DNA of 64,000 bases from Arenibacter arenosicollis (GTDB taxonomy: Bacteria; Bacteroidota; Bacteroidia; Flavobacteriales; Flavobacteriaceae). The stretch is from NCBI RefSeq assembly GCF_014397245.1, contig NZ_JACLHY010000002.1, forward strand, positions 1-64,000, read 5' to 3'. The position numbers were made by a program, and so were the translations under genes. Positions 1 through 64,000 of the stretch are shown in pieces. The notes under the pieces are model-generated. The model searched no databases. It was not told the origin of the DNA and saw only the letters and a list, made by a program, of their open reading frames with translations. Position 1 is the first letter of the stretch, and every line of letters begins with the position of its first letter.

Positions 1-1
1 A

Positions 2-76
2 TACTCTAATATTCCTTCTGGTAATATTAAACTTAACAAGGATAACTCAGTGCCTTTATTCATCAATGTAATTTAA
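2..76 (+). CDS. possible C-terminal end of a gene entering from the left edge
   Basis: An open frame runs from the window edge through 24 codons to a TAA and is followed by hairpins that look like terminators. The fragment (ending LFINVI) is too short to identify. It is called only because the terminators just downstream on the same strand imply a gene ending here. Chance is a real alternative. Confidence 0.3.
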   Translation, partial: YSNIPSGNIKLNKDNSVPLFINVI

Positions 77-127
77 AGCACAAAGAAAATTATTTTTCTC
101 TTTAGACCCAACTTTTGAGATTGATCC

Positions 128-438
128 CTCAGAATTTTGGAATAAAAAAAGATCCGCCAGCAATAGCTGCGCGGTTTCTTATTTGCAAAACGGAGCTCAA
201 TGGAAACCGAAGGTAATCCAGTCGAGGTCACCACAAGCAAGAAACCACGTTTTTTTAGACGTGGTTCTTTTTTTTTGGAAAAATTGAGCTTGCTCAGAAT
301 TTTGGAATAAAAAAAGATCCGCCAGCAATAGCTGCGCGGTTTCTTATTTGCAAAACGGAGCTCAATGGAAAACCGAAGGTAATCCAGTCGAGGTCACCAC
401 AAGCAAGAAACCACGTTTTTTTTTAGACGTGGTTTCTT
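128..438 (+). repeat. tandem duplication of a ~165-bp unit with two hairpins per copy
   Basis: Two near-identical direct copies begin at 128 and 293 (offset 165). They differ mainly by one extra A and extra T in copy 2. Each copy carries a CCGC...GCGG hairpin (about 147-180 and 312-345), then a stretch containing CAAAACGGAGCTCAATGG, then a second hairpin with stem AACCACGT/ACGTGGTT and a T run. A third partial copy of the motif TTTCTTATTT-CAA-A-ACGGAGCTC follows at about 433-456. The remainder up to the AraC gene (457-688) is A+T rich and shows nothing else recognisable. The unit may be a duplicated terminator or an intergenic repeat family. Confidence 0.8.
240..277 (+). terminator. terminator-like hairpin, copy 1
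   Basis: The stem AACCACGT (243-250) pairs with ACGTGGTT (259-266). It is followed by a C and a run of nine T, the form of an intrinsic terminator on the plus strand. Confidence 0.7.
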
Positions 439-440
439 AT
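403..440 (+). terminator. terminator-like hairpin, copy 2
   Basis: The stem AAGAAACCACGT pairs perfectly over 12 bp with ACGTGGTTTCTT (427-438). It is the second copy of the element at 240-277. The T tract is weaker (CTTATTT), so this copy may act mainly as a stable RNA end. Confidence 0.55.
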
Positions 441-688
441 TTACAAGACGGAGCTCTAAGCATCTGCAGGAACAAATACCATCGAGACCAATTCACTGTT
501 CCCATGAATCTCTATTGACATACCCAATAACAATTGTTGAATTTATAATATTTGATGGGGATTATTTTTTTACAGCTCTTTATATTTTTAGATATTAAAT
601 TTATTCCCGAATAACATAGTATTATACTATATTACCCCCAATACCAATACATGTAAAAATTTATATCAATATTTGCAAAAAACAAGTC

Positions 689-1537
689 TTGAAAGTACTG
701 CCCTTTAAAATACCCAAACCAAAAAACGAAGCGCTCATCTACCAAGAAGATCGGGAAAGGATATTTTATGGCCAATTACATCAACATCAAGAAATACAAA
801 TAAGCCTTATCGTTAAAGGGGCGGGATCTTTTGTAGTAGCCGACACCATAAACGAATATAAAGAGAACGATATTTTAGTAATCGGAGGATACGTTCCCCA
901 TGTCTTTAAAAGTGATTCAAACAAAAGTGATGAATCCATCATGTATTCCTTATTTTTTAACAAAAGTTCTTTTGGAAAACATTTTTTCGAATTGACGGAT
1001 ATGGCCGAAGCCAAGGATTTTTTTAAAGCTTCAGAAAACGGCATGAAGGTACTTTCCAATAAAAAGAAAATCACTAAACAATTTAAGAAACTAAACAATC
1101 AAAATAAGATAGATAGGATAGCTACGCTTTTAAAAATAATTAGTTTAATAAGTGCCGCCGAAACCACTCCACTTTCTTCCTTCGTTTACAAAAAGAAATA
1201 TACTGACGATGAAGGAAAACGGATGAACGATGTTTTTAAATTTGCTATGGAAATGTTTCATGAACCTATTACATTGGAAGAAATTGCAGATAAGGCCCAT
1301 ATGAACAAAAATTCGTTTTGTAGATATTTCAAGAAGCGGACCAACAAAACCTTTTTTCAGTTTTTAATTGAAATTCGTATCGAAAATGCCTGTAAACTAA
1401 TTTACAACGACCCGGACCTTTCCATTTCCCATATTTCAGAACAATGCGGATTTGGAACCATAGCCAACTTCAATAGAAAATTTAAAGAAATAAAAGGGAT
1501 AACCCCAACAGAATATCGCTCCCAAAGATTTAATTAG
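689..1537 (+). CDS. AraC-family transcriptional regulator
   Basis: This is a cytoplasmic DNA-binding regulator of 282 aa. Residues about 1-110 form a cupin-like sensor region (LHQHQEIQ...GD/ENDILVIGGYVPHVF), which in this family usually binds a small ligand such as a sugar. Residues about 185-282 carry two helix-turn-helix units (ITLEEIADKAHMNKNSFCRYFKK and LSISHISEQCGFG...FNRKFKEIKGITPTEYR). The start is TTG at 689; it is kept because MKVLPFKIPKP is a common N-terminus of this family in Bacteroidota and no ATG is in a better position. The gene is monocistronic, the next gene being on the other strand. Its target is unknown; nothing next to it points to a specific regulon. Confidence 0.88.
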   Translation: MKVLPFKIPKPKNEALIYQEDRERIFYGQLHQHQEIQISLIVKGAGSFVVADTINEYKENDILVIGGYVPHVFKSDSNKSDESIMYSLFFNKSSFGKHFFELTDMAEAKDFFKASENGMKVLSNKKKITKQFKKLNNQNKIDRIATLLKIISLISAAETTPLSSFVYKKKYTDDEGKRMNDVFKFAMEMFHEPITLEEIADKAHMNKNSFCRYFKKRTNKTFFQFLIEIRIENACKLIYNDPDLSISHISEQCGFGTIANFNRKFKEIKGITPTEYRSQRFN

Positions 1538-1684
1538 ATTTTATTTGCCTGAAGAAAAGTCAATAGAGTTTTTTATTTTATCCAATTTATCCAAAGTCAT
1601 AATACACTGGATTCTAACCCCAAGAAATGCTGACGCGATAACAATAGAGTTGCTTTAAGACCAATATTACCCTAGTAACCGAAA

Positions 1685-3133
1685 TTACTTCTTATCCTCT
1701 TCCACAAAGTCCTTTTTTAATCGAATAGCGCTTGGGGGCACCCTATTGATCAGCTGTTTTTTTCCGTCTATCTTAATAAGATCGAAGGCATCATACAAGT
1801 TACCTATAGGCGTATAAGCCTCATATTTAATGGTATCTTTGGTAACGGTAATTATTTGAAACAATTGGGTGTATTCCCCCCTTCGCACCATCCAATCCTG
1901 GTCCTGGGATTCGTACATTTTAGGGCCACTTACTGAAACTGCATAAACAGTACCTGCATCATCCAACACTGTTAACCCTTTACCTTCATTATCAGCATAA
2001 CCTCTGGCATAGGTATGGTCATGCCCCTGCAAAACCAAATCCACTTTATATTTATCGATCAAGGGTTTTATACCTTCTCTCAGCTCCCAATTGTCTCGCC
2101 CTTCTTTGGTAGAATAAACAGGATAATGCGTAAAAATCGTTATCCATTTCTTAGTGTTTGATTGCAATACGGAATCTAGCCATTTTATCTGTGCCGAACG
2201 GGCTTCCAAACTTTCATCATAACCTTCACTATCGATAGAAATCAATTTCATGTCTTGATAATCAATTGCAAAACACGTTTCTTTTAATTCCTCAATTGGT
2301 CCATTTTCGGGCAAAGTGAATTGTGGTTTCCACAAAGAGGTTAATACACCATCCCTATATTCATGATTACCCGGCGTCATAACACTAGGCACCGTGGCAT
2401 GAATAAAGCTACCCGCATAAAACCATTCGCCCCATTCCAGATTGGCATCCCTGTCATTTATTAGATCACCAGCGTGCAACATAAAATTCACTTCTGGAAA
2501 TTTTCGGTAAGAATTTCGTATTACCCTGGACCAGAGCGATTTCACATTATTTTGGGCATCCCCAAAATAAATAAAACTAAAAGGATCTCCCGAAGTGTCA
2601 CTGGCTGTGGTATATTGAAACCATTCACTCCAACCATCGTTGCCTTCCTTTCCGTTGCCTACCCTATAGACATAGGTAGTTTTTGGCTGTAGATTATTCA
2701 CTACCGCTGAATGATATACCGCTTTTACAATGGGCTCCTTTCTGTTCTGATTTTGAAAAATTTCACTTTTCGCCTCCACTCGTCTTACATCTTTCAACAA
2801 AAACTCTGGTCCATCGGTCGCCACGGCAATTTCAACAAATCCAGCTTCCACCTTTTGATCCGTTCTCCAATTCACGGCCATGCTATGAGCTGGATCCGTA
2901 GTTAAATTGGCGATTACCCTGTCCGGTACCCTGGAAGGAAACATTAATTTATGGGCCGTTATGGAATCATGTTCCGGATAGTGGCTATGTGTATGGGAAT
3001 GAAAGTGCCCAGTTTCATGGGAGTGACTATATGGTACTTTTTCCTGTTGCGACTTACAGCCTAAGAGAATCATGAATAAAATAAACCCTAATTTTTGTGT
3101 AAAGCCTAGTTTTCCTATTACTTTCTGTTTCAA
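1685..3133 (-). CDS. purple-acid-phosphatase-like metallophosphoesterase lipoprotein with a His-rich leader
   Basis: This 482-aa protein has a lipoprotein signal peptide with lipobox ILLGC near residue 26. A very histidine-rich stretch (about 38-54: HSHETGHFHSHTHSHYPEH) follows. Then come a fibronectin-like PAP N-terminal domain (about 70-180) and a calcineurin-type phosphoesterase domain with the metal ligand motifs GDAQ, AGDLIND, PGNHEY, THYP and GHDHTYARG. It should hydrolyse phosphomonoesters or related bonds in the periplasm or at the cell surface using a dinuclear metal centre. The histidine stretch could help collect metal; that is inference. The substrate is unknown. It is a single gene on the minus strand. 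Confidence 0.88.
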   Translation of the reverse strand: MKQKVIGKLGFTQKLGFILFMILLGCKSQQEKVPYSHSHETGHFHSHTHSHYPEHDSITAHKLMFPSRVPDRVIANLTTDPAHSMAVNWRTDQKVEAGFVEIAVATDGPEFLLKDVRRVEAKSEIFQNQNRKEPIVKAVYHSAVVNNLQPKTTYVYRVGNGKEGNDGWSEWFQYTTASDTSGDPFSFIYFGDAQNNVKSLWSRVIRNSYRKFPEVNFMLHAGDLINDRDANLEWGEWFYAGSFIHATVPSVMTPGNHEYRDGVLTSLWKPQFTLPENGPIEELKETCFAIDYQDMKLISIDSEGYDESLEARSAQIKWLDSVLQSNTKKWITIFTHYPVYSTKEGRDNWELREGIKPLIDKYKVDLVLQGHDHTYARGYADNEGKGLTVLDDAGTVYAVSVSGPKMYESQDQDWMVRRGEYTQLFQIITVTKDTIKYEAYTPIGNLYDAFDLIKIDGKKQLINRVPPSAIRLKKDFVEEDKK

Positions 3134-3329
3134 TTCGATTGGATTAAAAAAAATTAAATCCGAATATAATATGATTTCATTGAATTACCTACGGTTTTCA
3201 GAAGCATATCTCTAAGCTTACGGTATCTTGATAATTTCATTAAATATCTTAACCCAAATTGATATCCCCCATAATTTATCCTATATAAAACACTTTTGTA
3301 ATACGAGAAATATGGGGGATATCAAAAAA

Positions 3330-3364
3330 CAAAAAAACGCCCATTCTTACGAAGGGCGTTCCAT
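3330..3364 (-). terminator. rpsT terminator
   Basis: Read on the minus strand, AACGCCC...GGGCGTT forms a stem followed by TTTTTTG, about 20 nt after the rpsT stop codon. Confidence 0.85.
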
Positions 3365-3381
3365 ATTATAAATTATAAAAC

Positions 3382-3633
3382 TTATAGTGCAGCTACTTGC
3401 TTAGTCAACTTGCCTTTTAAGTTTGCAGCTTTATTGGAATGGATAATATTGCGCTTAGCCAATCTATCGATCATACTTACCACACTTGGCAACAAAGTTT
3501 CGGCAGCTTTCTTATCTTCCTCTGTACGCAATCTTCTGATCGCGTTACGGGTTGTTTTATGCTGATACCTGTTACGTAACCTCACTGCTTCGTTCCTTCT
3601 AATTCTCTTTAATGCTGACTTATGATTTGCCAT
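3382..3633 (-). CDS. rpsT: 30S ribosomal protein S20
   Basis: This 83-aa basic protein begins [15 protein letters not shown], the S20 hallmark. It is helical throughout, binds the 5' domain of 16S rRNA and helps assemble the small subunit. Length is normal for the family. It lies directly downstream of two tRNA-Glu genes on the same strand with no terminator between, so read-through from the tRNA promoter is possible. A terminator hairpin follows at 3330-3364. Confidence 0.98.
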
Positions 3634-3682
3634 TTTCTATTTAATTAATTTTTTAGTGGGATAAACCCCGAAATCTACTGTG

Positions 3683-3754
3683 TAGTCCGTAGGGGAATCG
3701 AACCCCTGTTACCAGGATGAAAACCTGGCGTCCTAACCCCTAGACGAACGGACC
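3683..3754 (-). tRNA. tRNA-Glu (UUC), copy 1
   Basis: The minus strand folds as a cloverleaf: acceptor stem GGTCCGT pairs with ACGGACT (G1-U72 wobble), the T-loop is GGTTCGATTCC, and the anticodon loop reads TTTTCAT with anticodon TTC. The CCA end is not encoded. It is identical to the copy 144 bp upstream. Confidence 0.96.
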
Positions 3755-3826
3755 ATTTTTTGGCTTTACGTATTGACACAATTTTAAGGTCGAAATCAAC
3801 ACACCAAAATTTCAAAATAACCTTAG

Positions 3827-3898
3827 TAGTCCGTAGGGGAATCGAACCCCTGTTACCAGGATGAAAACCTGGCGTCCTAACCCCTAGACGAACGGACC
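3827..3898 (-). tRNA. tRNA-Glu (UUC), copy 2
   Basis: This 72-nt cloverleaf is identical to the one at 3683-3754, with anticodon TTC and no encoded CCA. It is the promoter-proximal copy; the matched -33/-7 promoter at 3922-3951 lies 24 nt before its 5' end. Confidence 0.96.
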
Positions 3899-3921
3899 AT
3901 TAAATCGCATAATTGCGGATG

Positions 3922-3951
3922 CAAAAATACAAATATTTTTTACTATCGCAA
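3922..3951 (-). promoter_or_regulatory. Bacteroidota-type promoter for the tRNA-Glu pair
   Basis: On the minus strand, TTG (3949-3951) is separated by 19 nt from TATTTTTG (3922-3929). This fits the -33/-7 pattern TTG-N17-23-TAnnTTTG of flavobacteria. Confidence 0.65.
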
Positions 3952-3978
3952 GACCTAAATAAAATTTTTTAAAATCTT

Positions 3979-5454
3979 TTAATACGCCTTGGCAAAAAGC
4001 ACTCTATTTGAGGATGGTTTTCCTGTTACCATACAGACACCTGCCTCCTTTTTAACATCAATAGGAATGCAGCGAATAGTAGCTTTTGTTTGCTCTTTGA
4101 TCAATTCTTCCGTTTCCGGAGTTCCATCCCAATGAGCCGACAAGAATCCACCTTTATTTTCCAACACTTCCTTAAATTCCTCATAAGAATTCACCTCGGT
4201 AATGTGAGTTCTTCTATGTTCCAAGGCCTTATTATGAATATTTGTCTGAATATCCTCCATCAAAAATTCAATTTTAGCCACTACCTCATCGGCCTTTACG
4301 GTTTCTTTTTCAAAAGTATCCCTTCTTGCCACCTCAAAAGTGCCATTATCCATATCCCGTTGCCCAATGGCCAACCGAACTGGCACTCCTTTCAGTTCGT
4401 ACTCATTAAACTTAAATCCAGGTTTATGGGTATCCCTATTGTCATATTTCACTGAGATTCCTTTAGACCTCAATTCCTTTACCAAAGGAGCCACTCTTTC
4501 TGAAATGGCATCCAATTGATCTTCTCCTTTATATATAGGAACAATTACCACTTGTATTGGAGCTAGTTTTGGAGGCAAAACCAGTCCGTTATCATCACTA
4601 TGGGTCATGATCAATGCCCCCATCAATCTTGTGGAAACTCCCCATGAGGTTGCCCATACATATTCCTGCACCCCTTCTTTAGTCGCAAACTTTACATCAA
4701 AAGCTTTTGCAAAATTTTGGCCCAAGAAATGGGAAGTACCTGCCTGTAACGCCTTACCATCCTGCATTAAAGCTTCAATACAATAGGTCTCCAAAGCTCC
4801 GGCAAAACGTTCACTGGCCGTTTTGGTTCCTTTTATAACGGGCACTGCCATGTAATCCTCCACAAATTCCGCATATATGTTCATCATTTGTTCTGCTTCG
4901 GCTATAGCTTCCTTTTCCGTGGCATGAGCGGTATGCCCCTCTTGCCACAAAAATTCTGCCGTTCGCAAGAAAAGACGTGTACGCATTTCCCAACGCACCA
5001 CATTGGCCCATTGATTGATTAAAAGAGGTAGATCGCGATATGATTGGATCCATCTTCTATAGGTATCCCATATAATGGTTTCCGATGTTGGCCTTACAAT
5101 AAGCTCTTCCTCCAACTTGGCATCAGGGTCTACAATAATTCCACTCCCATCCTCGGCATTCTTTAATCTATAGTGGGTAACTACGGCACACTCCTTTGCA
5201 AAACCTTCCACATGACTTGCCTCTTTGCTCAAATAGGACTTGGGTATAAACAATGGAAAATAGGCATTCTCATGACCCGTTTCCTTGAACATTATATCCA
5301 GTTGGGCCTGCATCTTTTCCCAAATGGCATAACCATAGGGTTTAATGACCATACAACCCCTAACTCCCGAATTTTCAGCCAAATCCGCTTTTACAACAAG
5401 TTCATTATACCATTTGGAATAATCCTCTGCTCTTTTCGTTAAATTTTTACCCAT
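3979..5454 (-). CDS. proS: prolyl-tRNA synthetase (short, archaeal/eukaryotic-type)
   Basis: This 491-aa class II aminoacyl-tRNA synthetase charges tRNA-Pro with proline. Residues about 15-280 form the catalytic core with the motif 2 region ([33 protein letters not shown]). A class II anticodon-binding domain follows ([12 protein letters not shown] at about 300), and a C-terminal zinc-type domain ends in Tyr, as in this class. The length and the absence of the editing insertion mark the type found in Bacteroidota. It is transcribed away from the lipoprotein at 5554, and a good -33/-7 pair lies at 5509-5539. Confidence 0.97.
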
Positions 5455-5508
5455 ACTAGTAAGTTTGGCACAAAACTTGCGACCTTATATTTAAATGAAA
5501 TAGTTCGG

Positions 5509-5539
5509 CAAAACTAACTATTTTTACAATGTTCAACAA
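5509..5539 (-). promoter_or_regulatory. proS promoter
   Basis: The minus strand reads TAGTTTTG (5509-5516) with TTG elements 17 or 20 nt upstream (5534-5536 or 5537-5539). It lies 55 nt before the proS start in the divergent spacer. Confidence 0.5.
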
Positions 5540-5553
5540 TTAAATTTACAGCG

Positions 5554-6810
5554 ATGATACATTCTCTACCCCACCGAAGAATACATATAGCAGCTACTGT
5601 TGTACTCCTTAGTATAGTATTGGCATCTTGCGGATCTTACCAACAAGCCTCATATTACGATAATGATGGCATTTATACCAACAGAACAGAGCAGGTTCGT
5701 GTTAACAATCAGCCAAGAACGCAGCAAGTTACCCCTAAACAAAATACCTATGGAGATTATTTTGGCCAAAAAGCCGATGAGTACGGGGAAATTTTGGACA
5801 GCGAGGTATTCACCGATGTTGATGGATATTATAGCGATGTTCAAAACGACAGCCTTAACAATAACCAGGACTTGGGCTACAATGGTAACTATAATGATTA
5901 TAACGGATATGGTTCTTGGGGAGACAACGCAACAACTGTAAATATAAACATTCATGACAACTGGGGCTGGGGCGGTTCACCATATGGATGGGGATACAGT
6001 GGTTTTTACGGAGGCTACTATGGTGGCTATTACGGATACCACAACCCTTGGAGATGGAACGGTTATGGATATGGATGGAATAACTGGGGCTGGGGCGGAT
6101 ACGGTTATTCATATGGTTGGGGTGGATTTTATAGCCCATATTACTACTCTCCTTATTATTATAACCCTTATCGCCACTATCCTTATTACTATTCACGAAA
6201 TAGATATGGCAATAATTACTACAACAGAAGTTATGCTTATAATGCCAGCAGAAGGGGCGTATACAACTCCAATTCCAATTTAAGAAGCACTGCCCTAAGA
6301 GGTAGATCTAATATAAGCTCAGCAAACCGAACTAGTTCGGACAGATATAGAAGCACAACTTCGAGGAGCAATATCAACAGAAATGGCTCCACCTCCAGGA
6401 GCAATGTAGGGGTAGATGCCTTGGAAAGAAATAGATCTTATCGTACCAGTAGAAGTACTAGGACAGTTCCTAATTACAATAGTAGCGCTAGAAGTAATCA
6501 GACCTATAAAAGCGGTACGCCTAACAGGAGCACCTATAAAGGTACCGCCCCAAGGACTTCTACTTATAGAAGTTCCGGGAGCACACCTTCAAGATCGTCC
6601 AGCGGAACCTACAGAAGTTCTAGCCCAACACGTTCATCAAGTGGAACTTACAGAAGTAATTCTAGTAGTACTCCATCAAGATCGTCCAGTGGTAACGTAA
6701 GAAGCTCCAGCAGCTCCAGAAGTTCCAGCGGTAGCGTAAGAAGTTCTAGCAGTTCTTCTTCAAGATCGTCGTCATCTTCAAGCAGTAGAAGTAGCGGTAG
6801 ACGAAACTAG
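5554..6810 (+). CDS. low-complexity lipoprotein (Tyr/Gly/Trp-rich then Ser/Arg-rich)
   Basis: The family has no known function. The 418-aa protein starts with a lipoprotein signal (lipobox LASC at about residue 25). A short acidic segment (about 35-110) is followed by a Y/G/W/N-rich region (about 125-235, with YGGYYGGYYGYH and repeated YYYSPYYYNPY) and a Ser/Arg/Thr-rich tail with many TYRSS, SRSSSG and SSSRSS repeats to the end. The composition suggests a surface-exposed, disordered protein. The tail is very basic and could interact with acidic polymers or nucleic acid (inference). It lies 45 nt before the OmpP1 gene and is probably co-transcribed with it. Confidence 0.85.
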   Translation: MIHSLPHRRIHIAATVVLLSIVLASCGSYQQASYYDNDGIYTNRTEQVRVNNQPRTQQVTPKQNTYGDYFGQKADEYGEILDSEVFTDVDGYYSDVQNDSLNNNQDLGYNGNYNDYNGYGSWGDNATTVNINIHDNWGWGGSPYGWGYSGFYGGYYGGYYGYHNPWRWNGYGYGWNNWGWGGYGYSYGWGGFYSPYYYSPYYYNPYRHYPYYYSRNRYGNNYYNRSYAYNASRRGVYNSNSNLRSTALRGRSNISSANRTSSDRYRSTTSRSNINRNGSTSRSNVGVDALERNRSYRTSRSTRTVPNYNSSARSNQTYKSGTPNRSTYKGTAPRTSTYRSSGSTPSRSSSGTYRSSSPTRSSSGTYRSNSSSTPSRSSSGNVRSSSSSRSSSGSVRSSSSSSSRSSSSSSSRSSGRRN

Positions 6811-6855
6811 ACAATATGGCCCTAATTTCAATAAAAACTTTCTAAAATAAATAAA

Positions 6856-8364
6856 ATGAAAAGGAACTACACTTTCATTCTACTATTGGTATGTGCCTTC
6901 GCCAGTGCCCAGAACATTAATGATGTTTTAAGGTTGAGCGGGGAGAGTTCTTACGGAACCGCTCGTTTCCAAGGATTAAATGGTGCCTTTGGCGCATTGG
7001 GTGGGGATTTATCATCCTTAAATATAAATCCGGCAGGTTCTGCTGTTTTCAATAACAGCCTGCTATCCTTAACAGGTTCAAATTACAACGTTAAAAATGA
7101 TGCCGCTTATTTCAATAGCGGCTCCAGCACCTCATTAAATTCTGTAGACCTTAACCAAATAGGCGGGGTTTTCGTTTTTAAAAGTACCAATAGCAGTACA
7201 CCTTGGAGAAAAGTTGCCCTGGCATTTAATTATGACCTAATTAAAAGTTTTGACGATGACCTCTTTGTTACTGGCAATAGCAATCAGGGTATCGACAATT
7301 ACTTTTTGGATTTAGCCAATGGTGTGCCATTTGGACCACTTTTAATCCAGGATGATGAGTTTATTGAGGAAGCCTATCTGGACATAGGTTCTAATTTAGG
7401 GTTTGTGGACCAACAGGCGTTTTTAGGGTACTACGGTGGAATTATAGACCCTGTAGATTTCTCGGACGACAACAATACCGATTACATCTCCAACGCCAAA
7501 TACAGTAATGTTAACCAGAATTACTCACAGAGCAGTTCTGGATATAACAGCAAGTTTACGGCCAACCTGGCCTCGCAGTATGGAGACAATTTGTATTTGG
7601 GAGCCTCCATGAACATACACAGTGTATTTCTGGACAAACTCACTCAATTGACAGAAAGAGGTTTCGATGCCGATTCGGAAATTCAAACTATAACCTTCGA
7701 CAACTTTTTAAGAACTCAAGGAAGCGGTTTCTCCTTTAGCGTAGGAGCCATTGGGAAATTAAATGAGACTTTCAGGATTGGTGGTAGTTATCAATCCCCT
7801 ACCTGGTACCGATTATCGGATGAAACCTCACAAAGAATAAATTCAGATCTGGCAGATAGTGATATTTCATTTATCAATTTTAATATCATTAACGTTTTTG
7901 AGGATTACACTATAAAAATACCTGCTAAACTAACTGGTAGTTTAGCCATTATTTTTGCTCAGGATGGATTAATAAGTTTCGACTATGGATATCAAGATAT
8001 GTCCAAGGCCGAATTAAGACCTGGTTCAGACGCAAGTTTTGCCTCGGAAAATAACTTTATATCAGATAAATTAAGTACTGTATCCACTTTTAGATTAGGT
8101 GGGGAGTACCGCATTCAAGCGCTTAGCTTAAGGGCAGGATACAGATTTGAACAAAGTCCGTATGCCAATGGAGGAACCATAGGCGATTTAAATGGTTATT
8201 CCGGAGGAATTGGTTATAATTTCGGAGGAAGTAGGTTAGACCTATCCTACAACTACGCCACGCAAGATATAAACAAACAACTTTATGATGTTGGGCTTCC
8301 TACGCCGGCAAGCATTACCAACAAGAATTCGGTAGTAAGTTTAGGATACACCCTTAATTTCTAA
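6856..8364 (+). CDS. OmpP1/FadL-family outer-membrane transport protein
   Basis: This 502-aa protein has a signal peptide (about 1-18, ending FASAQ) and the conserved N-terminal hatch-like segment of the family (SYGTARFQGLNGAFGALGG and NPAGSAVF). It ends in an aromatic beta-strand (SLGYTLNF) typical of outer-membrane barrels. The family forms long-chain fatty acid or hydrophobic compound channels; the substrate here is unknown. It lies downstream of the low-complexity lipoprotein and ends at a bidirectional terminator. Confidence 0.9.
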   Translation: MKRNYTFILLLVCAFASAQNINDVLRLSGESSYGTARFQGLNGAFGALGGDLSSLNINPAGSAVFNNSLLSLTGSNYNVKNDAAYFNSGSSTSLNSVDLNQIGGVFVFKSTNSSTPWRKVALAFNYDLIKSFDDDLFVTGNSNQGIDNYFLDLANGVPFGPLLIQDDEFIEEAYLDIGSNLGFVDQQAFLGYYGGIIDPVDFSDDNNTDYISNAKYSNVNQNYSQSSSGYNSKFTANLASQYGDNLYLGASMNIHSVFLDKLTQLTERGFDADSEIQTITFDNFLRTQGSGFSFSVGAIGKLNETFRIGGSYQSPTWYRLSDETSQRINSDLADSDISFINFNIINVFEDYTIKIPAKLTGSLAIIFAQDGLISFDYGYQDMSKAELRPGSDASFASENNFISDKLSTVSTFRLGGEYRIQALSLRAGYRFEQSPYANGGTIGDLNGYSGGIGYNFGGSRLDLSYNYATQDINKQLYDVGLPTPASITNKNSVVSLGYTLNF

Positions 8365-8384
8365 CAAATACAATATTTACAAAC

Positions 8385-8416
8385 AAAAAAAGACGGGTAA
8401 GTCCCGTCTTTTTTTG
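8385..8416. terminator. bidirectional terminator
   Basis: The stem AAAAAAAGACGGG pairs with CCCGTCTTTTTTT. It sits between the convergent OmpP1 and T9SS-protein genes and has A/T runs on both sides. Confidence 0.9.
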
Positions 8417-8432
8417 TTTTATAATTATCTGT

Positions 8433-9863
8433 TTATCGCTTCAATGTAAAGTGGGTCCTAATAGATCGTGCCACTATAATACCATCTTCGTCACGGGAAT
8501 AGTCCATCCTAAACCAATAGTCCGATGACGGCATAGGCCTCCCATTAAAGGTACCGTCCCACCCAATAGTAGTTTCATCTATCTGTTTCAACAGTTTTCC
8601 ATATCGATCAAATATAAAAACTACGGGGTCGATCAAAGTCGAAATACCATATACGTTCCAACGGTCGTGAATACCATCGGCATTGGGCGTAAAGAACTTA
8701 GGGTAACCCACCACCAAGAATTCTATGGGTTCCGTAGTACCACAGCCATTTTTATCGTTTATGATTACCGTATTTATACCCGGCGGAACATTGTTAAAAA
8801 CAGAATCATCCTGAAACTCACCTCCGTTTAATGCGTATTCGTAACTTCCATCAGGGTTGGCCACCACTATTTCTACAATATTATTATCAGAAAGGTCGTC
8901 TCTGACAATCACCTCCTGCAAGACAGGTGTTCCGAAAAATGTGATTGAAATGCCCCCGTCATCAATTACCGTAGGGGGAGTTCCTGATGCCGTTGTAATC
9001 TCCACAAAATATCGACCTGAATTGGGGCTAGTTACCGTATACTCAAACTCTGTAGGCCCCGAAGCCAGATTTGGATTATCTATAACACCATCATCCTCGT
9101 AATCAACCAACCATGTAATGTTGGCAATATCAGGACCAGCTGGAGAATTACGTGCAGACAAAACAATAGGATCATCATCCTCACAAGCCACAATATCCAA
9201 TCCCAAAAATTCATCCCTTAGAGTACAATCCAAAGCATTATTTTGGTCCGCATCTACAGAACTACCTGTAAAGGTTAACTCAAAAGACTCGGGTTCATCA
9301 TCAAAATTAGTATTCCAGTTATTTATAAGGATATAATAGATTTCTCCCGCCTTTACATCCAACCACTCATCATAAGTATTTTGGCTTTGTTTTAAAAAAG
9401 GAGCTCCAACATCACCATTCTCTGGATTAATACCGATCCCTGTAAAGCGTGTATTATTAGCTTCATAATTACAACGTATGGGCTCTATATTACCAGCACC
9501 TATTCCAAGGCAATCCACGTCAGGCCCATATACTGCAAAATCCCATTCCGCAGTAATCGTAGTGCCTGTCACCGGTAAAGCTTCAATATCAAACCCTATC
9601 TGACCGTCTGTTCCGGCCCTAAAAACATACCATGAGGTGTTATTCTCTATATTAGCCGAGATATTACTCCCTTTTTCCAGGCATCCCGTTTGGCGAACCA
9701 CGTCCGGGTCAAAATCATCAATACCTCCACCATCTGCCGTACCCAAAATAGGGAGTATGTCGGCACAAACCGGAATCGCAGTCCTACAATCAGGTGAATT
9801 TTGGGCACCTATATTGCTGAAAAACAGAAATATTAGACAAATAGAACAGGCAAGTGTTCGCAT
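8433..9863 (-). CDS. secreted protein with T9SS type B (gliding-associated) sorting domain
   Basis: This 476-aa protein has a signal peptide (about 1-20). An N-terminal domain (about 22-200: DCRTAIPVCAD..., NTSWYVFRAG, YYILINNW) is shared with the paralog at 10094-11899. An Ig-like segment follows, then a C-terminal type B sorting domain (about 385-476: FFTPNADGIHDRWNV, FDRYGKLLKQ, GWDGTFNGRPMPSSDYWF). It is expected to cross the outer membrane by the type IX system and stay on or leave the surface. The N-terminal domain resembles calcium-binding adhesion-like modules, but its ligand is unknown. A terminator at 8385-8416 closes the gene. Confidence 0.88.
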   Translation of the reverse strand: MRTLACSICLIFLFFSNIGAQNSPDCRTAIPVCADILPILGTADGGGIDDFDPDVVRQTGCLEKGSNISANIENNTSWYVFRAGTDGQIGFDIEALPVTGTTITAEWDFAVYGPDVDCLGIGAGNIEPIRCNYEANNTRFTGIGINPENGDVGAPFLKQSQNTYDEWLDVKAGEIYYILINNWNTNFDDEPESFELTFTGSSVDADQNNALDCTLRDEFLGLDIVACEDDDPIVLSARNSPAGPDIANITWLVDYEDDGVIDNPNLASGPTEFEYTVTSPNSGRYFVEITTASGTPPTVIDDGGISITFFGTPVLQEVIVRDDLSDNNIVEIVVANPDGSYEYALNGGEFQDDSVFNNVPPGINTVIINDKNGCGTTEPIEFLVVGYPKFFTPNADGIHDRWNVYGISTLIDPVVFIFDRYGKLLKQIDETTIGWDGTFNGRPMPSSDYWFRMDYSRDEDGIIVARSIRTHFTLKR

Positions 9864-10093
9864 AGGTATTGGGGCTAAATATACTTAAGTCAAGTATAAT
9901 AACTCTTATGAAAAAGATTTAGTATAAATAGGGTATAATTTATCACAAAATAGGAGCCATCCCTAATTCAACTTAAAAGCCAGAAACATTCTCAGGTACC
10001 TAATCTAAAGATGCTGTGTTTTACCTGCCCAGGCCGATTCAATTTTAACCGCGACTAAAAAGCAATTTGGCCGAGGCCTTTAACCCATTCCCA

Positions 10094-11899
10094 CTACCGT
10101 TTTAAAGAAAAATGATTATTCACATATTTTGCAATTGTGCGTTGCCCATTCTGATCCAGATAGCTCAATTTAAACCAATAATCGCCGGAAGGCAAAGCCA
10201 CACCATTATAGGTTCCGTCCCAACCCATACTATTTTGGGACAGTTGTTTAAGTAACTTTCCATATCGGTCATATACAAAGAGCATAGCCTCTTCCAAACT
10301 GGAAATACCTACAACATTCCATACGTCGTTGGCTCCATCCCCATTCGGAGTGAAAAATTTAGGAAACCCCACTACAACAATGCTTTCGGTGGCAGTCCCG
10401 CAACCATTCAAATCGTTTAAAGTTATTTTATGCGCACCGGGAAGTACGTCATAAAATGTATTTTCAGACTGATACGTCCCGTCATCCAAGCGATATTCAA
10501 AATCACCTTCCCTATCGGGTATAATCGTAATGGTATTGCTCTCCTGTAAATCGTCAACAATAACCTCCTTAATATGCGGTGTCTTGGAGGCAAAGACGGT
10601 AATTACAAAAGTATTGTCGCAGATAGAAACACCTAGTTTATCGCTTATTGTCAAGGAATATTCCCCACCCTGAACAACTGTAATACTGGAAGTTATTTCG
10701 CCCGTACTCCATTGGTAATCGTAGTTTACATCCGGGGACGTCTCTCCTATAACAGCACTAAGTTCCCCTTCACACAGAAACACCTCCATAGGAAATTCTG
10801 GTGCCAAAGGTTCATGCACTGTTAATGTAAAGTCTTGGGAGGCATCATAACATCTAGGATTCTGCACAGAGGTGGCCCTAATGTAAATCTGTTGTTCACC
10901 TATTATCAATTTGTATTCCAAAGGCAGTGCATTTAACCCTGCATCTGCATTAGCGGCAGTAGCGTGATATGATATAATCACCTCTTCTTCGGATTGCCCG
11001 CCCAAGGCTATTTGGTCCTTCTGACTTAAATTAAAGTATTCGGCATCCAGGCAGGTGTTCTCATCACTTACCGGAGATGTTGTAGGTGCTACAGAAAAAC
11101 CAACCTGAACATCGCTAATTATATTATTCTGGGATTGGGTAATAACTTCCACCCTGTAAAAGGCAGCATCCAAGACCGTAAGAGTAGCAGAAACCTCTCC
11201 CGAAATTAAGGCATAACCATTTCCAACATCCTTGTACCACGTATAACTCACCACATCAGCTGTAGTAGCATCCAAAACAATGGTTTCGTTATCACAAGCC
11301 GCAATTGGGGGTCCCAAAAGGTTACTTACTATTGAGCAGTCCAATGCATCATAAGGGTTGGTGACAAAAATTTGACCTGTGAATTGAATAGAAAATCCTG
11401 AATTGATATTACTAAAGTTATTGACCAATAAATAATAATCCTCACCCGGCAAAACCTCCAACCATTCCTCATATTGCACATTGTTGACATCTCCTTTGGG
11501 GTCCTCCCCTACACCAATAAAGCTATTGGCCTCCCTATTATCAAAGAAATTACATCTAACTGGGTCGCCAAGGGAATTGCAATCCCTGGCTTTATAAAGC
11601 GCAAAGTCCCAATCTTCACTGGAATCAAAGCCAATATTAAACCCCAATTGCCCCGAAGCACCTGTCCTAAATCTATACCAAGCAGCGTTTGATTCAATTG
11701 CCCCTGAAAGTGTTTTTTCCAAACAACCGGATTTGGCGGCTCCTTTAAAGTCGTCGGCCCCAAAACCATTAGTACCTCCATTAACTGGAGTATTATTACA
11801 GATTGGCACAGCATTTGAACAATCCGAAGCCACTTGGGCCGTGGCCAAAGCGGTACCTAGATACCAAATAACACCAAAAATGACAACCAACCTGTTCAT
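10094..11899 (-). CDS. secreted protein with T9SS type B sorting domain (paralog)
   Basis: This 601-aa paralog of the 8433-9863 protein has a signal peptide (about 1-21). It has the same N-terminal domain (DCSNAVPICNN, NAAWYRFRTG, YYLLVNNFS), about 120 extra residues of Ig/SprB-like repeats in the middle, and a type B sorting domain at the end (FFTPNGDGANDVWNV, YDRYGKLLKQ, GWDGTYNGVALPSGDYWF). It is probably surface exposed through type IX secretion. The two genes lie head to tail with a 230-bp gap that has no clear promoter or terminator, and they look like a tandem duplication that diverged. Confidence 0.88.
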   Translation of the reverse strand: MNRLVVIFGVIWYLGTALATAQVASDCSNAVPICNNTPVNGGTNGFGADDFKGAAKSGCLEKTLSGAIESNAAWYRFRTGASGQLGFNIGFDSSEDWDFALYKARDCNSLGDPVRCNFFDNREANSFIGVGEDPKGDVNNVQYEEWLEVLPGEDYYLLVNNFSNINSGFSIQFTGQIFVTNPYDALDCSIVSNLLGPPIAACDNETIVLDATTADVVSYTWYKDVGNGYALISGEVSATLTVLDAAFYRVEVITQSQNNIISDVQVGFSVAPTTSPVSDENTCLDAEYFNLSQKDQIALGGQSEEEVIISYHATAANADAGLNALPLEYKLIIGEQQIYIRATSVQNPRCYDASQDFTLTVHEPLAPEFPMEVFLCEGELSAVIGETSPDVNYDYQWSTGEITSSITVVQGGEYSLTISDKLGVSICDNTFVITVFASKTPHIKEVIVDDLQESNTITIIPDREGDFEYRLDDGTYQSENTFYDVLPGAHKITLNDLNGCGTATESIVVVGFPKFFTPNGDGANDVWNVVGISSLEEAMLFVYDRYGKLLKQLSQNSMGWDGTYNGVALPSGDYWFKLSYLDQNGQRTIAKYVNNHFSLKR

Positions 11900-12005
11900 G
11901 AATACCTACAATATTTGGGAATTTCAAAAGTAACCCCCTAATCCTCTTAACACTAATTTATGTTGTGTAACAAGGCAAACATGGTATAAAGTGTCATATA
12001 ATGTA

Positions 12006-12013
12006 TATCTTTG
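12006..12013 (+). promoter_or_regulatory. folE -7 promoter element
   Basis: TATCTTTG matches TAnnTTTG and lies 24 nt before the ATG at 12037. No well-spaced TTG was found. Its position inside the longest open frame argues for the downstream start. Confidence 0.4.
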
Positions 12014-12036
12014 CTGCCTTAAAAAGCAATATTTTA

Positions 12037-12717
12037 ATGAAAATCGATAACGCATTGGAAAAGCATTTTGAAGAGCTAGGAGACGATCACGTTTCCGCCG
12101 CTGAAGACACACCTTTACGTAAGGATGCATTTGTGCTAAGTGATGAAGAAAAAATAGCTCGTATAAGGGGCAGCGTAAACGAAATAATGCTGACTTTGGG
12201 CCTCGACCTTGAAGACGACAGCCTAAAAGGAACTCCGAATAGGGTAGCCAAAATGTTCGTTCAAGAAATTTTTGGGGGACTAAATCCAAAACGTCGGCCA
12301 AAATCATCCACCTTCGATAATAAATACAAGTATGGTGAAATGTTGGTTGAAAAAAACATTACACTTTACTCTACCTGTGAACACCATTTGCTACCTATAG
12401 TTGGCAAAGCCCACGTAGCCTACATTTCCAAAGGCACCGTGGTAGGCTTGTCCAAAATGAACAGGATCGTAGATTTTTACGCCAAAAGACCTCAGGTACA
12501 GGAGCGACTTAATATTCAGATTGTGCGGGAACTTCAAAAGGTTTTGGGTACGGAAGATGTTGCCTGTGTTATAGACGCCAAACATTTATGTGTAAATTCC
12601 CGAGGCATACGCGATATTGAAAGCAGTACGGTAACAGCCGAATACGGTGGAAAATTTAAAGACGAGGCCGTTAGACGAGAATTTCTGGACTATATAAACA
12701 TTGATACTAAATTTTAA
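12037..12717 (+). CDS. folE: GTP cyclohydrolase I
   Basis: The enzyme converts GTP to dihydroneopterin triphosphate, the first step of folate/pterin synthesis, in the cytoplasm. The 226-aa protein has the family signature STCEHHLLP with zinc ligands Cys and His, the later ligand in DAKHLCVNSRG, and the GTP-binding segment KMNRIVDFYAKRPQVQERL. The start was set at 12037 rather than the upstream ATG at 12001, because a -7 promoter box lies between them and MKIDNALEKHF is a plausible N-terminus. cysS follows 15 nt later and is likely co-transcribed. Confidence 0.96.
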   Translation: MKIDNALEKHFEELGDDHVSAAEDTPLRKDAFVLSDEEKIARIRGSVNEIMLTLGLDLEDDSLKGTPNRVAKMFVQEIFGGLNPKRRPKSSTFDNKYKYGEMLVEKNITLYSTCEHHLLPIVGKAHVAYISKGTVVGLSKMNRIVDFYAKRPQVQERLNIQIVRELQKVLGTEDVACVIDAKHLCVNSRGIRDIESSTVTAEYGGKFKDEAVRREFLDYINIDTKF

Positions 12718-12732
12718 TCGTCCCGCCTAAAA

Positions 12733-14214
12733 ATGCCTTTGTACCAAACTCAAAAATTAAAAGTTTACAATTCCCTTTCAGGAAAAAAGGAAGATTTTGA
12801 ACCGTTAAACGAGGGACATGTAGGCATGTACGTCTGCGGACCTACCGTTTACAGTAATGTTCACTTGGGCAACTGCCGAACCTTCATGTCTTTCGACATG
12901 ATTTTCAGGTATTTAAAGCATTTGGGTTACAAGGTACGCTACGTCCGGAATATTACAGACGCGGGGCATTTGGAAAATGATGCAGAGGACGGTGAGGATA
13001 AAATAGCCAAAAAAGCGCGATTGGAACAATTGGAACCCATGGAAGTGGTACAACAATACACCTTGGATTTCCATAACATTCTGCAAAAATTCAATTTTTT
13101 ACCACCCAGTATTGAACCTACTGCTACGGGACATATTATCGAGCAAATTGAAATCATAAAAAATATTCTAGAAAAGGGATATGCTTATGAAATTAATGGT
13201 TCTGTATATTTCGATGTTGAAAAATTCAATAAAACCAATGAGTATGGCAAACTAAGCGGGCGGAAATTGGAAGATATGATCGCCAATACCCGTGAATTGG
13301 CTGCACAAGACGAAAAAAAGAGTCCACAGGATTTTGCTTTATGGAAAAAGGCGGAAGTTCAGCATATCATGCGCTGGCCTTCACCCTGGGGAGATGGTTT
13401 TCCCGGCTGGCATTTGGAGTGCACGGCGATGAGCACCAAATACCTGGGAGAAACTTTTGACATACATGGTGGCGGTATGGATCTTAAATTTCCACACCAT
13501 GAATGTGAAATTGCCCAAGCTGAGGCTTGTAACGGGCATGCTCCGGTAAAATACTGGTTACACGCAAACATGCTGACCTTGAATGGCAAAAAAATGGCCA
13601 AATCTACCGGCAACAACATCTTGCCCAATGAGATGTTTTCCGGAGAAAATAACATACTCAGCAAACCATACACACCATCTGCAGTACGCTTTTTCATGAT
13701 GCAGGCACACTATACCAGTATTTTGGACCTAAGCGATGAGGCACTTTTGGCATCAGAGAAAGGGTATCAAAAACTAATGGATGCAATTGGCAATTTGGAA
13801 AAACTACCTACGGCTTCATCATCCAGCTTTAACCTGGAGGAATGGAAACAGAAGGGGTACGATGCCATGAACGATGATTTTAACACCCCGATGCTAACGG
13901 CCAATTTATTTGAAGCCGTAAAACATATCAACTTAATAAAAGAAGGCAAGGAAACCATAACCGAAAAAGACAAAGAGCTTTTAAAAGAAACCATGCACAA
14001 TTTTGTTTTTGACATATTAGGGTTGGAAGATCAAAATAATGCAGTACAGAATTCGGATAAATTAGGCAATGTGGTTGGACTTTTAATTCAGTTGCGGAAT
14101 GAAGCGCGTGCTAATAAGGATTTTTCTACATCGGACAAAATAAGGGACCAGTTGGCAGAGATGGGCATTCAATTAAATGACGGTAAGGACGGCACCACTT
14201 TCAGCCTCTCTTAA
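12733..14214 (+). CDS. cysS: cysteinyl-tRNA synthetase
   Basis: This 493-aa class I synthetase charges tRNA-Cys. The HIGH-type motif appears as HLGN in [16 protein letters not shown] (about 36-51). The zinc-site residues lie in [15 protein letters not shown] and HHECEIAQ, and the KMSKS loop is KKMAKSTGN (about 291). The C-terminal DALR-like helical domain spans about 350-493. Length is normal. It follows folE closely and is followed by a 170-bp A+T-rich gap with no clear hairpin. Confidence 0.97.
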
Positions 14215-14383
14215 ATAGGGTAGTATCCTGAAAAAATAGCATTTTTGAAATAATCATAAATTAAATTAATATTTCACTTACAGATTGAAATAATTAATTT
14301 TTTTATGTAAAAACGAAGTGATTCATCTATGCGGATATTTTTTATTAAGTTCATCTTCAGATTAATTCAAAATTTTTAAATAG

Positions 14384-14605
14384 ATGAAAAAAATATTAAT
14401 TGCCCCCTTTATATTTTTGGTGAAATTTTATCAGAATTTCATCTCCCCTCTTACTCCTGCCTCTTGTCGCTATTCGCCCACCTGTTCGCAATATACCTTG
14501 GAAGCACTGCAAAAACATGGTTTGTTCAAAGGAGGATGGCTGTCCCTAAAAAGAATTTTTAGTTGTCACCCTTGGGGAGGTAGTGGTTACGACCCAGTTC
14601 CCTAA
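14384..14605 (+). CDS. yidD: membrane protein insertion efficiency factor YidD
   Basis: This 73-aa protein carries the YidD signature [15 protein letters not shown] and C-terminal GGSGYDPVP. YidD is a small inner-membrane-associated protein that assists YidC insertion. It is not beside rnpA/yidC here, as it would be in many bacteria, but dispersed placement is common in Bacteroidota. Confidence 0.95.
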
Positions 14606-14667
14606 TTCCCCTTTTCACCGGTTTCTAGTTTATGGTTTCATATTTTATTGTTCCTTCCCCCTGACCT

Positions 14668-14688
14668 TTGACTCTTGACTCTTGACTC
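14668..14688. repeat. short tandem repeat, TTGACTC x3
   Basis: Three perfect 7-bp units TTGACTC lie in the yidD-lgt spacer, preceded by a related CTGACCT. No function is evident. Confidence 0.8.
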
Positions 14689-14837
14689 TAGTTTAGGTTT
14701 TTAAAATTAAATCCCTGCGTCAACACTTGCACAATAACACAATTAGACATCACCTGATTTCTATTTAACATATTTAAACATTTCCGTCCACTTTTCTTTC
14801 CAGTATTTACTTATCTTAGTCCCTTAAAAAATTGTAG

Positions 14838-15806
14838 ATGTACTTTTTAGGCTTTACTTGGAATCCCGCCGATACACTTTTTAAAATTGGGGTAATACAA
14901 ATAAAATATTACAATCTTCTTTGGATAATTGCCTTCGCATTGGGCTGGTATATTATGAAGAAGATTTTTTTGAAAGAAAAAAAATCCCTTGAGCAGTTAG
15001 ACTCCCTTTTTATATATACCGTTTTAGCTACCATGTTGGGTGCACGATTGGGTCATGTAATCTTTTACGACTGGCCCTATTACCAGAACCACTTGTTGGA
15101 AATCTTACTGCCTATAAGGGAAAGTGCAGAGAGCACACTTTTCGGATTTATAATGGGTTATGAGTTTACAGGATTTACCGGCCTGGCTAGTCATGGAGCG
15201 GCCATCGGAATTATAATAGGCATGTACCTCTATACCAGAAAATATCCCGAGTTTAAGATACTCTGGATTTTGGACCGCATCGTTATACCCGTGTCCATTG
15301 GGGCTTTCTGTGTTCGATTAGGGAATTTTTTCAATTCCGAGATCAACGGAAAACCTGTAGAAAAATCTTTCGCCCTAGCCACTAGGTTCGTGCGCGATTC
15401 CGATGATATGCCCGCCTATAAGGCATTGTCCATTACCAAAGAAAAAACCGTGAATGCCGCCTATAACCTTATTGAGAAAGACCCGAGATTCTCAGAGTAT
15501 TTGGAGGCCATACCCTATAGGCATCCAGCCCAATTATACGAAGGGTTATGTTATATTTTCGTCTTTGCTATTTTGTATTTTCTTTATTGGAAAACAGATA
15601 AAAAGGATAAGCTTGGATATCTTTTTGGTGTATTCTTGGTTTTATTATGGACTGTACGCTTCTTTGTGGAATACGTGAAAAAGAGTCAAGGAGGTTTTGA
15701 GGAGTCTCTTGGATTATTATCTACCGGACAATGGTTGAGCATACCATTTATTCTGGTGGGGTTCTATTATATTCTTAGACCAAAATCAGGAACCTCAAGG
15801 CAGTAG
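14838..15806 (+). CDS. lgt: prolipoprotein diacylglyceryl transferase
   Basis: This 322-aa integral inner-membrane enzyme transfers diacylglycerol from phosphatidylglycerol to the lipobox cysteine. It has about seven hydrophobic segments. Family motifs are GARLGHVIFYDW (about 67-78), HGAAIG (about 119), RLGNFFNSEINGKP (about 165) and HPAQLYE (about 229). An insertion around 180-225 lengthens it relative to the E. coli enzyme, which is usual in Bacteroidota. It matches the many lipoproteins encoded in this window. The DUF192 lipoprotein follows 46 nt later. Confidence 0.96.
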   Translation: MYFLGFTWNPADTLFKIGVIQIKYYNLLWIIAFALGWYIMKKIFLKEKKSLEQLDSLFIYTVLATMLGARLGHVIFYDWPYYQNHLLEILLPIRESAESTLFGFIMGYEFTGFTGLASHGAAIGIIIGMYLYTRKYPEFKILWILDRIVIPVSIGAFCVRLGNFFNSEINGKPVEKSFALATRFVRDSDDMPAYKALSITKEKTVNAAYNLIEKDPRFSEYLEAIPYRHPAQLYEGLCYIFVFAILYFLYWKTDKKDKLGYLFGVFLVLLWTVRFFVEYVKKSQGGFEESLGLLSTGQWLSIPFILVGFYYILRPKSGTSRQ

Positions 15807-15852
15807 ACACCGTAGAATTAAAGATGCACAAATAACTCAGAGCCTTTGCAAA

Positions 15853-16341
15853 ATGAGAAATAATAAAATCTATCTAATTTTAGTTGTTATTTTTATTATC
15901 CAGCTGTCCTGCAAGGAGGAAAACAAGAAAGTTATAGAAACAGCTCCCGTTACCTTTAAAAAAGAAGGTAAGCTTCGCATTCTAAAAAAGGAGTCGGATT
16001 CCCTTGTTATCAATTTGGACATTGAGATAGCGGATACCGACTACGAAAGGGAAACAGGACTAATGTACCGTAGCTCCATGGAACCTAATCAAGGAATGTT
16101 ATTTGTTTTTGATGATGTATCCATGCATTATTTTTATATGAAAAACACGGAGTTCCCTTTGGACCTAATCTTTGTTGACGATCAAATGAAGATTGCCAGC
16201 TTTCAAAAAAATGCACAACCCCTTAACGAAAATAGTTTATCGTCCAAAGTTCCTGTAAAGTACGTTCTGGAAGTAAATGCAGGAATGTCCGATAAGTGGT
16301 CCTTGGAACTTGGGGATTCCATATCCTACGAGAAAGATTAG
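15853..16341 (+). CDS. DUF192-family lipoprotein
   Basis: This 162-aa protein has a lipoprotein signal (lipobox QLSC at about residue 20). A DUF192 domain follows (about 50-160) with the conserved ERETGLMYR, GMLFVFDD, FYMKNTEFPLDLIFVD and VLEVNAG segments. The biochemical role of the family is not known. It lies downstream of lgt on the same strand and is probably part of the same transcript. Confidence 0.88.
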   Translation: MRNNKIYLILVVIFIIQLSCKEENKKVIETAPVTFKKEGKLRILKKESDSLVINLDIEIADTDYERETGLMYRSSMEPNQGMLFVFDDVSMHYFYMKNTEFPLDLIFVDDQMKIASFQKNAQPLNENSLSSKVPVKYVLEVNAGMSDKWSLELGDSISYEKD

Positions 16342-16431
16342 AGGTTGGCTTAAAAAGTAGTTTATGCCTTAAGAATTTGATTCTCATAAAATGCCTAATT
16401 TAGTGAGTTCAACCAACAAAAGACCATTCCA

Positions 16432-18615
16432 TTGCCAGCCACCAAAAGAGTATACTTAACTTTCCTAATCTTTGCCTTAGCCCTACCCACTACAGCGCAG
16501 AAAAAAAACGAGGCCTTCCGACTAAATATTCGCAAGACCACCGCACCCATTGAAATAGATGGAATTGGAAATGATTTGGCCTGGCAAGACACTGATGTGG
16601 CAACAAACTTCTATATGGTATTGCCCATGGATACCGGAATGGCCAATGAACCATCTGAAATTCGCATGGCCTATGACGAAAACAACCTTTATCTTTTAGC
16701 TACTTTTTATAACGCCACCAAAGGCCCTTACTATGTAGAATCTTTACGCAGGGATTTTAGTTTTGGAAAAAATGACAACTTTTTGTTGTTTATGGACCCC
16801 TTTAACAATCAGACTACTGGCTACTCCTTTGGATCTAACGCTGCAGGAGCCCAATGGGACGGAACTATGTACGGTGGAGGCAGCGTAGATTTAAACTGGG
16901 ACAGCAAATGGATTTCGGCAGTAACAAGTGATGATGAAAAATGGGTATTTGAAATGGCAATCCCATTCAAATCCATTCGATATGAAGACGGAGTTACGGA
17001 ATGGGGCATCAATTTTAGCAGGTTGGATTTAAAATCAGGAGAGAAATCGAGCTGGACACCCATCCCGCGACAATTCCCCACAGCCTCCCTAGCCTATACC
17101 GGCACCTTGGTCTGGGACTCCCCTCCTCCCTCCCCGAAAACAAATTTTTCCATTATCCCTTATGTCTTGGGCGGAATTAGCGAGGACATGGAAAATAACA
17201 CCGAGACCCAGTCTGATAAAAAAATTGGCGGTGATGTTAAATTTAGCCTAAGTACTTCCTTGAATTTGGACCTCACTGTTAATCCAGATTTCTCACAGGT
17301 AGAAGTAGATCGCCAGGTAACCAATTTAGACCGATTTGAACTTTTTTTCCCCGAAAAAAGACAATTTTTTTTAGAGAACGGAGATCTGTTTGCCAACTTT
17401 GGATATGCCACCATACGCCCTTTCTTCTCAAGAAGAATAGGATTGGGGGTACCCATAAGAGCTGGTGCCAGAGTTAGTGGAAACCTCAATAAAAAATGGC
17501 GTTTAGGCCTAATGGATATGCAAACGGCAAGCATAGATGAAACTGGGTTACCTAGTCAGAATTTTGGTGTACTCTCACTACAAAGAAAAGTTTTTGCAAG
17601 GTCTAGCATTGGTCTCATGTTTGTAAACAAGGAATCTATTAATTACCCACAGGATACGGATTCCCTGAGAACCGTTTTCCCAAAGTTTAATCGGAATGTG
17701 GGTTTGGAATATAATTTAGCTTCCGCCAATAACCAATGGACAGGAAAAGCCTTTTTCCTAAAGTCGTTCGCTCCCAACAAAAGCGGAAACGGCATTACCC
17801 AAGCGGCCCATTTGGAGTATAAAAGTCGTAAATGGAATTGGCGAATACAGGAGGAATCTGTAGAAGACGACTATACTGCAGAGGTTGGTTTTGTGCCTCG
17901 AAATGGGTATGTTAATTTAACCTCTTACGTAGGGCAGTTATTTTTTCCAAAGAAAAGCACCATTTTAAGTCATGGTCCCAAATTTAGTACCAGCTATTTC
18001 TTCAATGAAAAATTGGAGCGTACAGACAATATAAACCTTTTTGAGTATCTGCTCGACTTTCGGGACCGTTCCAAATTAAACCTTGGCGTAACGGATGAAT
18101 ATGTGGAACTACTATCCCCTTTTGACCCTACAAGATCAGGCAAAGAATCCTTGGATATTGGCACCCAACATCATTGGAATGCCTATACTATGGATTTTGT
18201 TTCTAAACCCCAAAGTATGTTTACCTATTCCCTCGGCGGCCGTTTCGGAGGATATTATTCAGGAGGCAACAGAACCAGTCTTATCAGTGAGGTGGGTTAT
18301 CGATTTCAACCCTTTGTAAGCTTAAGCACTAATTTAAGTTATAATAACATCAACTTACCAGCGCCGTGGAACAATACAGAATTTTGGCTAATTGGTTCAG
18401 AGGTTGATGTTACCTTTACCAACAAACTATTCTTTGCCACTTTGTTTCAATACAATGAACAATCTAAGAACCTCAACCTTAACTCTCGTTTTCAATGGCG
18501 CTATAAGCCTGCCTCGGACTTATTTTTAGTGTATAGCAACAACTACCTTATAGCACCATTTGAAGGGAGAAATTGGGCCTTGACTTTAAAATTCACTTAT
18601 TGGTTCAACAAATAA
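16432..18615 (+). CDS. DUF5916 protein with N-terminal CBM9-like domain
   Basis: This 727-aa secreted protein has a signal peptide (about 1-23, ending TTAQ). A CBM9-like beta-sandwich follows (about 35-215: PIEIDGIGNDLAWQD, MAYDENNLYLLATFY, EMAIPFKSIRY). A long DUF5916 region (about 225-727) ends in an aromatic beta-strand (LTLKFTYWFNK) and reads as an outer-membrane barrel. The start is TTG at 16432, the only start that places the signal peptide correctly. Family function is unknown; the CBM9-like part suggests carbohydrate or glycan contact. Confidence 0.87.
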   Translation: MPATKRVYLTFLIFALALPTTAQKKNEAFRLNIRKTTAPIEIDGIGNDLAWQDTDVATNFYMVLPMDTGMANEPSEIRMAYDENNLYLLATFYNATKGPYYVESLRRDFSFGKNDNFLLFMDPFNNQTTGYSFGSNAAGAQWDGTMYGGGSVDLNWDSKWISAVTSDDEKWVFEMAIPFKSIRYEDGVTEWGINFSRLDLKSGEKSSWTPIPRQFPTASLAYTGTLVWDSPPPSPKTNFSIIPYVLGGISEDMENNTETQSDKKIGGDVKFSLSTSLNLDLTVNPDFSQVEVDRQVTNLDRFELFFPEKRQFFLENGDLFANFGYATIRPFFSRRIGLGVPIRAGARVSGNLNKKWRLGLMDMQTASIDETGLPSQNFGVLSLQRKVFARSSIGLMFVNKESINYPQDTDSLRTVFPKFNRNVGLEYNLASANNQWTGKAFFLKSFAPNKSGNGITQAAHLEYKSRKWNWRIQEESVEDDYTAEVGFVPRNGYVNLTSYVGQLFFPKKSTILSHGPKFSTSYFFNEKLERTDNINLFEYLLDFRDRSKLNLGVTDEYVELLSPFDPTRSGKESLDIGTQHHWNAYTMDFVSKPQSMFTYSLGGRFGGYYSGGNRTSLISEVGYRFQPFVSLSTNLSYNNINLPAPWNNTEFWLIGSEVDVTFTNKLFFATLFQYNEQSKNLNLNSRFQWRYKPASDLFLVYSNNYLIAPFEGRNWALTLKFTYWFNK

Positions 18616-18683
18616 ACTCGGTAAACCAACAAGACTCTAACCATTAATCATTTTCTTTTAAATTTTACAAAAAGACATTAAAA

Positions 18684-19931
18684 ATGAATCGCAAAATACA
18701 TTGGGCAGTATTTATAAATAACAATTCCCAAAAAGATAAGTTCATAAAAAAATTATTGGAGGGGCCACTTCCAGAAGGATTTGAAGGCCTTAAAGATTTA
18801 AAGGGAGCCCTATTTTCCAAAACTTCCTTAAATGAGTATATAGACGAAGAGGAAAGGCATGGCATCAAGATAATTAATCAGAATGCACAGCAAAGCTTAA
18901 AGTCCATGTCCAGCGGAGAACAAAAAAAGGCGCTATTGAAATATATCTTTCATTTAAAGCCAGATTTTATTGTTTTGGACAATCCCTTCGACAATTTGGA
19001 CAAAGACTCCCAAAAGGACTTAAAAGCCTCCCTAAATCTTATTTCCAAGAGCGCATTTATTATCCAACTAATTAGCAGAAAAGCCGATTTACTACCTTTT
19101 ATAACCCATAGGATGATTTTGGATAAATCCACAATAAAACCTATTTCCAATGGTTTAACCGAAGTTAAAAAGGGCACTACATCACTAAATTCTTCCTTTT
19201 CGGGTAGAATACCAAGGCCCATTATACCTACGGATTATGAAGAATCCGTTTTAATAGATTGCCGGGACATAAGCGTGGCCTATGGGGATAAAAATATTCT
19301 GAACAATATTAATTGGACCATAAGAAAAGGTGAATTCTGGCAACTTATAGGACAAAATGGAAGTGGAAAATCAACGTTATTATCCATGATTACAGGCGAC
19401 AACCATAAAGGATACGGACAGGAACTTTACCTTTTTGGCCAACAAAAGGGAACTGGGGAAAGTGTTTGGGATATAAAAAAAAGAATTGGATATTACACCC
19501 CTTCCATGACCGACAAGTTTTCGGGTCTGCATTCCGCCCTGAACATGGTCATTTCTGGGATGAACGATTCAGTTGGACTCTATTTATTGGCAACAGAAAA
19601 CCAAAGAGCACTTGCCAAAGAATGGTTGCTTATTTTGGATATGTGGCACCTAAGGGATGTTTATTTCGCCGACCTATCAACGGGCCAACAACGTATGATC
19701 ATGACAGCCAGGGCCATGATAAAACATCCACCATTACTAATTTTGGATGAACCAACAGCAGGTCTGGATGATGAAAGCGCCATGCTTTTTATATCTCTTG
19801 TAAATAAAATAGCCAGGGAAAGCAAAACCGCCATCGTTTTTGTATCCCATAGGAAAGAACCCGGATTGGAACCCAAATATATCTACGAATTAAAAATGTC
19901 CCCCGAAGGTTCCATTGGAAAAATGATATAA
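18684..19931 (+). CDS. ModF-like double ABC ATPase with degenerate first domain
   Basis: This 415-aa protein has two ABC ATPase units and no membrane segments. The second unit (about 190-415) is complete: Walker A GQNGSGKST, signature LSTGQQR, Walker B LLILDEPTAGLD and the switch His in VFVSHR. The first unit (about 1-160) has lost Walker A, but keeps a signature-like SSGEQKK and a Walker B-like FIVLDNPFDNLD. The arrangement resembles ModF/PhrA proteins, named for molybdate transport loci but without proven transport function. No permease or binding protein gene is adjacent. A bidirectional terminator follows at once. Confidence 0.85.
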   Translation: MNRKIHWAVFINNNSQKDKFIKKLLEGPLPEGFEGLKDLKGALFSKTSLNEYIDEEERHGIKIINQNAQQSLKSMSSGEQKKALLKYIFHLKPDFIVLDNPFDNLDKDSQKDLKASLNLISKSAFIIQLISRKADLLPFITHRMILDKSTIKPISNGLTEVKKGTTSLNSSFSGRIPRPIIPTDYEESVLIDCRDISVAYGDKNILNNINWTIRKGEFWQLIGQNGSGKSTLLSMITGDNHKGYGQELYLFGQQKGTGESVWDIKKRIGYYTPSMTDKFSGLHSALNMVISGMNDSVGLYLLATENQRALAKEWLLILDMWHLRDVYFADLSTGQQRMIMTARAMIKHPPLLILDEPTAGLDDESAMLFISLVNKIARESKTAIVFVSHRKEPGLEPKYIYELKMSPEGSIGKMI

Positions 19932-19961
19932 AAAAAGGCCGCTGAACAGCGGCCTTTTTTA
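19931..19961. terminator. bidirectional terminator between ABC gene and secDF
   Basis: The stem AAAAAAAGGCCGCTG pairs with CAGCGGCCTTTTTT with a 2-nt loop. It separates two convergent genes. Confidence 0.92.
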
Positions 19962-19981
19962 TATTGTGATTGGTAGGTCAC

Positions 19982-22948
19982 TTATTTTTCCTCTTCACCA
20001 ATTTGTGTTTTTCCTTTCAATGTATCGAACATAACAGGAGTTGCAATGAACAAAGATGAATAGGTACCTACAAGGACACCAATAATCATCGCGAACATAA
20101 ATCCTCTTAAGGATTCACCTCCAAAAATGAATATCGCCAACAATACCACTAAGGTAGTCATGGAGGTATTCAAGGTTCTACTTAAGGTACTGTTCAAGGC
20201 CAAGTTGGTATTCTCCCCTGCTTTCCATCCTTTCTCGGCAATAATTTCCCTAATACGGTCGAATACTACCACCGTATCATTCAATGAATAACCGATTACC
20301 GTTAATATTGCGGCGATGAAGGCCTGATCAATCTCCATATTAAAAGGCATTAGTTTACCAAAGATGGAGAACACGCCCAATACGATCAATATATCATGGA
20401 ATACAGCTGCAACCGCACCTAAGGAGAACTGCCATCTACGGAACCTTAAAAGAATATAAAGGAATACCACCGCCAAAGAACCAATAATGGCCAAGAAGGC
20501 ATTCTTTTTAATATCATCCGCTATGGTTGGACCCACTTTAACAGATTGAAGGATTCCTATGGATTTTTCACCACTACCGATGGTAAAATTCTCAAAACTG
20601 GTACCATCCGGCAAATATTTCTGAAGGGAAGTATAAAGCTTATTTTGTATTTCGTTATCTACTTCTATTCCCTCCACATCCACTTTATAAGGAGTAGTAA
20701 TTTTTATTTGATTGGCCTCTCCATATGTTTTAACATTGGTACCACTTCCGAAAACAGTATTTAACTCAGAAGCAATCTCGGATGGATTCACCATTTTCTC
20801 AAATCTTACCGTGTAAGAACGACCTCCAACAAAATCGACACCTTGTTGTAAACCTTGGGTAAATAATGAAAAGAGACCTATACCCACCAAAACAGAAGAA
20901 GCTATATAAGCAATCTTTCTCTTGGATAAGAAATCGATACTGATATTCTTGAACAGGTTCTTGGTCATTGTAGTTGAGAAATCCAATTTTCTTCCTTTTC
21001 CGCTAACATACCAATCAACCAAAAGTCTAGTAATAAATATAGCAGTAAACAATGAGGTAACAATACCTATTAATAAAGTAGTGGCAAAACCTTTAATGGG
21101 TCCAGAACCAAAAACAAATAATATAAGCGCCGTTAAACCAGTTGTGATGTTGGCATCCAAGATAGAGGAAAGTGCATTTCCAAAACCATCTGCAATAGCC
21201 TGACTCTGTCCTTTACCTTTTGCCAATTCCTCCTTGATACGTTCAAAAATAAGTACGTTGGCATCGACCGACATACCTATGGTCAATACAATACCGGCAA
21301 TTCCCGGTAGGGTTAATACCGCATTTAAGCTAACCAATACTCCAAAAATCAACAAGATATTTAGAAGCAGGGCCATATCTGCAAAAATCCCCGCTTTACC
21401 GTAGTAAAAAACCATCCATACCAATACAATAGCCATTGCAATCATAAAGGAAAAGAATCCACTGCTGATGGCTTCCTGTCCTAAGGAAGGTCCTACAATT
21501 TCAGATTGAATGATTTCGGCAGAAGCAGGTAATTTACCAGCTCTTAAGACGTTGGCAATATCCTTGGTCTCATTAATGGTAAAAGTTCCTGTAATCTCTG
21601 AACGACCACCAGAAATTGGTCCTGAAGAAACTCCAGGAGCAGTATATACCTTATTATCCAAAACAATGGCTATACCAGTCTGATTATTAAAAGCATCACC
21701 GGTTAATTTCTCCCATTCCTTTGCCCCTTTGGTATTCATGGTCATTGAAACCGCAGGTTTGTTATATTGATCAAAAGTATCCGAAGCATCGGAAACAACA
21801 TCTCCACTGATTCTTGGAGTATTGTCCCTGTTTGATTTCAAGGCATATAATTCAACAACTTCCGAACCTTCAGTTGGACGTTCCCATACAAATTTAACGA
21901 ACTGTATATCTGCCGGAATTAAACGACGGATTTCTTTCATTCTAAGGTATTCCCCTATTTTAGCAGTATCCTGAATAGCTGCACTAACCAATGCATTTCC
22001 GTTAGGGTTTGCTGGTATCAACAAACTAAACAAAGGATTAACATCTTGGGAAAAGTCCAATGAATCTTGGGCAACATCGGACAACAAGGAATCCAATTCC
22101 GATTCCGGCTTTACTGCCGCTTCGGGTTTCTGTACCTCGACCAAAGTCTTTAATCTTTCATTGGCCGCCTGAATAAAAGAGCTTAAACTAGGATTACTTT
22201 GCTTATAAGTTTCCCAAAACTCCAATTGAGCGGTACTGGATAATAGATCCTGCGCACGTCCAATATCCCTTGCACCGGGCAATTCGACCAAAATACGACC
22301 AGAATTTCCTTCACGCTGAATATTGGGCTGAGTAACACCAAAACCATCTATACGCTCACGAAGTACTTCAAAAGCAGAAACAATAGACTCATCGATCTTT
22401 GTTCTAATGATTGGTTTTACCTGATCATCGGTCATTTGAAAATTAATGACATCACTAAGACCTTTATTTGCAAATATATCAGGTGAAGCCAATTTGGTAT
22501 CTCCCTTTATCTTATCAAAAGATTCAAAAAACAAATCTATATAGGTTGCATCACTACTTTTAGAAGCGTTATCGGCATCTGCCAAGGCTTTGTTGAAAAC
22601 CGGGTTCTTTGTATTGTTGGCAAGACCTTTTAAAATGTCCTTGATAGATATTTGAAGGGTAACATTTATACCGCCTTTTAAATCCAGACCTTTATTTAGT
22701 TCCTTTTTCTTGGCTTCATCATAAGTGGTAAATCCTAAAATGGAATTACCTCCTATAGAGTCTAAATATTTTGCTTCCAGCGCCTCCCTTTTCTCAAGGT
22801 AATCTTCTTCAGATTCTGAAATTTTGTTCGTAGCAAAGACAGTTGCATCCTTTTCTACTTTATTGGTGATAAAAGTGTAGGATAGCTGATAAATACTAAC
22901 TAGCCCAAACAAAAAAGCGAAAAGCTTTATAAGTCCTTTATTTTGCAT
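19982..22948 (-). CDS. secDF: fused protein translocase SecDF
   Basis: This 988-aa inner-membrane protein uses the proton gradient to pull exported proteins from the Sec channel. The SecD half (about 1-640) has a periplasmic P1 region with DLKGGINVTLQISI and the TM segment with SVDANVLIFERIKEE. The SecF half (about 660-988) has GVDFVGGRSYTVRF and the matching SLNDTVVVFDRIRE. Fusion of SecD and SecF is normal in Bacteroidota. A matched promoter lies at 22988-23018. Confidence 0.97.
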   Translation of the reverse strand: MQNKGLIKLFAFLFGLVSIYQLSYTFITNKVEKDATVFATNKISESEEDYLEKREALEAKYLDSIGGNSILGFTTYDEAKKKELNKGLDLKGGINVTLQISIKDILKGLANNTKNPVFNKALADADNASKSSDATYIDLFFESFDKIKGDTKLASPDIFANKGLSDVINFQMTDDQVKPIIRTKIDESIVSAFEVLRERIDGFGVTQPNIQREGNSGRILVELPGARDIGRAQDLLSSTAQLEFWETYKQSNPSLSSFIQAANERLKTLVEVQKPEAAVKPESELDSLLSDVAQDSLDFSQDVNPLFSLLIPANPNGNALVSAAIQDTAKIGEYLRMKEIRRLIPADIQFVKFVWERPTEGSEVVELYALKSNRDNTPRISGDVVSDASDTFDQYNKPAVSMTMNTKGAKEWEKLTGDAFNNQTGIAIVLDNKVYTAPGVSSGPISGGRSEITGTFTINETKDIANVLRAGKLPASAEIIQSEIVGPSLGQEAISSGFFSFMIAMAIVLVWMVFYYGKAGIFADMALLLNILLIFGVLVSLNAVLTLPGIAGIVLTIGMSVDANVLIFERIKEELAKGKGQSQAIADGFGNALSSILDANITTGLTALILFVFGSGPIKGFATTLLIGIVTSLFTAIFITRLLVDWYVSGKGRKLDFSTTMTKNLFKNISIDFLSKRKIAYIASSVLVGIGLFSLFTQGLQQGVDFVGGRSYTVRFEKMVNPSEIASELNTVFGSGTNVKTYGEANQIKITTPYKVDVEGIEVDNEIQNKLYTSLQKYLPDGTSFENFTIGSGEKSIGILQSVKVGPTIADDIKKNAFLAIIGSLAVVFLYILLRFRRWQFSLGAVAAVFHDILIVLGVFSIFGKLMPFNMEIDQAFIAAILTVIGYSLNDTVVVFDRIREIIAEKGWKAGENTNLALNSTLSRTLNTSMTTLVVLLAIFIFGGESLRGFMFAMIIGVLVGTYSSLFIATPVMFDTLKGKTQIGEEEK

Positions 22949-22987
22949 TGGTTATATTATTTTAAAATGGTATTCTTAAATAGCGTG

Positions 22988-23018
22988 CAAATATATTATT
23001 TCCCATAGGAACTAACAA
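22988..23018 (-). promoter_or_regulatory. secDF promoter
   Basis: The minus strand has TTG (23016-23018), 20 nt, then TATATTTG (22988-22995). It lies 40 nt before the secDF start. Confidence 0.55.
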
Positions 23019-23042
23019 TATATTTATCAGTTTTATAAAATG

Positions 23043-23095
23043 AGGGCATCCGCCCCGTTCCGATGTTACTCGGAAACAAATGGGACGGATGCCCT
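23043..23095 (-). terminator. long hairpin downstream of mdh
   Basis: The 10-bp stem AGGGCATCCG/CGGATGCCCT encloses an inner GTTCCGA/TCGGAAC stem. It is placed to end mdh transcription before the secDF promoter. There is no long T run, so termination strength is uncertain. Confidence 0.6.
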
Positions 23096-23118
23096 AAATA
23101 TTTGTCAACCCCAATGAA

Positions 23119-24045
23119 TTATAGGGCCAATAAGCTATTTGTCTTTCTTACACCTTCTGCACTTTCTTTCATTTTTGCTTTTTCAGCATCGGCCAAATCT
23201 ATTTTTACAATTTTTTCGATACCATTTTTACCCAAAAGTACCGGAACACCTATACAAATATCATTTAAACCGTACTCACCTTCCAGGAAAGCAGAGCATG
23301 GGAACATCTTCTTTTGATCGCAAGCAATAGCCTGTACCATAGAAGAAACAGCTGCACCCGGCGCATACCAAGCACTTGTACCCAACAATTTAGTAAGGGT
23401 AGCCCCACCTACTTTGGTATCCTCAGAAACTTGGGCCAATCGATCTTCCGACAAAAATTCGGATACCTTAATACTATTTCTTGTGGCATGGGCCGTAAGA
23501 GGTACCATTCCAGTATCACTATGACCGCCAATTACCATACCATCTACATCGGAAATAGGAGCCTCCAATGCTTCGGCCAATCTGTATTTAAACCTTGCGC
23601 TATCCAAAGCACCACCCATACCTATAATTCTATTCTTTGGTAAATCGGTAGTTTTGTGCACCAAATATGTCATGGTATCCATTGGATTACTAACTACAAT
23701 AAGAATTACATTAGGAGAATGTTCAATTAAATTTGAAGATACCGTTTTTACAATACCCGCGTTTATTCCGATCAACTCCTCACGCGTCATTCCGGGCTTA
23801 CGAGGAATACCTGATGTAATAATAGCCACGTCGCTTCCAGCGGTCTTACTATAATCATTTGTGACTCCTGTTATTTTGGTATCAAAACCATTCAATGAAG
23901 CTGTTTGCATTAAATCCATGGCCTTACCTTCAGCAAAACCTTCCTTAATATCCAACACAACTACTTCTGATGCAAAATTCTTTATAGCAATGTACTCTGC
24001 ACAACTTGCGCCAACAGCACCTGCCCCAACAACGGTAACTTTCAT
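23119..24045 (-). CDS. mdh: malate dehydrogenase
   Basis: This 308-aa NAD-dependent enzyme interconverts malate and oxaloacetate in the TCA cycle. It begins with the Rossmann motif VVGAGAVGASCAE. The substrate-binding arginine loop is IPRKPGMTREEL (about 79-90) and the catalytic histidine is in GGHSDTGMVP (about 174). It belongs to the LDH-like MDH group usual in Bacteroidota. A promoter is suggested at 24077-24103. Confidence 0.97.
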   Translation of the reverse strand: MKVTVVGAGAVGASCAEYIAIKNFASEVVVLDIKEGFAEGKAMDLMQTASLNGFDTKITGVTNDYSKTAGSDVAIITSGIPRKPGMTREELIGINAGIVKTVSSNLIEHSPNVILIVVSNPMDTMTYLVHKTTDLPKNRIIGMGGALDSARFKYRLAEALEAPISDVDGMVIGGHSDTGMVPLTAHATRNSIKVSEFLSEDRLAQVSEDTKVGGATLTKLLGTSAWYAPGAAVSSMVQAIACDQKKMFPCSAFLEGEYGLNDICIGVPVLLGKNGIEKIVKIDLADAEKAKMKESAEGVRKTNSLLAL

Positions 24046-24076
24046 TATAAGGTTATTTTAAGTTAAATTTTATGCC

Positions 24077-24103
24077 CAAAAATACTGAATTTTAACAGAA
24101 CAA
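24077..24103 (-). promoter_or_regulatory. mdh promoter
   Basis: The minus strand has TATTTTTG (24077-24084) with TTG 16 nt further upstream (24101-24103), slightly short of the usual spacing. The rest of the 298-bp divergent spacer to 24343 shows nothing else. Confidence 0.45.
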
Positions 24104-24343
24104 TACCACCATATGCTTAGAAACCACCTAATTTTTATTAGAAGTTAGATTTTATCAATTTTTCTTAAGGGTGTACAAAATTGAATGGCCAAATGTGGTC
24201 TTTACCATTTTATACTGAACGTAATAAAAAGACCTTTTATCGAAAAAAGTTAAAATACTGTTCCATACATCGAATTTATACAATAGATAGTTAAGGGTAG
24301 GCGTTCAATACTAAGTACCAAATCTTAAGAAAAATCCTACAAA

Positions 24344-24712
24344 ATGAAAAAAGTATTTTCATTCTTTGCAATACTTGGCATCCTACTTGCCAGCAATTGC
24401 ACTAGAATTACAGAGAACAATGACCCGGTCATTGGGATATGGTCCCATCTCTCGACAGATGGTGGCACCACCCAAAAACAGACCCTTAGACAGGAGTGGA
24501 TTTTTAACGATGCCTATTTAGGTAGATACCACACCTATCAGAACAAAAAGCTAACTATTATTTCTGATTTTAAATGGGTTCGGAAAGACAGCCTATACAT
24601 TATCTCCTATCCTGGTTTGGAAAAAGAAGAGGATGTAGTACTTATGACCGAGTCTGAAAACGGAATAATACTGGCCGACAACGAAGGCAACGTTTTGGCA
24701 ATTAGGGAATAA
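24344..24712 (+). CDS. small lipoprotein of unknown function
   Basis: This 122-aa protein has a lipoprotein signal (lipobox ASNC at about residue 19). A compact beta-rich region follows (DPVIGIWSHLS, EWIFNDAYLGRYHTY, DFKWVRKDSLYII, GNVLAI) that looks like a lipocalin-like lipoprotein fold of the Bacteroidota type. No function is recognised. It is a single gene that converges on the DUF6588 gene at a shared terminator. Confidence 0.8.
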   Translation: MKKVFSFFAILGILLASNCTRITENNDPVIGIWSHLSTDGGTTQKQTLRQEWIFNDAYLGRYHTYQNKKLTIISDFKWVRKDSLYIISYPGLEKEEDVVLMTESENGIILADNEGNVLAIRE

Positions 24713-24721
24713 AAAACAAAG

Positions 24722-24755
24722 GGTAAATTTTGGATTTATCTAAATCCAAAATTTA
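24722..24755. terminator. bidirectional terminator overlapping the DUF6588 stop codon
   Basis: A near-perfect palindrome (TAAATTTTGGATTTA-TC and its complement) has A+T-rich arms. The right arm contains the last codons and stop of the minus-strand gene. Confidence 0.75.
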
Positions 24756-25746
24756 CTCCTATGGTAAGGTTATTAAATTCGGCCAATGAATAATCGGCAT
24801 GCAGCCTGAAGAATCCAAGTTTTAACTTGGCCCCCACAGTTCCCGAGACTCCACTTGCCTTTCTGGTCAAAGAAAAAGGATCTACATAGGTTTCTTGAAA
24901 AGGACCTGATTGCACTCTATATGTCCCTAAAACATCTGTCGTAGATTTTCCGGATACATATCCAACACCTCCATAAAAATTAATTACAGGAAGTTTAGTG
25001 GAGGCAATTGCCTGAAATGTTAAAACATTCATATCAACATCTATCTTCTGATCACTACCGTCAACAATATTACTATTGGTAAAATCGTAGGTAGCGTTCA
25101 ATTGGGTAAAACCAATAACCCCAGAAAGTGCAACTGGTAATATTTTATCGGCAGGCAACAATTTAGAAAAATCATATTGAAGGCCTACTCCATATAATCC
25201 AATAGCAACATCATCCGTATCTATTTTAGGCAAAAACCTTGCCTTAACCTCCAACCCTTTTATTAATCCCACACTTACCTGCAAAAAAGCAGTAGGTATA
25301 AAATTAATGTTTTCAGAAGCTAGTCCCGTCGGCAATTCAAATTCTTCCCGTGTAGTAAGAGGACCAACTTCCCCTTCCACAAAGACACGTATGCCTTCCA
25401 AATCCCCCAAAGCGGTTGATACTGGCTTGGAACTGCTACCATCTACGAATTGAAGATTTTCATAGTCGGCCGTATTCAATACAAAGGACTTTTTATCCTC
25501 CTTATTCTTAAACGAAGTCATATTTCCTATAACCGAAATCTCAAAACCCCCTAAAGGTTTTGAATCCGCAGAATTGTACCAACCGTTGGCCAAACTATAG
25601 ATTGCACCTTCCGATACAGGTCCGAAATAATTATCGGAAAATTTTTCCGCATCATTAATCCCTGCTGCAAATAATTCATTCACATTGGATTGCGAATATC
25701 CAATTGCACTTAAAAACAAAATACCTGTCAAAAATAAATACTTCAT
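24736..25746 (-). CDS. DUF6588-family outer-membrane-like protein
   Basis: This 336-aa protein has a signal peptide (about 1-18, ending GYSQS). A beta-rich body ends in an aromatic strand (LTIGVNFGFR), as expected of an outer-membrane barrel. The YSLANGWYNSADSKPLGGFEISV segment near residue 50 is typical of DUF6588. The function of the family is not known. It is transcribed after gyrB, but a strong terminator lies between them, at 25771-25802. Confidence 0.8.
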   Translation of the reverse strand: MKYLFLTGILFLSAIGYSQSNVNELFAAGINDAEKFSDNYFGPVSEGAIYSLANGWYNSADSKPLGGFEISVIGNMTSFKNKEDKKSFVLNTADYENLQFVDGSSSKPVSTALGDLEGIRVFVEGEVGPLTTREEFELPTGLASENINFIPTAFLQVSVGLIKGLEVKARFLPKIDTDDVAIGLYGVGLQYDFSKLLPADKILPVALSGVIGFTQLNATYDFTNSNIVDGSDQKIDVDMNVLTFQAIASTKLPVINFYGGVGYVSGKSTTDVLGTYRVQSGPFQETYVDPFSLTRKASGVSGTVGAKLKLGFFRLHADYSLAEFNNLTIGVNFGFR

Positions 25747-25770
25747 AACTAATAGATTTTGGTTAAAACT

Positions 25771-25802
25771 AAAAAACTCGCACCAGTGGTGCGAGTTTTT
25801 GT
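25771..25802 (-). terminator. gyrB terminator
   Basis: The stem AAAACTCGCACCA pairs with TGGTGCGAGTTTT, with a T run on the minus strand. It lies just after the gyrB stop. Confidence 0.9.
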
Positions 25803-25819
25803 TGTGTAAACACTATTTT

Positions 25820-27790
<1,971 letters not shown>

Positions 27791-27813
27791 TCATTATAAT
27801 TTTAGCAATCCTA

Positions 27814-27845
27814 CAAATATAGGCAATACCCCATGAAATATGGGG
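27814..27845 (-). promoter_or_regulatory. gyrB -7 box with adjacent dyad
   Basis: The minus strand reads TATATTTG at 27814-27821, 39 nt before the gyrB ATG. Immediately upstream is the perfect dyad CCCCAT-GAAAT-ATGGGG (27829-27845), lying where the -33 region should be and in place of a TTG. The dyad may be an operator. Confidence 0.4.
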
Positions 27846-28228
27846 TTGATGGCTAATATTAGTCACTAAGTTATCAACAAAAATTGTGGAAAAATACCAA
27901 TCGATATATAGGTTGCCCAAGAGTGTTCTTCCTGCCTTTGGCGATTTGGCCAGGACAAAGTTAAACAACCTAATAAACTATGAAGCAATTGGAGTAAAAT
28001 CAAAATAAAAAACCCAAAATAAAGCTTGTAATTAGGGTTGCTCAAGTAGCTTGTTATAACATAATAATTGAACCCCTAATTCCCCTACACTAAACATAGT
28101 TGCCCTCTATTTAATATTTCGGCGGAACAGCAATCAGGTTTAAATAACTAAACTTCAATTACCTCTAGCATTTAACAGTAACACAATAACCCAAATACCT
28201 ACCAAGATACCTTAGGATTTCCCTAAAC
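27846..28228. other. intergenic region between gyrB and asnB
   Basis: About 380 A+T-rich bases. A 60-codon open frame on the minus strand (27786-27968) has no start context or family resemblance and overlaps the gyrB promoter. Nothing else was supported. Confidence 0.6.
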
Positions 28229-28259
28229 AAAAGAGGCACCCCTTAAAGAGTGCCTCTTA
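28229..28259 (-). terminator. asnB terminator
   Basis: On the minus strand AAGAGGCAC...GTGCCTCTT is followed by TTGTTT, about 60 nt after the asnB stop. Confidence 0.8.
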
Positions 28260-28317
28260 CGTACTAAATAAACTAAAAACTTAATTAATCGAATTCTTGC
28301 TACCTAATCCTGAAAGA

Positions 28318-29988
28318 TTATTTTACGTAAGCATCCGAATGAACCTTTGAAACAGCCCTACCGGAGGGATCGTTCATGTTTTTAAAGGCCTCATCCCATT
28401 CCAGGGCAATTCTAGTACTACAGGCAACCGATGGCTCCTGTGGCACGCACAGTGCCGCTGCATCTGAAGGGAAATGTTCCTCAAAAATTGAGCGATAATA
28501 AAATTCTTCTTTGGAGGTAGGGGTCTGTAAAGGAAATCTGTATTTGGCATTTGCCAATTGATCATCCGTAACTTCGTTCTTAACAACCTCCTTTAAGGTA
28601 TCTATCCAGCTATAACCAACTCCATCCGAAAATTGTTCCTTTTGTCTCCAGGCAACACTTTCTGGCAACATATCCTCAAATGCCTTTCTCACTACCCATT
28701 TCTCCATACGTTCACCGTTGATCATCTTATCCTGCGGATTGATTCTCATAGCCACGTCCATAAATTCCTTATCCAAAAATGGTACACGCCCTTCTATACC
28801 CCAAGCTGCCAAAGATTTATTGGCCCTTAGGCAATCGTACATATGTAGCTTGTCCAATTTACGGACCGTTTCCTCATGGAATTCCTTGGCATTAGGTGCT
28901 TTATGGAAGTACAAATAACCCCCAAATAATTCATCCGCCCCTTCGCCTGATAAAACCATTTTAATACCCATGGATTTTATTACTCTCGCCATAAGATACA
29001 TTGGTGTGGAGGCCCTAATTGTTGTTATATCATAGGTTTCTAGGTTATAAACTACATCTTTTATCGCATCCAATCCTTCTTGAATTGTAAATTTTATCTC
29101 ATGGTGCACCGTACCGATATGTTTCGCCACCTTTTGTGCCGCTGCCAAATCGGGAGATCCTTCCAAACCAACCGAAAAGGAATGCAATTGTGGCCACCAA
29201 GCATCGGTAGTATCGTCCGATTCAATTCTTTTCTGGGCGTATTTCTTTGCAATGGCAGACGTAACCGAAGAATCCAATCCCCCTGAAAGAAGAACACCAT
29301 AAGGAACATCTGACATTAATTGTCTGTGGACAGCAGCCTCCAAGGCCTCTTTAATAGCCTTAATACTGGTCTCGTTATCCTTTACTGCATCATATTCCAT
29401 CCAATCACGTGAATACCATCTTTTAAATTCCCCATCCTTGCTATGCAAGTAATGCCCCGGAGGAAACAACTGTATTTTGGTACATGTTCCTTCCAACGCT
29501 TTTAATTCGGAAGCCACATAAAAAGTACCATTAACATCCCATCCTATATATAAGGGAATGATTCCCATATGATCTCTAGCGATAAAGTACTCATCTTTTT
29601 CAGCATCATAGATAGCAAAACCAAAGATGCCATTCATCTCATCCAAGAAGTCGACCCCTTTTTTTTGATACAAGGCTAAAATCACTTCACAATCCGATTG
29701 TGTCTGAAAATTATAGGTTCCGTCAAATTGCTTGCGCAACTCTCTATGGTTATAAATTTCACCATTTGCCGCAAGTACTAATTTTTTGTCCTCACTAAAT
29801 AATGGTTGTTTCCCTGATGCTGGGTCAACAATAGACAAACGTTCATGCGCCAAAATAGCCTTATCGTTAGCATATATCCCACTCCAGTCAGGTCCCCTAT
29901 GTCTAATTTTCTTAGACATCTCCAATAATTGAGGCCTTAATACCTCTGTACTCTCCTTTACATCAAATGCACATACAATTCCACACAT
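28318..29988 (-). CDS. asnB: asparagine synthase B (glutamine-hydrolysing)
   Basis: This 556-aa cytoplasmic enzyme makes asparagine from aspartate, glutamine and ATP. Cys2 of MCGIVCAF is the glutaminase nucleophile, and RHRGPD and NGEIYNH belong to the class II amidotransferase domain (about 1-185). The synthetase domain (about 210-520) has the pyrophosphate loop LLSGGLDSS and SGEGADELFGGY. Length matches the bacterial AsnB. It is monocistronic, with its own terminator. Confidence 0.97.
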   Translation of the reverse strand: MCGIVCAFDVKESTEVLRPQLLEMSKKIRHRGPDWSGIYANDKAILAHERLSIVDPASGKQPLFSEDKKLVLAANGEIYNHRELRKQFDGTYNFQTQSDCEVILALYQKKGVDFLDEMNGIFGFAIYDAEKDEYFIARDHMGIIPLYIGWDVNGTFYVASELKALEGTCTKIQLFPPGHYLHSKDGEFKRWYSRDWMEYDAVKDNETSIKAIKEALEAAVHRQLMSDVPYGVLLSGGLDSSVTSAIAKKYAQKRIESDDTTDAWWPQLHSFSVGLEGSPDLAAAQKVAKHIGTVHHEIKFTIQEGLDAIKDVVYNLETYDITTIRASTPMYLMARVIKSMGIKMVLSGEGADELFGGYLYFHKAPNAKEFHEETVRKLDKLHMYDCLRANKSLAAWGIEGRVPFLDKEFMDVAMRINPQDKMINGERMEKWVVRKAFEDMLPESVAWRQKEQFSDGVGYSWIDTLKEVVKNEVTDDQLANAKYRFPLQTPTSKEEFYYRSIFEEHFPSDAAALCVPQEPSVACSTRIALEWDEAFKNMNDPSGRAVSKVHSDAYVK

Positions 29989-30199
29989 ACAATAATATTT
30001 ATGTCAATTTTAAAGCAAATATCAGATTTATATATACATAATAAAATATAAAATACATTATTAATTATAAAATGAAACCTTAAAATCAATTATAATAACA
30101 ATCTATTACCATATAAGGGATTTCACTTACAGCAACCCACTATTTTGTAAGTTGTCCAAAAATTACCGACTTTTAATTCAGAATAAAAGGAATACTACT

Positions 30200-30207
30200 T
30201 AAATTTG
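30200..30207 (+). promoter_or_regulatory. -7 box upstream of the DUF2911 gene
   Basis: TAAATTTG matches TAnnTTTG and lies 13 nt before the ATG. No well-placed -33 TTG was found. Confidence 0.35.
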
Positions 30208-30220
30208 ACAATCTCTAAAA

Positions 30221-30769
30221 ATGAAAAAAATGAAAAACTTATTTACTATTACACTTATGGTTATTGCTTTGGCCTTCAGTTCTGAAGCAACAGCACAGAA
30301 ATTCAGTGGATTGGACAAGAGTCCTGCAGACATTGCCTCTTATCCAACTGATTATAAAGTTTCCCAAAAATTAGTTCGAATTACTTATAGTCGCCCACAA
30401 TTAAAAGGACGGTCAATATCCGAACTTGCTCCAGCCGGAAAAGTATGGAGAACAGGAGCCAATGAAGCCCCGGAAATCATTTTTTATAAGGATGCTACTG
30501 TGGGAGGAAAATCTGTTGCCGCCGGTACATATTCCCTATTCACTATCCCGGGCGATAAGGAATGGACAGTAATTTTGAACAAAAATTTAAATCAATGGGG
30601 CGCTTATTCCTATCAGGAAGGTGATGACGTAGTCCGTGTTCCTGCCAGTGTTAGCAATGCTTCCGAATCATTGGATGCTTTTTCAATTGCATACAAGGAT
30701 GTAGACAATGGCACCCATATGGTACTTGGATGGGGAAACACCAGGGTTTCCTTGCCTATCACTTTTTAA
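30221..30769 (+). CDS. DUF2911 secreted protein
   Basis: This 182-aa protein has a signal peptide (about 1-25, ending ATAQ). A DUF2911 domain fills the rest: ITYSRPQLKGRSI, GKVWRTGANEAPEI, VGGKSVAAGTYSLFTIP, WTVILNKNLNQWGAYSY. The role of this common Bacteroidota family is unknown. It is a single gene with a terminator at 30788-30826 shared with the convergent neighbour. Confidence 0.9.
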   Translation: MKKMKNLFTITLMVIALAFSSEATAQKFSGLDKSPADIASYPTDYKVSQKLVRITYSRPQLKGRSISELAPAGKVWRTGANEAPEIIFYKDATVGGKSVAAGTYSLFTIPGDKEWTVILNKNLNQWGAYSYQEGDDVVRVPASVSNASESLDAFSIAYKDVDNGTHMVLGWGNTRVSLPITF

Positions 30770-30787
30770 AAGAAAGCTGGTCTACAA

Positions 30788-30826
30788 ATAAAAAAAAGCC
30801 GAAGTTCAGAACTTCGGCTTTTTTTA
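30788..30826. terminator. bidirectional terminator
   Basis: The stem AAAAGCCGAAGTTC pairs with GAACTTCGGCTTTT, with A and T runs on either side. It lies between convergent genes. Confidence 0.92.
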
Positions 30827-30877
30827 TGATCAAGCCTGTCGATACAGGCACTCAACAATATCTTTTAATAGTAAATC

Positions 30878-31312
30878 TTATTCCGGGTCCAATCGCCTCT
30901 CCCCACTCAATTTAAAAATACCGTCCTCAGAACTGGCTTTTCCACTTATTTTATCACCCTCTACCGTAATACTCACGGAGACCAATTGCCCTTCAAGATT
31001 AAGGGAAAATGTCAATGTATTATCCTTCACTTTAACGTCATCAGCCTTGCGCTCACCACCAGGTAAGGCGACCAGTACTTTTAGTGAACCTTCTTTTTTA
31101 GAAATAAACAGAATTCCCCTGGCATACTCATAAGGAACATTTTCGGCCGAGTATTTCCAATTACCTATAAAATTTTCCTCACCAAAAGGATTGGCATCAT
31201 TAACAACCCCAACATCCAATTGATTTACATCTGCATTAGCCATGGCAGAAAAACCCATCAGCATGGTACATACCAAAAATCCAATCTTGATAATTCCTTT
31301 AAAATTTCCCAT
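30878..31312 (-). CDS. small secreted protein of unknown function
   Basis: This 144-aa protein has a signal peptide (about 1-27, MANA). A short beta-rich domain follows with FIGNWKYSAENVPYEYARG, VKDNTLTFSLNLEG and KISGKASSEDGIFKLSGERR, a layout seen in many small Bacteroidota periplasmic proteins. No function is recognised. It is monocistronic and converges on the DUF2911 gene. Confidence 0.78.
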   Translation of the reverse strand: MGNFKGIIKIGFLVCTMLMGFSAMANADVNQLDVGVVNDANPFGEENFIGNWKYSAENVPYEYARGILFISKKEGSLKVLVALPGGERKADDVKVKDNTLTFSLNLEGQLVSVSITVEGDKISGKASSEDGIFKLSGERRLDPE

Positions 31313-31502
31313 CTATCTATTTTTTTTAAATAACAATAACTTTAATGACCTCTAAATTTACTAATAATTCACTTTCAACGGAGTTCCAATATCTATTTTA
31401 TACTCATACCATTTAAGCTTATACCAATATAAGAACTCCCAATGGCCATTTTTTATTGTTTAAATTGCCATCAAAAAAAGGAATACAATTTCAGCGGAAA
31501 CC

Positions 31503-32213
31503 ATGAGTAAAAAATATCTCCCTATAGAACTTCCTACCCAAATTCAACTTTTACAGAAAGAGATAGATTCCCTGCGACTTGAAGTTAATGAAATTGTACA
31601 AAAAACCTCGGCTTTCGAAAACATTCTTCGTTCAAAAATTGAAGATGAATTGATAGAGGAACAAGAACTTTCCCAATTATACAAACTACAGAAAAAAGCA
31701 AAGAAGGAAAAAAGGCAGATCCAGAGAAAACTTGGTAAAAACTATCAGGAATCTACCGGCATCCAAACAACGAAAAGAACAGTGTTTCCTGAAAAAAACT
31801 CAAAGGAACAACTACAGAAAAAGCACTTATACCGTGAGGCCATGTTACATGTGCATCCTGACAAGTTTTCAATGCAAAAGGACAAACTGGACCTGGCTAC
31901 CGAAATAACTGCAAAACTAATAGAAATATATCAATCCGGAGATTTGGCATCCCTTAAGGCCTATCACGCACATATTTTTAATGGAAACACTTCATTACAA
32001 CCTTTGGGCAAGCCTATACAAACCAAAGGTTCAGGGCGTGCATATTTACTACAGGAACGTAAAAAAGTACTGGAGGAATTATCGCTGGCCAAAAACAGGC
32101 ACACTTATAAAATATTGACTGAATACGAAAATCCACTGACGTTTGTGGATGAATTAAAGTCGTACTACAAAAACCGAATTTCCAAACTCAGGAAACGGAC
32201 AAGGACTAAATAA
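31503..32213 (+). CDS. J-domain-like protein with N-terminal coiled coil
   Basis: The 236-aa protein lacks a signal peptide. Residues about 8-85 are highly charged and heptad-like (coiled coil). Residues about 108-150 contain a J-domain core (LYREAMLHVHPDKF, with the HPD motif), followed by helix (ATEITAKLIEIYQSGDLASLKAYH). The C-terminal third is basic (KSYYKNRISKLRKRTRTK). By family logic it would stimulate an Hsp70 ATPase, but the client is unknown and no dnaK is nearby. Confidence 0.75.
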   Translation: MSKKYLPIELPTQIQLLQKEIDSLRLEVNEIVQKTSAFENILRSKIEDELIEEQELSQLYKLQKKAKKEKRQIQRKLGKNYQESTGIQTTKRTVFPEKNSKEQLQKKHLYREAMLHVHPDKFSMQKDKLDLATEITAKLIEIYQSGDLASLKAYHAHIFNGNTSLQPLGKPIQTKGSGRAYLLQERKKVLEELSLAKNRHTYKILTEYENPLTFVDELKSYYKNRISKLRKRTRTK

Positions 32214-32460
32214 TCATTCAGAATTAAGTCTTACCGCTCACTAGTATTTAATTTTGGTTAGAAACCCAATATCCAAGTATTCTCAGCCGATTATCGCATA
32301 ATAGCTCCGTTCCAGTAATCACCTAAGTAATACACCTTAGACTTATTGATGATTAAGAAAGGAATAACATTGGGGCATACCTTAATATTGCACCGAATTA
32401 AAATTATCCAACCCCTAAGCCTCAAAACAACAATGTTTCCAAGTCGCTAATTAAATGTCC

Positions 32461-32487
32461 TTGGTATCCCGCTTTTTTATAGTTTTG
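32461..32487 (+). promoter_or_regulatory. promoter of the ABC-F gene
   Basis: TTG (32461-32463), 16 nt, TAGTTTTG (32480-32487), 18 nt before the ATG. The rest of the 292-bp spacer (32214-32460) holds nothing recognisable. Confidence 0.45.
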
Positions 32488-32505
32488 CAAACTTAAAATT
32501 GAAAT

Positions 32506-34143
32506 ATGATTTCTGTAGATGCAATTGCGGTAGAGTTTAGTGGAGATACCTTGTTCAGTGACGTTTCCTTCGTTATCAACGAAAACGATAAGATCGCCTT
32601 GATGGGGAAGAACGGGGCTGGAAAATCTACCATGATGAAGATTATTGCGGGGGAACAAAAAGCTACCCGTGGCCATATTCGTTTTCCAAAGGACGCCGTA
32701 ATAGCATATCTGCCCCAGCATCTACTAACGGATGATAGCTGCACGGTTTTTGAAGAAGCTTCCAAGGCTTTCAAGGAAATCTTTAGCATGCGCGACGAAA
32801 TGGAACGCTTGAACAAAGAATTGGAAACCCGCACCGATTATGAATCGGACGCTTATATGTCCATCATTGAAAAAGTTTCGGATTTAGGGGAGAAATTCTA
32901 TGCCTTGGAGGAAATAAACTATGAGGCAGAGGTTGAAAAGGCACTAAGGGGCCTAGGATTTAAACGGGAAGATTTTCATCGCCTTACCAGCGAATTTAGT
33001 GGCGGATGGCGTATGAGGATAGAGCTTGCAAAAATATTATTGCAAAAGCCCGATTTAATACTTTTGGATGAGCCCACCAATCACGTGGATATTGAATCTG
33101 TAATATGGCTGGAGGATTTCTTATTGAATAAGGCCAAGGCAGTTGTGGTAATCTCCCATGACAAGACCTTTATAGACAATATCACCAATAGAACCATTGA
33201 GGTAACCATGGGTCGAATCTATGACTACAAGGCCAACTACAGCCATTACCTGCAATTGAGGGAAGACCGACGAAGCCATCAAATAAAGGCCTATCAGGAG
33301 CAGCAAAAATTTATAGCCGACAACCAGGCATTCATTGATCGATTTAAAGGCACCTATTCCAAGACCAATCAGGTAACGTCAAGGGAAAGGATGTTGGAGA
33401 AATTACAGATTATAGAAATTGATGAAATAGATACGACAGCACTAAAATTGAGGTTCCCTCCTTCTATACGCTCCGGTGACTACCCCGTAACCGCCGAAGG
33501 ACTTTCCAAAAGTTATGGCGACCATGTGGTTTTCAAAGATGCCAACCTCTCTATTTCTCGCGGAGAAAAGGTTTCTTTTGTGGGAAGGAATGGTGAAGGA
33601 AAATCTACCATGATCAAGGCCATTTTGGGTCAAATTGAGGTAGAAGGCAAATGTAGTTTGGGACACAATGTAAAGGTTGGCTATTTTGCACAAAACCAGG
33701 CTTCTTTGTTGGACCCTGAACTGACAATCTTTCAGACCGTAGATGAAGTGGCAGAAGGAGACGTGCGTACGCAGATCAAAAATATTTTAGGCCGATTTAT
33801 GTTTGGTGGAGATGACCTGGAAAAAAAGGTGAGTGTACTTTCCGGCGGAGAAAAAACAAGATTGGCAATGGTAAAATTACTTTTGGAACCTGTAAATCTT
33901 TTAATTTTGGATGAGCCTACCAATCATTTGGATCTAATATCCAAGGACGTACTTAAAGAAGCACTTCTCGCTTTTGACGGCACATTGATATTGGTATCCC
34001 ACGACCGGGATTTTTTACAAGGACTTTCGCAAAAAGTCTTCGAATTCAAGGACAAACGGGTAATAGAACATTTCGAGACCATTGATGCTTTCTTGGTGCG
34101 CAACCGAATTGAGAGTCTAAAGGAAATAGATTTAAAGGCCTAA
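32506..34143 (+). CDS. ABC-F family ATPase
   Basis: This 545-aa soluble protein has two full ABC ATPase domains (about 1-250 and 320-545) and no membrane segments. Walker A motifs are GKNGAGKST and GRNGEGKST, signatures are FSGGWRMR and LSGGEKTR, and Walker B motifs are LILLDEPTNHVD and LLILDEPTNHLD. The linker (about 245-310) is the ribosome-contacting P-site tRNA-interaction motif region. ABC-F proteins act on translating ribosomes; the exact subgroup (YbiT/Uup-like) cannot be fixed here. It is a single gene. Confidence 0.92.
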   Translation: MISVDAIAVEFSGDTLFSDVSFVINENDKIALMGKNGAGKSTMMKIIAGEQKATRGHIRFPKDAVIAYLPQHLLTDDSCTVFEEASKAFKEIFSMRDEMERLNKELETRTDYESDAYMSIIEKVSDLGEKFYALEEINYEAEVEKALRGLGFKREDFHRLTSEFSGGWRMRIELAKILLQKPDLILLDEPTNHVDIESVIWLEDFLLNKAKAVVVISHDKTFIDNITNRTIEVTMGRIYDYKANYSHYLQLREDRRSHQIKAYQEQQKFIADNQAFIDRFKGTYSKTNQVTSRERMLEKLQIIEIDEIDTTALKLRFPPSIRSGDYPVTAEGLSKSYGDHVVFKDANLSISRGEKVSFVGRNGEGKSTMIKAILGQIEVEGKCSLGHNVKVGYFAQNQASLLDPELTIFQTVDEVAEGDVRTQIKNILGRFMFGGDDLEKKVSVLSGGEKTRLAMVKLLLEPVNLLILDEPTNHLDLISKDVLKEALLAFDGTLILVSHDRDFLQGLSQKVFEFKDKRVIEHFETIDAFLVRNRIESLKEIDLKA

Positions 34144-34205
34144 ACGTCCTAACTCAATTCCTAACGATCAAAATGGGCAAGGTTTATAAAAATCTACGGC
34201 CAAAT

Positions 34206-35018
34206 TCAAGATTTAAAAAAGGCATCAAAATACAATAATTGGTATTGAATGGCATTTGCCCAATAATCCCAATTATGACTTCCCGGGCGTTCAATATAAT
34301 CATGAGGAATATTTCTTTCCATCAATTTTTGGTGCATTCTTTTATTCCCGTCATAAAAGAAATCATTTATCCCGCAATCAAATATAAGCTTCAAATTCTC
34401 CCCTTTTAACAAATGCACCATATTGATTACCGTATTATCCTCCCAATGGTTAGGATTTTCGGCATAATCGCCCAAGCGTTTGGACAGGTCCCAATTTTCA
34501 GGAAAAGGACGTATATCCAAACCCCCGCTCATACTTCCAGCAGCACCCCAAACATCCTGATGCCTAAAGGCTAAATAAAATGCGCCATGACCGCCCATAC
34601 TCAAACCAGTAATGGCCCTTGACTCCCTCTTGGCCAAGGTGTTGTATTTAGCATCCATAGCACCTATAAGTTCTTTGGACACATAAGTCTCGTAACGCAT
34701 ATCCTTTTCAATAGGACTATCAAAATACCAACTTGTTTTGCCTCCATCAGGGCAAACAATAATAATATTATAGGTATCAGCATAATCCTTTATAGCAGAA
34801 ACTTTTGTTGCCCAATCCTTATGATTCCCTCCTGCCCCATGCAGCAAATAGAGTACTGGGAGACCTTCCTTTTTCATGGTGTAACTATCTGGTAAAATTA
34901 CCAGATTGGTAATGGATTTATTCATGGATTTGCTCTTGACATATAAAGTATCTACCTGTGATGCAAATGCACTTATAACAGTAAATAGAACTACCAGCAC
35001 AGTCAAAATTCGTCTCAT
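34206..35018 (-). CDS. secreted alpha/beta-hydrolase esterase (esterase D/feruloyl esterase type)
   Basis: This 270-aa protein has a signal peptide (about 1-20). A PF00756-type esterase domain contains LYLLHGAGGNHKDW, the nucleophile in GLSMGGHGA, the acid in FDCGINDFF and the catalytic His in RPGSHNWDYW. It probably removes acyl groups from small esters or polysaccharide side chains in the periplasm. The ATG at 35018 is preferred to the TTG three codons upstream. It lies at the edge of the carbohydrate region, but whether it serves it is inference. Confidence 0.88.
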   Translation of the reverse strand: MRRILTVLVVLFTVISAFASQVDTLYVKSKSMNKSITNLVILPDSYTMKKEGLPVLYLLHGAGGNHKDWATKVSAIKDYADTYNIIIVCPDGGKTSWYFDSPIEKDMRYETYVSKELIGAMDAKYNTLAKRESRAITGLSMGGHGAFYLAFRHQDVWGAAGSMSGGLDIRPFPENWDLSKRLGDYAENPNHWEDNTVINMVHLLKGENLKLIFDCGINDFFYDGNKRMHQKLMERNIPHDYIERPGSHNWDYWANAIQYQLLYFDAFFKS

Positions 35019-35241
35019 TTTATACAATTGTCTTTTGAATCTTTTCTAATAATTAGTTAGGTGATGTATACCAATTTTTAAGAAGAGACACATTCCATCT
35101 CCCCTTTAGATGTCATTTTCAAAACTAGGTAAAAAAGACAAAACACAGTTAATAAACCATACAAAATGAGTCCCGAGTGATATAAATAGATTTTTCCGTC
35201 ACAAAAGACTTAGAATACCACAAATAAATAAAAAATAGAGA

Positions 35242-35850
35242 TTATGCAATAACCTTGTACCCCTCTGGAAAAGGACGGTAGGCATAATACTGAAGGACTT
35301 CCTCAATAGCGGCCTTCATGGCCTTATTGATTGGAAGAATACTATTGCCCAACCTGAAGTCGATTTGATTAAGGTTCATATAGTAGTCGCTAAAAATGGG
35401 TACATATAGTCCATTTTTCATAGCCAACTTGGAGTTCTCGTAGCGCTCGGCCTGATTCTCTTTGATAATCTTGCACGTGGCCAATCTGAGTTCCCCCAAT
35501 TTGTCCCTACTTGCCCCATATCCAAATAGTCGGCATATTAGTCCCCTGTATTTATAATCGCCACATTTCCCACTATTACTATCCAAAACTGATAATGGAC
35601 GATATAAATGGCAGATGGAACTTTTACCCTCCTTTAATTCTTCCAAAGTAGTTTCTGCTTTCCCGCTTAAAAAAAGATTGAAAGCCCAAGGCAAAAATTC
35701 CAAGGGGGAAGCATCAATATCGGGATGGGTACAACACTTGCCACAACCAGCCTTACAGCCCAGACCCGTTTGGGATTGAAAAGTAGCGATTTCCTGATCT
35801 AAGCCAGCGAATAACACCTCAACGGCTTTTACCCTACGTTCTATGGACAT
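35242..35850 (-). CDS. YkgJ-family cysteine-cluster protein
   Basis: This 202-aa cytoplasmic protein has the putative metal-chelating cysteine pattern of the family: CKAGCGKCC near the N-terminus, then further cysteines in SICHLYR, SGKCGDYKYRGLICRLFG and ATCKII. The function is not established. The start is the ATG at 35850, because a promoter-like TACCTTCG with TTG 19 nt upstream (35865-35894) lies inside the longer open frame. Confidence 0.88.
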   Translation of the reverse strand: MSIERRVKAVEVLFAGLDQEIATFQSQTGLGCKAGCGKCCTHPDIDASPLEFLPWAFNLFLSGKAETTLEELKEGKSSICHLYRPLSVLDSNSGKCGDYKYRGLICRLFGYGASRDKLGELRLATCKIIKENQAERYENSKLAMKNGLYVPIFSDYYMNLNQIDFRLGNSILPINKAMKAAIEEVLQYYAYRPFPEGYKVIA

Positions 35851-35864
35851 TAATTTTTTTTGTG

Positions 35865-35894
35865 CGAAGGTACACCAATAAAGGTATCGTACAA
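35865..35894 (-). promoter_or_regulatory. promoter of the YkgJ-family gene
   Basis: The minus strand has TTG (35892-35894), 19 nt, then TACCTTCG (35865-35872), one base off TAnnTTTG. Confidence 0.4.
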
Positions 35895-35984
35895 CAAATA
35901 TTGCCGCAGTTGCATTAAGATAATTCAAGGCCTAAAGTTAATGGAAACAGCTACTTAAAAAGCTTGAATTAATAACAAAAGTGG

Positions 35985-37745
35985 CTAATCCACTTTTTCC
36001 ATTTCCATCCAAAAAGGGAATATATTCTTATTATCAACTGCATAAAAAGGTATAAGATTACCCATCATTTTAGGAAAATAGACCTTCTTCATTTGAATAA
36101 TATCGGTATTGTCATTTTTATTCTCCATCTGTCTAACCAAGGTATTCGCTTCCAAAACCATTTTCCCATTGCCCATTACAGGTTTTACAAACTTATAGGT
36201 AATATCATAATACCCTTCTTCAATCTCCACATCCCAGTTACCGTAAATTTCTTCCTGATTCCATATACCCCTTTCGCCCCCGGCATCGTTCCTATTAAGT
36301 ATTACTGGATTTTCATTTGGGGTACCTACCCTAATTCTTGGTGGATTAATAAGGTTTTCCGAATTGATCAATTCATTGTAAATTATATCCAATTCCTTTT
36401 TAAGGTCAAAGGCCAATCCCTTATTTTCCCTTATCACGTTACGCTGTTCATATGGATCTTTATTGAGGTGAAACAACTCAAAATCTTCAATTCCGGCATT
36501 GTAATCGGTTTTCCCCACCAATTTATACCCCCCTTTCTGTAAGGCCATATTATTGTACAACTCTGGATAACGACGTGACCAATAAAAAAACAATGACCGA
36601 TCGGCCCAATCCACCTGCTGACCCTTTATTAAAGGAAGCAAACTCTTTCCATCGATTATCCTGTCTTTGGGCATATCTACACCGCATAATTCCGATAAGG
36701 TAGGAAGGACATCCAAATGGGCGGTCATGGTTTCAACATCTTTTTTACCCTTGGTAATTGCTGGATATTTCAAATAAAAAGGTACCCTAACACCTCCATT
36801 GTATACATCTCCTTTAAGACCACGCATACCACCAACATATCGTGTTTGTTGGGGGCCATTGTCTGTCATGAAAATTACAAGCGTGTTTTCGGTGAGCTTC
36901 AAGTCTTTCAATTTTTTGAAGAGTTTCCCTAGATTGTCATCAATATTGTTGACCATGGCATATACCTTTCTAGCATCTTCCTTATCCTTCTCGCTCATTT
37001 CGGAAAAAGGCTTTCCATCCTTACCAAAACCAGAAGAGGGGTCTATGTCCTTGTATTTTTGATAATAGGAATCAGGAACTTGCAAAGGGGTATGAGGTGC
37101 ATTAAATGCCAAATAACAGAAAAAAGGGGACTCCTTATTTTTATCTATAAAATTGATGGCTTGATCGGTAAAAATATCCGAACAATACCCGTCATAAGAC
37201 TCCTGCTGGTTATTATGCCATAGTACAGGATCAAAATAACTTCTATCCCCTTTAAAATAAGTGGTAATATCTCCAACCTGACCCATACCCCCAGAAAGAT
37301 GAATTACGGATTCATCAAAACCCTGATCACTTGGCCTACTCGGAAAGTTATCGCCTAAATGCCATTTACCAAATGCTCCCGTACTATAATCCGCCTGTTT
37401 CAACATTTCGGCAATAGTTACTTCGTTCGAAGCCATAATGGCACCGCCATTATAGGTGTCCCTCATACCAGTGCGCAAAGAATAACGCCCAGTCATTAAA
37501 CTGGATCTAGTTGGAGCACAAACAGGAGAAACGTAAAAATTGTTGAACCGCACACTTTCCTTTGCCAAGGCATCAATTACTGGTGTTTTTACATGGGGAT
37601 TCCCGGTAATCCCCAAATCTCCGTACCCTTGGTCATCTGTAATGATCAAAATTACATTGGGTCGTTGTTTAGATTGACCCCTTGCACCAACGGTTAGACT
37701 TAAAATTAGGAAAAGAATAATACAATGTGTATACTTCAAAATCAT
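35985..37745 (-). CDS. type I formylglycine-dependent sulfatase
   Basis: This 586-aa secreted hydrolase is expected to remove sulfate esters from carbohydrates. It has a signal peptide (about 1-23, ARGQ). The sulfatase core contains NVILIITDDQGYGD (calcium ligands), the cysteine to be converted to formylglycine in PVCAPTRSSLMTGR, GKWHLG, and FMTDNGPQ. The start at 37745 is preferred to the upstream ATG at 37886 because it gives a proper signal peptide. It lies 383 bp downstream of the RraA-like gene on the same strand. Alginate is not sulfated, so the target is probably another algal polysaccharide (inference). Confidence 0.93.
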   Translation of the reverse strand: MILKYTHCIILFLILSLTVGARGQSKQRPNVILIITDDQGYGDLGITGNPHVKTPVIDALAKESVRFNNFYVSPVCAPTRSSLMTGRYSLRTGMRDTYNGGAIMASNEVTIAEMLKQADYSTGAFGKWHLGDNFPSRPSDQGFDESVIHLSGGMGQVGDITTYFKGDRSYFDPVLWHNNQQESYDGYCSDIFTDQAINFIDKNKESPFFCYLAFNAPHTPLQVPDSYYQKYKDIDPSSGFGKDGKPFSEMSEKDKEDARKVYAMVNNIDDNLGKLFKKLKDLKLTENTLVIFMTDNGPQQTRYVGGMRGLKGDVYNGGVRVPFYLKYPAITKGKKDVETMTAHLDVLPTLSELCGVDMPKDRIIDGKSLLPLIKGQQVDWADRSLFFYWSRRYPELYNNMALQKGGYKLVGKTDYNAGIEDFELFHLNKDPYEQRNVIRENKGLAFDLKKELDIIYNELINSENLINPPRIRVGTPNENPVILNRNDAGGERGIWNQEEIYGNWDVEIEEGYYDITYKFVKPVMGNGKMVLEANTLVRQMENKNDNTDIIQMKKVYFPKMMGNLIPFYAVDNKNIFPFWMEMEKVD

Positions 37746-37907
37746 AGGAAATAGTTTCAAGTTTTGTCGATTCTTTTTAAAGCAAACTGAAAAGGAGTAC
37801 AAATTACTTAATTTCGCATTACCGCTAAAAGTCTTTACAAGAATCTTAATAAACATTATTCCATTATTTAAGGGCATACAATCCATTCCTTTTTCAGAGC
37901 AGTTAAA

Positions 37908-38099
37908 TTAGTTATAAGCAACCCTGTTTTTTTGGATCCGGTTGCCAGCGCAATGCCCTAAAATCGCATTTTGTGGATCTAAGAAGTACATTGCCGTAGG
38001 AACAAGGGGGTTCCCCCCATTATGCGAAATTGGGATTATAATTCCAGAATCGAACGAAAACCCATTAGAATTACGACAGTTCCATGGCTTAGTTACCAC
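37908..38099 (-). pseudogene. possible gene remnant in the RraA-sulfatase spacer
   Basis: The 383-bp spacer (37746-38128) holds a 63-codon open frame (ending AILGHCAGNRIQKNRVAYN). A second frame overlaps its end (FRALRWQPDPKKQGCL then stop). Base composition is more G+C rich than nearby spacers. Neither frame is recognised. It may be a decayed gene or a repeat element; chance is not excluded. Confidence 0.3.
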
Positions 38100-38128
38100 T
38101 GTTCAGGAATGCTATAGTTTTATTATTT

Positions 38129-38854
38129 TTAAGTTTTATTTGCCCTCCAAGCCTCAAATTCTACAGCGATTTTTTTATCCACCAAAGGATAAAGTCCAAT
38201 AATAGACTGACCATTTTTTACTTTTTCCATGACAAATTCCTCAAACAAGGTCATTTTTAAGCATTCATCAGCTACCTCATCGGCAATTCCGGCCGGAATG
38301 ACCATTACTCCGTCATCATCACCCACCAAAATATCTCCTGGATAAACCGCAACATCGCCACACCCAATGGGTTCGTTAATGGCTATGGCCTGGTGCAAGG
38401 TTAAATTGGTCGGTGCCGAAGGTCTGTTGTGATAGGATGGGAAATCCAGTTCTGCAATTTCGGCTGAGTCCCTGAAGCCGCCATCGGTTACAATTCCCGA
38501 TACTCCTCTGACCATTAATCGCGTAACCAATATGGAGCCGGCGGAAGCAGCTCTGGCGTCCTTTCTACTATCAATTACCAAAATAGCCCCTTCGGGACAT
38601 CCTTCAACGGCCACTCGCTGCAAATGTTTTGGATCTTTAAATACTTCAATGGTGTTTAAATCTTCACGTGCTGGAATATAGCGCAGGGTATACGCCTCTC
38701 CAACCATGGTAGGCCTGCCCAATTTTAAAGGCTTAATATCTTGAATGAATTGCTTTTTCAATCCTCTTTTAAAAAGACAGGTAGCAATCGTAGCGGTACT
38801 AATTTTTCTTAATTTATCCTTAGTGGAATTTGGTTTATTACCCATATTGTTCAT
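38129..38854 (-). CDS. RraA-like / HMG-aldolase-family protein
   Basis: The 241-aa protein matches the RraA fold family: TATIATCLFKRG near the N-terminus, GSILVTRLMVRGVSGIVTDGGFRD (about 105-130, with the Arg-Asp pair used by class II aldolases of this family) and PGDILVGDDDGVMVIP (about 175-190). Members are metal-dependent 2-keto acid aldolases or decarboxylases, or RNase E inhibitors; the first role fits a sugar-acid locus better. It follows the TIM-barrel gene by 16 nt and should be co-transcribed with it. Confidence 0.85.
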   Translation of the reverse strand: MNNMGNKPNSTKDKLRKISTATIATCLFKRGLKKQFIQDIKPLKLGRPTMVGEAYTLRYIPAREDLNTIEVFKDPKHLQRVAVEGCPEGAILVIDSRKDARAASAGSILVTRLMVRGVSGIVTDGGFRDSAEIAELDFPSYHNRPSAPTNLTLHQAIAINEPIGCGDVAVYPGDILVGDDDGVMVIPAGIADEVADECLKMTLFEEFVMEKVKNGQSIIGLYPLVDKKIAVEFEAWRANKT

Positions 38855-38870
38855 CTTTGGTTATCTTAAT

Positions 38871-39839
38871 TTATTCAGCTCTTTGCCAAGCTTCTTTAAG
38901 GAATTTCAAGTCTTTTTTCATTTGAGCAAAAACGACTTTTTTATCTATGGTTATCTTAGTCGCACCGTGTTCTGCACCACCTAGGTCATACTCAAGATGA
39001 AGGGATATTGGCACGTTGATTTTATATTTCTTAAGCAATGCAAAGTAGCGATCAAAATCTACCATGCCCTCCCCTAGCATAGTATTTATTGGTTTCCATT
39101 GTCCGTTGACGGTGCCCCATTTAAAATCTTTGATGACGATAGATTTAATAAAAGGTCTGATGAGTCGCAACCCCAGTTCCCATGAACTGCCCCCTTCCAC
39201 TACGGCATGCCTTATATCGTATTGACAACCCATATGTACATTTTTGGTTGCTTCCAGAATGGGTGGCAAATCCCAAATGGGCGCTCCTACATGGTTCCCA
39301 GCATGATTTTGATAACAGCCGATAAGTCCCAGATTCTTATTAAACACCTCCAAATTTCTAAACTGTTGGCCATAGATGGTCTGACTTTCCGAAATTTCCC
39401 TATTCTCAGGATAGGTCAACCATCCAGTGCGATAATGGGAAAGTCCCAACTTACTGGCTGTTTCCAATACAGTTCTTTGTTCCTTATTTTCAACATCAAG
39501 AACGTTTGTGGTCATCATCTTAGGATTCAGACCATATTTTTTCATGGCAGCAACTGCCTTGGGCAAATCATCAGCTACTTTCTCAGGCAACACGTGCCCT
39601 TGGGGTCTTACCGTCAAATCCAATCCGTCAAAACCCATTTCCGCCGCCGCTTCGGACATATCATTATAGTCCAGAAATTGAAGATGCTTTGAAAACAAAT
39701 TTACTTCCAAGGAATTCTTAAAAGGCGTAATAGAATTGAACATTGCTTTATCAAATGCCATCAGCGGTAGGGCAGCTCCCGCCATTGTTGCAAGTTTCAT
39801 AAAATTCCGTCTATCATAATTTGAAATATTCTTCTTCAT
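38871..39839 (-). CDS. exported TIM-barrel sugar isomerase/epimerase-like protein
   Basis: This 322-aa protein has a twin-arginine-type leader (YDRRNFMKLATMAGAALPLMAF). A xylose-isomerase-like TIM barrel follows (MGFDGLDLTVRPQGHVLPE, YQNHAGNHVGAPIWDL, MGCQYDIRHAVVEGG, SLHLEYDLGGAEHG) with Glu/His/Asp metal ligands. It probably acts in the periplasm on a sugar or sugar acid; the substrate is unknown. It is divergent from the PL6 lyase gene. The shared spacer holds a GntR-type operator and a -7 box for this gene (39899-39906), so it is likely in the same regulon. Confidence 0.85.
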   Translation of the reverse strand: MKKNISNYDRRNFMKLATMAGAALPLMAFDKAMFNSITPFKNSLEVNLFSKHLQFLDYNDMSEAAAEMGFDGLDLTVRPQGHVLPEKVADDLPKAVAAMKKYGLNPKMMTTNVLDVENKEQRTVLETASKLGLSHYRTGWLTYPENREISESQTIYGQQFRNLEVFNKNLGLIGCYQNHAGNHVGAPIWDLPPILEATKNVHMGCQYDIRHAVVEGGSSWELGLRLIRPFIKSIVIKDFKWGTVNGQWKPINTMLGEGMVDFDRYFALLKKYKINVPISLHLEYDLGGAEHGATKITIDKKVVFAQMKKDLKFLKEAWQRAE

Positions 39840-39885
39840 ATTAAGTGCTGATTATTAGATTATTGTACAGTTTTTATGTTAAAAA

Positions 39886-39916
39886 TTTGTTAGTCTTACA
39901 AATATACGTATTTTTG
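39886..39916 (+). promoter_or_regulatory. promoter of the PL6 lyase gene
   Basis: TTTG (39886-39889), exactly 19 nt, TATTTTTG (39909-39916). The -7 box runs into the operator at 39914. Confidence 0.75.
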
Positions 39917-39925
39917 GTAAACCAA
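39899..39925 (-). promoter_or_regulatory. divergent promoter of the TIM-barrel/RraA operon
   Basis: The minus strand has TATATTTG (39899-39906) with a TTG 16 nt upstream (39923-39925) lying inside the operator. Confidence 0.45.
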
Positions 39926-39940
39926 TCTGGTTAACCAATT
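39914..39940. promoter_or_regulatory. putative GntR-family operator, site a (TIM barrel/PL6)
   Basis: TTGGTAAACC-AATCT-GGTTAACCAATT: two 8-bp half-palindromic units 5 nt apart. The same bases occur at 44092-44118. The core resembles the uronate-regulator operator TTGGTATACCAA of E. coli UxuR/ExuR (established knowledge). It overlaps the -7 box of the PL6 promoter. Confidence 0.75.
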
Positions 39941-39976
39941 TATAATTGGAAGTTGTTCCTAAAAAATCTATTAATT

Positions 39977-42286
39977 ATGAGGAGAATAGTAACGTTACTG
40001 TACATTTTATTTATTCTAAGCGCTTGTGCAGACAAGATCAATCTGAATACCAGAATGGTTAACACTCCGGAAGAATTGGAAGTAGCTATAAAAAATGCAG
40101 AGGCTGGGGACAACATTGTGCTGGCGAATGGTATATGGAAAGATGTCCGAATTAAATTTATAGGTGAAGGCACGGAAGACCAGCCTATTACAATTAAAGC
40201 TGAAACACCTGGAAAAGTTGTTATTGAAGGAGTGTCCGATTTAAAATTTGGAGGGAAGTACTTAGTGGTCGATGGACTGCACTTCAGAAATGGTTATTCG
40301 CCAAGTGAAGCAGTTTTGGAATTTAGAATAGACGAAAAAACTATAGGAAATCACTGTACTATTACCAATTCCATTATTGAGGATTTTAATAAAATGCATC
40401 GTGATGATACGGATCTCTGGGTTCAATTCTGGGGAAGACATAATACGCTAAGCAACAGTTATATTGCCGGAAAAACCAATCGCGGACCAACAATTAGGGT
40501 GGACTTAGAGGGCAATGAGAGCATAAATAATTACCATCAAATCCTTAATAACCATTTTGGACCAAGACCCCCCAAAGGTGGTGCTAGCGGTGAGACCATT
40601 CAAATTGGCAATAGCTTTTCTTCAATGTCTCCAAGTTATACAATGGTTGCCAATAATTTATTTGAAGCCTGTAATGGCGAAGTTGAAATTATTTCCAGTA
40701 AAACCAATTTCAATGAGTTTAGAAATAATGTCTTCTATAAAAGCGAAGGTTCTTTGGTAACAAGACACGGTAACTATTGCACTATTGATGGTAATTACTT
40801 TATTGGAGATGGTAAAAATGAAAACATAGGAGGTATCAGAATTATCAATACAGGACATTGGGTGACCAACAATTACTTCTTCAATATAAAAGGAAAGAAC
40901 TTTAGAAGTGCATTGGCCGTAATGAACGGAATTCCAAAATCACCTTTAAACAGATACAATCAAGTTACAGATGTAGTGGTCGCTTACAATACCTACATAA
41001 ATTGCGATTCCCCCTGGCAATTCGGAGTTGGTCAAAATTTAAACCAAGAAGACGTTTTGCCTCCCTCGGAAATTCGTTCGGCAAGACCCATAAGGACAAT
41101 AATTGCCAACAACGTAATTTACAATGAAAAAGGTGATGCTTCCCCAATTATTGAACACGATAAGGCAGATGGTGTAACTTTTAAAAGCAACGTCATCAAT
41201 AATCAAGGGGTGGATTTTAAAGCCTATGAAGGATTGGAGGCTGTTAATTTTGGCATTGAAGAAATTGGAAAAAATATTCTTATCCCCTCATCCAAGATAG
41301 ATATTGAACCTTACCAAGGCTTCGAATTTGAAAATATATCGACAGATTTAGTTGGAAATCCTAGGACTGACAACAATTCTATTGGAGCATTCACAAATAC
41401 CGATTTTAAAGACCCGAATATTTTGGATAGATCCAAATATGGTCCAAGTTGGTATTCAGCCGAAGCAGAAGAAAAAGAACCTAAGACCTTAATTGTTTCT
41501 AAGGCAGAAATTCTTCAATCCAAAATTGACGAAGCTGAAAACGGAGATATCATTTCGCTGGAAGTAGGAAATTATGAAATCCAGAAATCCTTGCTAATTA
41601 ATAAAAGGTTGACCATTCAATCCGCTGATAAGTCAAAAGTTGTGCTAAATTATTCTGGAGGAGAAAATTCACCTCTTTTTGAACTGCAACCTAAAGGGTT
41701 TTTAAATCTGAAAAACGTGACCTTAAAAGGAAATAATTCCCAATATGCATTCGCTAGTTTAAATGAAAATATGTTTACACATTTTGGGTTAACGGTTGCC
41801 GATTGTGACATCAGTGATTTTAACTATGTCTTAAAGGTATATAAAGAGTCCTTTGCAGAACGTATCACCTTTGAAAATACTTCAATATCAAATTGTGATA
41901 ATGGTCTGGAACTATCAGAAGAAACTAACGATCTAGGAGATTATAACACTGAATACCTAACGATACATAATTGCCGGTTCTCCAATGTAAAAAGTAATGT
42001 GATCGACTACTATCGTGGAGGTTATGACGAATCTACCATTGGTGGGAATCTGCTGGTCACCAATAGCACCTTCACCAATTGCGGAGCTCAGGAAAAAAAT
42101 GGAATTCTGATTAACTCCCACGGCATTGTAAATGTCGATATTTCCAATAATACCTTTAAAAGCAATCCGGTAAAACTGGTGGCTTTACTTTGGGGAGCTA
42201 AAAACAATTCACATTCGGACAATCAGATCAACAATTCCGGAGAAATCAGGGTTGAGGAGAATTTAGAAATGAAATTACTGTACTAA
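39977..42286 (+). CDS. PL6-family polysaccharide lyase lipoprotein, probably alginate lyase
   Basis: This 769-aa lipoprotein (lipobox LSAC at about residue 17) should cleave uronic-acid chains by beta-elimination at the cell surface or in the periplasm. The first right-handed beta-helix (about 25-400) has the PL6 start VNTPEELEVAIKNAEAGDNIVLANG and the catalytic pair Lys242 (EIISSKTN) and Arg263 (VTRHGNY), 21 residues apart as in characterised PL6 enzymes. A second, smaller beta-helix follows (about 490-765), as in two-domain PL6 lyases. The start at 39977 gives the lipoprotein signal and replaces a start eight codons upstream. PL6 also includes chondroitinase B, but PL7, KdgF and SusCD nearby favour alginate. 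Confidence 0.92.
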   Translation: MRRIVTLLYILFILSACADKINLNTRMVNTPEELEVAIKNAEAGDNIVLANGIWKDVRIKFIGEGTEDQPITIKAETPGKVVIEGVSDLKFGGKYLVVDGLHFRNGYSPSEAVLEFRIDEKTIGNHCTITNSIIEDFNKMHRDDTDLWVQFWGRHNTLSNSYIAGKTNRGPTIRVDLEGNESINNYHQILNNHFGPRPPKGGASGETIQIGNSFSSMSPSYTMVANNLFEACNGEVEIISSKTNFNEFRNNVFYKSEGSLVTRHGNYCTIDGNYFIGDGKNENIGGIRIINTGHWVTNNYFFNIKGKNFRSALAVMNGIPKSPLNRYNQVTDVVVAYNTYINCDSPWQFGVGQNLNQEDVLPPSEIRSARPIRTIIANNVIYNEKGDASPIIEHDKADGVTFKSNVINNQGVDFKAYEGLEAVNFGIEEIGKNILIPSSKIDIEPYQGFEFENISTDLVGNPRTDNNSIGAFTNTDFKDPNILDRSKYGPSWYSAEAEEKEPKTLIVSKAEILQSKIDEAENGDIISLEVGNYEIQKSLLINKRLTIQSADKSKVVLNYSGGENSPLFELQPKGFLNLKNVTLKGNNSQYAFASLNENMFTHFGLTVADCDISDFNYVLKVYKESFAERITFENTSISNCDNGLELSEETNDLGDYNTEYLTIHNCRFSNVKSNVIDYYRGGYDESTIGGNLLVTNSTFTNCGAQEKNGILINSHGIVNVDISNNTFKSNPVKLVALLWGAKNNSHSDNQINNSGEIRVEENLEMKLLY

Positions 42287-42455
42287 ACCCATTTCCCTAT
42301 CAATAATAGGCCGCTTAGCATACATTATATCCAATGTTTCAAATTGAAAGGAATGAAACAATAATAAAAACCTAATAAATTATTAGTTGAAGTATCAAAG
42401 CCTATAGAAAATTGAGTTTTGAATCAAAAATAAAATTGAATCCAAACTATAAAAA

Positions 42456-42588
42456 CTGAATAAAAAAATTATCACCTCAGTAGCAATGTTCGTAGTCCTT
42501 TGTCTTTTCCTAATATTTAACAGCTGCAAGTAAATCTGTAAGTGACGAGGCCGTGTCGAATGAAGGCTATTTCACTAAAAATGATTAA
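42456..42588 (+). pseudogene. remnant of a PL7-type lyase gene (signal peptide plus leader segment)
   Basis: Codons from 42456 read (L)NKKIITSVAMFVVLCLF, ending FNSCK and then a stop: a lipoprotein signal whose start codon is now CTG. After a +1 shift, 42535-42588 reads SVSDEAVSNEGYFTKND then stop. This matches the inter-domain leader of the intact PL7 protein downstream (SDDAISNAGYFEAND) at 10 of 15 positions. The rest of the 323-bp gap (42287-42609) is A+T rich with nothing recognisable. Confidence 0.7.
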
Positions 42589-42609
42589 ATAAATTAATGT
42601 AGAAAAAAA

Positions 42610-43380
42610 ATGAAAAACAATAACAAAATAGCTGGCAAAAATGTTCTCATAACTGCTGGTGCTCAAGGAATTGGAGAATCAATTACCAGACACTTTATCA
42701 ACAGTGGAGCTAATGTAGCCATCCACTATTTTTCCAGTGCAGATACAGCCAACCAATTGGTTGAATACGCGACCAGCAAAGGGCAAAAAGCGGTTACTAT
42801 AGCTGGTGACCTAACAAACGAAGCCGATGCAAATGCAATGGTCGAAAAAATAATAGAAGCATTTGGTGGACTAGACATACTGATCAATAACGCAGGTTCA
42901 CTTGTAGCGCGTAAAATGCTTAGCGAAATGGAGGCTGAGTTTTGGCACAAGGTAATGGATATTAACCTTACATCCATGATGTTTGTAACGCGAGCCGCAG
43001 CTCCTTACCTAGCAAAAAATGACAACAGTAGTATTGTTAATTTGGCATCGCTAGCTGGGCGCAAAGGTGGGCACCCAGGGTCATTAGCTTACTCTACCAG
43101 CAAAGGTGCTATTTTAACATTCACGCGTGCACTGTCCGCAGAATTAGGACCTCAAGGCACTCGAGTTAACGCGGTCGCGCCAGGGCTTATTCTGGGTACT
43201 TCATTTCACAACACCCATACAACAAAAGAATCAGCGGATGCCACAACAGCAGGTATTCCGATTCAACGAGCAGGGAACGCAGCTGACGTAGCACGAGCAG
43301 TTTTGTATTTGGCATCAGAATACGATGGCTTTATTACTGGAGCTACACTAGACATTAACGGCGGCGTTTACAATATGTAG
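42610..43380 (+). CDS. short-chain dehydrogenase/reductase
   Basis: This 256-aa NAD(P)-dependent oxidoreductase is of the FabG-like type. The cofactor motif is TAGAQGIG (a variant of TGxxxGxG), with NNAG, catalytic Ser in NLASLAGR and the YxxxK motif in AYSTSKGA. The substrate is unknown: a 4-deoxy uronate such as DEH, or a sugar in an L-fucose-type oxidative route, is possible because a FucU-like gene follows. Seven of eight Arg codons are CGN, against none of nine in the other SDR of this locus, which indicates recent transfer. The start lies 21 nt after the PL7 remnant. Confidence 0.9.
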   Translation: MKNNNKIAGKNVLITAGAQGIGESITRHFINSGANVAIHYFSSADTANQLVEYATSKGQKAVTIAGDLTNEADANAMVEKIIEAFGGLDILINNAGSLVARKMLSEMEAEFWHKVMDINLTSMMFVTRAAAPYLAKNDNSSIVNLASLAGRKGGHPGSLAYSTSKGAILTFTRALSAELGPQGTRVNAVAPGLILGTSFHNTHTTKESADATTAGIPIQRAGNAADVARAVLYLASEYDGFITGATLDINGGVYNM

Positions 43381-43483
43381 TTCTCTGTTGAATCATATAT
43401 AATTGATTTTTATAAAAAAGAAAACACTAGGTATTATTTGGCTATTTGTGGTTATTATTCACCCATTTTTTTAAAATAATATT

Positions 43484-43918
43484 ATGCTAAAAACACCGAT
43501 AATACACCCAACAATCATGGAGGTGCTTGCGCGTTCAGGTCATTTTGCACAAGTTGTCATTGCAGACGGAAATTTGCCAGTCGGTGCTATGAATGGCCCT
43601 AACTCGACGACCGTACACCTCAACTTTCGTCCAGGACTATTGGATGCTCTCACAGTACTTGAAGGCATACTGGAAGTCTGCCCTGTTCAAGGTGCAATCG
43701 TTATGGAAAAGCCTGTTGAAGCAAATGCAGAAATACATGATGCCTATAAAAAATTACTGGGTGAAGTATCGTGGATCGAGATGGAACGATGGGCTTTCTA
43801 CGACAAAATCAGAGAACCTGCCACCACTTTAATTATTCAAACAGGTGAACAGCGCCGATTCGCTAATTTGATACTAACAGTCGGTGTCGTAAAAATGGCT
43901 GAAGAAAGCGGATTTTAA
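43484..43918 (+). CDS. RbsD/FucU-family sugar mutarotase
   Basis: This 144-aa cytoplasmic protein of the family interconverts sugar anomers (L-fucose mutarotase or D-ribose pyranase). The active-site segment is ARSGHFAQVVIADGNLPV with the catalytic His, followed by EVCPVQGAIVMEKPV and IIQTGEQRRFANLILTVGV. The exact sugar cannot be told. Five of six Arg codons are CGN, as in the SDR upstream, so the two genes look like one transferred unit. Confidence 0.88.
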   Translation: MLKTPIIHPTIMEVLARSGHFAQVVIADGNLPVGAMNGPNSTTVHLNFRPGLLDALTVLEGILEVCPVQGAIVMEKPVEANAEIHDAYKKLLGEVSWIEMERWAFYDKIREPATTLIIQTGEQRRFANLILTVGVVKMAEESGF

Positions 43919-44058
43919 GAAGTAAGTATCTTATTTATAAATTCCTTTTTAAGTCCCCTAATACAACATTCGCCCGAAGTAAAATTTACGTTTACCGAAT
44001 TATTGATTTTACCCGCGTTTTATTATTAATTAGGGATAAAATAGGTCGATTAAATGTT

Positions 44059-44083
44059 AAATATTTGGTGGTTCCAAATATTT
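44059..44083. repeat. inverted repeat upstream of the PL7 gene
   Basis: AAATATTTGG (44059-44068) and CCAAATATTT (44074-44083) are perfect inverted arms around TGGTT. The left arm contains the -33 TTTG of the promoter, so it could be a second regulator site. Between 43919 and 44280 the only recognised elements are this repeat, the promoter and operator b. Confidence 0.6.
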
Positions 44084-44094
44084 GCGTATTTTTG
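44064..44094 (+). promoter_or_regulatory. promoter of the PL7 lyase gene
   Basis: TTTG (44064-44067), exactly 19 nt, TATTTTTG (44087-44094). Layout and flanks align without gaps to the PL6 promoter. Confidence 0.72.
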
Positions 44095-44120
44095 GTAAAC
44101 CAATCTGGTTAACCAATTTT
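44092..44120. promoter_or_regulatory. putative GntR-family operator, site b (PL7)
   Basis: GGTAAACC-AATCT-GGTTAACC is identical to site a and overlaps the -7 box in the same way. This supports repression by steric block. Confidence 0.75.
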
Positions 44121-44280
44121 ACAAATATATTTTCGCTTTGTTTATTAGTGGCTTTCGTTATCGTAGAATTGCAGGTAAAACCATCTCGTAAAACGTTTGA
44201 TTAAGATTGTGAAGAAATTATCCTAGCCGTTAAAAAAATTGACTTTATACGGTTTTTATAGTAAACATAACCCATATAAT

Positions 44281-46335
44281 ATGAACTTTAAAGTATTCAA
44301 CTCGGTTTCTGTACATTATTTATTCATGATAAGTACCATTTTTCTATTTATTGGCTGTACAGAAAAAAAGAAACAAAAATCTACAGACAAAACTGAAAAT
44401 GTAGCGATAGGTCGTAGTGCAAACGACATCATACCATTTTTTCAACATTGGAATTTGATCTTAGGTGATGGTTCCAATGTAGGCAAGGCTATTGGTTATG
44501 AGAACAAAAATTTCTTTTTTACTGCCAGTGATGACCATGGCGATTGGGTCGTATTCAAAGCTCCAAATGCAGGAAATACCCATGGTACTTCGCATAATAC
44601 AAGAACGGAATTGGCCCAATTAAAGAAGTGGTCACCAATGACCGAAGCTAAAATGAAAGCTACTCTAAAGGTAATGAACGTGTCAACTACGGGCGATGCG
44701 CACGTTGCTTCGACATATTCAGTAGTGGTTGGTCAGATTCACAGTGCAGATGGGCACGAGAATGAACCGCTTAAAATATTTTATAAGAAATTTCCTGGCC
44801 ATAAAAAAGGTTCTATCTTTTGGCATTACGAAATCAATACGGCAGGTGATGATAATTCAAAAAGATGGGATTATTCCACTCCTGTTTGGGGCTATGACTT
44901 TTCTGTTGTTGGTACTGATGAAGATACCTATCCCCCAGAACCTGAAGATGGGATTACTTTAGGGGAAGAGTTCAGTTATGAAGTGGAAGTTAAGGATGGC
45001 ATGATGCATCTAACATTCACTAGTGATGGGCATGAGACCAAAACATTCACTAAAAATCTTATTTCGTCTGAATTTGCAAATCGCTCAGACATGCCCGAGC
45101 AAGTCAAGAATTTATTCGTACCCATAGGTCAGGATGGCCTCGAGCGTAAAGAAGGGTATGCCGGTGAGGGCCTCTTTTTTAAATTGGGCACGTACAACCA
45201 AACGAACGGAAAAGACCCTAAGGTTAATAAAGTTTGGTGTTCTGGTGCCGAAACCCATGGTGGTGATATACAAAAACAATATGCAGATGGCAATTACGCG
45301 GAGGTTTGGTTTAAGTCAGCAGAAATCACCATCAGCGATGATGCCATTTCGAATGCAGGTTATTTCGAAGCGAATGATGGCTTAAGTACTAAGACGGTTT
45401 ATCCAAATGAGGTGATTCCTTTTATGGATAAATTTAAAATAATGTTGGGTGACGGTACGGAGGTGGAAGATATCACCGAGTTCGAACACAAAGATTTCTT
45501 CTACACTGTGATTGACGGGACAAGACGATGGGTAGTCTACAAAACTCCAAATTCTGGTGTTACTTCAAAAAACTCCAGTAATACAAGAACCGAACTACAC
45601 GAAAAAAGAGAATGGCTCCCTAAAGAAGGTGGTAAACTAACAGGTACCTGCAAGGTAATGCAGGTCTCCATTTCAGGCGATGCCAGAGTTGCTGCCTCTT
45701 ATTCAACTGTTGTCGGGCAAATTCACAGTGGTGAAGGACATGAAAATGAACCACTAAAAATATTCTACAAGAAATTTCCTGGTCACACTAAAGGTTCCGT
45801 CTTTTGGAATTATGAAATCAATCCAGTTGGTGATGACAATTCGGGCAGGTGGGAATATTCCAATGCTGTTTGGGGGCACGATATGTCTGTCATTGGAAAA
45901 GGTAAAAACGACTATCCCGCTGAGCCTAAAAATGGAATAGAATTGGGTGAAGAATTCAGTTATGAAGTAAATGTTTATAAGGGAATCATGTATCTAACCT
46001 TCAAAAGTGAAGATCACGAAACTAAAACATTTACCAAAAATCTAATCTCATCTGAATATGTAAAAAAATCAGACTTTCCTGTACAGATGAAGAATTTATT
46101 TGTCCCCATAGGGCAAGATGCGACTGAACGTGCCACTGCTTATAGCGGAGAGTTGAATTATTTTAAACAAGGCGCGTACAACCAGACCAATGGAAAAAGT
46201 CCAGAAACCAACATGGTTTGGTTTGCAGGTGCGGAAACCTATGGAGGTGATATCGCCAAACAATATGAAAATGGCTGTTATACGGAAGTATGGTTTAGGG
46301 AAGCAACAGTAGGTAAGGGTACACCACCAAAATAA
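44281..46335 (+). CDS. tandem-domain PL7 alginate lyase lipoprotein
   Basis: This 684-aa lipoprotein (lipobox IGC at about residue 26) has two complete PL7 beta-jelly-roll domains. Domain 1 (about 45-345) carries RTEL 108-111, QIH 152-154 and FFKLGTYNQ 299-307. Domain 2 (about 370-675) carries RTEL 436-439, QIH 480-482 and YFKQGAYNQ 627-635. Each motif recurs exactly 328 residues later, and long stretches such as GHENEPLKIFYKKFPGH are identical. PL7 enzymes cleave alginate by beta-elimination. The start at 44281 gives the lipoprotein signal; the upstream in-frame start does not. kdgF follows 51 nt later. Confidence 0.9.
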   Translation: MNFKVFNSVSVHYLFMISTIFLFIGCTEKKKQKSTDKTENVAIGRSANDIIPFFQHWNLILGDGSNVGKAIGYENKNFFFTASDDHGDWVVFKAPNAGNTHGTSHNTRTELAQLKKWSPMTEAKMKATLKVMNVSTTGDAHVASTYSVVVGQIHSADGHENEPLKIFYKKFPGHKKGSIFWHYEINTAGDDNSKRWDYSTPVWGYDFSVVGTDEDTYPPEPEDGITLGEEFSYEVEVKDGMMHLTFTSDGHETKTFTKNLISSEFANRSDMPEQVKNLFVPIGQDGLERKEGYAGEGLFFKLGTYNQTNGKDPKVNKVWCSGAETHGGDIQKQYADGNYAEVWFKSAEITISDDAISNAGYFEANDGLSTKTVYPNEVIPFMDKFKIMLGDGTEVEDITEFEHKDFFYTVIDGTRRWVVYKTPNSGVTSKNSSNTRTELHEKREWLPKEGGKLTGTCKVMQVSISGDARVAASYSTVVGQIHSGEGHENEPLKIFYKKFPGHTKGSVFWNYEINPVGDDNSGRWEYSNAVWGHDMSVIGKGKNDYPAEPKNGIELGEEFSYEVNVYKGIMYLTFKSEDHETKTFTKNLISSEYVKKSDFPVQMKNLFVPIGQDATERATAYSGELNYFKQGAYNQTNGKSPETNMVWFAGAETYGGDIAKQYENGCYTEVWFREATVGKGTPPK

Positions 46336-46386
46336 ATGGAATTGATTCATATAAAAGAGTAAAGACATATTAAAATCATAAAAAAA

Positions 46387-46764
46387 ATGAAAAGATTTAG
46401 TGAAAAGTACATCATCTCAAAAGAAATGAAATGGGAAGAACTTGGAGGAGGAGTATCAAGAAAGTTTTTAGGTTACGATAACCAAATCATGATGGTAAAA
46501 GTGAAATTTGAAAAAGAGGCATTAGGTTCCCCACACCAACATTTTCACACACAAGCTACCTATTGTGTTTCAGGTAAATTCGAATTTGAAATTAATGGAG
46601 AAAAGAAAATTGTAGAAGCAGGAGATGGAGTTTATATTGAACCTAATCTGTTGCATAGTGCAGTTTGTTTGGAAGAAGGGATACTAATTGACACGTTTAG
46701 TCCTGTAAGGGAAGATTTCTTAAGCGGTGGAGGGGTATCTTATTTTGGAGATAAGCAGTCATAA
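46387..46764 (+). CDS. kdgF: KdgF-like cupin (unsaturated uronate linearisation)
   Basis: This 125-aa single-domain cupin has metal ligands His50, His52, Gln56 and His90 (PHQHFHTQATY, EPNLLH). KdgF opens the ring of the unsaturated monouronate released by lyases, giving DEH (4-deoxy-L-erythro-5-hexoseulose uronate). No signal peptide, so cytoplasmic. It follows the PL7 gene and fits its place in the alginate pathway. Assignment rests on motif and context. Confidence 0.85.
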   Translation: MKRFSEKYIISKEMKWEELGGGVSRKFLGYDNQIMMVKVKFEKEALGSPHQHFHTQATYCVSGKFEFEINGEKKIVEAGDGVYIEPNLLHSAVCLEEGILIDTFSPVREDFLSGGGVSYFGDKQS

Positions 46765-46973
46765 TAAAAAAAACTGCCCTTTTCAGGAAGACAAAAAATA
46801 CGAAGTGCTTAGACTTATAAAGGAAGCGATATCACGGGCGGACTTGCCTTTTCCTAGGCATCAGAGAGTCACCAAAGGCCTATAAACAGGAATCTAATCG
46901 CCTCATTTTCAAGCGAAACAACCCTCCAAATGTTAAATTTTAATTTGTTCTTTTTTTTAAGGAATAAATAACA

Positions 46974-47016
46974 TATATTTGGTAAACCAAACTGGTTAAC
47001 CAATTTGGTTTACCAG
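46974..47016 (+). promoter_or_regulatory. susCD leader promoter with triple GntR operator, site c
   Basis: TATATTTG (46974-46981) is a -7 box. From 46979 three units follow, GGTAAACC, GGTTAACC and GGTTTACC, each 5 nt apart; the outer two are inverses of each other. The nearest TTTG (46944-46947) is 26 nt upstream, too far for a good -33. The spacer from kdgF (46765) to susC (47323) also holds the leader ORF, hairpin and palindrome listed separately. Confidence 0.72.
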
Positions 47017-47038
47017 TAAAAAAATAACAATACCAGCC

Positions 47039-47080
47039 ATGTTAAAAGAAAAATATTTGAAAATAGACCATAAGATTTGA
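47039..47080 (+). CDS. 13-codon leader open reading frame
   Basis: ATG-initiated frame MLKEKYLKIDHKI then TGA. It starts 22 nt after operator c and ends 2 nt before a GC-rich hairpin. It could be a leader peptide or the stump of a deleted gene. Its size alone gives no proof of translation. Confidence 0.3.
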   Translation: MLKEKYLKIDHKI

Positions 47081-47082
47081 CA

Positions 47083-47114
47083 AAAAAAAGGACGGGTGCA
47101 CACCCATCCTTTTG
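47083..47114. terminator. GC-rich terminator hairpin in the susC leader
   Basis: The stem GGACGGGT/ACCCATCC (one mismatch) is extended by A/T pairs. On the plus strand the following T run is four long, and on the minus strand eight. It could attenuate transcription from operator c into susC, or mark an old gene end. Confidence 0.55.
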
Positions 47115-47278
47115 TAAAAAGTTTACTTCATTCTGAAGGGAAGTAATAACCTAGACATGTAATAATTTATTATAACACGCCTACTGCAAAGATAAAAAAA
47201 TACATTGACTTGTATACAGATTGCGTGATTTAGTAAATAGTGGGAAAAATGTGAATGCACAAGCACATTTAAAATCTG

Positions 47279-47295
47279 ATTTCGATAATCGAAAT
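47279..47295. promoter_or_regulatory. perfect 17-nt palindrome before susC
   Basis: ATTTCGAT-A-ATCGAAAT lies 28 nt before the susC start codon. It may be a regulator site or an RNA hairpin in the leader. Confidence 0.45.
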
Positions 47296-47323
47296 TGACA
47301 ATTCTAACTCAATACAAACACCA

Positions 47324-50300
47324 ATGAATTTAAAAAAGAAACTCATTTTAGGAGCATTACTGCTCGTTAATGTTGCCCTGTTCGCCCAAGATGGCTTTAT
47401 GCTTTCCGGAACGGTAACGGACGCTGCAAACGTCCCAGTGCCAGGAGTAAATGTTATTATTGCCAAAACTACTACAGGAACAGCAACAGACTTTGATGGA
47501 AATTACCAAATTGAGGTAAAAAACGGGGATGTACTACAGTTCTCGTCTTTGGGTTTTGTAACCCAATCGATTCCAATTACAAACCAAAAACAACTGAATA
47601 TCATCTTACAAGAAGATGCAAGCCAACTTGATGAGGTTGTTGTAGTTGGATATGGTACTATAAAAAAATCACATCTTACCGGAGCGGTAGCAAAAGTAGG
47701 AGGAGATGAGGTTGCTGCTGTTCAAGTGGCCCGTGTGGATGATGCCCTGGCGGGTAAATTGTCTGGAGTAAGAATTCAAAATCAAAGCGGAGAACCCGGT
47801 GCGGATCCAAAGATTCAAATAAGGGCCGCTTCATCTGTTTCAGGTGACTCAGGGCCGTTAATTGTTGTGGATGGCTATCCGATTTCAGGTAATTTAGCAA
47901 CCGTTAACCCAAACGATATAGAAAGTTTAGAAGTATTAAAAGATGCTGCTTCAGCTGCTATTTATGGTTCTTTGGGTGCAAATGGTGTTATTTTGGTAAC
48001 CACCAAAAAAGGAAAAGCAGGAAAGGTCAATTTTAATTACAATTCATATACAAGCACTTCAAGCAAGTATGTAAAGGACATTGAAATGCTTAAGACTGCA
48101 GGGGAATGGGCCAGTGAGTTACAAACTGATGCTTATGATCTTTCCGAAACCGACCCAGGTTTATTGGCTTACAGACTAGATGCATTCGCTAATGCTCCTG
48201 ATGTAGTAAGTATAGAAGATTGGCTATTCAAAAATGGTAGTTCAACTAGCCACGATTTCAGCGTGAGCGGAGGGTCTGAAAATATAAAAGCTTTTGCCTC
48301 CCTTGGTTATTTGAACACTGAAGGTATAGTAAAAGGGCAAGGTTATGAAAGATATAACGGACGTATGAATCTAGATGCCAACTTGGGTACCAAATTAAAG
48401 GCCGGCTTGAGTATGAATGGATATTATGGCAAACAAGATATTGTACCTTGGGAAATGAGAGATCTTTTGAGATCATATAGTATAAGTCCTATATACCATA
48501 CGCAAGCCTCAATAGATTTCGTTCAACAGTTGGATCAAAAAAGACAGGCATTATTTAATTCCGGATTTACTGGAAATAACATAGGTAGATCATTTGACCA
48601 AGATTATAGAGGTATAGGTCTGGATCCTACAAGTATCTATGATTTGCAACCAGGTGATGTAGTACACGATTGGCAATACGGTAGAAACCAAAACGGTATT
48701 GGAGGAACAGGAGATGCAGGTGTAGCGGCGAAGTTTGATAATTCCCAAAGATGGAAAAAGACATATTTTGGGAACGTGAGTTCTTATTTACAATATGAAA
48801 TCATAGAGGGTTTAAATATAAAAACCGTTTTCGGAGCAGATCTTGAAGACACACAGACCTACGAATATCATGGAATATTGTCTGATGGCCAACAACGTTC
48901 CAATCAAACAGAGTTGGATATATCCAATATAAAAAAATCTACCGTTCTAAGTACAACCACTTTAAATTATGCAAAAGTGTTTGCTGATAAGCACGACATT
49001 TCCGCTGTGGCTGGAATGGAGTTTGTTAATACCTATTATAAGGGAATTGTAAACAATGGATCCAACGTGCCATTTGGTCTGCCTTTAAATTATGATTTTT
49101 TTGACCCCGCAGATGTGATTACCAACGAGATAGATGAGACCCAGTCGAGAAATGGTTTTTTTGGAAGAATTGCCTACGCCTTTGATGATCGTTATCTATT
49201 ATCGGCATCCATTAGAAGGGATGGTGATTCACGATTTGGAGCCAATGAAAAATACGCAGTATTCCCTGCACTATCCTTAGGCTGGAATATTCATAATGAA
49301 TCTTTTTTCGGAAATGCCGATGCGTTTAGCCTATTTAAACTTAGGTTTAGTACCGGGTCTTTAGGAACCGCTTCTTTCTTAGGTTCATACAACTCATTAA
49401 GCATTTTGGGTACCTCGCCGACCGCTTTCGGGACAGGATTTCTAATTCCTGAGGATATAGCAAACCCAGATTTAACTTGGCAAACCAATAAAGAGACAAA
49501 CTACGGTGTTGATACAGGGTTTATAAATAACCGTTTTAGATTGAGTGTAGATTACTATACGTCCGATGTTCAAGACATGTTGATCAATCAAAGTGTTTCT
49601 GAAGTTCTTGGGACACCTGCTATAAAACTTAATCGCGGTGATGTGACCAGTTCCGGTTTGGAGTTTGAACTTAATACAAAAATAATTACAGAACAAAACT
49701 TCTCTTGGAATATCAACGCCAATTTATCAACTGCTAAATCAGAAATTACCAATCTAGGTGAATTGACCGAACTGCCCAGGCAAATTTACGGTGGACCGAG
49801 TGGTAGAGGTCCTGAGTTTAGAAACTATGTAGGAGGTGAAATTGGTGAAATGTGGGGGTATGAAGTAACCGGAGAGGTTGAAACTATACATATGTCTGAT
49901 CCTTCTAGAGGCGTTGGATTTGGTGCCGGAGAATGGTATGTTGTAGATCAAAACGGTGACGGTGAAATTACCTATGAAGGAGATTATGTGAAGTTGGGAT
50001 CCGCAACACCGGATTTCTATTGGGGACTTTCTAGTTCCATGAACATAAAGAATTTTGATTTTTCGTTCCAGTTCCAAGGATCTCAAGGTGCAGAACTTTA
50101 CAATATTGACCCCATCTACTGGAAATCACAATTTGGCGGTAGATTAAAATCCAGTTTTGACGCCAATAATGACGGTATTGCCGATGCCAGTGGCAAGTTT
50201 TATCAGGAGACCAGAAATGCACATGGTTCGGGGATTCAAGATGCTTCCTTTACCGCTTTAAGAAACATAACCTTAGGGTATACCCTTAATCCTGATTTAA

Positions 50301-50506
50301 CGGATAAAATTGGCATAGGTTCTATGAGGGTATATGTTGCAGCTACCAATTTATTGTACATAATGGCAGATAATTATACCTCATTTAACCCCGAAGGTGT
50401 AGAGATCGAAAATTCAGGCTATGCGGGTCCAACCACCTACGGATACCAAGAAGGTGCGAGCCCAATTGTAAGAAGTTTTACTTTGGGTGTAAATGTTAAT
50501 TTTTAA
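47324..50506 (+). CDS. SusC/RagA-family TonB-dependent outer-membrane transporter
   Basis: This 1060-aa protein imports oligosaccharides with its SusD partner. It has a signal peptide (about 1-21, FAQ). A carboxypeptidase-like N-terminal extension (about 25-105: SGTVTDAANVPVPGVNVII) is followed by the plug domain (about 115-235: VVVGYGTIKKSHLTGAV, LEVLKDAASAAIYGSLGANGVILVTTKKG) and a 22-strand-type barrel to the terminal Phe (FTLGVNVNF). It is upstream of SusD by 10 nt. Given the lyases and KdgF, alginate oligomers are the expected cargo. Confidence 0.96.
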   Translation: MNLKKKLILGALLLVNVALFAQDGFMLSGTVTDAANVPVPGVNVIIAKTTTGTATDFDGNYQIEVKNGDVLQFSSLGFVTQSIPITNQKQLNIILQEDASQLDEVVVVGYGTIKKSHLTGAVAKVGGDEVAAVQVARVDDALAGKLSGVRIQNQSGEPGADPKIQIRAASSVSGDSGPLIVVDGYPISGNLATVNPNDIESLEVLKDAASAAIYGSLGANGVILVTTKKGKAGKVNFNYNSYTSTSSKYVKDIEMLKTAGEWASELQTDAYDLSETDPGLLAYRLDAFANAPDVVSIEDWLFKNGSSTSHDFSVSGGSENIKAFASLGYLNTEGIVKGQGYERYNGRMNLDANLGTKLKAGLSMNGYYGKQDIVPWEMRDLLRSYSISPIYHTQASIDFVQQLDQKRQALFNSGFTGNNIGRSFDQDYRGIGLDPTSIYDLQPGDVVHDWQYGRNQNGIGGTGDAGVAAKFDNSQRWKKTYFGNVSSYLQYEIIEGLNIKTVFGADLEDTQTYEYHGILSDGQQRSNQTELDISNIKKSTVLSTTTLNYAKVFADKHDISAVAGMEFVNTYYKGIVNNGSNVPFGLPLNYDFFDPADVITNEIDETQSRNGFFGRIAYAFDDRYLLSASIRRDGDSRFGANEKYAVFPALSLGWNIHNESFFGNADAFSLFKLRFSTGSLGTASFLGSYNSLSILGTSPTAFGTGFLIPEDIANPDLTWQTNKETNYGVDTGFINNRFRLSVDYYTSDVQDMLINQSVSEVLGTPAIKLNRGDVTSSGLEFELNTKIITEQNFSWNINANLSTAKSEITNLGELTELPRQIYGGPSGRGPEFRNYVGGEIGEMWGYEVTGEVETIHMSDPSRGVGFGAGEWYVVDQNGDGEITYEGDYVKLGSATPDFYWGLSSSMNIKNFDFSFQFQGSQGAELYNIDPIYWKSQFGGRLKSSFDANNDGIADASGKFYQETRNAHGSGIQDASFTALRNITLGYTLNPDLTDKIGIGSMRVYVAATNLLYIMADNYTSFNPEGVEIENSGYAGPTTYGYQEGASPIVRSFTLGVNVNF

Positions 50507-50516
50507 TAAAGAAATC

Positions 50517-51851
50517 ATGAAAAAAATGAAATCTATATATTTAGTAATAGTATCCTTGTTGTTAGTAGCAGCATGTGATAACGACCTGGATCAAACGCCA
50601 CCTTTGTTACTTGAATCCAGTGGTTTGGAGGAATTTGGACCCGTTTTAAATGCGGCGTATTACTATCAGACCGGTGGTTCAACACCTCTAGGTGCGATGG
50701 GCGACTTTAGAGCTGACAATATGTTGATGCTGGAAAGCCCATATACGGCATTTGACACCTACAATGCAGATTTAGCTGGTCTGGATTTGGTAGAGCAATT
50801 TTTTCGACCCTTCTACAGCAATTTGTACAAGGCAATCTTAAGTGCCAATAATGTCATTGAAAATTCAACGAAGCCCACTGAGATAGCTGAGGCCAAATTT
50901 TTAAGAGCATTGTCCTACTTTAAATTGGTGATGGTTTTTGGTGATGTCACTGTGAATTTATCTCCTTCGCCCAGCCCATCGGATTTGTCCATTTTAAAAA
51001 GACATCCGGCCGCCGATGTGTACAACAACGTAATCATTCCAGACTTTCAAGCGGCAATAGCAGTTTTAGACAATTCTGGATTGGCAAGTGGGCGAGCTTC
51101 CAAAATTGCGGCTCAGGGTTTTCTAGGAAAAGTATATCTGTATAGAGGTAATTTTTCTGAAGCTGCAACAATGCTTGGAGCTGTTGTAAGCGGTGCTGCT
51201 GCAGCAGGGATTAGTTTGGAAAGCGACTTTGCCAACGTAGTAGTCGACGGTAATTCAGAAATCCTTTTTGCAACCCAATTATCAACTTCAGTTCCAAACG
51301 CATATGGATCGGCCACCACGTTTGTAGGATGGTTTACCGGGGCAGACACAAAAGCCCTTACGCCTTTAGATCCACGCTTAATTGCCGCTTTTGACGCCAG
51401 TAGTGCTGGTGGTGGAGGTACGGATTTAAGAAAGGCGCTTACCATTGATACGGATAATATGAATGGAAGTAAGAAATATACTGGAGCTCTGGAACAGGAC
51501 TATATAGAACTGAGGTTATCCGATGTTATTCTAATGTACGCAGAAGCACTTAATGAAAATAGCGCTCCTGCATCAACTGTGCTTCCCTTATTAGATCCCA
51601 TAAGAACCAGAGCGGGATTAACTAGTTTAACTGGAACAGTAAGTTCACAAGCTGACGTTAGACAAGCAATTGCAAATGAAAGAAGAGTGGAGTTGGCCCT
51701 TGAAGGACATAGATGGTTTGATTTGGTGAGAACGGGTACCGTAGATGTGGAAATGGGGGAAACGATAAGCAGCAATTATAATGTGTTTCCTATACCAAAC
51801 TCAGAAATTCTTGCGAGTGATGGAATAATTACACAAAATGATGGTTACTAA
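50517..51851 (+). CDS. SusD/RagB-family glycan-binding lipoprotein
   Basis: This 444-aa surface lipoprotein (lipobox VAAC at about residue 19) caps the SusC channel. TPR-like helices (KAILSANNVIENS, AEAKFLRALSYFKLVMVFGDV) and the C-terminal RagB region (RLSDVILMYAEALNE, NERRVELALEGHRWFDLVRTG, VFPIPNSEI) identify the family. The start at 50517 is used because it gives the proper signal, overriding the longer frame. It is a little short for SusD proteins, which are often about 500 aa. Confidence 0.95.
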   Translation: MKKMKSIYLVIVSLLLVAACDNDLDQTPPLLLESSGLEEFGPVLNAAYYYQTGGSTPLGAMGDFRADNMLMLESPYTAFDTYNADLAGLDLVEQFFRPFYSNLYKAILSANNVIENSTKPTEIAEAKFLRALSYFKLVMVFGDVTVNLSPSPSPSDLSILKRHPAADVYNNVIIPDFQAAIAVLDNSGLASGRASKIAAQGFLGKVYLYRGNFSEAATMLGAVVSGAAAAGISLESDFANVVVDGNSEILFATQLSTSVPNAYGSATTFVGWFTGADTKALTPLDPRLIAAFDASSAGGGGTDLRKALTIDTDNMNGSKKYTGALEQDYIELRLSDVILMYAEALNENSAPASTVLPLLDPIRTRAGLTSLTGTVSSQADVRQAIANERRVELALEGHRWFDLVRTGTVDVEMGETISSNYNVFPIPNSEILASDGIITQNDGY

Positions 51852-52009
51852 AAATCAGAGAGATTTTAAATACGAGTAGTGATAGTTAGTTTTTTAATTG
51901 GAATTTACCGGCTCAAGGTCTGGCCGGTAAATTTCTTAAAACTGAAATACTTAAACTTATATATTGGAATCGTATACTATTTAAATTTCGTTCAGTTATT
52001 GATTTTATG

Positions 52010-52042
52010 TAGATTTGACTAACCAATTTGGTTAACCAATTT
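52010..52042 (+). promoter_or_regulatory. GntR gene promoter with operator, site d
   Basis: TAGATTTG (52010-52017) is a -7 box. It runs into CTAACC-AATTT-GGTTAACCAATTT (52019-52042). The central GGTTAACC matches sites a-c. It sits 18 nt before the regulator start, which implies autoregulation. Confidence 0.72.
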
Positions 52043-52060
52043 AAGGCAAACAAGATTAGC

Positions 52061-52768
52061 ATGAAAATAGAAATTATCCCCAAAAACGAAAGCGACACAA
52101 TACAGAAAGAGATTATTTCCAAAATCAGGGATTATATTAATTACAAGAACCTGGAGCCTGGAGACAAATTACCCTCGGAAAGAAAACTTTCTGAAAAATT
52201 TGAGGTGAGTCGGGGCAATGTAAGGGAAGCTATTGAGACCTTGGTGTTTTATGGACTCCTAATATCAAAGCCGCAAAGCGGTACTTTTATTGCCGATATC
52301 GGTCCCGTAGCAATGAATGGTATGATCTCGGATATTTTGAGGCTGGAAAAATCCGATTTCAAATCATTGGTAGAGACAAGGATACTATTGGAATTGAAAA
52401 CGGTAAGGTTGGCAGCAATGAGAAGGACCAAAGAAGATTTGAAACAAATAGAGGAGGCTTTGGAGGCCTATGCCGAAAAGGTAAAAAATGGGGAAGATGC
52501 CGTACAGGAAGATTTATTGTTCCACTTGGCCATAGCCAAGGCATGTGGCAATAGTACCATAAATACATTTATGTTGATTATAACTCCAGAGATCATCACC
52601 AATTTCACCAAATATCATGTTTGTGATAAGAATATTGCATTTATCGGCATACAAGAACATAGGGATATTTATGAGGCCATAAAAAAACAGGACCCTCAAT
52701 TGGCCAAGGAAAAAATGAAAATTCATTTTAAAATGTTATACCAATATTGTTACAACATTAATGATTAA
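52061..52768 (+). CDS. FadR-type GntR transcriptional regulator of the alginate locus
   Basis: This 235-aa regulator has an N-terminal winged helix (about 12-75: EIISKIRDYINYKNLEPGDKLPSERKLSEKFEVSRGNVREAIETL). An FCD ligand-binding domain (about 100-225) has the usual metal-site pattern (LLFHLAIA, EHRDIYEAI, HFKML). Members bound to uronate loci usually repress until a pathway intermediate such as KDG or DEH binds. The start at 52061 was chosen because the TTG at 52028 falls inside the operator. It is followed by the MFS and SDR genes in the same orientation. Confidence 0.92.
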   Translation: MKIEIIPKNESDTIQKEIISKIRDYINYKNLEPGDKLPSERKLSEKFEVSRGNVREAIETLVFYGLLISKPQSGTFIADIGPVAMNGMISDILRLEKSDFKSLVETRILLELKTVRLAAMRRTKEDLKQIEEALEAYAEKVKNGEDAVQEDLLFHLAIAKACGNSTINTFMLIITPEIITNFTKYHVCDKNIAFIGIQEHRDIYEAIKKQDPQLAKEKMKIHFKMLYQYCYNIND

Positions 52769-53006
52769 TAGAAAATTAGCAGGGGATAAAATTGCACAGT
52801 TTTATCGCTTTCGACGCATAACTGAAGGGAAATAATACTTAGAATAATAATATAAAATTACGTCGTATTTAAAATACCCCATTAAATACCCCCGGAAATT
52901 TTAGCTATAATTCAAGTATCTGGATAAGCACAGGCATTTCGTCTGCTTACTTTTTATTGCCAATACACAACATAGCAACAATAATAACATACCAAAGCAA
53001 AATACT

Positions 53007-54290
53007 ATGAAAATTAAAGGATTACGTTGGTTCATTATCGGTCTTATCTTTTTAGCAACTGTTATTAATTATATAGACAGAAGTGCTCTTTCCATTATGT
53101 GGGGTAATGAAAATGTTGAAGGTTCTATATCGCATTCATTGGGCTTAACCAAAGATCACTACAGCTATATATTAAACATTTTCATGGTAGCGTATGCCTT
53201 GGGACAATTATTCTCAGGTAAATTATTCGACAAAGTTGGTACTAGGATTGGATATGTAATAAGCATAGGTATTTGGAGTTTATCTACTTTATTACACTCA
53301 ACCGTTAGAGGTTTTTTATCATTGGCCTTTTTTAGAACAACTTTAGGTTTATCCGAAGCAGGAAACTGGCCAGGTGCCGTTAAAAGTAACGCAGAATGGT
53401 TTCCGATAAAGGAACGTGCCATAGCCCAAGGGTTGTTTAATGCCGGTGCTTCAATTGGATCTGTTATAGCGCCACCGTTAATAGCCCTCCTTTTTGTGGC
53501 CTATGGTTGGGAGGTTACGTTTATAATCGTAGGAGCCATTGGACTTTTGTGGATTATTCCTTGGCTTTTAATTAATAAGGCAGGGCCAAAAAAGCATCCC
53601 TGGATAACAGAAGAAGAGCAAAAATTTATTTCTGAAGGACAAAGTATCGCCGATCAAAATGCCACTGAAGACCAAAAAGGACTTAGCCTTAAAGAAATAC
53701 TTTCCCATAAGGAATCTTGGGCCATTGTTGCAAGTAGATTTTTCTTAGAACCTATCTGGTGGCTATTTGTAGGCTGGATGCCCATATATTTATTTGATGT
53801 GTATGGCTTTAATGTAAAAGAAGTGGGAATGTTTGCTTGGGTTCCCTACGTAGGTGCAGCTATTGGGAGTATTGCGGGCGGCTATGTTTCTGGAGTCATT
53901 ATTTCAAAAACCAATTCAATAAATAAAGGTAGGAAAACCACTATTTTCATAGGTGGAATCATTATGGTGCTGGGTCTAATTGCAACAATCTTATTTGCGG
54001 ACACACCAGAAAAATTCGTAGCGATCGTATTCATAGTTTTATTCGGATTTCAATTTGCCATTGGTAATATCCAAACACTGCCAAGCGACTTTTTTAGCGG
54101 TAAATCTGTAGGGTCACTGGCTGGTTTAGGTGGGATGGTTGGTGTATTTTCTGTAATTATTATGAACTTTTTAGTTCCCGTAATTGCAAAGGTTTCATAC
54201 ACACCAATCTTTATAGCCATAGCCATTTTTGTTCCGCTAGGAATAGGATCTATCTATTATTTCGCAAAAAATATAAAATCAGTAGAATAA
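53007..54290 (+). CDS. MFS transporter of the hexuronate/anion-cation symporter type
   Basis: This 427-aa inner-membrane protein has about 12 hydrophobic segments. The first loop has INYIDRSALSIM and the A-motif-like GKLFDKVGTRIG, typical of the ExuT/ACS family. GLSEAGNWPGAVKSNAEWFP matches the family substrate-path signature. It probably imports DEH or unsaturated uronates, as its neighbours suggest. The downstream SDR starts 30 nt after its stop, so they form an operon. Confidence 0.92.
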   Translation: MKIKGLRWFIIGLIFLATVINYIDRSALSIMWGNENVEGSISHSLGLTKDHYSYILNIFMVAYALGQLFSGKLFDKVGTRIGYVISIGIWSLSTLLHSTVRGFLSLAFFRTTLGLSEAGNWPGAVKSNAEWFPIKERAIAQGLFNAGASIGSVIAPPLIALLFVAYGWEVTFIIVGAIGLLWIIPWLLINKAGPKKHPWITEEEQKFISEGQSIADQNATEDQKGLSLKEILSHKESWAIVASRFFLEPIWWLFVGWMPIYLFDVYGFNVKEVGMFAWVPYVGAAIGSIAGGYVSGVIISKTNSINKGRKTTIFIGGIIMVLGLIATILFADTPEKFVAIVFIVLFGFQFAIGNIQTLPSDFFSGKSVGSLAGLGGMVGVFSVIIMNFLVPVIAKVSYTPIFIAIAIFVPLGIGSIYYFAKNIKSVE

Positions 54291-54320
54291 TTTAAACAAA
54301 ATATAATAACAATTAGAGAT

Positions 54321-55085
54321 ATGAGTAATTCAAACGGAAAAGTAGCAGTAATAACCGGAGCTACCGGTGGAATTGGTTTCGAAGTAGCAAAGAGATTGGG
54401 TAAAGACGGATATACCGTGGTTTTAAACGGTATCGATGATGAAGGAGGAGCCAAAAGATTAAAAGAGCTTACCGCGGAAGGCATCACCGCTGAATATTAT
54501 GGATTTGACGTTACAAAAGAAGAAGAAGTAACTGCAAACATCAACAAAATCGGTAAAAAGTATGGAAAGATTGATGTTCTTGTAAATAATGCAGGTGGAC
54601 TGGGAGGAAGATCTAGGTTTGAAGAAATGACAACGGATTTTTACAGATTTGTAATGGCATTAAACCTTGATTCAGTGTTTTTCGCTTCAAGAGCTGCCAT
54701 ACCTTATCTTAAAAAGGGAGACCTACCTACTATAATTAACTATACGTCCATTGCTGGTTGGAATGCTGGAGGACCTGGAGCTGGAATTTATGGTACATCC
54801 AAAGCGGGTGTTCATGCAATAACCAGGGCATTGGCAAAAGATCTTGCTGAATATGGGATTAGAGTAAACGCAGTATCCCCCGGTACCATTGACACGCCGT
54901 TCCATACTGAAATTAAATCTACCAAGCCTGAAGTTTTCGCTTCTTGGAAAAACAATATTTTGTTGGGAAGATTGGGGCAACCTGAAGAGGTAGCTTCTGT
55001 AATTTCATTTTTGGCAGGCAAAGATGCTGCATTCCTTACAGCCGAAACTATCCAAATTGGTGGAGGACAAGGTTTAGGAATTTAA
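54321..55085 (+). CDS. SDR oxidoreductase, probable DEH reductase
   Basis: This 254-aa enzyme has TGATGGIG (cofactor), NNAGG, catalytic Ser in YTSIAGW and YxxxK in YGTSKAG. By context it reduces DEH to 2-keto-3-deoxygluconate (KDG) with NAD(P)H, as known SDR-type DEH reductases of flavobacteria do. All nine Arg codons are AGR, in line with native genes. It is in an operon with the MFS transporter. The following spacer (55086-55381, 296 bp) shows no clear promoter or terminator. Confidence 0.88.
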   Translation: MSNSNGKVAVITGATGGIGFEVAKRLGKDGYTVVLNGIDDEGGAKRLKELTAEGITAEYYGFDVTKEEEVTANINKIGKKYGKIDVLVNNAGGLGGRSRFEEMTTDFYRFVMALNLDSVFFASRAAIPYLKKGDLPTIINYTSIAGWNAGGPGAGIYGTSKAGVHAITRALAKDLAEYGIRVNAVSPGTIDTPFHTEIKSTKPEVFASWKNNILLGRLGQPEEVASVISFLAGKDAAFLTAETIQIGGGQGLGI

Positions 55086-55381
55086 AGAAAGAATAAATGG
55101 GAATGATTGCCTCCAAGTTTCATGATGATTTAACAAACATCTAAGTGGCTGCCGCCCCTCCTATTAAGATATGGCAGTGCAACGGAAGTTGTAGACTTGG
55201 AAGCATAGCTTGATTCTGATAAGGTTTCATTCCCGACATTAAGCAATAATGATAATAATGATGGGCTAGTATTTAGCCAACACTTAACTCATTAAACAGA
55301 TTAAAAAGGGTAGTATCAATTTTAATAAATTGTGGGGTGAAAATGGCTCTGTAATTCAAGTGATGTTCTAAAAAGATAAAA

Positions 55382-56605
55382 ATGGCCAAAAAAAAATCCA
55401 TATTAATTATTTGCGGAGGAGGTCCTGCGCCCGGCATCAATGCTGTAATAGGCACAGTGGCAAAAATTTTTTTAAAGGATGGTTATAGGGTCATTGGATT
55501 ACATGAGGGCTTTAAAGGAATCTTTTCAGAACATCCCAAAATAAAAGAATTCGATTTCCCCCATGCCGATCGAATTTTTAGCAGAGGTGGATCCACCTTG
55601 ATCATGAGTCGGTTCAAACCCGGCAATGAAAAATTGAATACTGCCCTTTTTTCCGAAAACAATGTAAAACTATTGGTGAGTATTGGTGGTGATGACACAG
55701 CCTCTACTGCCAATAGAATTACGGGTTATTTGAAGAAAGAAAACATAGTCATATCCAACATTCATGTTCCCAAGACCATAGACAACGATCTTCCTTTACC
55801 GGACAGGAATCCCACCTTTGGTTTTCATTCCGCAAAAGATGAGGGAGTAAGAATTGGCACTACTACCTATGAAGACGCACGTACCAGTGAAAACTGGTTC
55901 GTAATGTCCACCATGGGAAGGTCTGCTGGACATTTAGCTCTTGGAATTGCAGCTAGCTGTCATTTTCCAATGATGGTTATTCCTGAAATGTTCAACAAAA
56001 CCATTATTACCTTCGATAAGGTAGTCCGAATGATTATCTCCTCGATGGTCAAAAGAAAAATAGAAAATATAAATTATGGCGTTGCCCTTGTCAGTGAAGG
56101 CATATTCCATATCATGCCAGATTCAGAAATTAAACATTGTGGAATAAATTTTACATACGACGATCACGGTCATCCCGAACTGGGCAATGTTAGTAAATCC
56201 CACATTTTTAACATGCTGGTGCAAAGGAAATTGAAAGAACTGGATATACATATTAAAAGTAGGCCCGTTGAACTGGGCTATGAACTCCGATGTTGCAGAC
56301 CAATTGGCTTTGACCTAACATTATGTACTCTTTTGGGTCTGGGAGTCAAGAAATTATTCGATGAAGGCCTTAGCGGATGCATTGTCACTGCCAATTCTAG
56401 AGGAGAAGTATCTCCACTATTTTTGACGGATCTACAGGATAAGGATGGAAAAATAGCACCTAGATTGGTTGATATCGATTCCGAATTTATCCGACTTTGT
56501 TTTCAGAATCTACATTATTTGGAGGAAAAAGATTATGACCGTGCAAAGGTTTATTTGGATAATCCATCGGATTATGATTTCAACAAGATATTAAACAAAG
56601 TATAA
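55382..56605 (+). CDS. PPi-phosphofructokinase-like phosphotransferase
   Basis: This 407-aa PfkA-family protein has GGGPAPGIN at the start. GGDDTA (102-107), with Asp105 in the place of the Gly of ATP enzymes, and PKTIDND (130-136) mark pyrophosphate-type enzymes. TFGFHSA (145-151) has His where TFGFDTA is usual, and STMGRSAG (176-183) replaces the common VEVMGR. GYELRC (299-304) is as in long PPi-PFKs. It may phosphorylate fructose 6-phosphate reversibly, which would serve gluconeogenesis from alginate. It may instead act on KDG, since no PfkB kinase is present. KDPG aldolase begins 7 nt after its stop. Confidence 0.85.
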   Translation: MAKKKSILIICGGGPAPGINAVIGTVAKIFLKDGYRVIGLHEGFKGIFSEHPKIKEFDFPHADRIFSRGGSTLIMSRFKPGNEKLNTALFSENNVKLLVSIGGDDTASTANRITGYLKKENIVISNIHVPKTIDNDLPLPDRNPTFGFHSAKDEGVRIGTTTYEDARTSENWFVMSTMGRSAGHLALGIAASCHFPMMVIPEMFNKTIITFDKVVRMIISSMVKRKIENINYGVALVSEGIFHIMPDSEIKHCGINFTYDDHGHPELGNVSKSHIFNMLVQRKLKELDIHIKSRPVELGYELRCCRPIGFDLTLCTLLGLGVKKLFDEGLSGCIVTANSRGEVSPLFLTDLQDKDGKIAPRLVDIDSEFIRLCFQNLHYLEEKDYDRAKVYLDNPSDYDFNKILNKV

Positions 56606-56612
56606 AAAGCGA

Positions 56613-57281
56613 ATGGCACAATATTCAAGAATAGAAGTAGCAACGGCAATGAAGGAATCAGGTATGGTGCCCTTATTCTACGATCCGGATATAGAACTTG
56701 GTAAAAAAGTGTTGCAAGCCTGCTACGACGGTGGTGCCAGATTGATGGAATTTACAGCACGGGGCGACTTCGCATACGAAGTCTTTTCTGAAATGAACAA
56801 ATTTGCCATTAAAGAACTGCCGGGCATGATTATGGGAGTTGGTTCCATAACAGATGCTGCAGCGGCATCACTATATATGCAGATGGGTGCCAATTTTATT
56901 GTAACCCCTTCCCTAAGGGAGGATATTGCCATTGCCTGTAACCGAAGAAAAGTACTTTGGTCACCGGGCTGCGGTTCCCTGACCGAAATTAACAGAGCCG
57001 AGGAAATGGGATGCGAAATCGTAAAATTATTTCCTGGATCTACCTATGGCCCTTCTTTTGTAAAGGCCATTAAAGGACCACAACCTTGGACAAGTATTAT
57101 GCCCACTGGAGGAGTAAGTACAGAAGCCTCCAACCTGAAGGGGTGGTTTGATGCCGGCGTAACCTGCGTAGGGCTGGGCTCCCAGCTTATCAGCAAGGAT
57201 ATATTGAACAAAAAAGATTTTGTAGGATTGGAAAATACCGTTCGCGAAACCTTGGTCTCTATTATAAAACTAAGAAACTAA
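56613..57281 (+). CDS. eda: KDPG / 2-keto-4-hydroxyglutarate aldolase
   Basis: This 222-aa class I aldolase cleaves KDPG to pyruvate and glyceraldehyde 3-phosphate. The Schiff-base lysine is in EIVKLFPGSTYGPSFVKAI, and the acid residue Glu is in LMEFTARG. PTGGVSTEASNLKGWF is the phosphate-binding end of the barrel. It is the last step of alginate catabolism. It is packed between the PFK-like and NRAMP-like genes (7 and 4 nt gaps). Confidence 0.93.
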   Translation: MAQYSRIEVATAMKESGMVPLFYDPDIELGKKVLQACYDGGARLMEFTARGDFAYEVFSEMNKFAIKELPGMIMGVGSITDAAAASLYMQMGANFIVTPSLREDIAIACNRRKVLWSPGCGSLTEINRAEEMGCEIVKLFPGSTYGPSFVKAIKGPQPWTSIMPTGGVSTEASNLKGWFDAGVTCVGLGSQLISKDILNKKDFVGLENTVRETLVSIIKLRN

Positions 57282-57285
57282 AGGT

Positions 57286-58560
57286 ATGGAATCCCCGACC
57301 TCAAAAAAATCGTTTCTAAAAAAGATATTGGCACTAGTATTGGCCTTTGGCCCAGGAATATTTGCCATTGGTTATACTATTGGCACGGGGAGTGTAACCT
57401 CCATGATCGTTGCAGGAAGCACTTACGGTATGCAATTGTTATGGGTTTTGCTTTTAAGTTGTGTGTTCTCAGGAATCTTGATGTTTGCTTATGGCAATTT
57501 TGCACTGGTTACTGGGGAAACAGCCTTGTACGCTTTTAAAAAGCACCTGAAATGGGGCAAGCTCATTGCCATAATGATCATTATAGGAATTTCATTTGGA
57601 CAATGGAATTCATTAATGGGAATTTTAGGGATTTCTGCGAACATTATCTTCGAGATATTCCTAATCTATTTTCCTGGTTTGGGTGGCTATCATTATGAAT
57701 CAGTATTGATAATAGCCATATTGGTCATAATAATTATGTACGGTTTCTTGATGGTAGGGAAGTATGCCTTCTTCGAAAAGATTCTTGTCATTTTCGTGAC
57801 CATCATGGGGCTTTCGTTTATAATATCTCTTTTTATGGTCTACCCACTACCCATTGAGGTCGCCAAAGGATTAATACCATCCATACCACAGGTAGAGGGA
57901 GGAAAAATGATGGTGGCTGCGTTTGTAGGCACCACAATGGCAGCTGCCACCTTTCTGTCCCGTCCGCTTTTCGTTAAGGGCAAAGGTTGGAATATCAGCA
58001 ATCTCAACCAACAAAAAAAAGATGCCATTATAGCCGCAGGTTTGGTCTTTGTAATTAGTGCATCGGTTATGGCCGTAGCTAGCGGAGCCTTGTTTCACCA
58101 AGGTCAACCCGTAACCAAAGTATTGGACATGGTAAATACCCTAGAACCGGTTGCAGGGAAATTCGCATTGACCCTCTTCTTTTTTGGGACTTTAAGTGCT
58201 GGGCTATCTTCAATATTCCCATGCCTACTCATAGCCCCCATTCTCTTAGCCGATTACCAATCAGGTGAATTGGACACCAGTTCCAAGCAGTTTAAGATAA
58301 TTACAGCCATTGCCTGCCTGTTTGCTCTAATTGTACCTGTATTTGGAGCCAATCCTATTCAGATGCAGATTTTGTCCCAGGTTTTTAATGTATTCGTCCT
58401 ACCTCTAGTAATTCTAGGGATTATTTTATTGATCAATAACAAAAAACTGATGGGCCAATACAAAGGAAGTTTTTGGCTTAATTTGGGCTTATATGCCGCA
58501 CTTTTATTTTCCATTGTAATCTCGTATAATGGCGTTGTGGCCCTATTCGACTTTTTTTAG
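57286..58560 (+). CDS. NRAMP-related permease lacking metal-binding motifs
   Basis: This 424-aa inner-membrane protein has about 11 hydrophobic segments. Its first helix aligns with NRAMP proteins (FGPGIFAIGY...AGSTYGMQLLWVLL), but the DPGN metal motif is replaced by IGTG (about 32-35). In the sixth helix the MPH motif is replaced by MAA (218-220, VGTTMAAATFLS). Classical divalent-metal transport is therefore unlikely. Its place in an operon with a sugar kinase and an aldolase suggests an organic acid or sugar substrate (inference). Confidence 0.85.
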   Translation: MESPTSKKSFLKKILALVLAFGPGIFAIGYTIGTGSVTSMIVAGSTYGMQLLWVLLLSCVFSGILMFAYGNFALVTGETALYAFKKHLKWGKLIAIMIIIGISFGQWNSLMGILGISANIIFEIFLIYFPGLGGYHYESVLIIAILVIIIMYGFLMVGKYAFFEKILVIFVTIMGLSFIISLFMVYPLPIEVAKGLIPSIPQVEGGKMMVAAFVGTTMAAATFLSRPLFVKGKGWNISNLNQQKKDAIIAAGLVFVISASVMAVASGALFHQGQPVTKVLDMVNTLEPVAGKFALTLFFFGTLSAGLSSIFPCLLIAPILLADYQSGELDTSSKQFKIITAIACLFALIVPVFGANPIQMQILSQVFNVFVLPLVILGIILLINNKKLMGQYKGSFWLNLGLYAALLFSIVISYNGVVALFDFF

Positions 58561-58575
58561 TTGACTCCAATTTTA

Positions 58576-59292
58576 CTAAAGATGTTTTACCCTAGATTCA
58601 TATCTACGGTAGAGGGCTTCATTGTCCGCCTCATCTATGTTCTGACTTTGAAAAACAGCGACATCCACACCTCTGTCCAAATTAATTTTTATGGCTTCGG
58701 TTGAAATTATGTTGACAATGATCATTCCAAGAACGGATGAAGCCGGACCGATCAGAAGATCTTTAATGGAAATAACCCCATCCCCTGACGGAACACAATT
58801 ATCAATAACCAAATCTGCGATCTCATACAGTTTCTTTCCACTTTCATGCCTAGAAGCATACTTTCTTGATTGTTCCAAAGAAGTGACCGCTATAGTCCTT
58901 AAACCTTCCTTCTTGGCCTTCATGGCCATTTCCAATGGCAATGCATTTCTACCGGAGTTTGATACAACGATCAATACGTCTCCCTTATTAAATTGATATT
59001 TGTTCCAAAGAATTTCGGCAAGACCACTTATTTGCTCCATTGCTGCCGATCTCCTTGCCCCGCTGGCCATAAGTACCATGTCATCCATAATGGCATTTAC
59101 ATTGGCCAGATTGGACGCCCTACCGAACATTTCCATGCCTATTATTTGGGAATGACCTGTACCAATGGTGTGAATTATTCCATCGTTCTTAATAACCTCC
59201 GCTACCATTTTTGAGGCAGTGATCAATTGTTCCTGCTGGTCTATGGACATTTTGTCTATCAGCAATTTTATTTTATCTAAATATTCAAACAT
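58576..59292 (-). CDS. SIS-domain phosphosugar-binding protein
   Basis: This 238-aa protein of the UPF0309-like group has a SIS domain (about 30-210) with TIGTGHSQIIGMEMFGRAS, VVSNSGRNALPLEMA and TSLEQSRKYASRH. SIS domains bind or isomerise phosphosugars. It converges on the NRAMP-like gene with only 15 nt between stops and no terminator hairpin. Its role in the pathway is unclear; the conserved neighbourhood, if any, would be informative. Confidence 0.85.
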   Translation of the reverse strand: MFEYLDKIKLLIDKMSIDQQEQLITASKMVAEVIKNDGIIHTIGTGHSQIIGMEMFGRASNLANVNAIMDDMVLMASGARRSAAMEQISGLAEILWNKYQFNKGDVLIVVSNSGRNALPLEMAMKAKKEGLRTIAVTSLEQSRKYASRHESGKKLYEIADLVIDNCVPSGDGVISIKDLLIGPASSVLGMIIVNIISTEAIKINLDRGVDVAVFQSQNIDEADNEALYRRYESRVKHL

Positions 59293-59541
59293 AGGAACAA
59301 TAGCATTTTAGTTAGGGAAGGAAACTATCAATATTAATATGGGGAATAGCTTGCCTATTTATCAATAATGTAAATAAATGTTTCCATAGACCAATATAAA
59401 GAATAAAAACTATGACCAGCAAAGGTCTAAAAATATATAGCCATATCAGCACATTGTGAAGCAACAATATTCAACTTCATAACTTAATAAATGGCATTAA
59501 AACCTAAACCAAATACTAGGCTCCTATAATGGACGTACCCG

Positions 59542-59606
59542 AAGACCTGGGTATTAAACCGTCCCAAGATCTGGGTATTAAACCCAAAACCCCGCCAAAA
59601 GGCGGG
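59542..59606. repeat. 24-bp-period direct repeat and GC-rich hairpin
   Basis: Two 19-bp copies of AAGAYCTGGGTATTAAACC begin at 59542 and 59566. The hairpin CCCGCC-AAAA-GGCGGG (59591-59606) follows. On the plus strand an ATG frame (59529-59648) reads through both (PEDLGIKPSQDLGIKP...). The stretch is more G+C rich than the rest of the 430-bp gap (59293-59722), which otherwise holds only the cspA terminator. Confidence 0.7.
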
Positions 59607-59666
59607 CTTCGTTCGACTATCCTATTCCAATGCGCCTGCGGCTTTTGAAATACGGGTCTCACGAAC

Positions 59667-59695
59667 AAAAAAAAGCCTATCGATTGATAGGCTTT
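59667..59695 (-). terminator. cold-shock gene terminator
   Basis: On the minus strand AAAGCCTATC-AATC-GATAGGCTTT is followed by five more T residues. It lies 28 nt after the stop codon. Confidence 0.9.
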
Positions 59696-59722
59696 GGGTC
59701 TTAAGAAATTAAAAAGTATTTA

Positions 59723-59914
59723 TTAAATAACTTTAACGTTTACTGCGTTTAATCCTTTTTTTCCTTCTTTTAGTTCAAACTCAACTTCGTCGCCTTCGCG
59801 AACTTCGTCGATTAAACCAGAGATGTGTACAAAATGTTCTTTGTTAGAACCTTCTTCGGTGATGAACCCAAATCCTTTGGCATCGTTGAAAAATTTTACT
59901 GTTCCTCTACTCAT
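59723..59914 (-). CDS. cold-shock-domain protein
   Basis: This 63-aa OB-fold RNA/DNA chaperone has GTVKFFNDAKGFGFI (RNP1 KGFGFI) and HFVHISGL (RNP2). It is the CspA family, but the paralog cannot be assigned. The gene has a matched promoter at 59948-59977, a 33-nt 5' leader region and a strong terminator. Confidence 0.96.
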   Translation of the reverse strand: MSRGTVKFFNDAKGFGFITEEGSNKEHFVHISGLIDEVREGDEVEFELKEGKKGLNAVNVKVI

Positions 59915-59947
59915 TACTAAAATTTAAATTAATTACTTATTATAAAT

Positions 59948-59977
59948 CAAATATAGTTCCAAAAGTTTGAACCACAA
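59948..59977 (-). promoter_or_regulatory. cold-shock gene promoter
   Basis: The minus strand has TTG (59975-59977), 19 nt, then TATATTTG (59948-59955). It is among the best matches to the flavobacterial consensus in the window. Confidence 0.62.
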
Positions 59978-60038
59978 TCATTTAAAGGCAAGAATTTTAA
60001 CAAGTAACTAAAATAATTTCGACTACCCCATAAAATGC

Positions 60039-61121
60039 TCACTTTTCAAGGGATTTGGAGATTATAAATTCCACCCTCCTATTTTGAGCCCTGCCTTCTT
60101 CATCTCCATTATTTCCAAGGGGTCTGGCGGCTCCAAAACCATTCCAAGTAATTCTTTTGCCGGCCAAACCCAGTTGGATGAGCCTATTGGCAACGGCCAA
60201 AGCGCGTTTATCAGAAAGTTCCATGTTGTAGGAATTGGTGCCCATACTATCAGTATAACCATTGATTACAATTTGCAAAGTACTATCAGATTGCAAATAA
60301 TTGAATACGCGCTTTATCTCCTGAGTGCCATTATCCCCGAGTTCAAACTCATCAAAATTGAAAAAAACGTTCTCAAAAACATGGGCCTCGTCCAAGGCAT
60401 AGGACTGGATACCCTCGCCAACATATATCATATCCAAGTAATAATAGGCCCCCTTCACATTTTTTTCCTTCACCAACTTCTGTCGCCTCGTAGTGGCATT
60501 GTCCTTAAAATTTCCAACCGTAATAAACCGTTCATCGCCATTTGCAACAAAGGTAGTGGACACTTTGGTCCAAGAACTCTCATCAATGAAGAATTGGTCT
60601 CCCAAGATCTCGATAAAGGTAAAATTGTTCCCCTCAATTTTAGAAAGCTGCCATTTGGAGAGTCCCTTTTTTATTTTAATCTCCAGTGGTTTGGATGACA
60701 ATAAAATATCAAAATCACGTATGGCATAATCAGAATTCTCGGCCAAATTAATATAAAATGAAAGTGTATAGGTAAGATCTTTCTGCAAAGGTTGCCTTAG
60801 CTCACCTTGTACATATTCTCTATAATCTTCAGGGGCGTACATATAAAATCCCAAATACCCCTCCCCAAATTTCGCCATCTGTTTTCCCATAAAATTGTTG
60901 GGCACCCCCATACTAAGACTACAGGCATTAAAATAATCGGTGCTGCCGAGAGTGGGTACCGACCAATATTTAAGGTCTTGCCCAAAATTTCCTAAATGAT
61001 CTGGGCATTCCAAAAAAGATTCAAAACTGGGGTTCTCTACCAAATTTTGGGACATAAGAATCAGGGTGCAGCCCATGCACACAACATTTAAAAATCGTTT
61101 TATGGCAATGGCGAGAACCAT
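60039..61121 (-). CDS. OmpA-family protein with N-terminal carbohydrate-binding-like domain
   Basis: This 360-aa envelope protein has a signal peptide (about 1-26). A beta-sandwich-like domain follows (about 28-245: NLVENPSFESFLECPDHLG, LSFYINLAE, WTKVSTTFVANG). The C-terminal OmpA domain (about 250-355: NVFFNFDEFELGDNG, LQIVINGYTDSMGTNSYNMELSDKRALAVANRL, AQNRRVEFII) binds peptidoglycan. It anchors the outer membrane or a surface structure to the wall. The start at 61121 gives the signal peptide. Confidence 0.9.
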   Translation of the reverse strand: MVLAIAIKRFLNVVCMGCTLILMSQNLVENPSFESFLECPDHLGNFGQDLKYWSVPTLGSTDYFNACSLSMGVPNNFMGKQMAKFGEGYLGFYMYAPEDYREYVQGELRQPLQKDLTYTLSFYINLAENSDYAIRDFDILLSSKPLEIKIKKGLSKWQLSKIEGNNFTFIEILGDQFFIDESSWTKVSTTFVANGDERFITVGNFKDNATTRRQKLVKEKNVKGAYYYLDMIYVGEGIQSYALDEAHVFENVFFNFDEFELGDNGTQEIKRVFNYLQSDSTLQIVINGYTDSMGTNSYNMELSDKRALAVANRLIQLGLAGKRITWNGFGAARPLGNNGDEEGRAQNRRVEFIISKSLEK

Positions 61122-61242
61122 TAAATATGTTTAAGCACCTCTAAAATAGCAAATTAACGGAATGCTTCGCTAAACATGACCTGCCAATTCGTTGTAGTAC
61201 AATAAATATTGGCTAGGCAATACTGAGAATAAAAATACCTTA

Positions 61243-61280
61243 CTGCCTTTTACCTCCCCAATAAGGAGGCGTAAAGGCAG
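61243..61280 (-). terminator. hairpin downstream of the TonB-receptor-like gene
   Basis: CTGCCTTTTACCTCC pairs with GGAGGCGTAAAGGCAG with a 7-nt loop. There is no strong T run, so it may be a terminator or an RNA-stabilising hairpin. Confidence 0.55.
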
Positions 61281-61364
61281 AAGGTACAATTACGGCAATC
61301 ACAAAATACCTCGGGGTTTTTGGCACATCATGATCAACCGCTAATTCCAAATATCGTTTTTATA

Positions 61365-63116
61365 CTAAAGATCAAACTTGTACGTGGCTCCGGCCAATAC
61401 CTGAAAACCTTGCACCTGATAATTGTTCCAACGCATATAATTCTGGTTGGCAATATTATTGGCCCTTGCAAACACGGATAATTGTTTATTTACCCTATAG
61501 CCAATATGCGCATTGGCATCAAAATAGCTCTCCAAAGTCTTCGCCTCCATGGTAAAATTTTCTGGCAGGGTTCCAGGGGACGCCACAGTATATAGATCAT
61601 CTCGCTCCCCTACGTAAAATAGATTGGCACCCAGAAACCACTTCTCCCCTATTTGATAATCCATAAAGGTGGAAGCAGTAAGACCAGGCAGGTTCCAAGC
61701 TGGATTATCGGTTTCTGTATCGTAATCGTTCACTTGCACATTAATACCCAAGCTAAAATTACGATTTACATCTACATTTAATTCACCAAAAACTCCCAAT
61801 GTTTTAACGTCGTCATAAAACACCTGAAAACTATTTCCGTAGAAATATCCTTTTTCATCGGTCCTGGAGGTATTTTCAGGATTTAGTATAAAGAGTGGTT
61901 TTCTATTCTCGGCCGTATAAGACCCTTTTAAGTTATAGCTAAGGTTTGGCAATAATTGTCCCTTTAAACCTATGTAAGCATCGTATTGTTGGTCCGTGGG
62001 CTGAATGTCCAAGGTGGGCGAAACGTATGGGTTCTCTTCCACAAAGTTATAGAACGAGTTTTGCTTCAACTCCCCTTCTACACCTCCATAGGCAATGGCC
62101 ACCTCATCCAATAAACGATAGGATGCCGTTATTGTGGGATAAATATAAAAATTACCCTCACTATTCTCCAAATCCATACCATACACCAAATTCACGCCCA
62201 AATTAAGTGAAAGATCATCCCCTAGGATATTGATATTGGGATTTATTCCCGCCTGCAAATGGGAATAATCTATGCCAGGAATATTGGAATCATTGGCAAC
62301 CTGACCATTTTCAAACTTACCGCCCAAATAATCTACCTTTGCCTTGAGGGTCAATAATTCATCACCCAAAGGAAACTCGAAGGCTGGTTTTAGAACTGCC
62401 CTGTTTTCACCTGATTTGGTAGCATCCCAAAACCGTCTCACCTCTAAATTGACACTCTTAAAAAACGAATCTTCCACTTCCACAAAACCACCTGCAAATA
62501 CATTAAAATAGTTCTGCTTTTCATCTATGCCGTTTACCGTTTCCTCGGTGTAATATCCATTGGGAATTCCATACCAATTATATAATTGATGCTGTGCCCC
62601 TATATTGGCTCCCCAACTTAGGTCCCTATCTTTTTTGGTGTAGTTGGCATCCAGTTTGGTATTGTAAAATACATTGTCCAAAGCAGTACCATCAATTTCT
62701 CCCCTAGAGGAGTGATGATTAAGGCTTAGATCCAATCGCTCGTCCCTGTTCAAGGCACTACTGGTATAAAAATCCACCAAGGCATTGTTATAATTGCCCA
62801 AGCCTACAGATGCATAGGAATTATATATTTTTTCCGGTGGAGTCTTTTTTACCCCTGAAGCCTTACCCTTGGCAGGGGTAAAGGTAGACACTACTGGTAC
62901 TGAAAATATACTGTAATTAATAGGTTTCTTTTGTAAAACGATGGAATCGTTCAGGGTGGGCATTGACTTCACCTTAAAAGCATCTGAAATGGTAGGCGCA
63001 TAGGCCTTTACCACCGTCACTGTTTCCGTACCGATATCTTTTTTGTCGTCCTGTGCCAATCCGATTTGAAAAAAACCAAGAATGGCAAATATGGATATTT
63101 TTATGTGCTTGTGCAT
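61365..63116 (-). CDS. TonB-dependent-receptor-like outer-membrane barrel without a full plug
   Basis: This 583-aa protein has a signal peptide (about 1-21, GLAQ). A short plug-like start (GTETVTVVKAYAPTISDAFKV) is followed directly by a barrel with many paired aromatic strands, ending in FDL. The complete TonB plug of about 130 residues is missing. Proteins of this type occur next to TPR proteins in Bacteroidota; the function is unknown. The start at 63116 gives a good signal peptide; the ATG at 63152 overlaps the TPR gene by 11 nt and is the alternative. Confidence 0.82.
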   Translation of the reverse strand: MHKHIKISIFAILGFFQIGLAQDDKKDIGTETVTVVKAYAPTISDAFKVKSMPTLNDSIVLQKKPINYSIFSVPVVSTFTPAKGKASGVKKTPPEKIYNSYASVGLGNYNNALVDFYTSSALNRDERLDLSLNHHSSRGEIDGTALDNVFYNTKLDANYTKKDRDLSWGANIGAQHQLYNWYGIPNGYYTEETVNGIDEKQNYFNVFAGGFVEVEDSFFKSVNLEVRRFWDATKSGENRAVLKPAFEFPLGDELLTLKAKVDYLGGKFENGQVANDSNIPGIDYSHLQAGINPNINILGDDLSLNLGVNLVYGMDLENSEGNFYIYPTITASYRLLDEVAIAYGGVEGELKQNSFYNFVEENPYVSPTLDIQPTDQQYDAYIGLKGQLLPNLSYNLKGSYTAENRKPLFILNPENTSRTDEKGYFYGNSFQVFYDDVKTLGVFGELNVDVNRNFSLGINVQVNDYDTETDNPAWNLPGLTASTFMDYQIGEKWFLGANLFYVGERDDLYTVASPGTLPENFTMEAKTLESYFDANAHIGYRVNKQLSVFARANNIANQNYMRWNNYQVQGFQVLAGATYKFDL

Positions 63117-63141
63117 ATATTGTTCTTTTTGCAAGGAATTT

Positions 63142-64000
63142 TTAATTTCCATCTGTACTAATGGAGGAATTACTTTGGGCTTCTTTGGCCTTAATTATGG
63201 ATGACTCTTGTTTGGCTTGGGCCACAATAGTTGGAAAATCACCAAAATTGGCAATAACGCTGTCCAAAATATAGGTAGCTTGGAAAGCATCTCCCAAGGC
63301 GTAGAAATTTTTGGCCATAACGATCAATCCCCTGGCACTCCACTCCTTATAACCGGCATAATCCTTCGCCAATTTTTGAACAGATGCATTGGAAGCCTCA
63401 TAATTTTGGGCCTTATTCTTAAAATAGGCGTCATAATAGAGCGCTTCTGCCGCCAATTCTCCTGTTGCAATTTTCAACACTTCCGCATACGCCTTTTCCG
63501 CCCTGTTTTCATCCTTGGTCTTAATGGCCGATCTTGCGATCATTATTTGCGCATCACTTTTTATTCGGTTGTCTATTTTTGAATTGGACAATACTTTCCC
63601 AGCATATGCAATGGTCTTGCCATAGTCTGACTGCTCATAATAGCCTTTCATTAAATTGGACTGGGCAAAAGTGATGTTCTGTTGAATTTCAGCCTTGGAC
63701 TCCAATTGTTCCAAGTATGGAATGGCAGTAACATAATCATTCTTGCCTACATAAATCTCGCACACCCTTGTAAGGGCCTGTTCGGCATATTCATTGATTC
63801 CTTTACTGGCAACATTTTTAAAATAGGGCAAGGCTTTATCCTTTTGGCCTTTTCCAAAATATAATTGTGCCAAATTAAAATTGGCCTTCAATGTATTTAA
63901 ACCGTTTGGAAATTGTTTAATATAGGTTTCATAACCCTTTATGGCAGCATCCTGGTTACCTTCTATATATTGTTTGTCCGCAGATTCAAAAGTGGCATTG
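63142..64000 (-). CDS. tetratricopeptide-repeat protein, N-terminus outside the window
   Basis: At least 285 codons are open to the right edge. Repeats of about 34-37 residues (AAIKGYETYIKQFPNGLNTLKANFNLAQLYFGKGQKDKALPYF and similar) mark TPRs. The frame has no proper start inside the window: the first start-like codon (63891) is internal, because TPR sequence continues upstream. Its stop overlaps the longer start of the barrel gene by 11 nt, so the two are translationally coupled or at least co-transcribed. Confidence 0.88.
   Translation of the reverse strand, partial: NATFESADKQYIEGNQDAAIKGYETYIKQFPNGLNTLKANFNLAQLYFGKGQKDKALPYFKNVASKGINEYAEQALTRVCEIYVGKNDYVTAIPYLEQLESKAEIQQNITFAQSNLMKGYYEQSDYGKTIAYAGKVLSNSKIDNRIKSDAQIMIARSAIKTKDENRAEKAYAEVLKIATGELAAEALYYDAYFKNKAQNYEASNASVQKLAKDYAGYKEWSARGLIVMAKNFYALGDAFQATYILDSVIANFGDFPTIVAQAKQESSIIKAKEAQSNSSISTDGN

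Follow-up and report, generated by a model that had tools for sequence, protein, structure and literature searches.

A probable AusR-type alginate regulon and a predicted antisense RNA as its likely second layer of control in Arenibacter arenosicollis

Alginate is a main polymer of brown seaweeds. Flavobacteria number among the organisms that consume it, and the switching of their alginate genes therefore bears on marine carbon flow and on seaweed processing. In Zobellia, published summaries describe AusR as a GntR repressor that acts at alginate promoters through single, double or triple operators, and whose binding is blocked by degradation products (PMC7874173, PMC8286568, PMC8073546). Three further systems serve for comparison, each as given in the parts of its published account drawn on here. 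The GntR/FCD repressor NanR of E. coli binds the repeated operator (GGTATA)3 cooperatively, as three dimers (PMC8012715). UxuR, a hexuronate regulator of Gammaproteobacteria, recognizes a palindrome of the FadR subfamily in which GT and AC are 2 nt apart, and weaker extra half-sites lie 7-12 nt from its centre (PMC4494728). In Bacteroides, cis-antisense RNAs of the DonS family, 78-128 nt in length, are directed against susC homologues of glycan loci (PMC7366714).

The window, by which we mean the whole 64,000-nucleotide stretch of Arenibacter arenosicollis DNA analysed here, is an Arenibacter-type alginate locus with the following genes:

38129-38854, minus strand: RraA-like gene, after the TIM-barrel gene
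38871..39839, minus strand: sugar-isomerase-like TIM-barrel gene (Pfam), divergent from PL6
39977..42286, plus strand: PL6-type lyase (Pfam Chondroitinase B)
44281..46335, plus strand: tandem PL7 alginate lyase (two Alginate_lyase2 domains)
46387..46764, plus strand: cupin protein (Pfam)
47324..50506, plus strand: SusC-like TonB-dependent transporter (Pfam)
50517..51851, plus strand: SusD-like lipoprotein (weak matches under the curated cut-offs)
52061..52768, plus strand: AusR-type GntR/FCD regulator, 235 aa (PF00392 and PF07729)
53007..57281, plus strand: MFS transporter, SDR, PFK-A-family enzyme and KDPG aldolase (domain matches)

We take the Chondroitinase B-family gene at 39977..42286 to be PL6, and the only two PF08787 matches in the genome both fall in the 44281..46335 gene. 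Position suggests that the cupin protein is KdgF-like and that the SDR is DEH-reductase-like. As the start of the SusD-like gene, the ATG at 50517 was selected; the listed ORF begins at 50493. The regulator gene lies between those of SusD and the MFS transporter. Metal-type FCD domains carry the motif D-x3-H, H, H, and the set is complete in the regulator: D151, H155, H200 and H222 are invariant in a 41-row regulator alignment and align with equivalent residues of 6az6 and 9jpj. A Foldseek search with the regulator returned E. coli NanR at rank 2. In having a GntR-family regulator within the alginate locus and one to three operators at its promoters, the window resembles the AusR regulon of Zobellia galactanivorans, as far as the latter is summarized (Dudek et al. 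2020, NAR). It differs in combining PL6 with a tandem PL7, with no PL17 or PKD protein among the window ORFs examined. The 71 related loci that we found include no Zobellia record; by its likeness in locus and operator layout to AusR as published summaries describe it, the window is an AusR-type regulon.

Direct reading of the sequence placed four operator sites in the window:

39909..39936, plus strand: site a, upstream of the PL6 lyase; box TATTTTTG (39909-39916), units GGTAAACC (39916-39923) and GGTTAACC (39929-39936)
44087..44114, plus strand: site b; box TATTTTTG (44087-44094), units GGTAAACC (44094-44101) and GGTTAACC (44107-44114)
46974..47014, plus strand: site c; box TATATTTG (46974-46981), units GGTAAACC (from 46981), GGTTAACC (from 46994) and GGTTTACC (47007-47014)
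52010..52037, plus strand: site d; box TAGATTTG (52010-52017), decayed unit GACTAACC (from 52017), perfect unit GGTTAACC (52030-52037)

The preliminary description had proposed that these sites share units at 5-nt spacing, and this is what they contain: each is a tandem of GGTWWACC palindromes with a 13-bp step. There are two units at a and at b, one perfect and one decayed unit at d, and three at c, where an array had rightly been placed but only two kinds of unit named. The -7 box TAnnTTTG of flavobacterial sigma-A promoters is found at all four sites, and its final G is in every case base 1 of the first unit. Site d does precede the FadR-type regulator, whose ORF from the ATG at 52061 encodes 235 aa with GntR and FCD domains. 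Flavobacterial sigma-A promoters also have an upstream TTG element near 19 nt; TTTG lies 19 nt 5' of the box at sites a and b, and none is present at that distance at c or d. Since the -7 box occupies -12 to -5 in the part of its published description used here (PMC9723704), transcription from site a is predicted to start at ~39921. The resemblance of the core to the UxuR/ExuR operator holds for UxuR, whose GT and AC are separated by 2 nt just as they are here, but not for ExuR, for which the source passages give 3. Where UxuR has weaker half-sites, the window has full extra palindromes, and where the NanR repeats are direct half-sites, the repeats of the window are complete palindromes at 13-bp intervals.

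The octamer GGTTAACC alone is unremarkable (four in the window, shuffle mean 1.25, at least four in 5/100 shuffles); as it is not clearly enriched, its count was discarded as evidence. The composite GGTWWACCANNYTGGTWWACC has perfect matches in the 5.4-Mb genome only at a, b and c, two of them overlapping at c, and site d matches it with 2 mismatches. The whole-genome scan that had been suggested, for motif matches before alginate genes, therefore found perfect arrays nowhere else in the genome. At up to 3 mismatches, the composite showed no genome-wide enrichment (29 forward and 32 reverse matches versus 37 and 39 for the reversed control). With a matrix from related loci, eight window units scored at least 14, versus a mean of 0.27 (maximum 2) for 60 random windows matched in dinucleotide composition, scored at prefiltered positions only. 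A scattered regulon of single units was also considered. The 12-mer TTGGTWWACCAA with 1 mismatch occurs 179 times, versus 151 for the reversed control, and of the four off-locus perfect 12-mers among the matches listed, three lie within ORFs and one (C38) lies 48 nt upstream of an ORF that, read by eye, resembles a response regulator; such a regulon is therefore unsupported. In the stretches scanned for three Hepar_II_III_C genes from other parts of the genome, no unit exceeded 6.4 bits.

A further element was predicted on the opposite strand of the susC leader:

47080..47182, minus strand: predicted antisense RNA, ~102 nt, in the susC leader behind site c
47187..47194, minus strand: its -7 box TATCTTTG, conserved across leaders
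Hairpins of the predicted RNA, minus strand: a 5' hairpin, a C-rich-loop hairpin (47123-47146) and an intrinsic terminator (47113-47086) with a U-tract

This architecture, with a predicted length of 80-120 nt, recurs in 45 leaders including that of the window. The exact sequence CAAANNTA lies 25-50 nt after the middle hairpin in 34/48 leaders, versus 2.0 expected from shuffles that preserve base counts only; no clear upstream element was found for the antisense box. A covariance model matched the minus strand at E<0.01 in 50 of 70 sources (37 members and 13 others, seven of these 13 being near-copies of members), and 20 had no such match. Of 18 Arenibacter genomes, the ten with the alginate locus, and no others, each gave a single strong match in a scan that scored 150 of about 3,000-5,600 first-look candidates per genome; the same ten carry the arrays and the PL6 orthologue. 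A search of Rfam over 39000-60000 returned three weak sub-cut-off matches, none of them at the element. We know of no flavobacterial relative of the DonS RNAs, and the likeness to these is drawn from layout: the predicted RNA falls within their 78-128 nt and is antisense to a susC homologue, as they are in the portion of their description cited above. It differs from them in belonging to the Flavobacteriaceae, to an alginate locus, and in lying downstream of AusR-type operators.

The element is also part of the mRNA leader, and its conserved hairpins could work on the sense strand as well. Two of them fold on the plus strand too, a short plus-strand terminator was also listed, and the covariance model also gave weak plus-strand matches across the element in several loci (best E 0.0017) and two weak ones at other places in the window. 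The strand preference was evaluated with 38 sequences, reduced from 47 leaders with the terminator motif by removing near-duplicates and those without a box 56-95 nt on. RNAalifold gave the terminator hairpin only; the middle hairpin was picked by eye and then counted, and the 5' hairpin was excluded from the pair counts because of its poor alignment. On this basis, 688 of 716 cells are paired on the minus strand versus 649 on the plus strand, with 43 versus 4 G-U pairs. The folding z-score is -4.2 on the minus strand and -2.4 on the plus strand. One stem pair that is U-G in 31/38 minus-strand sequences becomes a C-A mismatch on the plus strand, and the minus strand has the terminator, the longer U-tract and the conserved -7 box. 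A sense-strand attenuator or riboswitch-like leader in place of an antisense RNA is thus unlikely, although it keeps some weight. If the antisense RNA is expressed, it would carry a control principle of gut Bacteroides to marine flavobacteria and would join a DNA repressor at one promoter. Its hairpin loops are conserved in sequence, which pairing with its own leader does not need, so it may also act in trans or bind a protein. Among trans targets within the locus, the longest exact complement was 10-11 nt, and none was convincing.

We consider it very probable that the alginate genes of the window form an AusR-type regulon, probably with RNA as a second layer of control. As is usual in its family, the 235-aa GntR/FCD protein would bind the palindromic units TTGGTWWACCAA as a dimer. 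Stacked at 13-bp steps from the G that ends the -7 box, two occupied units would span roughly -7 to +18 and three would reach to about +31, so that the array would presumably block RNA polymerase. An alginate breakdown intermediate, with DEH and KDG as candidates, would bind the FCD domain and free the DNA, as the AusR summaries and the FCD family suggest. A minus-strand promoter inside the susC leader would yield the ~102-nt antisense RNA, stopped by its own terminator. Base-paired with leader nt ~95-197, this RNA may clear away or halt leaky susC transcripts for as long as induction does not overwhelm it. The sign of control is not given by sequence alone, and GntR proteins can activate; it is nonetheless improbable that the regulator serves the arrays as an activator or anti-activator and not as a promoter-blocking repressor. 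The arrays start on the -7 box and extend downstream, where a bound protein would obstruct the polymerase, and AusR is called a repressor in the published summaries (PMC7874173, PMC8286568, PMC8073546).

The locus had also been described as a complete circuit of import, depolymerisation and regulator genes. Arrays do precede PL6, PL7, SusC/D and the regulator, but "complete" overstates the case, because the PfkB-type candidate for the KDG kinase is encoded on a different contig, with no operator in the stretches scanned, and because none of the best 25 window matches falls in the gap that separates the regulator from the transporter at 53007. The PFK-A enzyme as a stand-in KDG kinase was left unproven, since many relatives have an ORF of 334-348 aa in this slot, alone or beside PFK-A; four such ORFs that we compared share 37-65% identity with one PfkB encoded on contig C14 of the Arenibacter arenosicollis genome.

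For comparison across the family, two of the 71 related loci (L078 and L079, Terrilactibacillus, 35% identity) were removed, leaving 69 for all counts. Because the loci scanned with the scoring matrix had also served to train it, their unit scores carry a circularity that does not affect the 13-bp spacing or the box positions. Among the 286 GGTWWACC units in these loci, 57 pairs lie 13 bp apart and 18 pairs 26 bp apart, with a single pair at any other distance up to 60 bp, and random sequences of matching dinucleotide make-up contained no such pair. Two of 148 arrays were set aside as coding. In the remaining 146, TAnnTTTG begins 7 nt 5' of the first unit in 100 and 20 nt 5', exactly one 13-bp step off, in 14, other offsets averaging 0.13; for arrays with no labelled neighbour, the strand was picked to favour the box. 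The docking register is kept in 24/28 promoter clusters after thinning, and is broken in 5/94 non-regulator arrays; an in-register TAnnTTT is missing from 15/52 regulator promoters. Structural promoters mostly have two or three units. Regulator promoters have one strong unit in 41/52. In half of these it sits a step further downstream from the box, an arrangement expected to weaken self-repression. Ten ORFs behind arrays that window genes left unlabelled were tested, excluding those off a locus end, with a reverse gene only, or from a repeat entry (L030), and eight are PL17-, PL7- or SusC-type. The weak two-unit matches L089 and L091 (13.8 bits) were rejected, both lying inside ORFs.

Among 249 family genomes, 64 have the regulator and 51 a perfect double operator, all 51 with the regulator; none of the 185 genomes lacking the regulator has such an operator, nor do 13 of the 64 that possess it. 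Because the regulator and the arrays are carried together in one locus, part of their co-occurrence is shared inheritance, yet it is very improbable that the 13-bp repeats are sequence tied to the promoters, passed down along with the alginate locus and recognized by a different factor, given that arrays also occur on non-regulator contigs in several genomes (e.g. G113, G162, G196), that 52 of the 146 sit at the regulator's own promoter, and that the core fits the FadR-subfamily consensus as partly described (PMC4494728). We lean, if only slightly, towards a fixed grammar shared by flavobacterial alginate loci, in which units are placed at 13-bp steps counted from the G that closes the -7 box, with two or three at structural promoters and mostly one at the regulator, often one step downstream, together with a family-wide, locus-specific susC antisense RNA that possibly also acts in trans or binds protein. 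A strict register of operator on promoter would make alginate regulons readable from sequence across the family.

At site a, the array may serve a second direction:

39899..39906, minus strand: candidate divergent -7 box TATATTTG, present in 10/10 Arenibacter site-a regions

The TIM-barrel gene adjoins PL6 in 10/10 Arenibacter loci and the RraA-like gene is present in 9/10; from the sequence, control of these divergent genes by site a is plausible. The PL7 arrays of loci L010 and L016, which have no labelled divergent gene in the stretch examined, likewise show CAAAnnTA at this offset. Beyond the alginate locus, a lone operator unit was observed in a sialic-acid-type cluster.

Direct reading of the sequence confirmed the four operator sites of the preliminary description, a (39909-39936), b (44087-44114), c (46974-47014) and d (52010-52037), which are built from GGTWWACC units at a 13-bp step. 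The proposed overlap with a TAnnTTTG promoter box (-7 box) is exact, the first base of unit 1 being the last G of the box at all four. Two details can be added: site c holds a third unit, and at site d unit 1 is decayed. The octamer by itself occurs close to chance. When the whole genome (5.4 Mb) was scanned, as had been suggested, the perfect two-unit composite was confined to this locus; site d was recovered at two mismatches, and at three the genome total was not above that of a reversed control.

With the 235-aa regulator (52061-52768, forward strand) as query, 71 loci were fetched and 69 used, all Flavobacteriaceae-type records save one Saprospiraceae bin. Their 1.36 Mb contain 286 GGTWWACC units, and pairs up to 60 bp apart lie 13 bp (57), 26 bp (18) or 45 bp (one) from each other. 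Over five rounds, dinucleotide-matched random sequence produced 62.8 units per round and not a single pair; four control palindromes gave 21-134 units with at most one pair each. Scanning the 69 loci with a matrix trained on array units yielded 148 arrays or single units, of which 146 are non-coding according to labels assigned by tblastn with the genes of the window. TAnnTTTG starts exactly 7 nt upstream of unit 1 in 100 of these 146 and 20 nt (7+13) upstream in 14, the mean at the remaining offsets being 0.13. The -7 register is kept at SusC (63/65), PL7 (9/9), PL6 (4/4), SusD (1/1), other (12/15) and regulator (11/52) arrays, so that 5 of the 94 non-regulator arrays are out of register. After thinning of similar promoters it persisted in 24 of 28 promoter clusters, where TA alone is expected in ~13%. 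The geometry of the operator circuit and its conservation are evident from these counts, and the register rule holds over many genera within these loci.

Regulator promoters mostly carry one strong unit (41/52), and the shorter motif TAnnTTT lies at -20 in 26 of the 52, at -7 in 11 and at neither position in 15. Given the single unit and the frequent box at -20, one common form looks like a structural promoter whose first unit vanished or decayed, as at site d. The -7 box of F. psychrophilum is reported at -12 to -5 (PMC9723704); placed in this way, the arrays would reach from about -7 to +18 or +31.

Operator and regulator also co-occur. The regulator (E<=1e-50) is present in 64 of 249 family genomes and the perfect double operator in 51, all within those 64, and in none of the 185 genomes without the regulator (Fisher p 3e-41, kinship ignored). 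The perfect double operator is absent from 13 of the 64 regulator genomes, a poor fit to this pattern.

The regulator consists of GntR and FCD domains, and its fold is predicted with a mean pLDDT of 83. Solved relatives, including 6az6, 9jpj and NanR (6on4), share 24-27% identity at a whole-chain TM of ~0.5. Residues D151, H155, H200 and H222, which we take to be the metal residues of FCD regulators, are invariant in a 41-row alignment, and a small acid, KDG or DEH for example, would therefore fit as effector. According to PMC7874173, PMC8286568 and PMC8073546, most alginate genes of Zobellia are repressed by the GntR protein AusR, which binds their promoters via single, double or triple operators, and degradation products prevent its binding. 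PMC7874173 describes the result as ‘enhancing transcriptional inhibition’; we read this as a slip because expression is triggered according to PMC8286568. Judged by its sequence, the operator circuit is a further member of the AusR kind, and we infer that the regulator binds the operators, represses the genes and responds to an effector. NanR offers a precedent for stacked GntR dimers (PMC8012715), and UxuR has a GT-AC distance of 2 nt, the same as in the window's operator (PMC4494728).

The 308 nt between operator c and susC contain a hairpin flanked by A- and T-runs. Hairpins of this terminator-like kind are present in 38 of 58 SusC leaders and 2 of 58 shuffled ones, and a laxer motif in 47 of 59, the window among them. 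Alignment of the leaders revealed one more hairpin, along with conservation of CAAAnnTA, the minus-strand form of TAnnTTTG; 34 of 48 leaders have exact CAAANNTA 25-50 nt beyond the second hairpin, against 2.0 expected. On the minus strand the element reads as a predicted gene:

Window 47080-47194, minus strand (box 47194-47187, start ~47182, terminator 47113-47086): conserved predicted antisense RNA gene, from sequence and alignment

The terminator ends with an eight-U run, partly inside the stem, and the predicted length is 80-120 nt in 45 leaders. We assign the RNA to the minus strand because pairing favours it (688/716 paired cells and 43 G-U pairs, versus 649/716 and 4 on the plus strand), as does one stem pair that is U-G in 31 of 38 sequences and a C-A mismatch on the opposite strand. 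Folding z in the window is -4.2 for the minus and -2.4 for the plus strand, and five stem pairs show two-sided changes in 28 cells (shuffled mean 12.2). A covariance model matched the minus strand in 50 of 70 sources at E<0.01; 37 of these are model members, 7 are near-copies of such members, and six (L021, L035, L037, L053, L058 and L066) are neither. Within Arenibacter, all 10 alginate-positive genomes give a single match at E<=1e-12; the other eight reach 3.4e-4 at best, and every one of the 18 has weak matches with E as high as 0.05. Several results count against the prediction: 20 of the 70 sources, some of them with hardly any susC leader or none, have no match at E<0.01; weak plus-strand matches coincide with the element, and two further weak matches lie in other parts of the window; and no TTG element was found at the usual distance upstream of the antisense box. 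No Rfam family matches the element. In its arrangement the predicted RNA is like the DonS family, whose members run antisense to susC homologues in Bacteroides and measure 78-128 nt (PMC7366714). A paper on a flavobacterial transcriptome, PMC9723704, puts those RNAs forward as a model for similar flavobacterial studies. The RNA would be expressed and act on this leader, and as predicted it makes this locus a variant of the AusR-type circuit.

The PL6 orthologue is found at 85-100% identity in 10 of 18 Arenibacter genomes (in two more, only 26-28% matches turned up), and the same 10 also have the arrays (clustered, at most one mismatch) and the predicted antisense RNA. The regulator is 87-94% identical to those of nine Arenibacter records, which places the window most likely in that genus (Flavobacteriaceae). 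In all 10 Arenibacter loci a TIM-barrel gene is divergent from PL6, and two outward-facing -7 boxes (window 39899-39916), two bases apart, lie beside operator a. Common control of PL6 and the divergent genes, as the preliminary description had it, is only plausible, since the same minus-strand motif accompanies the PL7 arrays of loci L010 and L016, where the stretch examined shows no gene labelled as divergent.

The alginate locus encodes a PL6-type lyase, SDR, RbsD/FucU, tandem PL7 lyase, cupin, SusC, SusD, the GntR/FCD regulator, an MFS transporter, SDR, PFK-A-family enzyme, KDPG aldolase, Nramp-like protein and sugar-isomerase-domain protein.

Window 55382-56605: PFK-A-family enzyme, between the DEH-reductase-like SDR and the KDPG aldolase

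This enzyme has the same place in 17 of 45 loci with a labelled aldolase, and in many relatives a 334-348-aa ORF replaces or accompanies it. Four such ORFs match, at 37-65%, a PfkB of this genome (contig C14, 87664), at which the stretches fetched contain no operator.

Ten ORFs behind arrays that the window's genes left unlabelled were tested; five are PL17-type, two PL7 and one SusC-like, the PL labels presumed from Pfam names. The remaining two have no assigned role:

L042, 19040-19960: secreted protein, type IX sorting tail; nothing else matched in Pfam
L048, 18949-19875: secreted protein, type IX sorting tail; nothing else matched in Pfam

Both follow, at 68-76 nt, a double operator that is docked on a -7 box, and are candidates for a new alginate-related protein. 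Outside the pattern is a lone unit, ATTTGGCTAACCAATT (16.3 bits; L153, G000:C76:138000-154000, 9106-9121), in front of a cluster that we call sialic-acid-type from reading its ORFs; on one side it has an FCD paralogue of 26% identity, on the other a divergent gene of that cluster. It possibly reflects cross-talk, or merely the common FadR-type core. Extra arrays lie close to second SusC genes in some loci, such as L068 (14169 and 14646) and L075 (18608 and 19560), those of L075 being oriented the opposite way.
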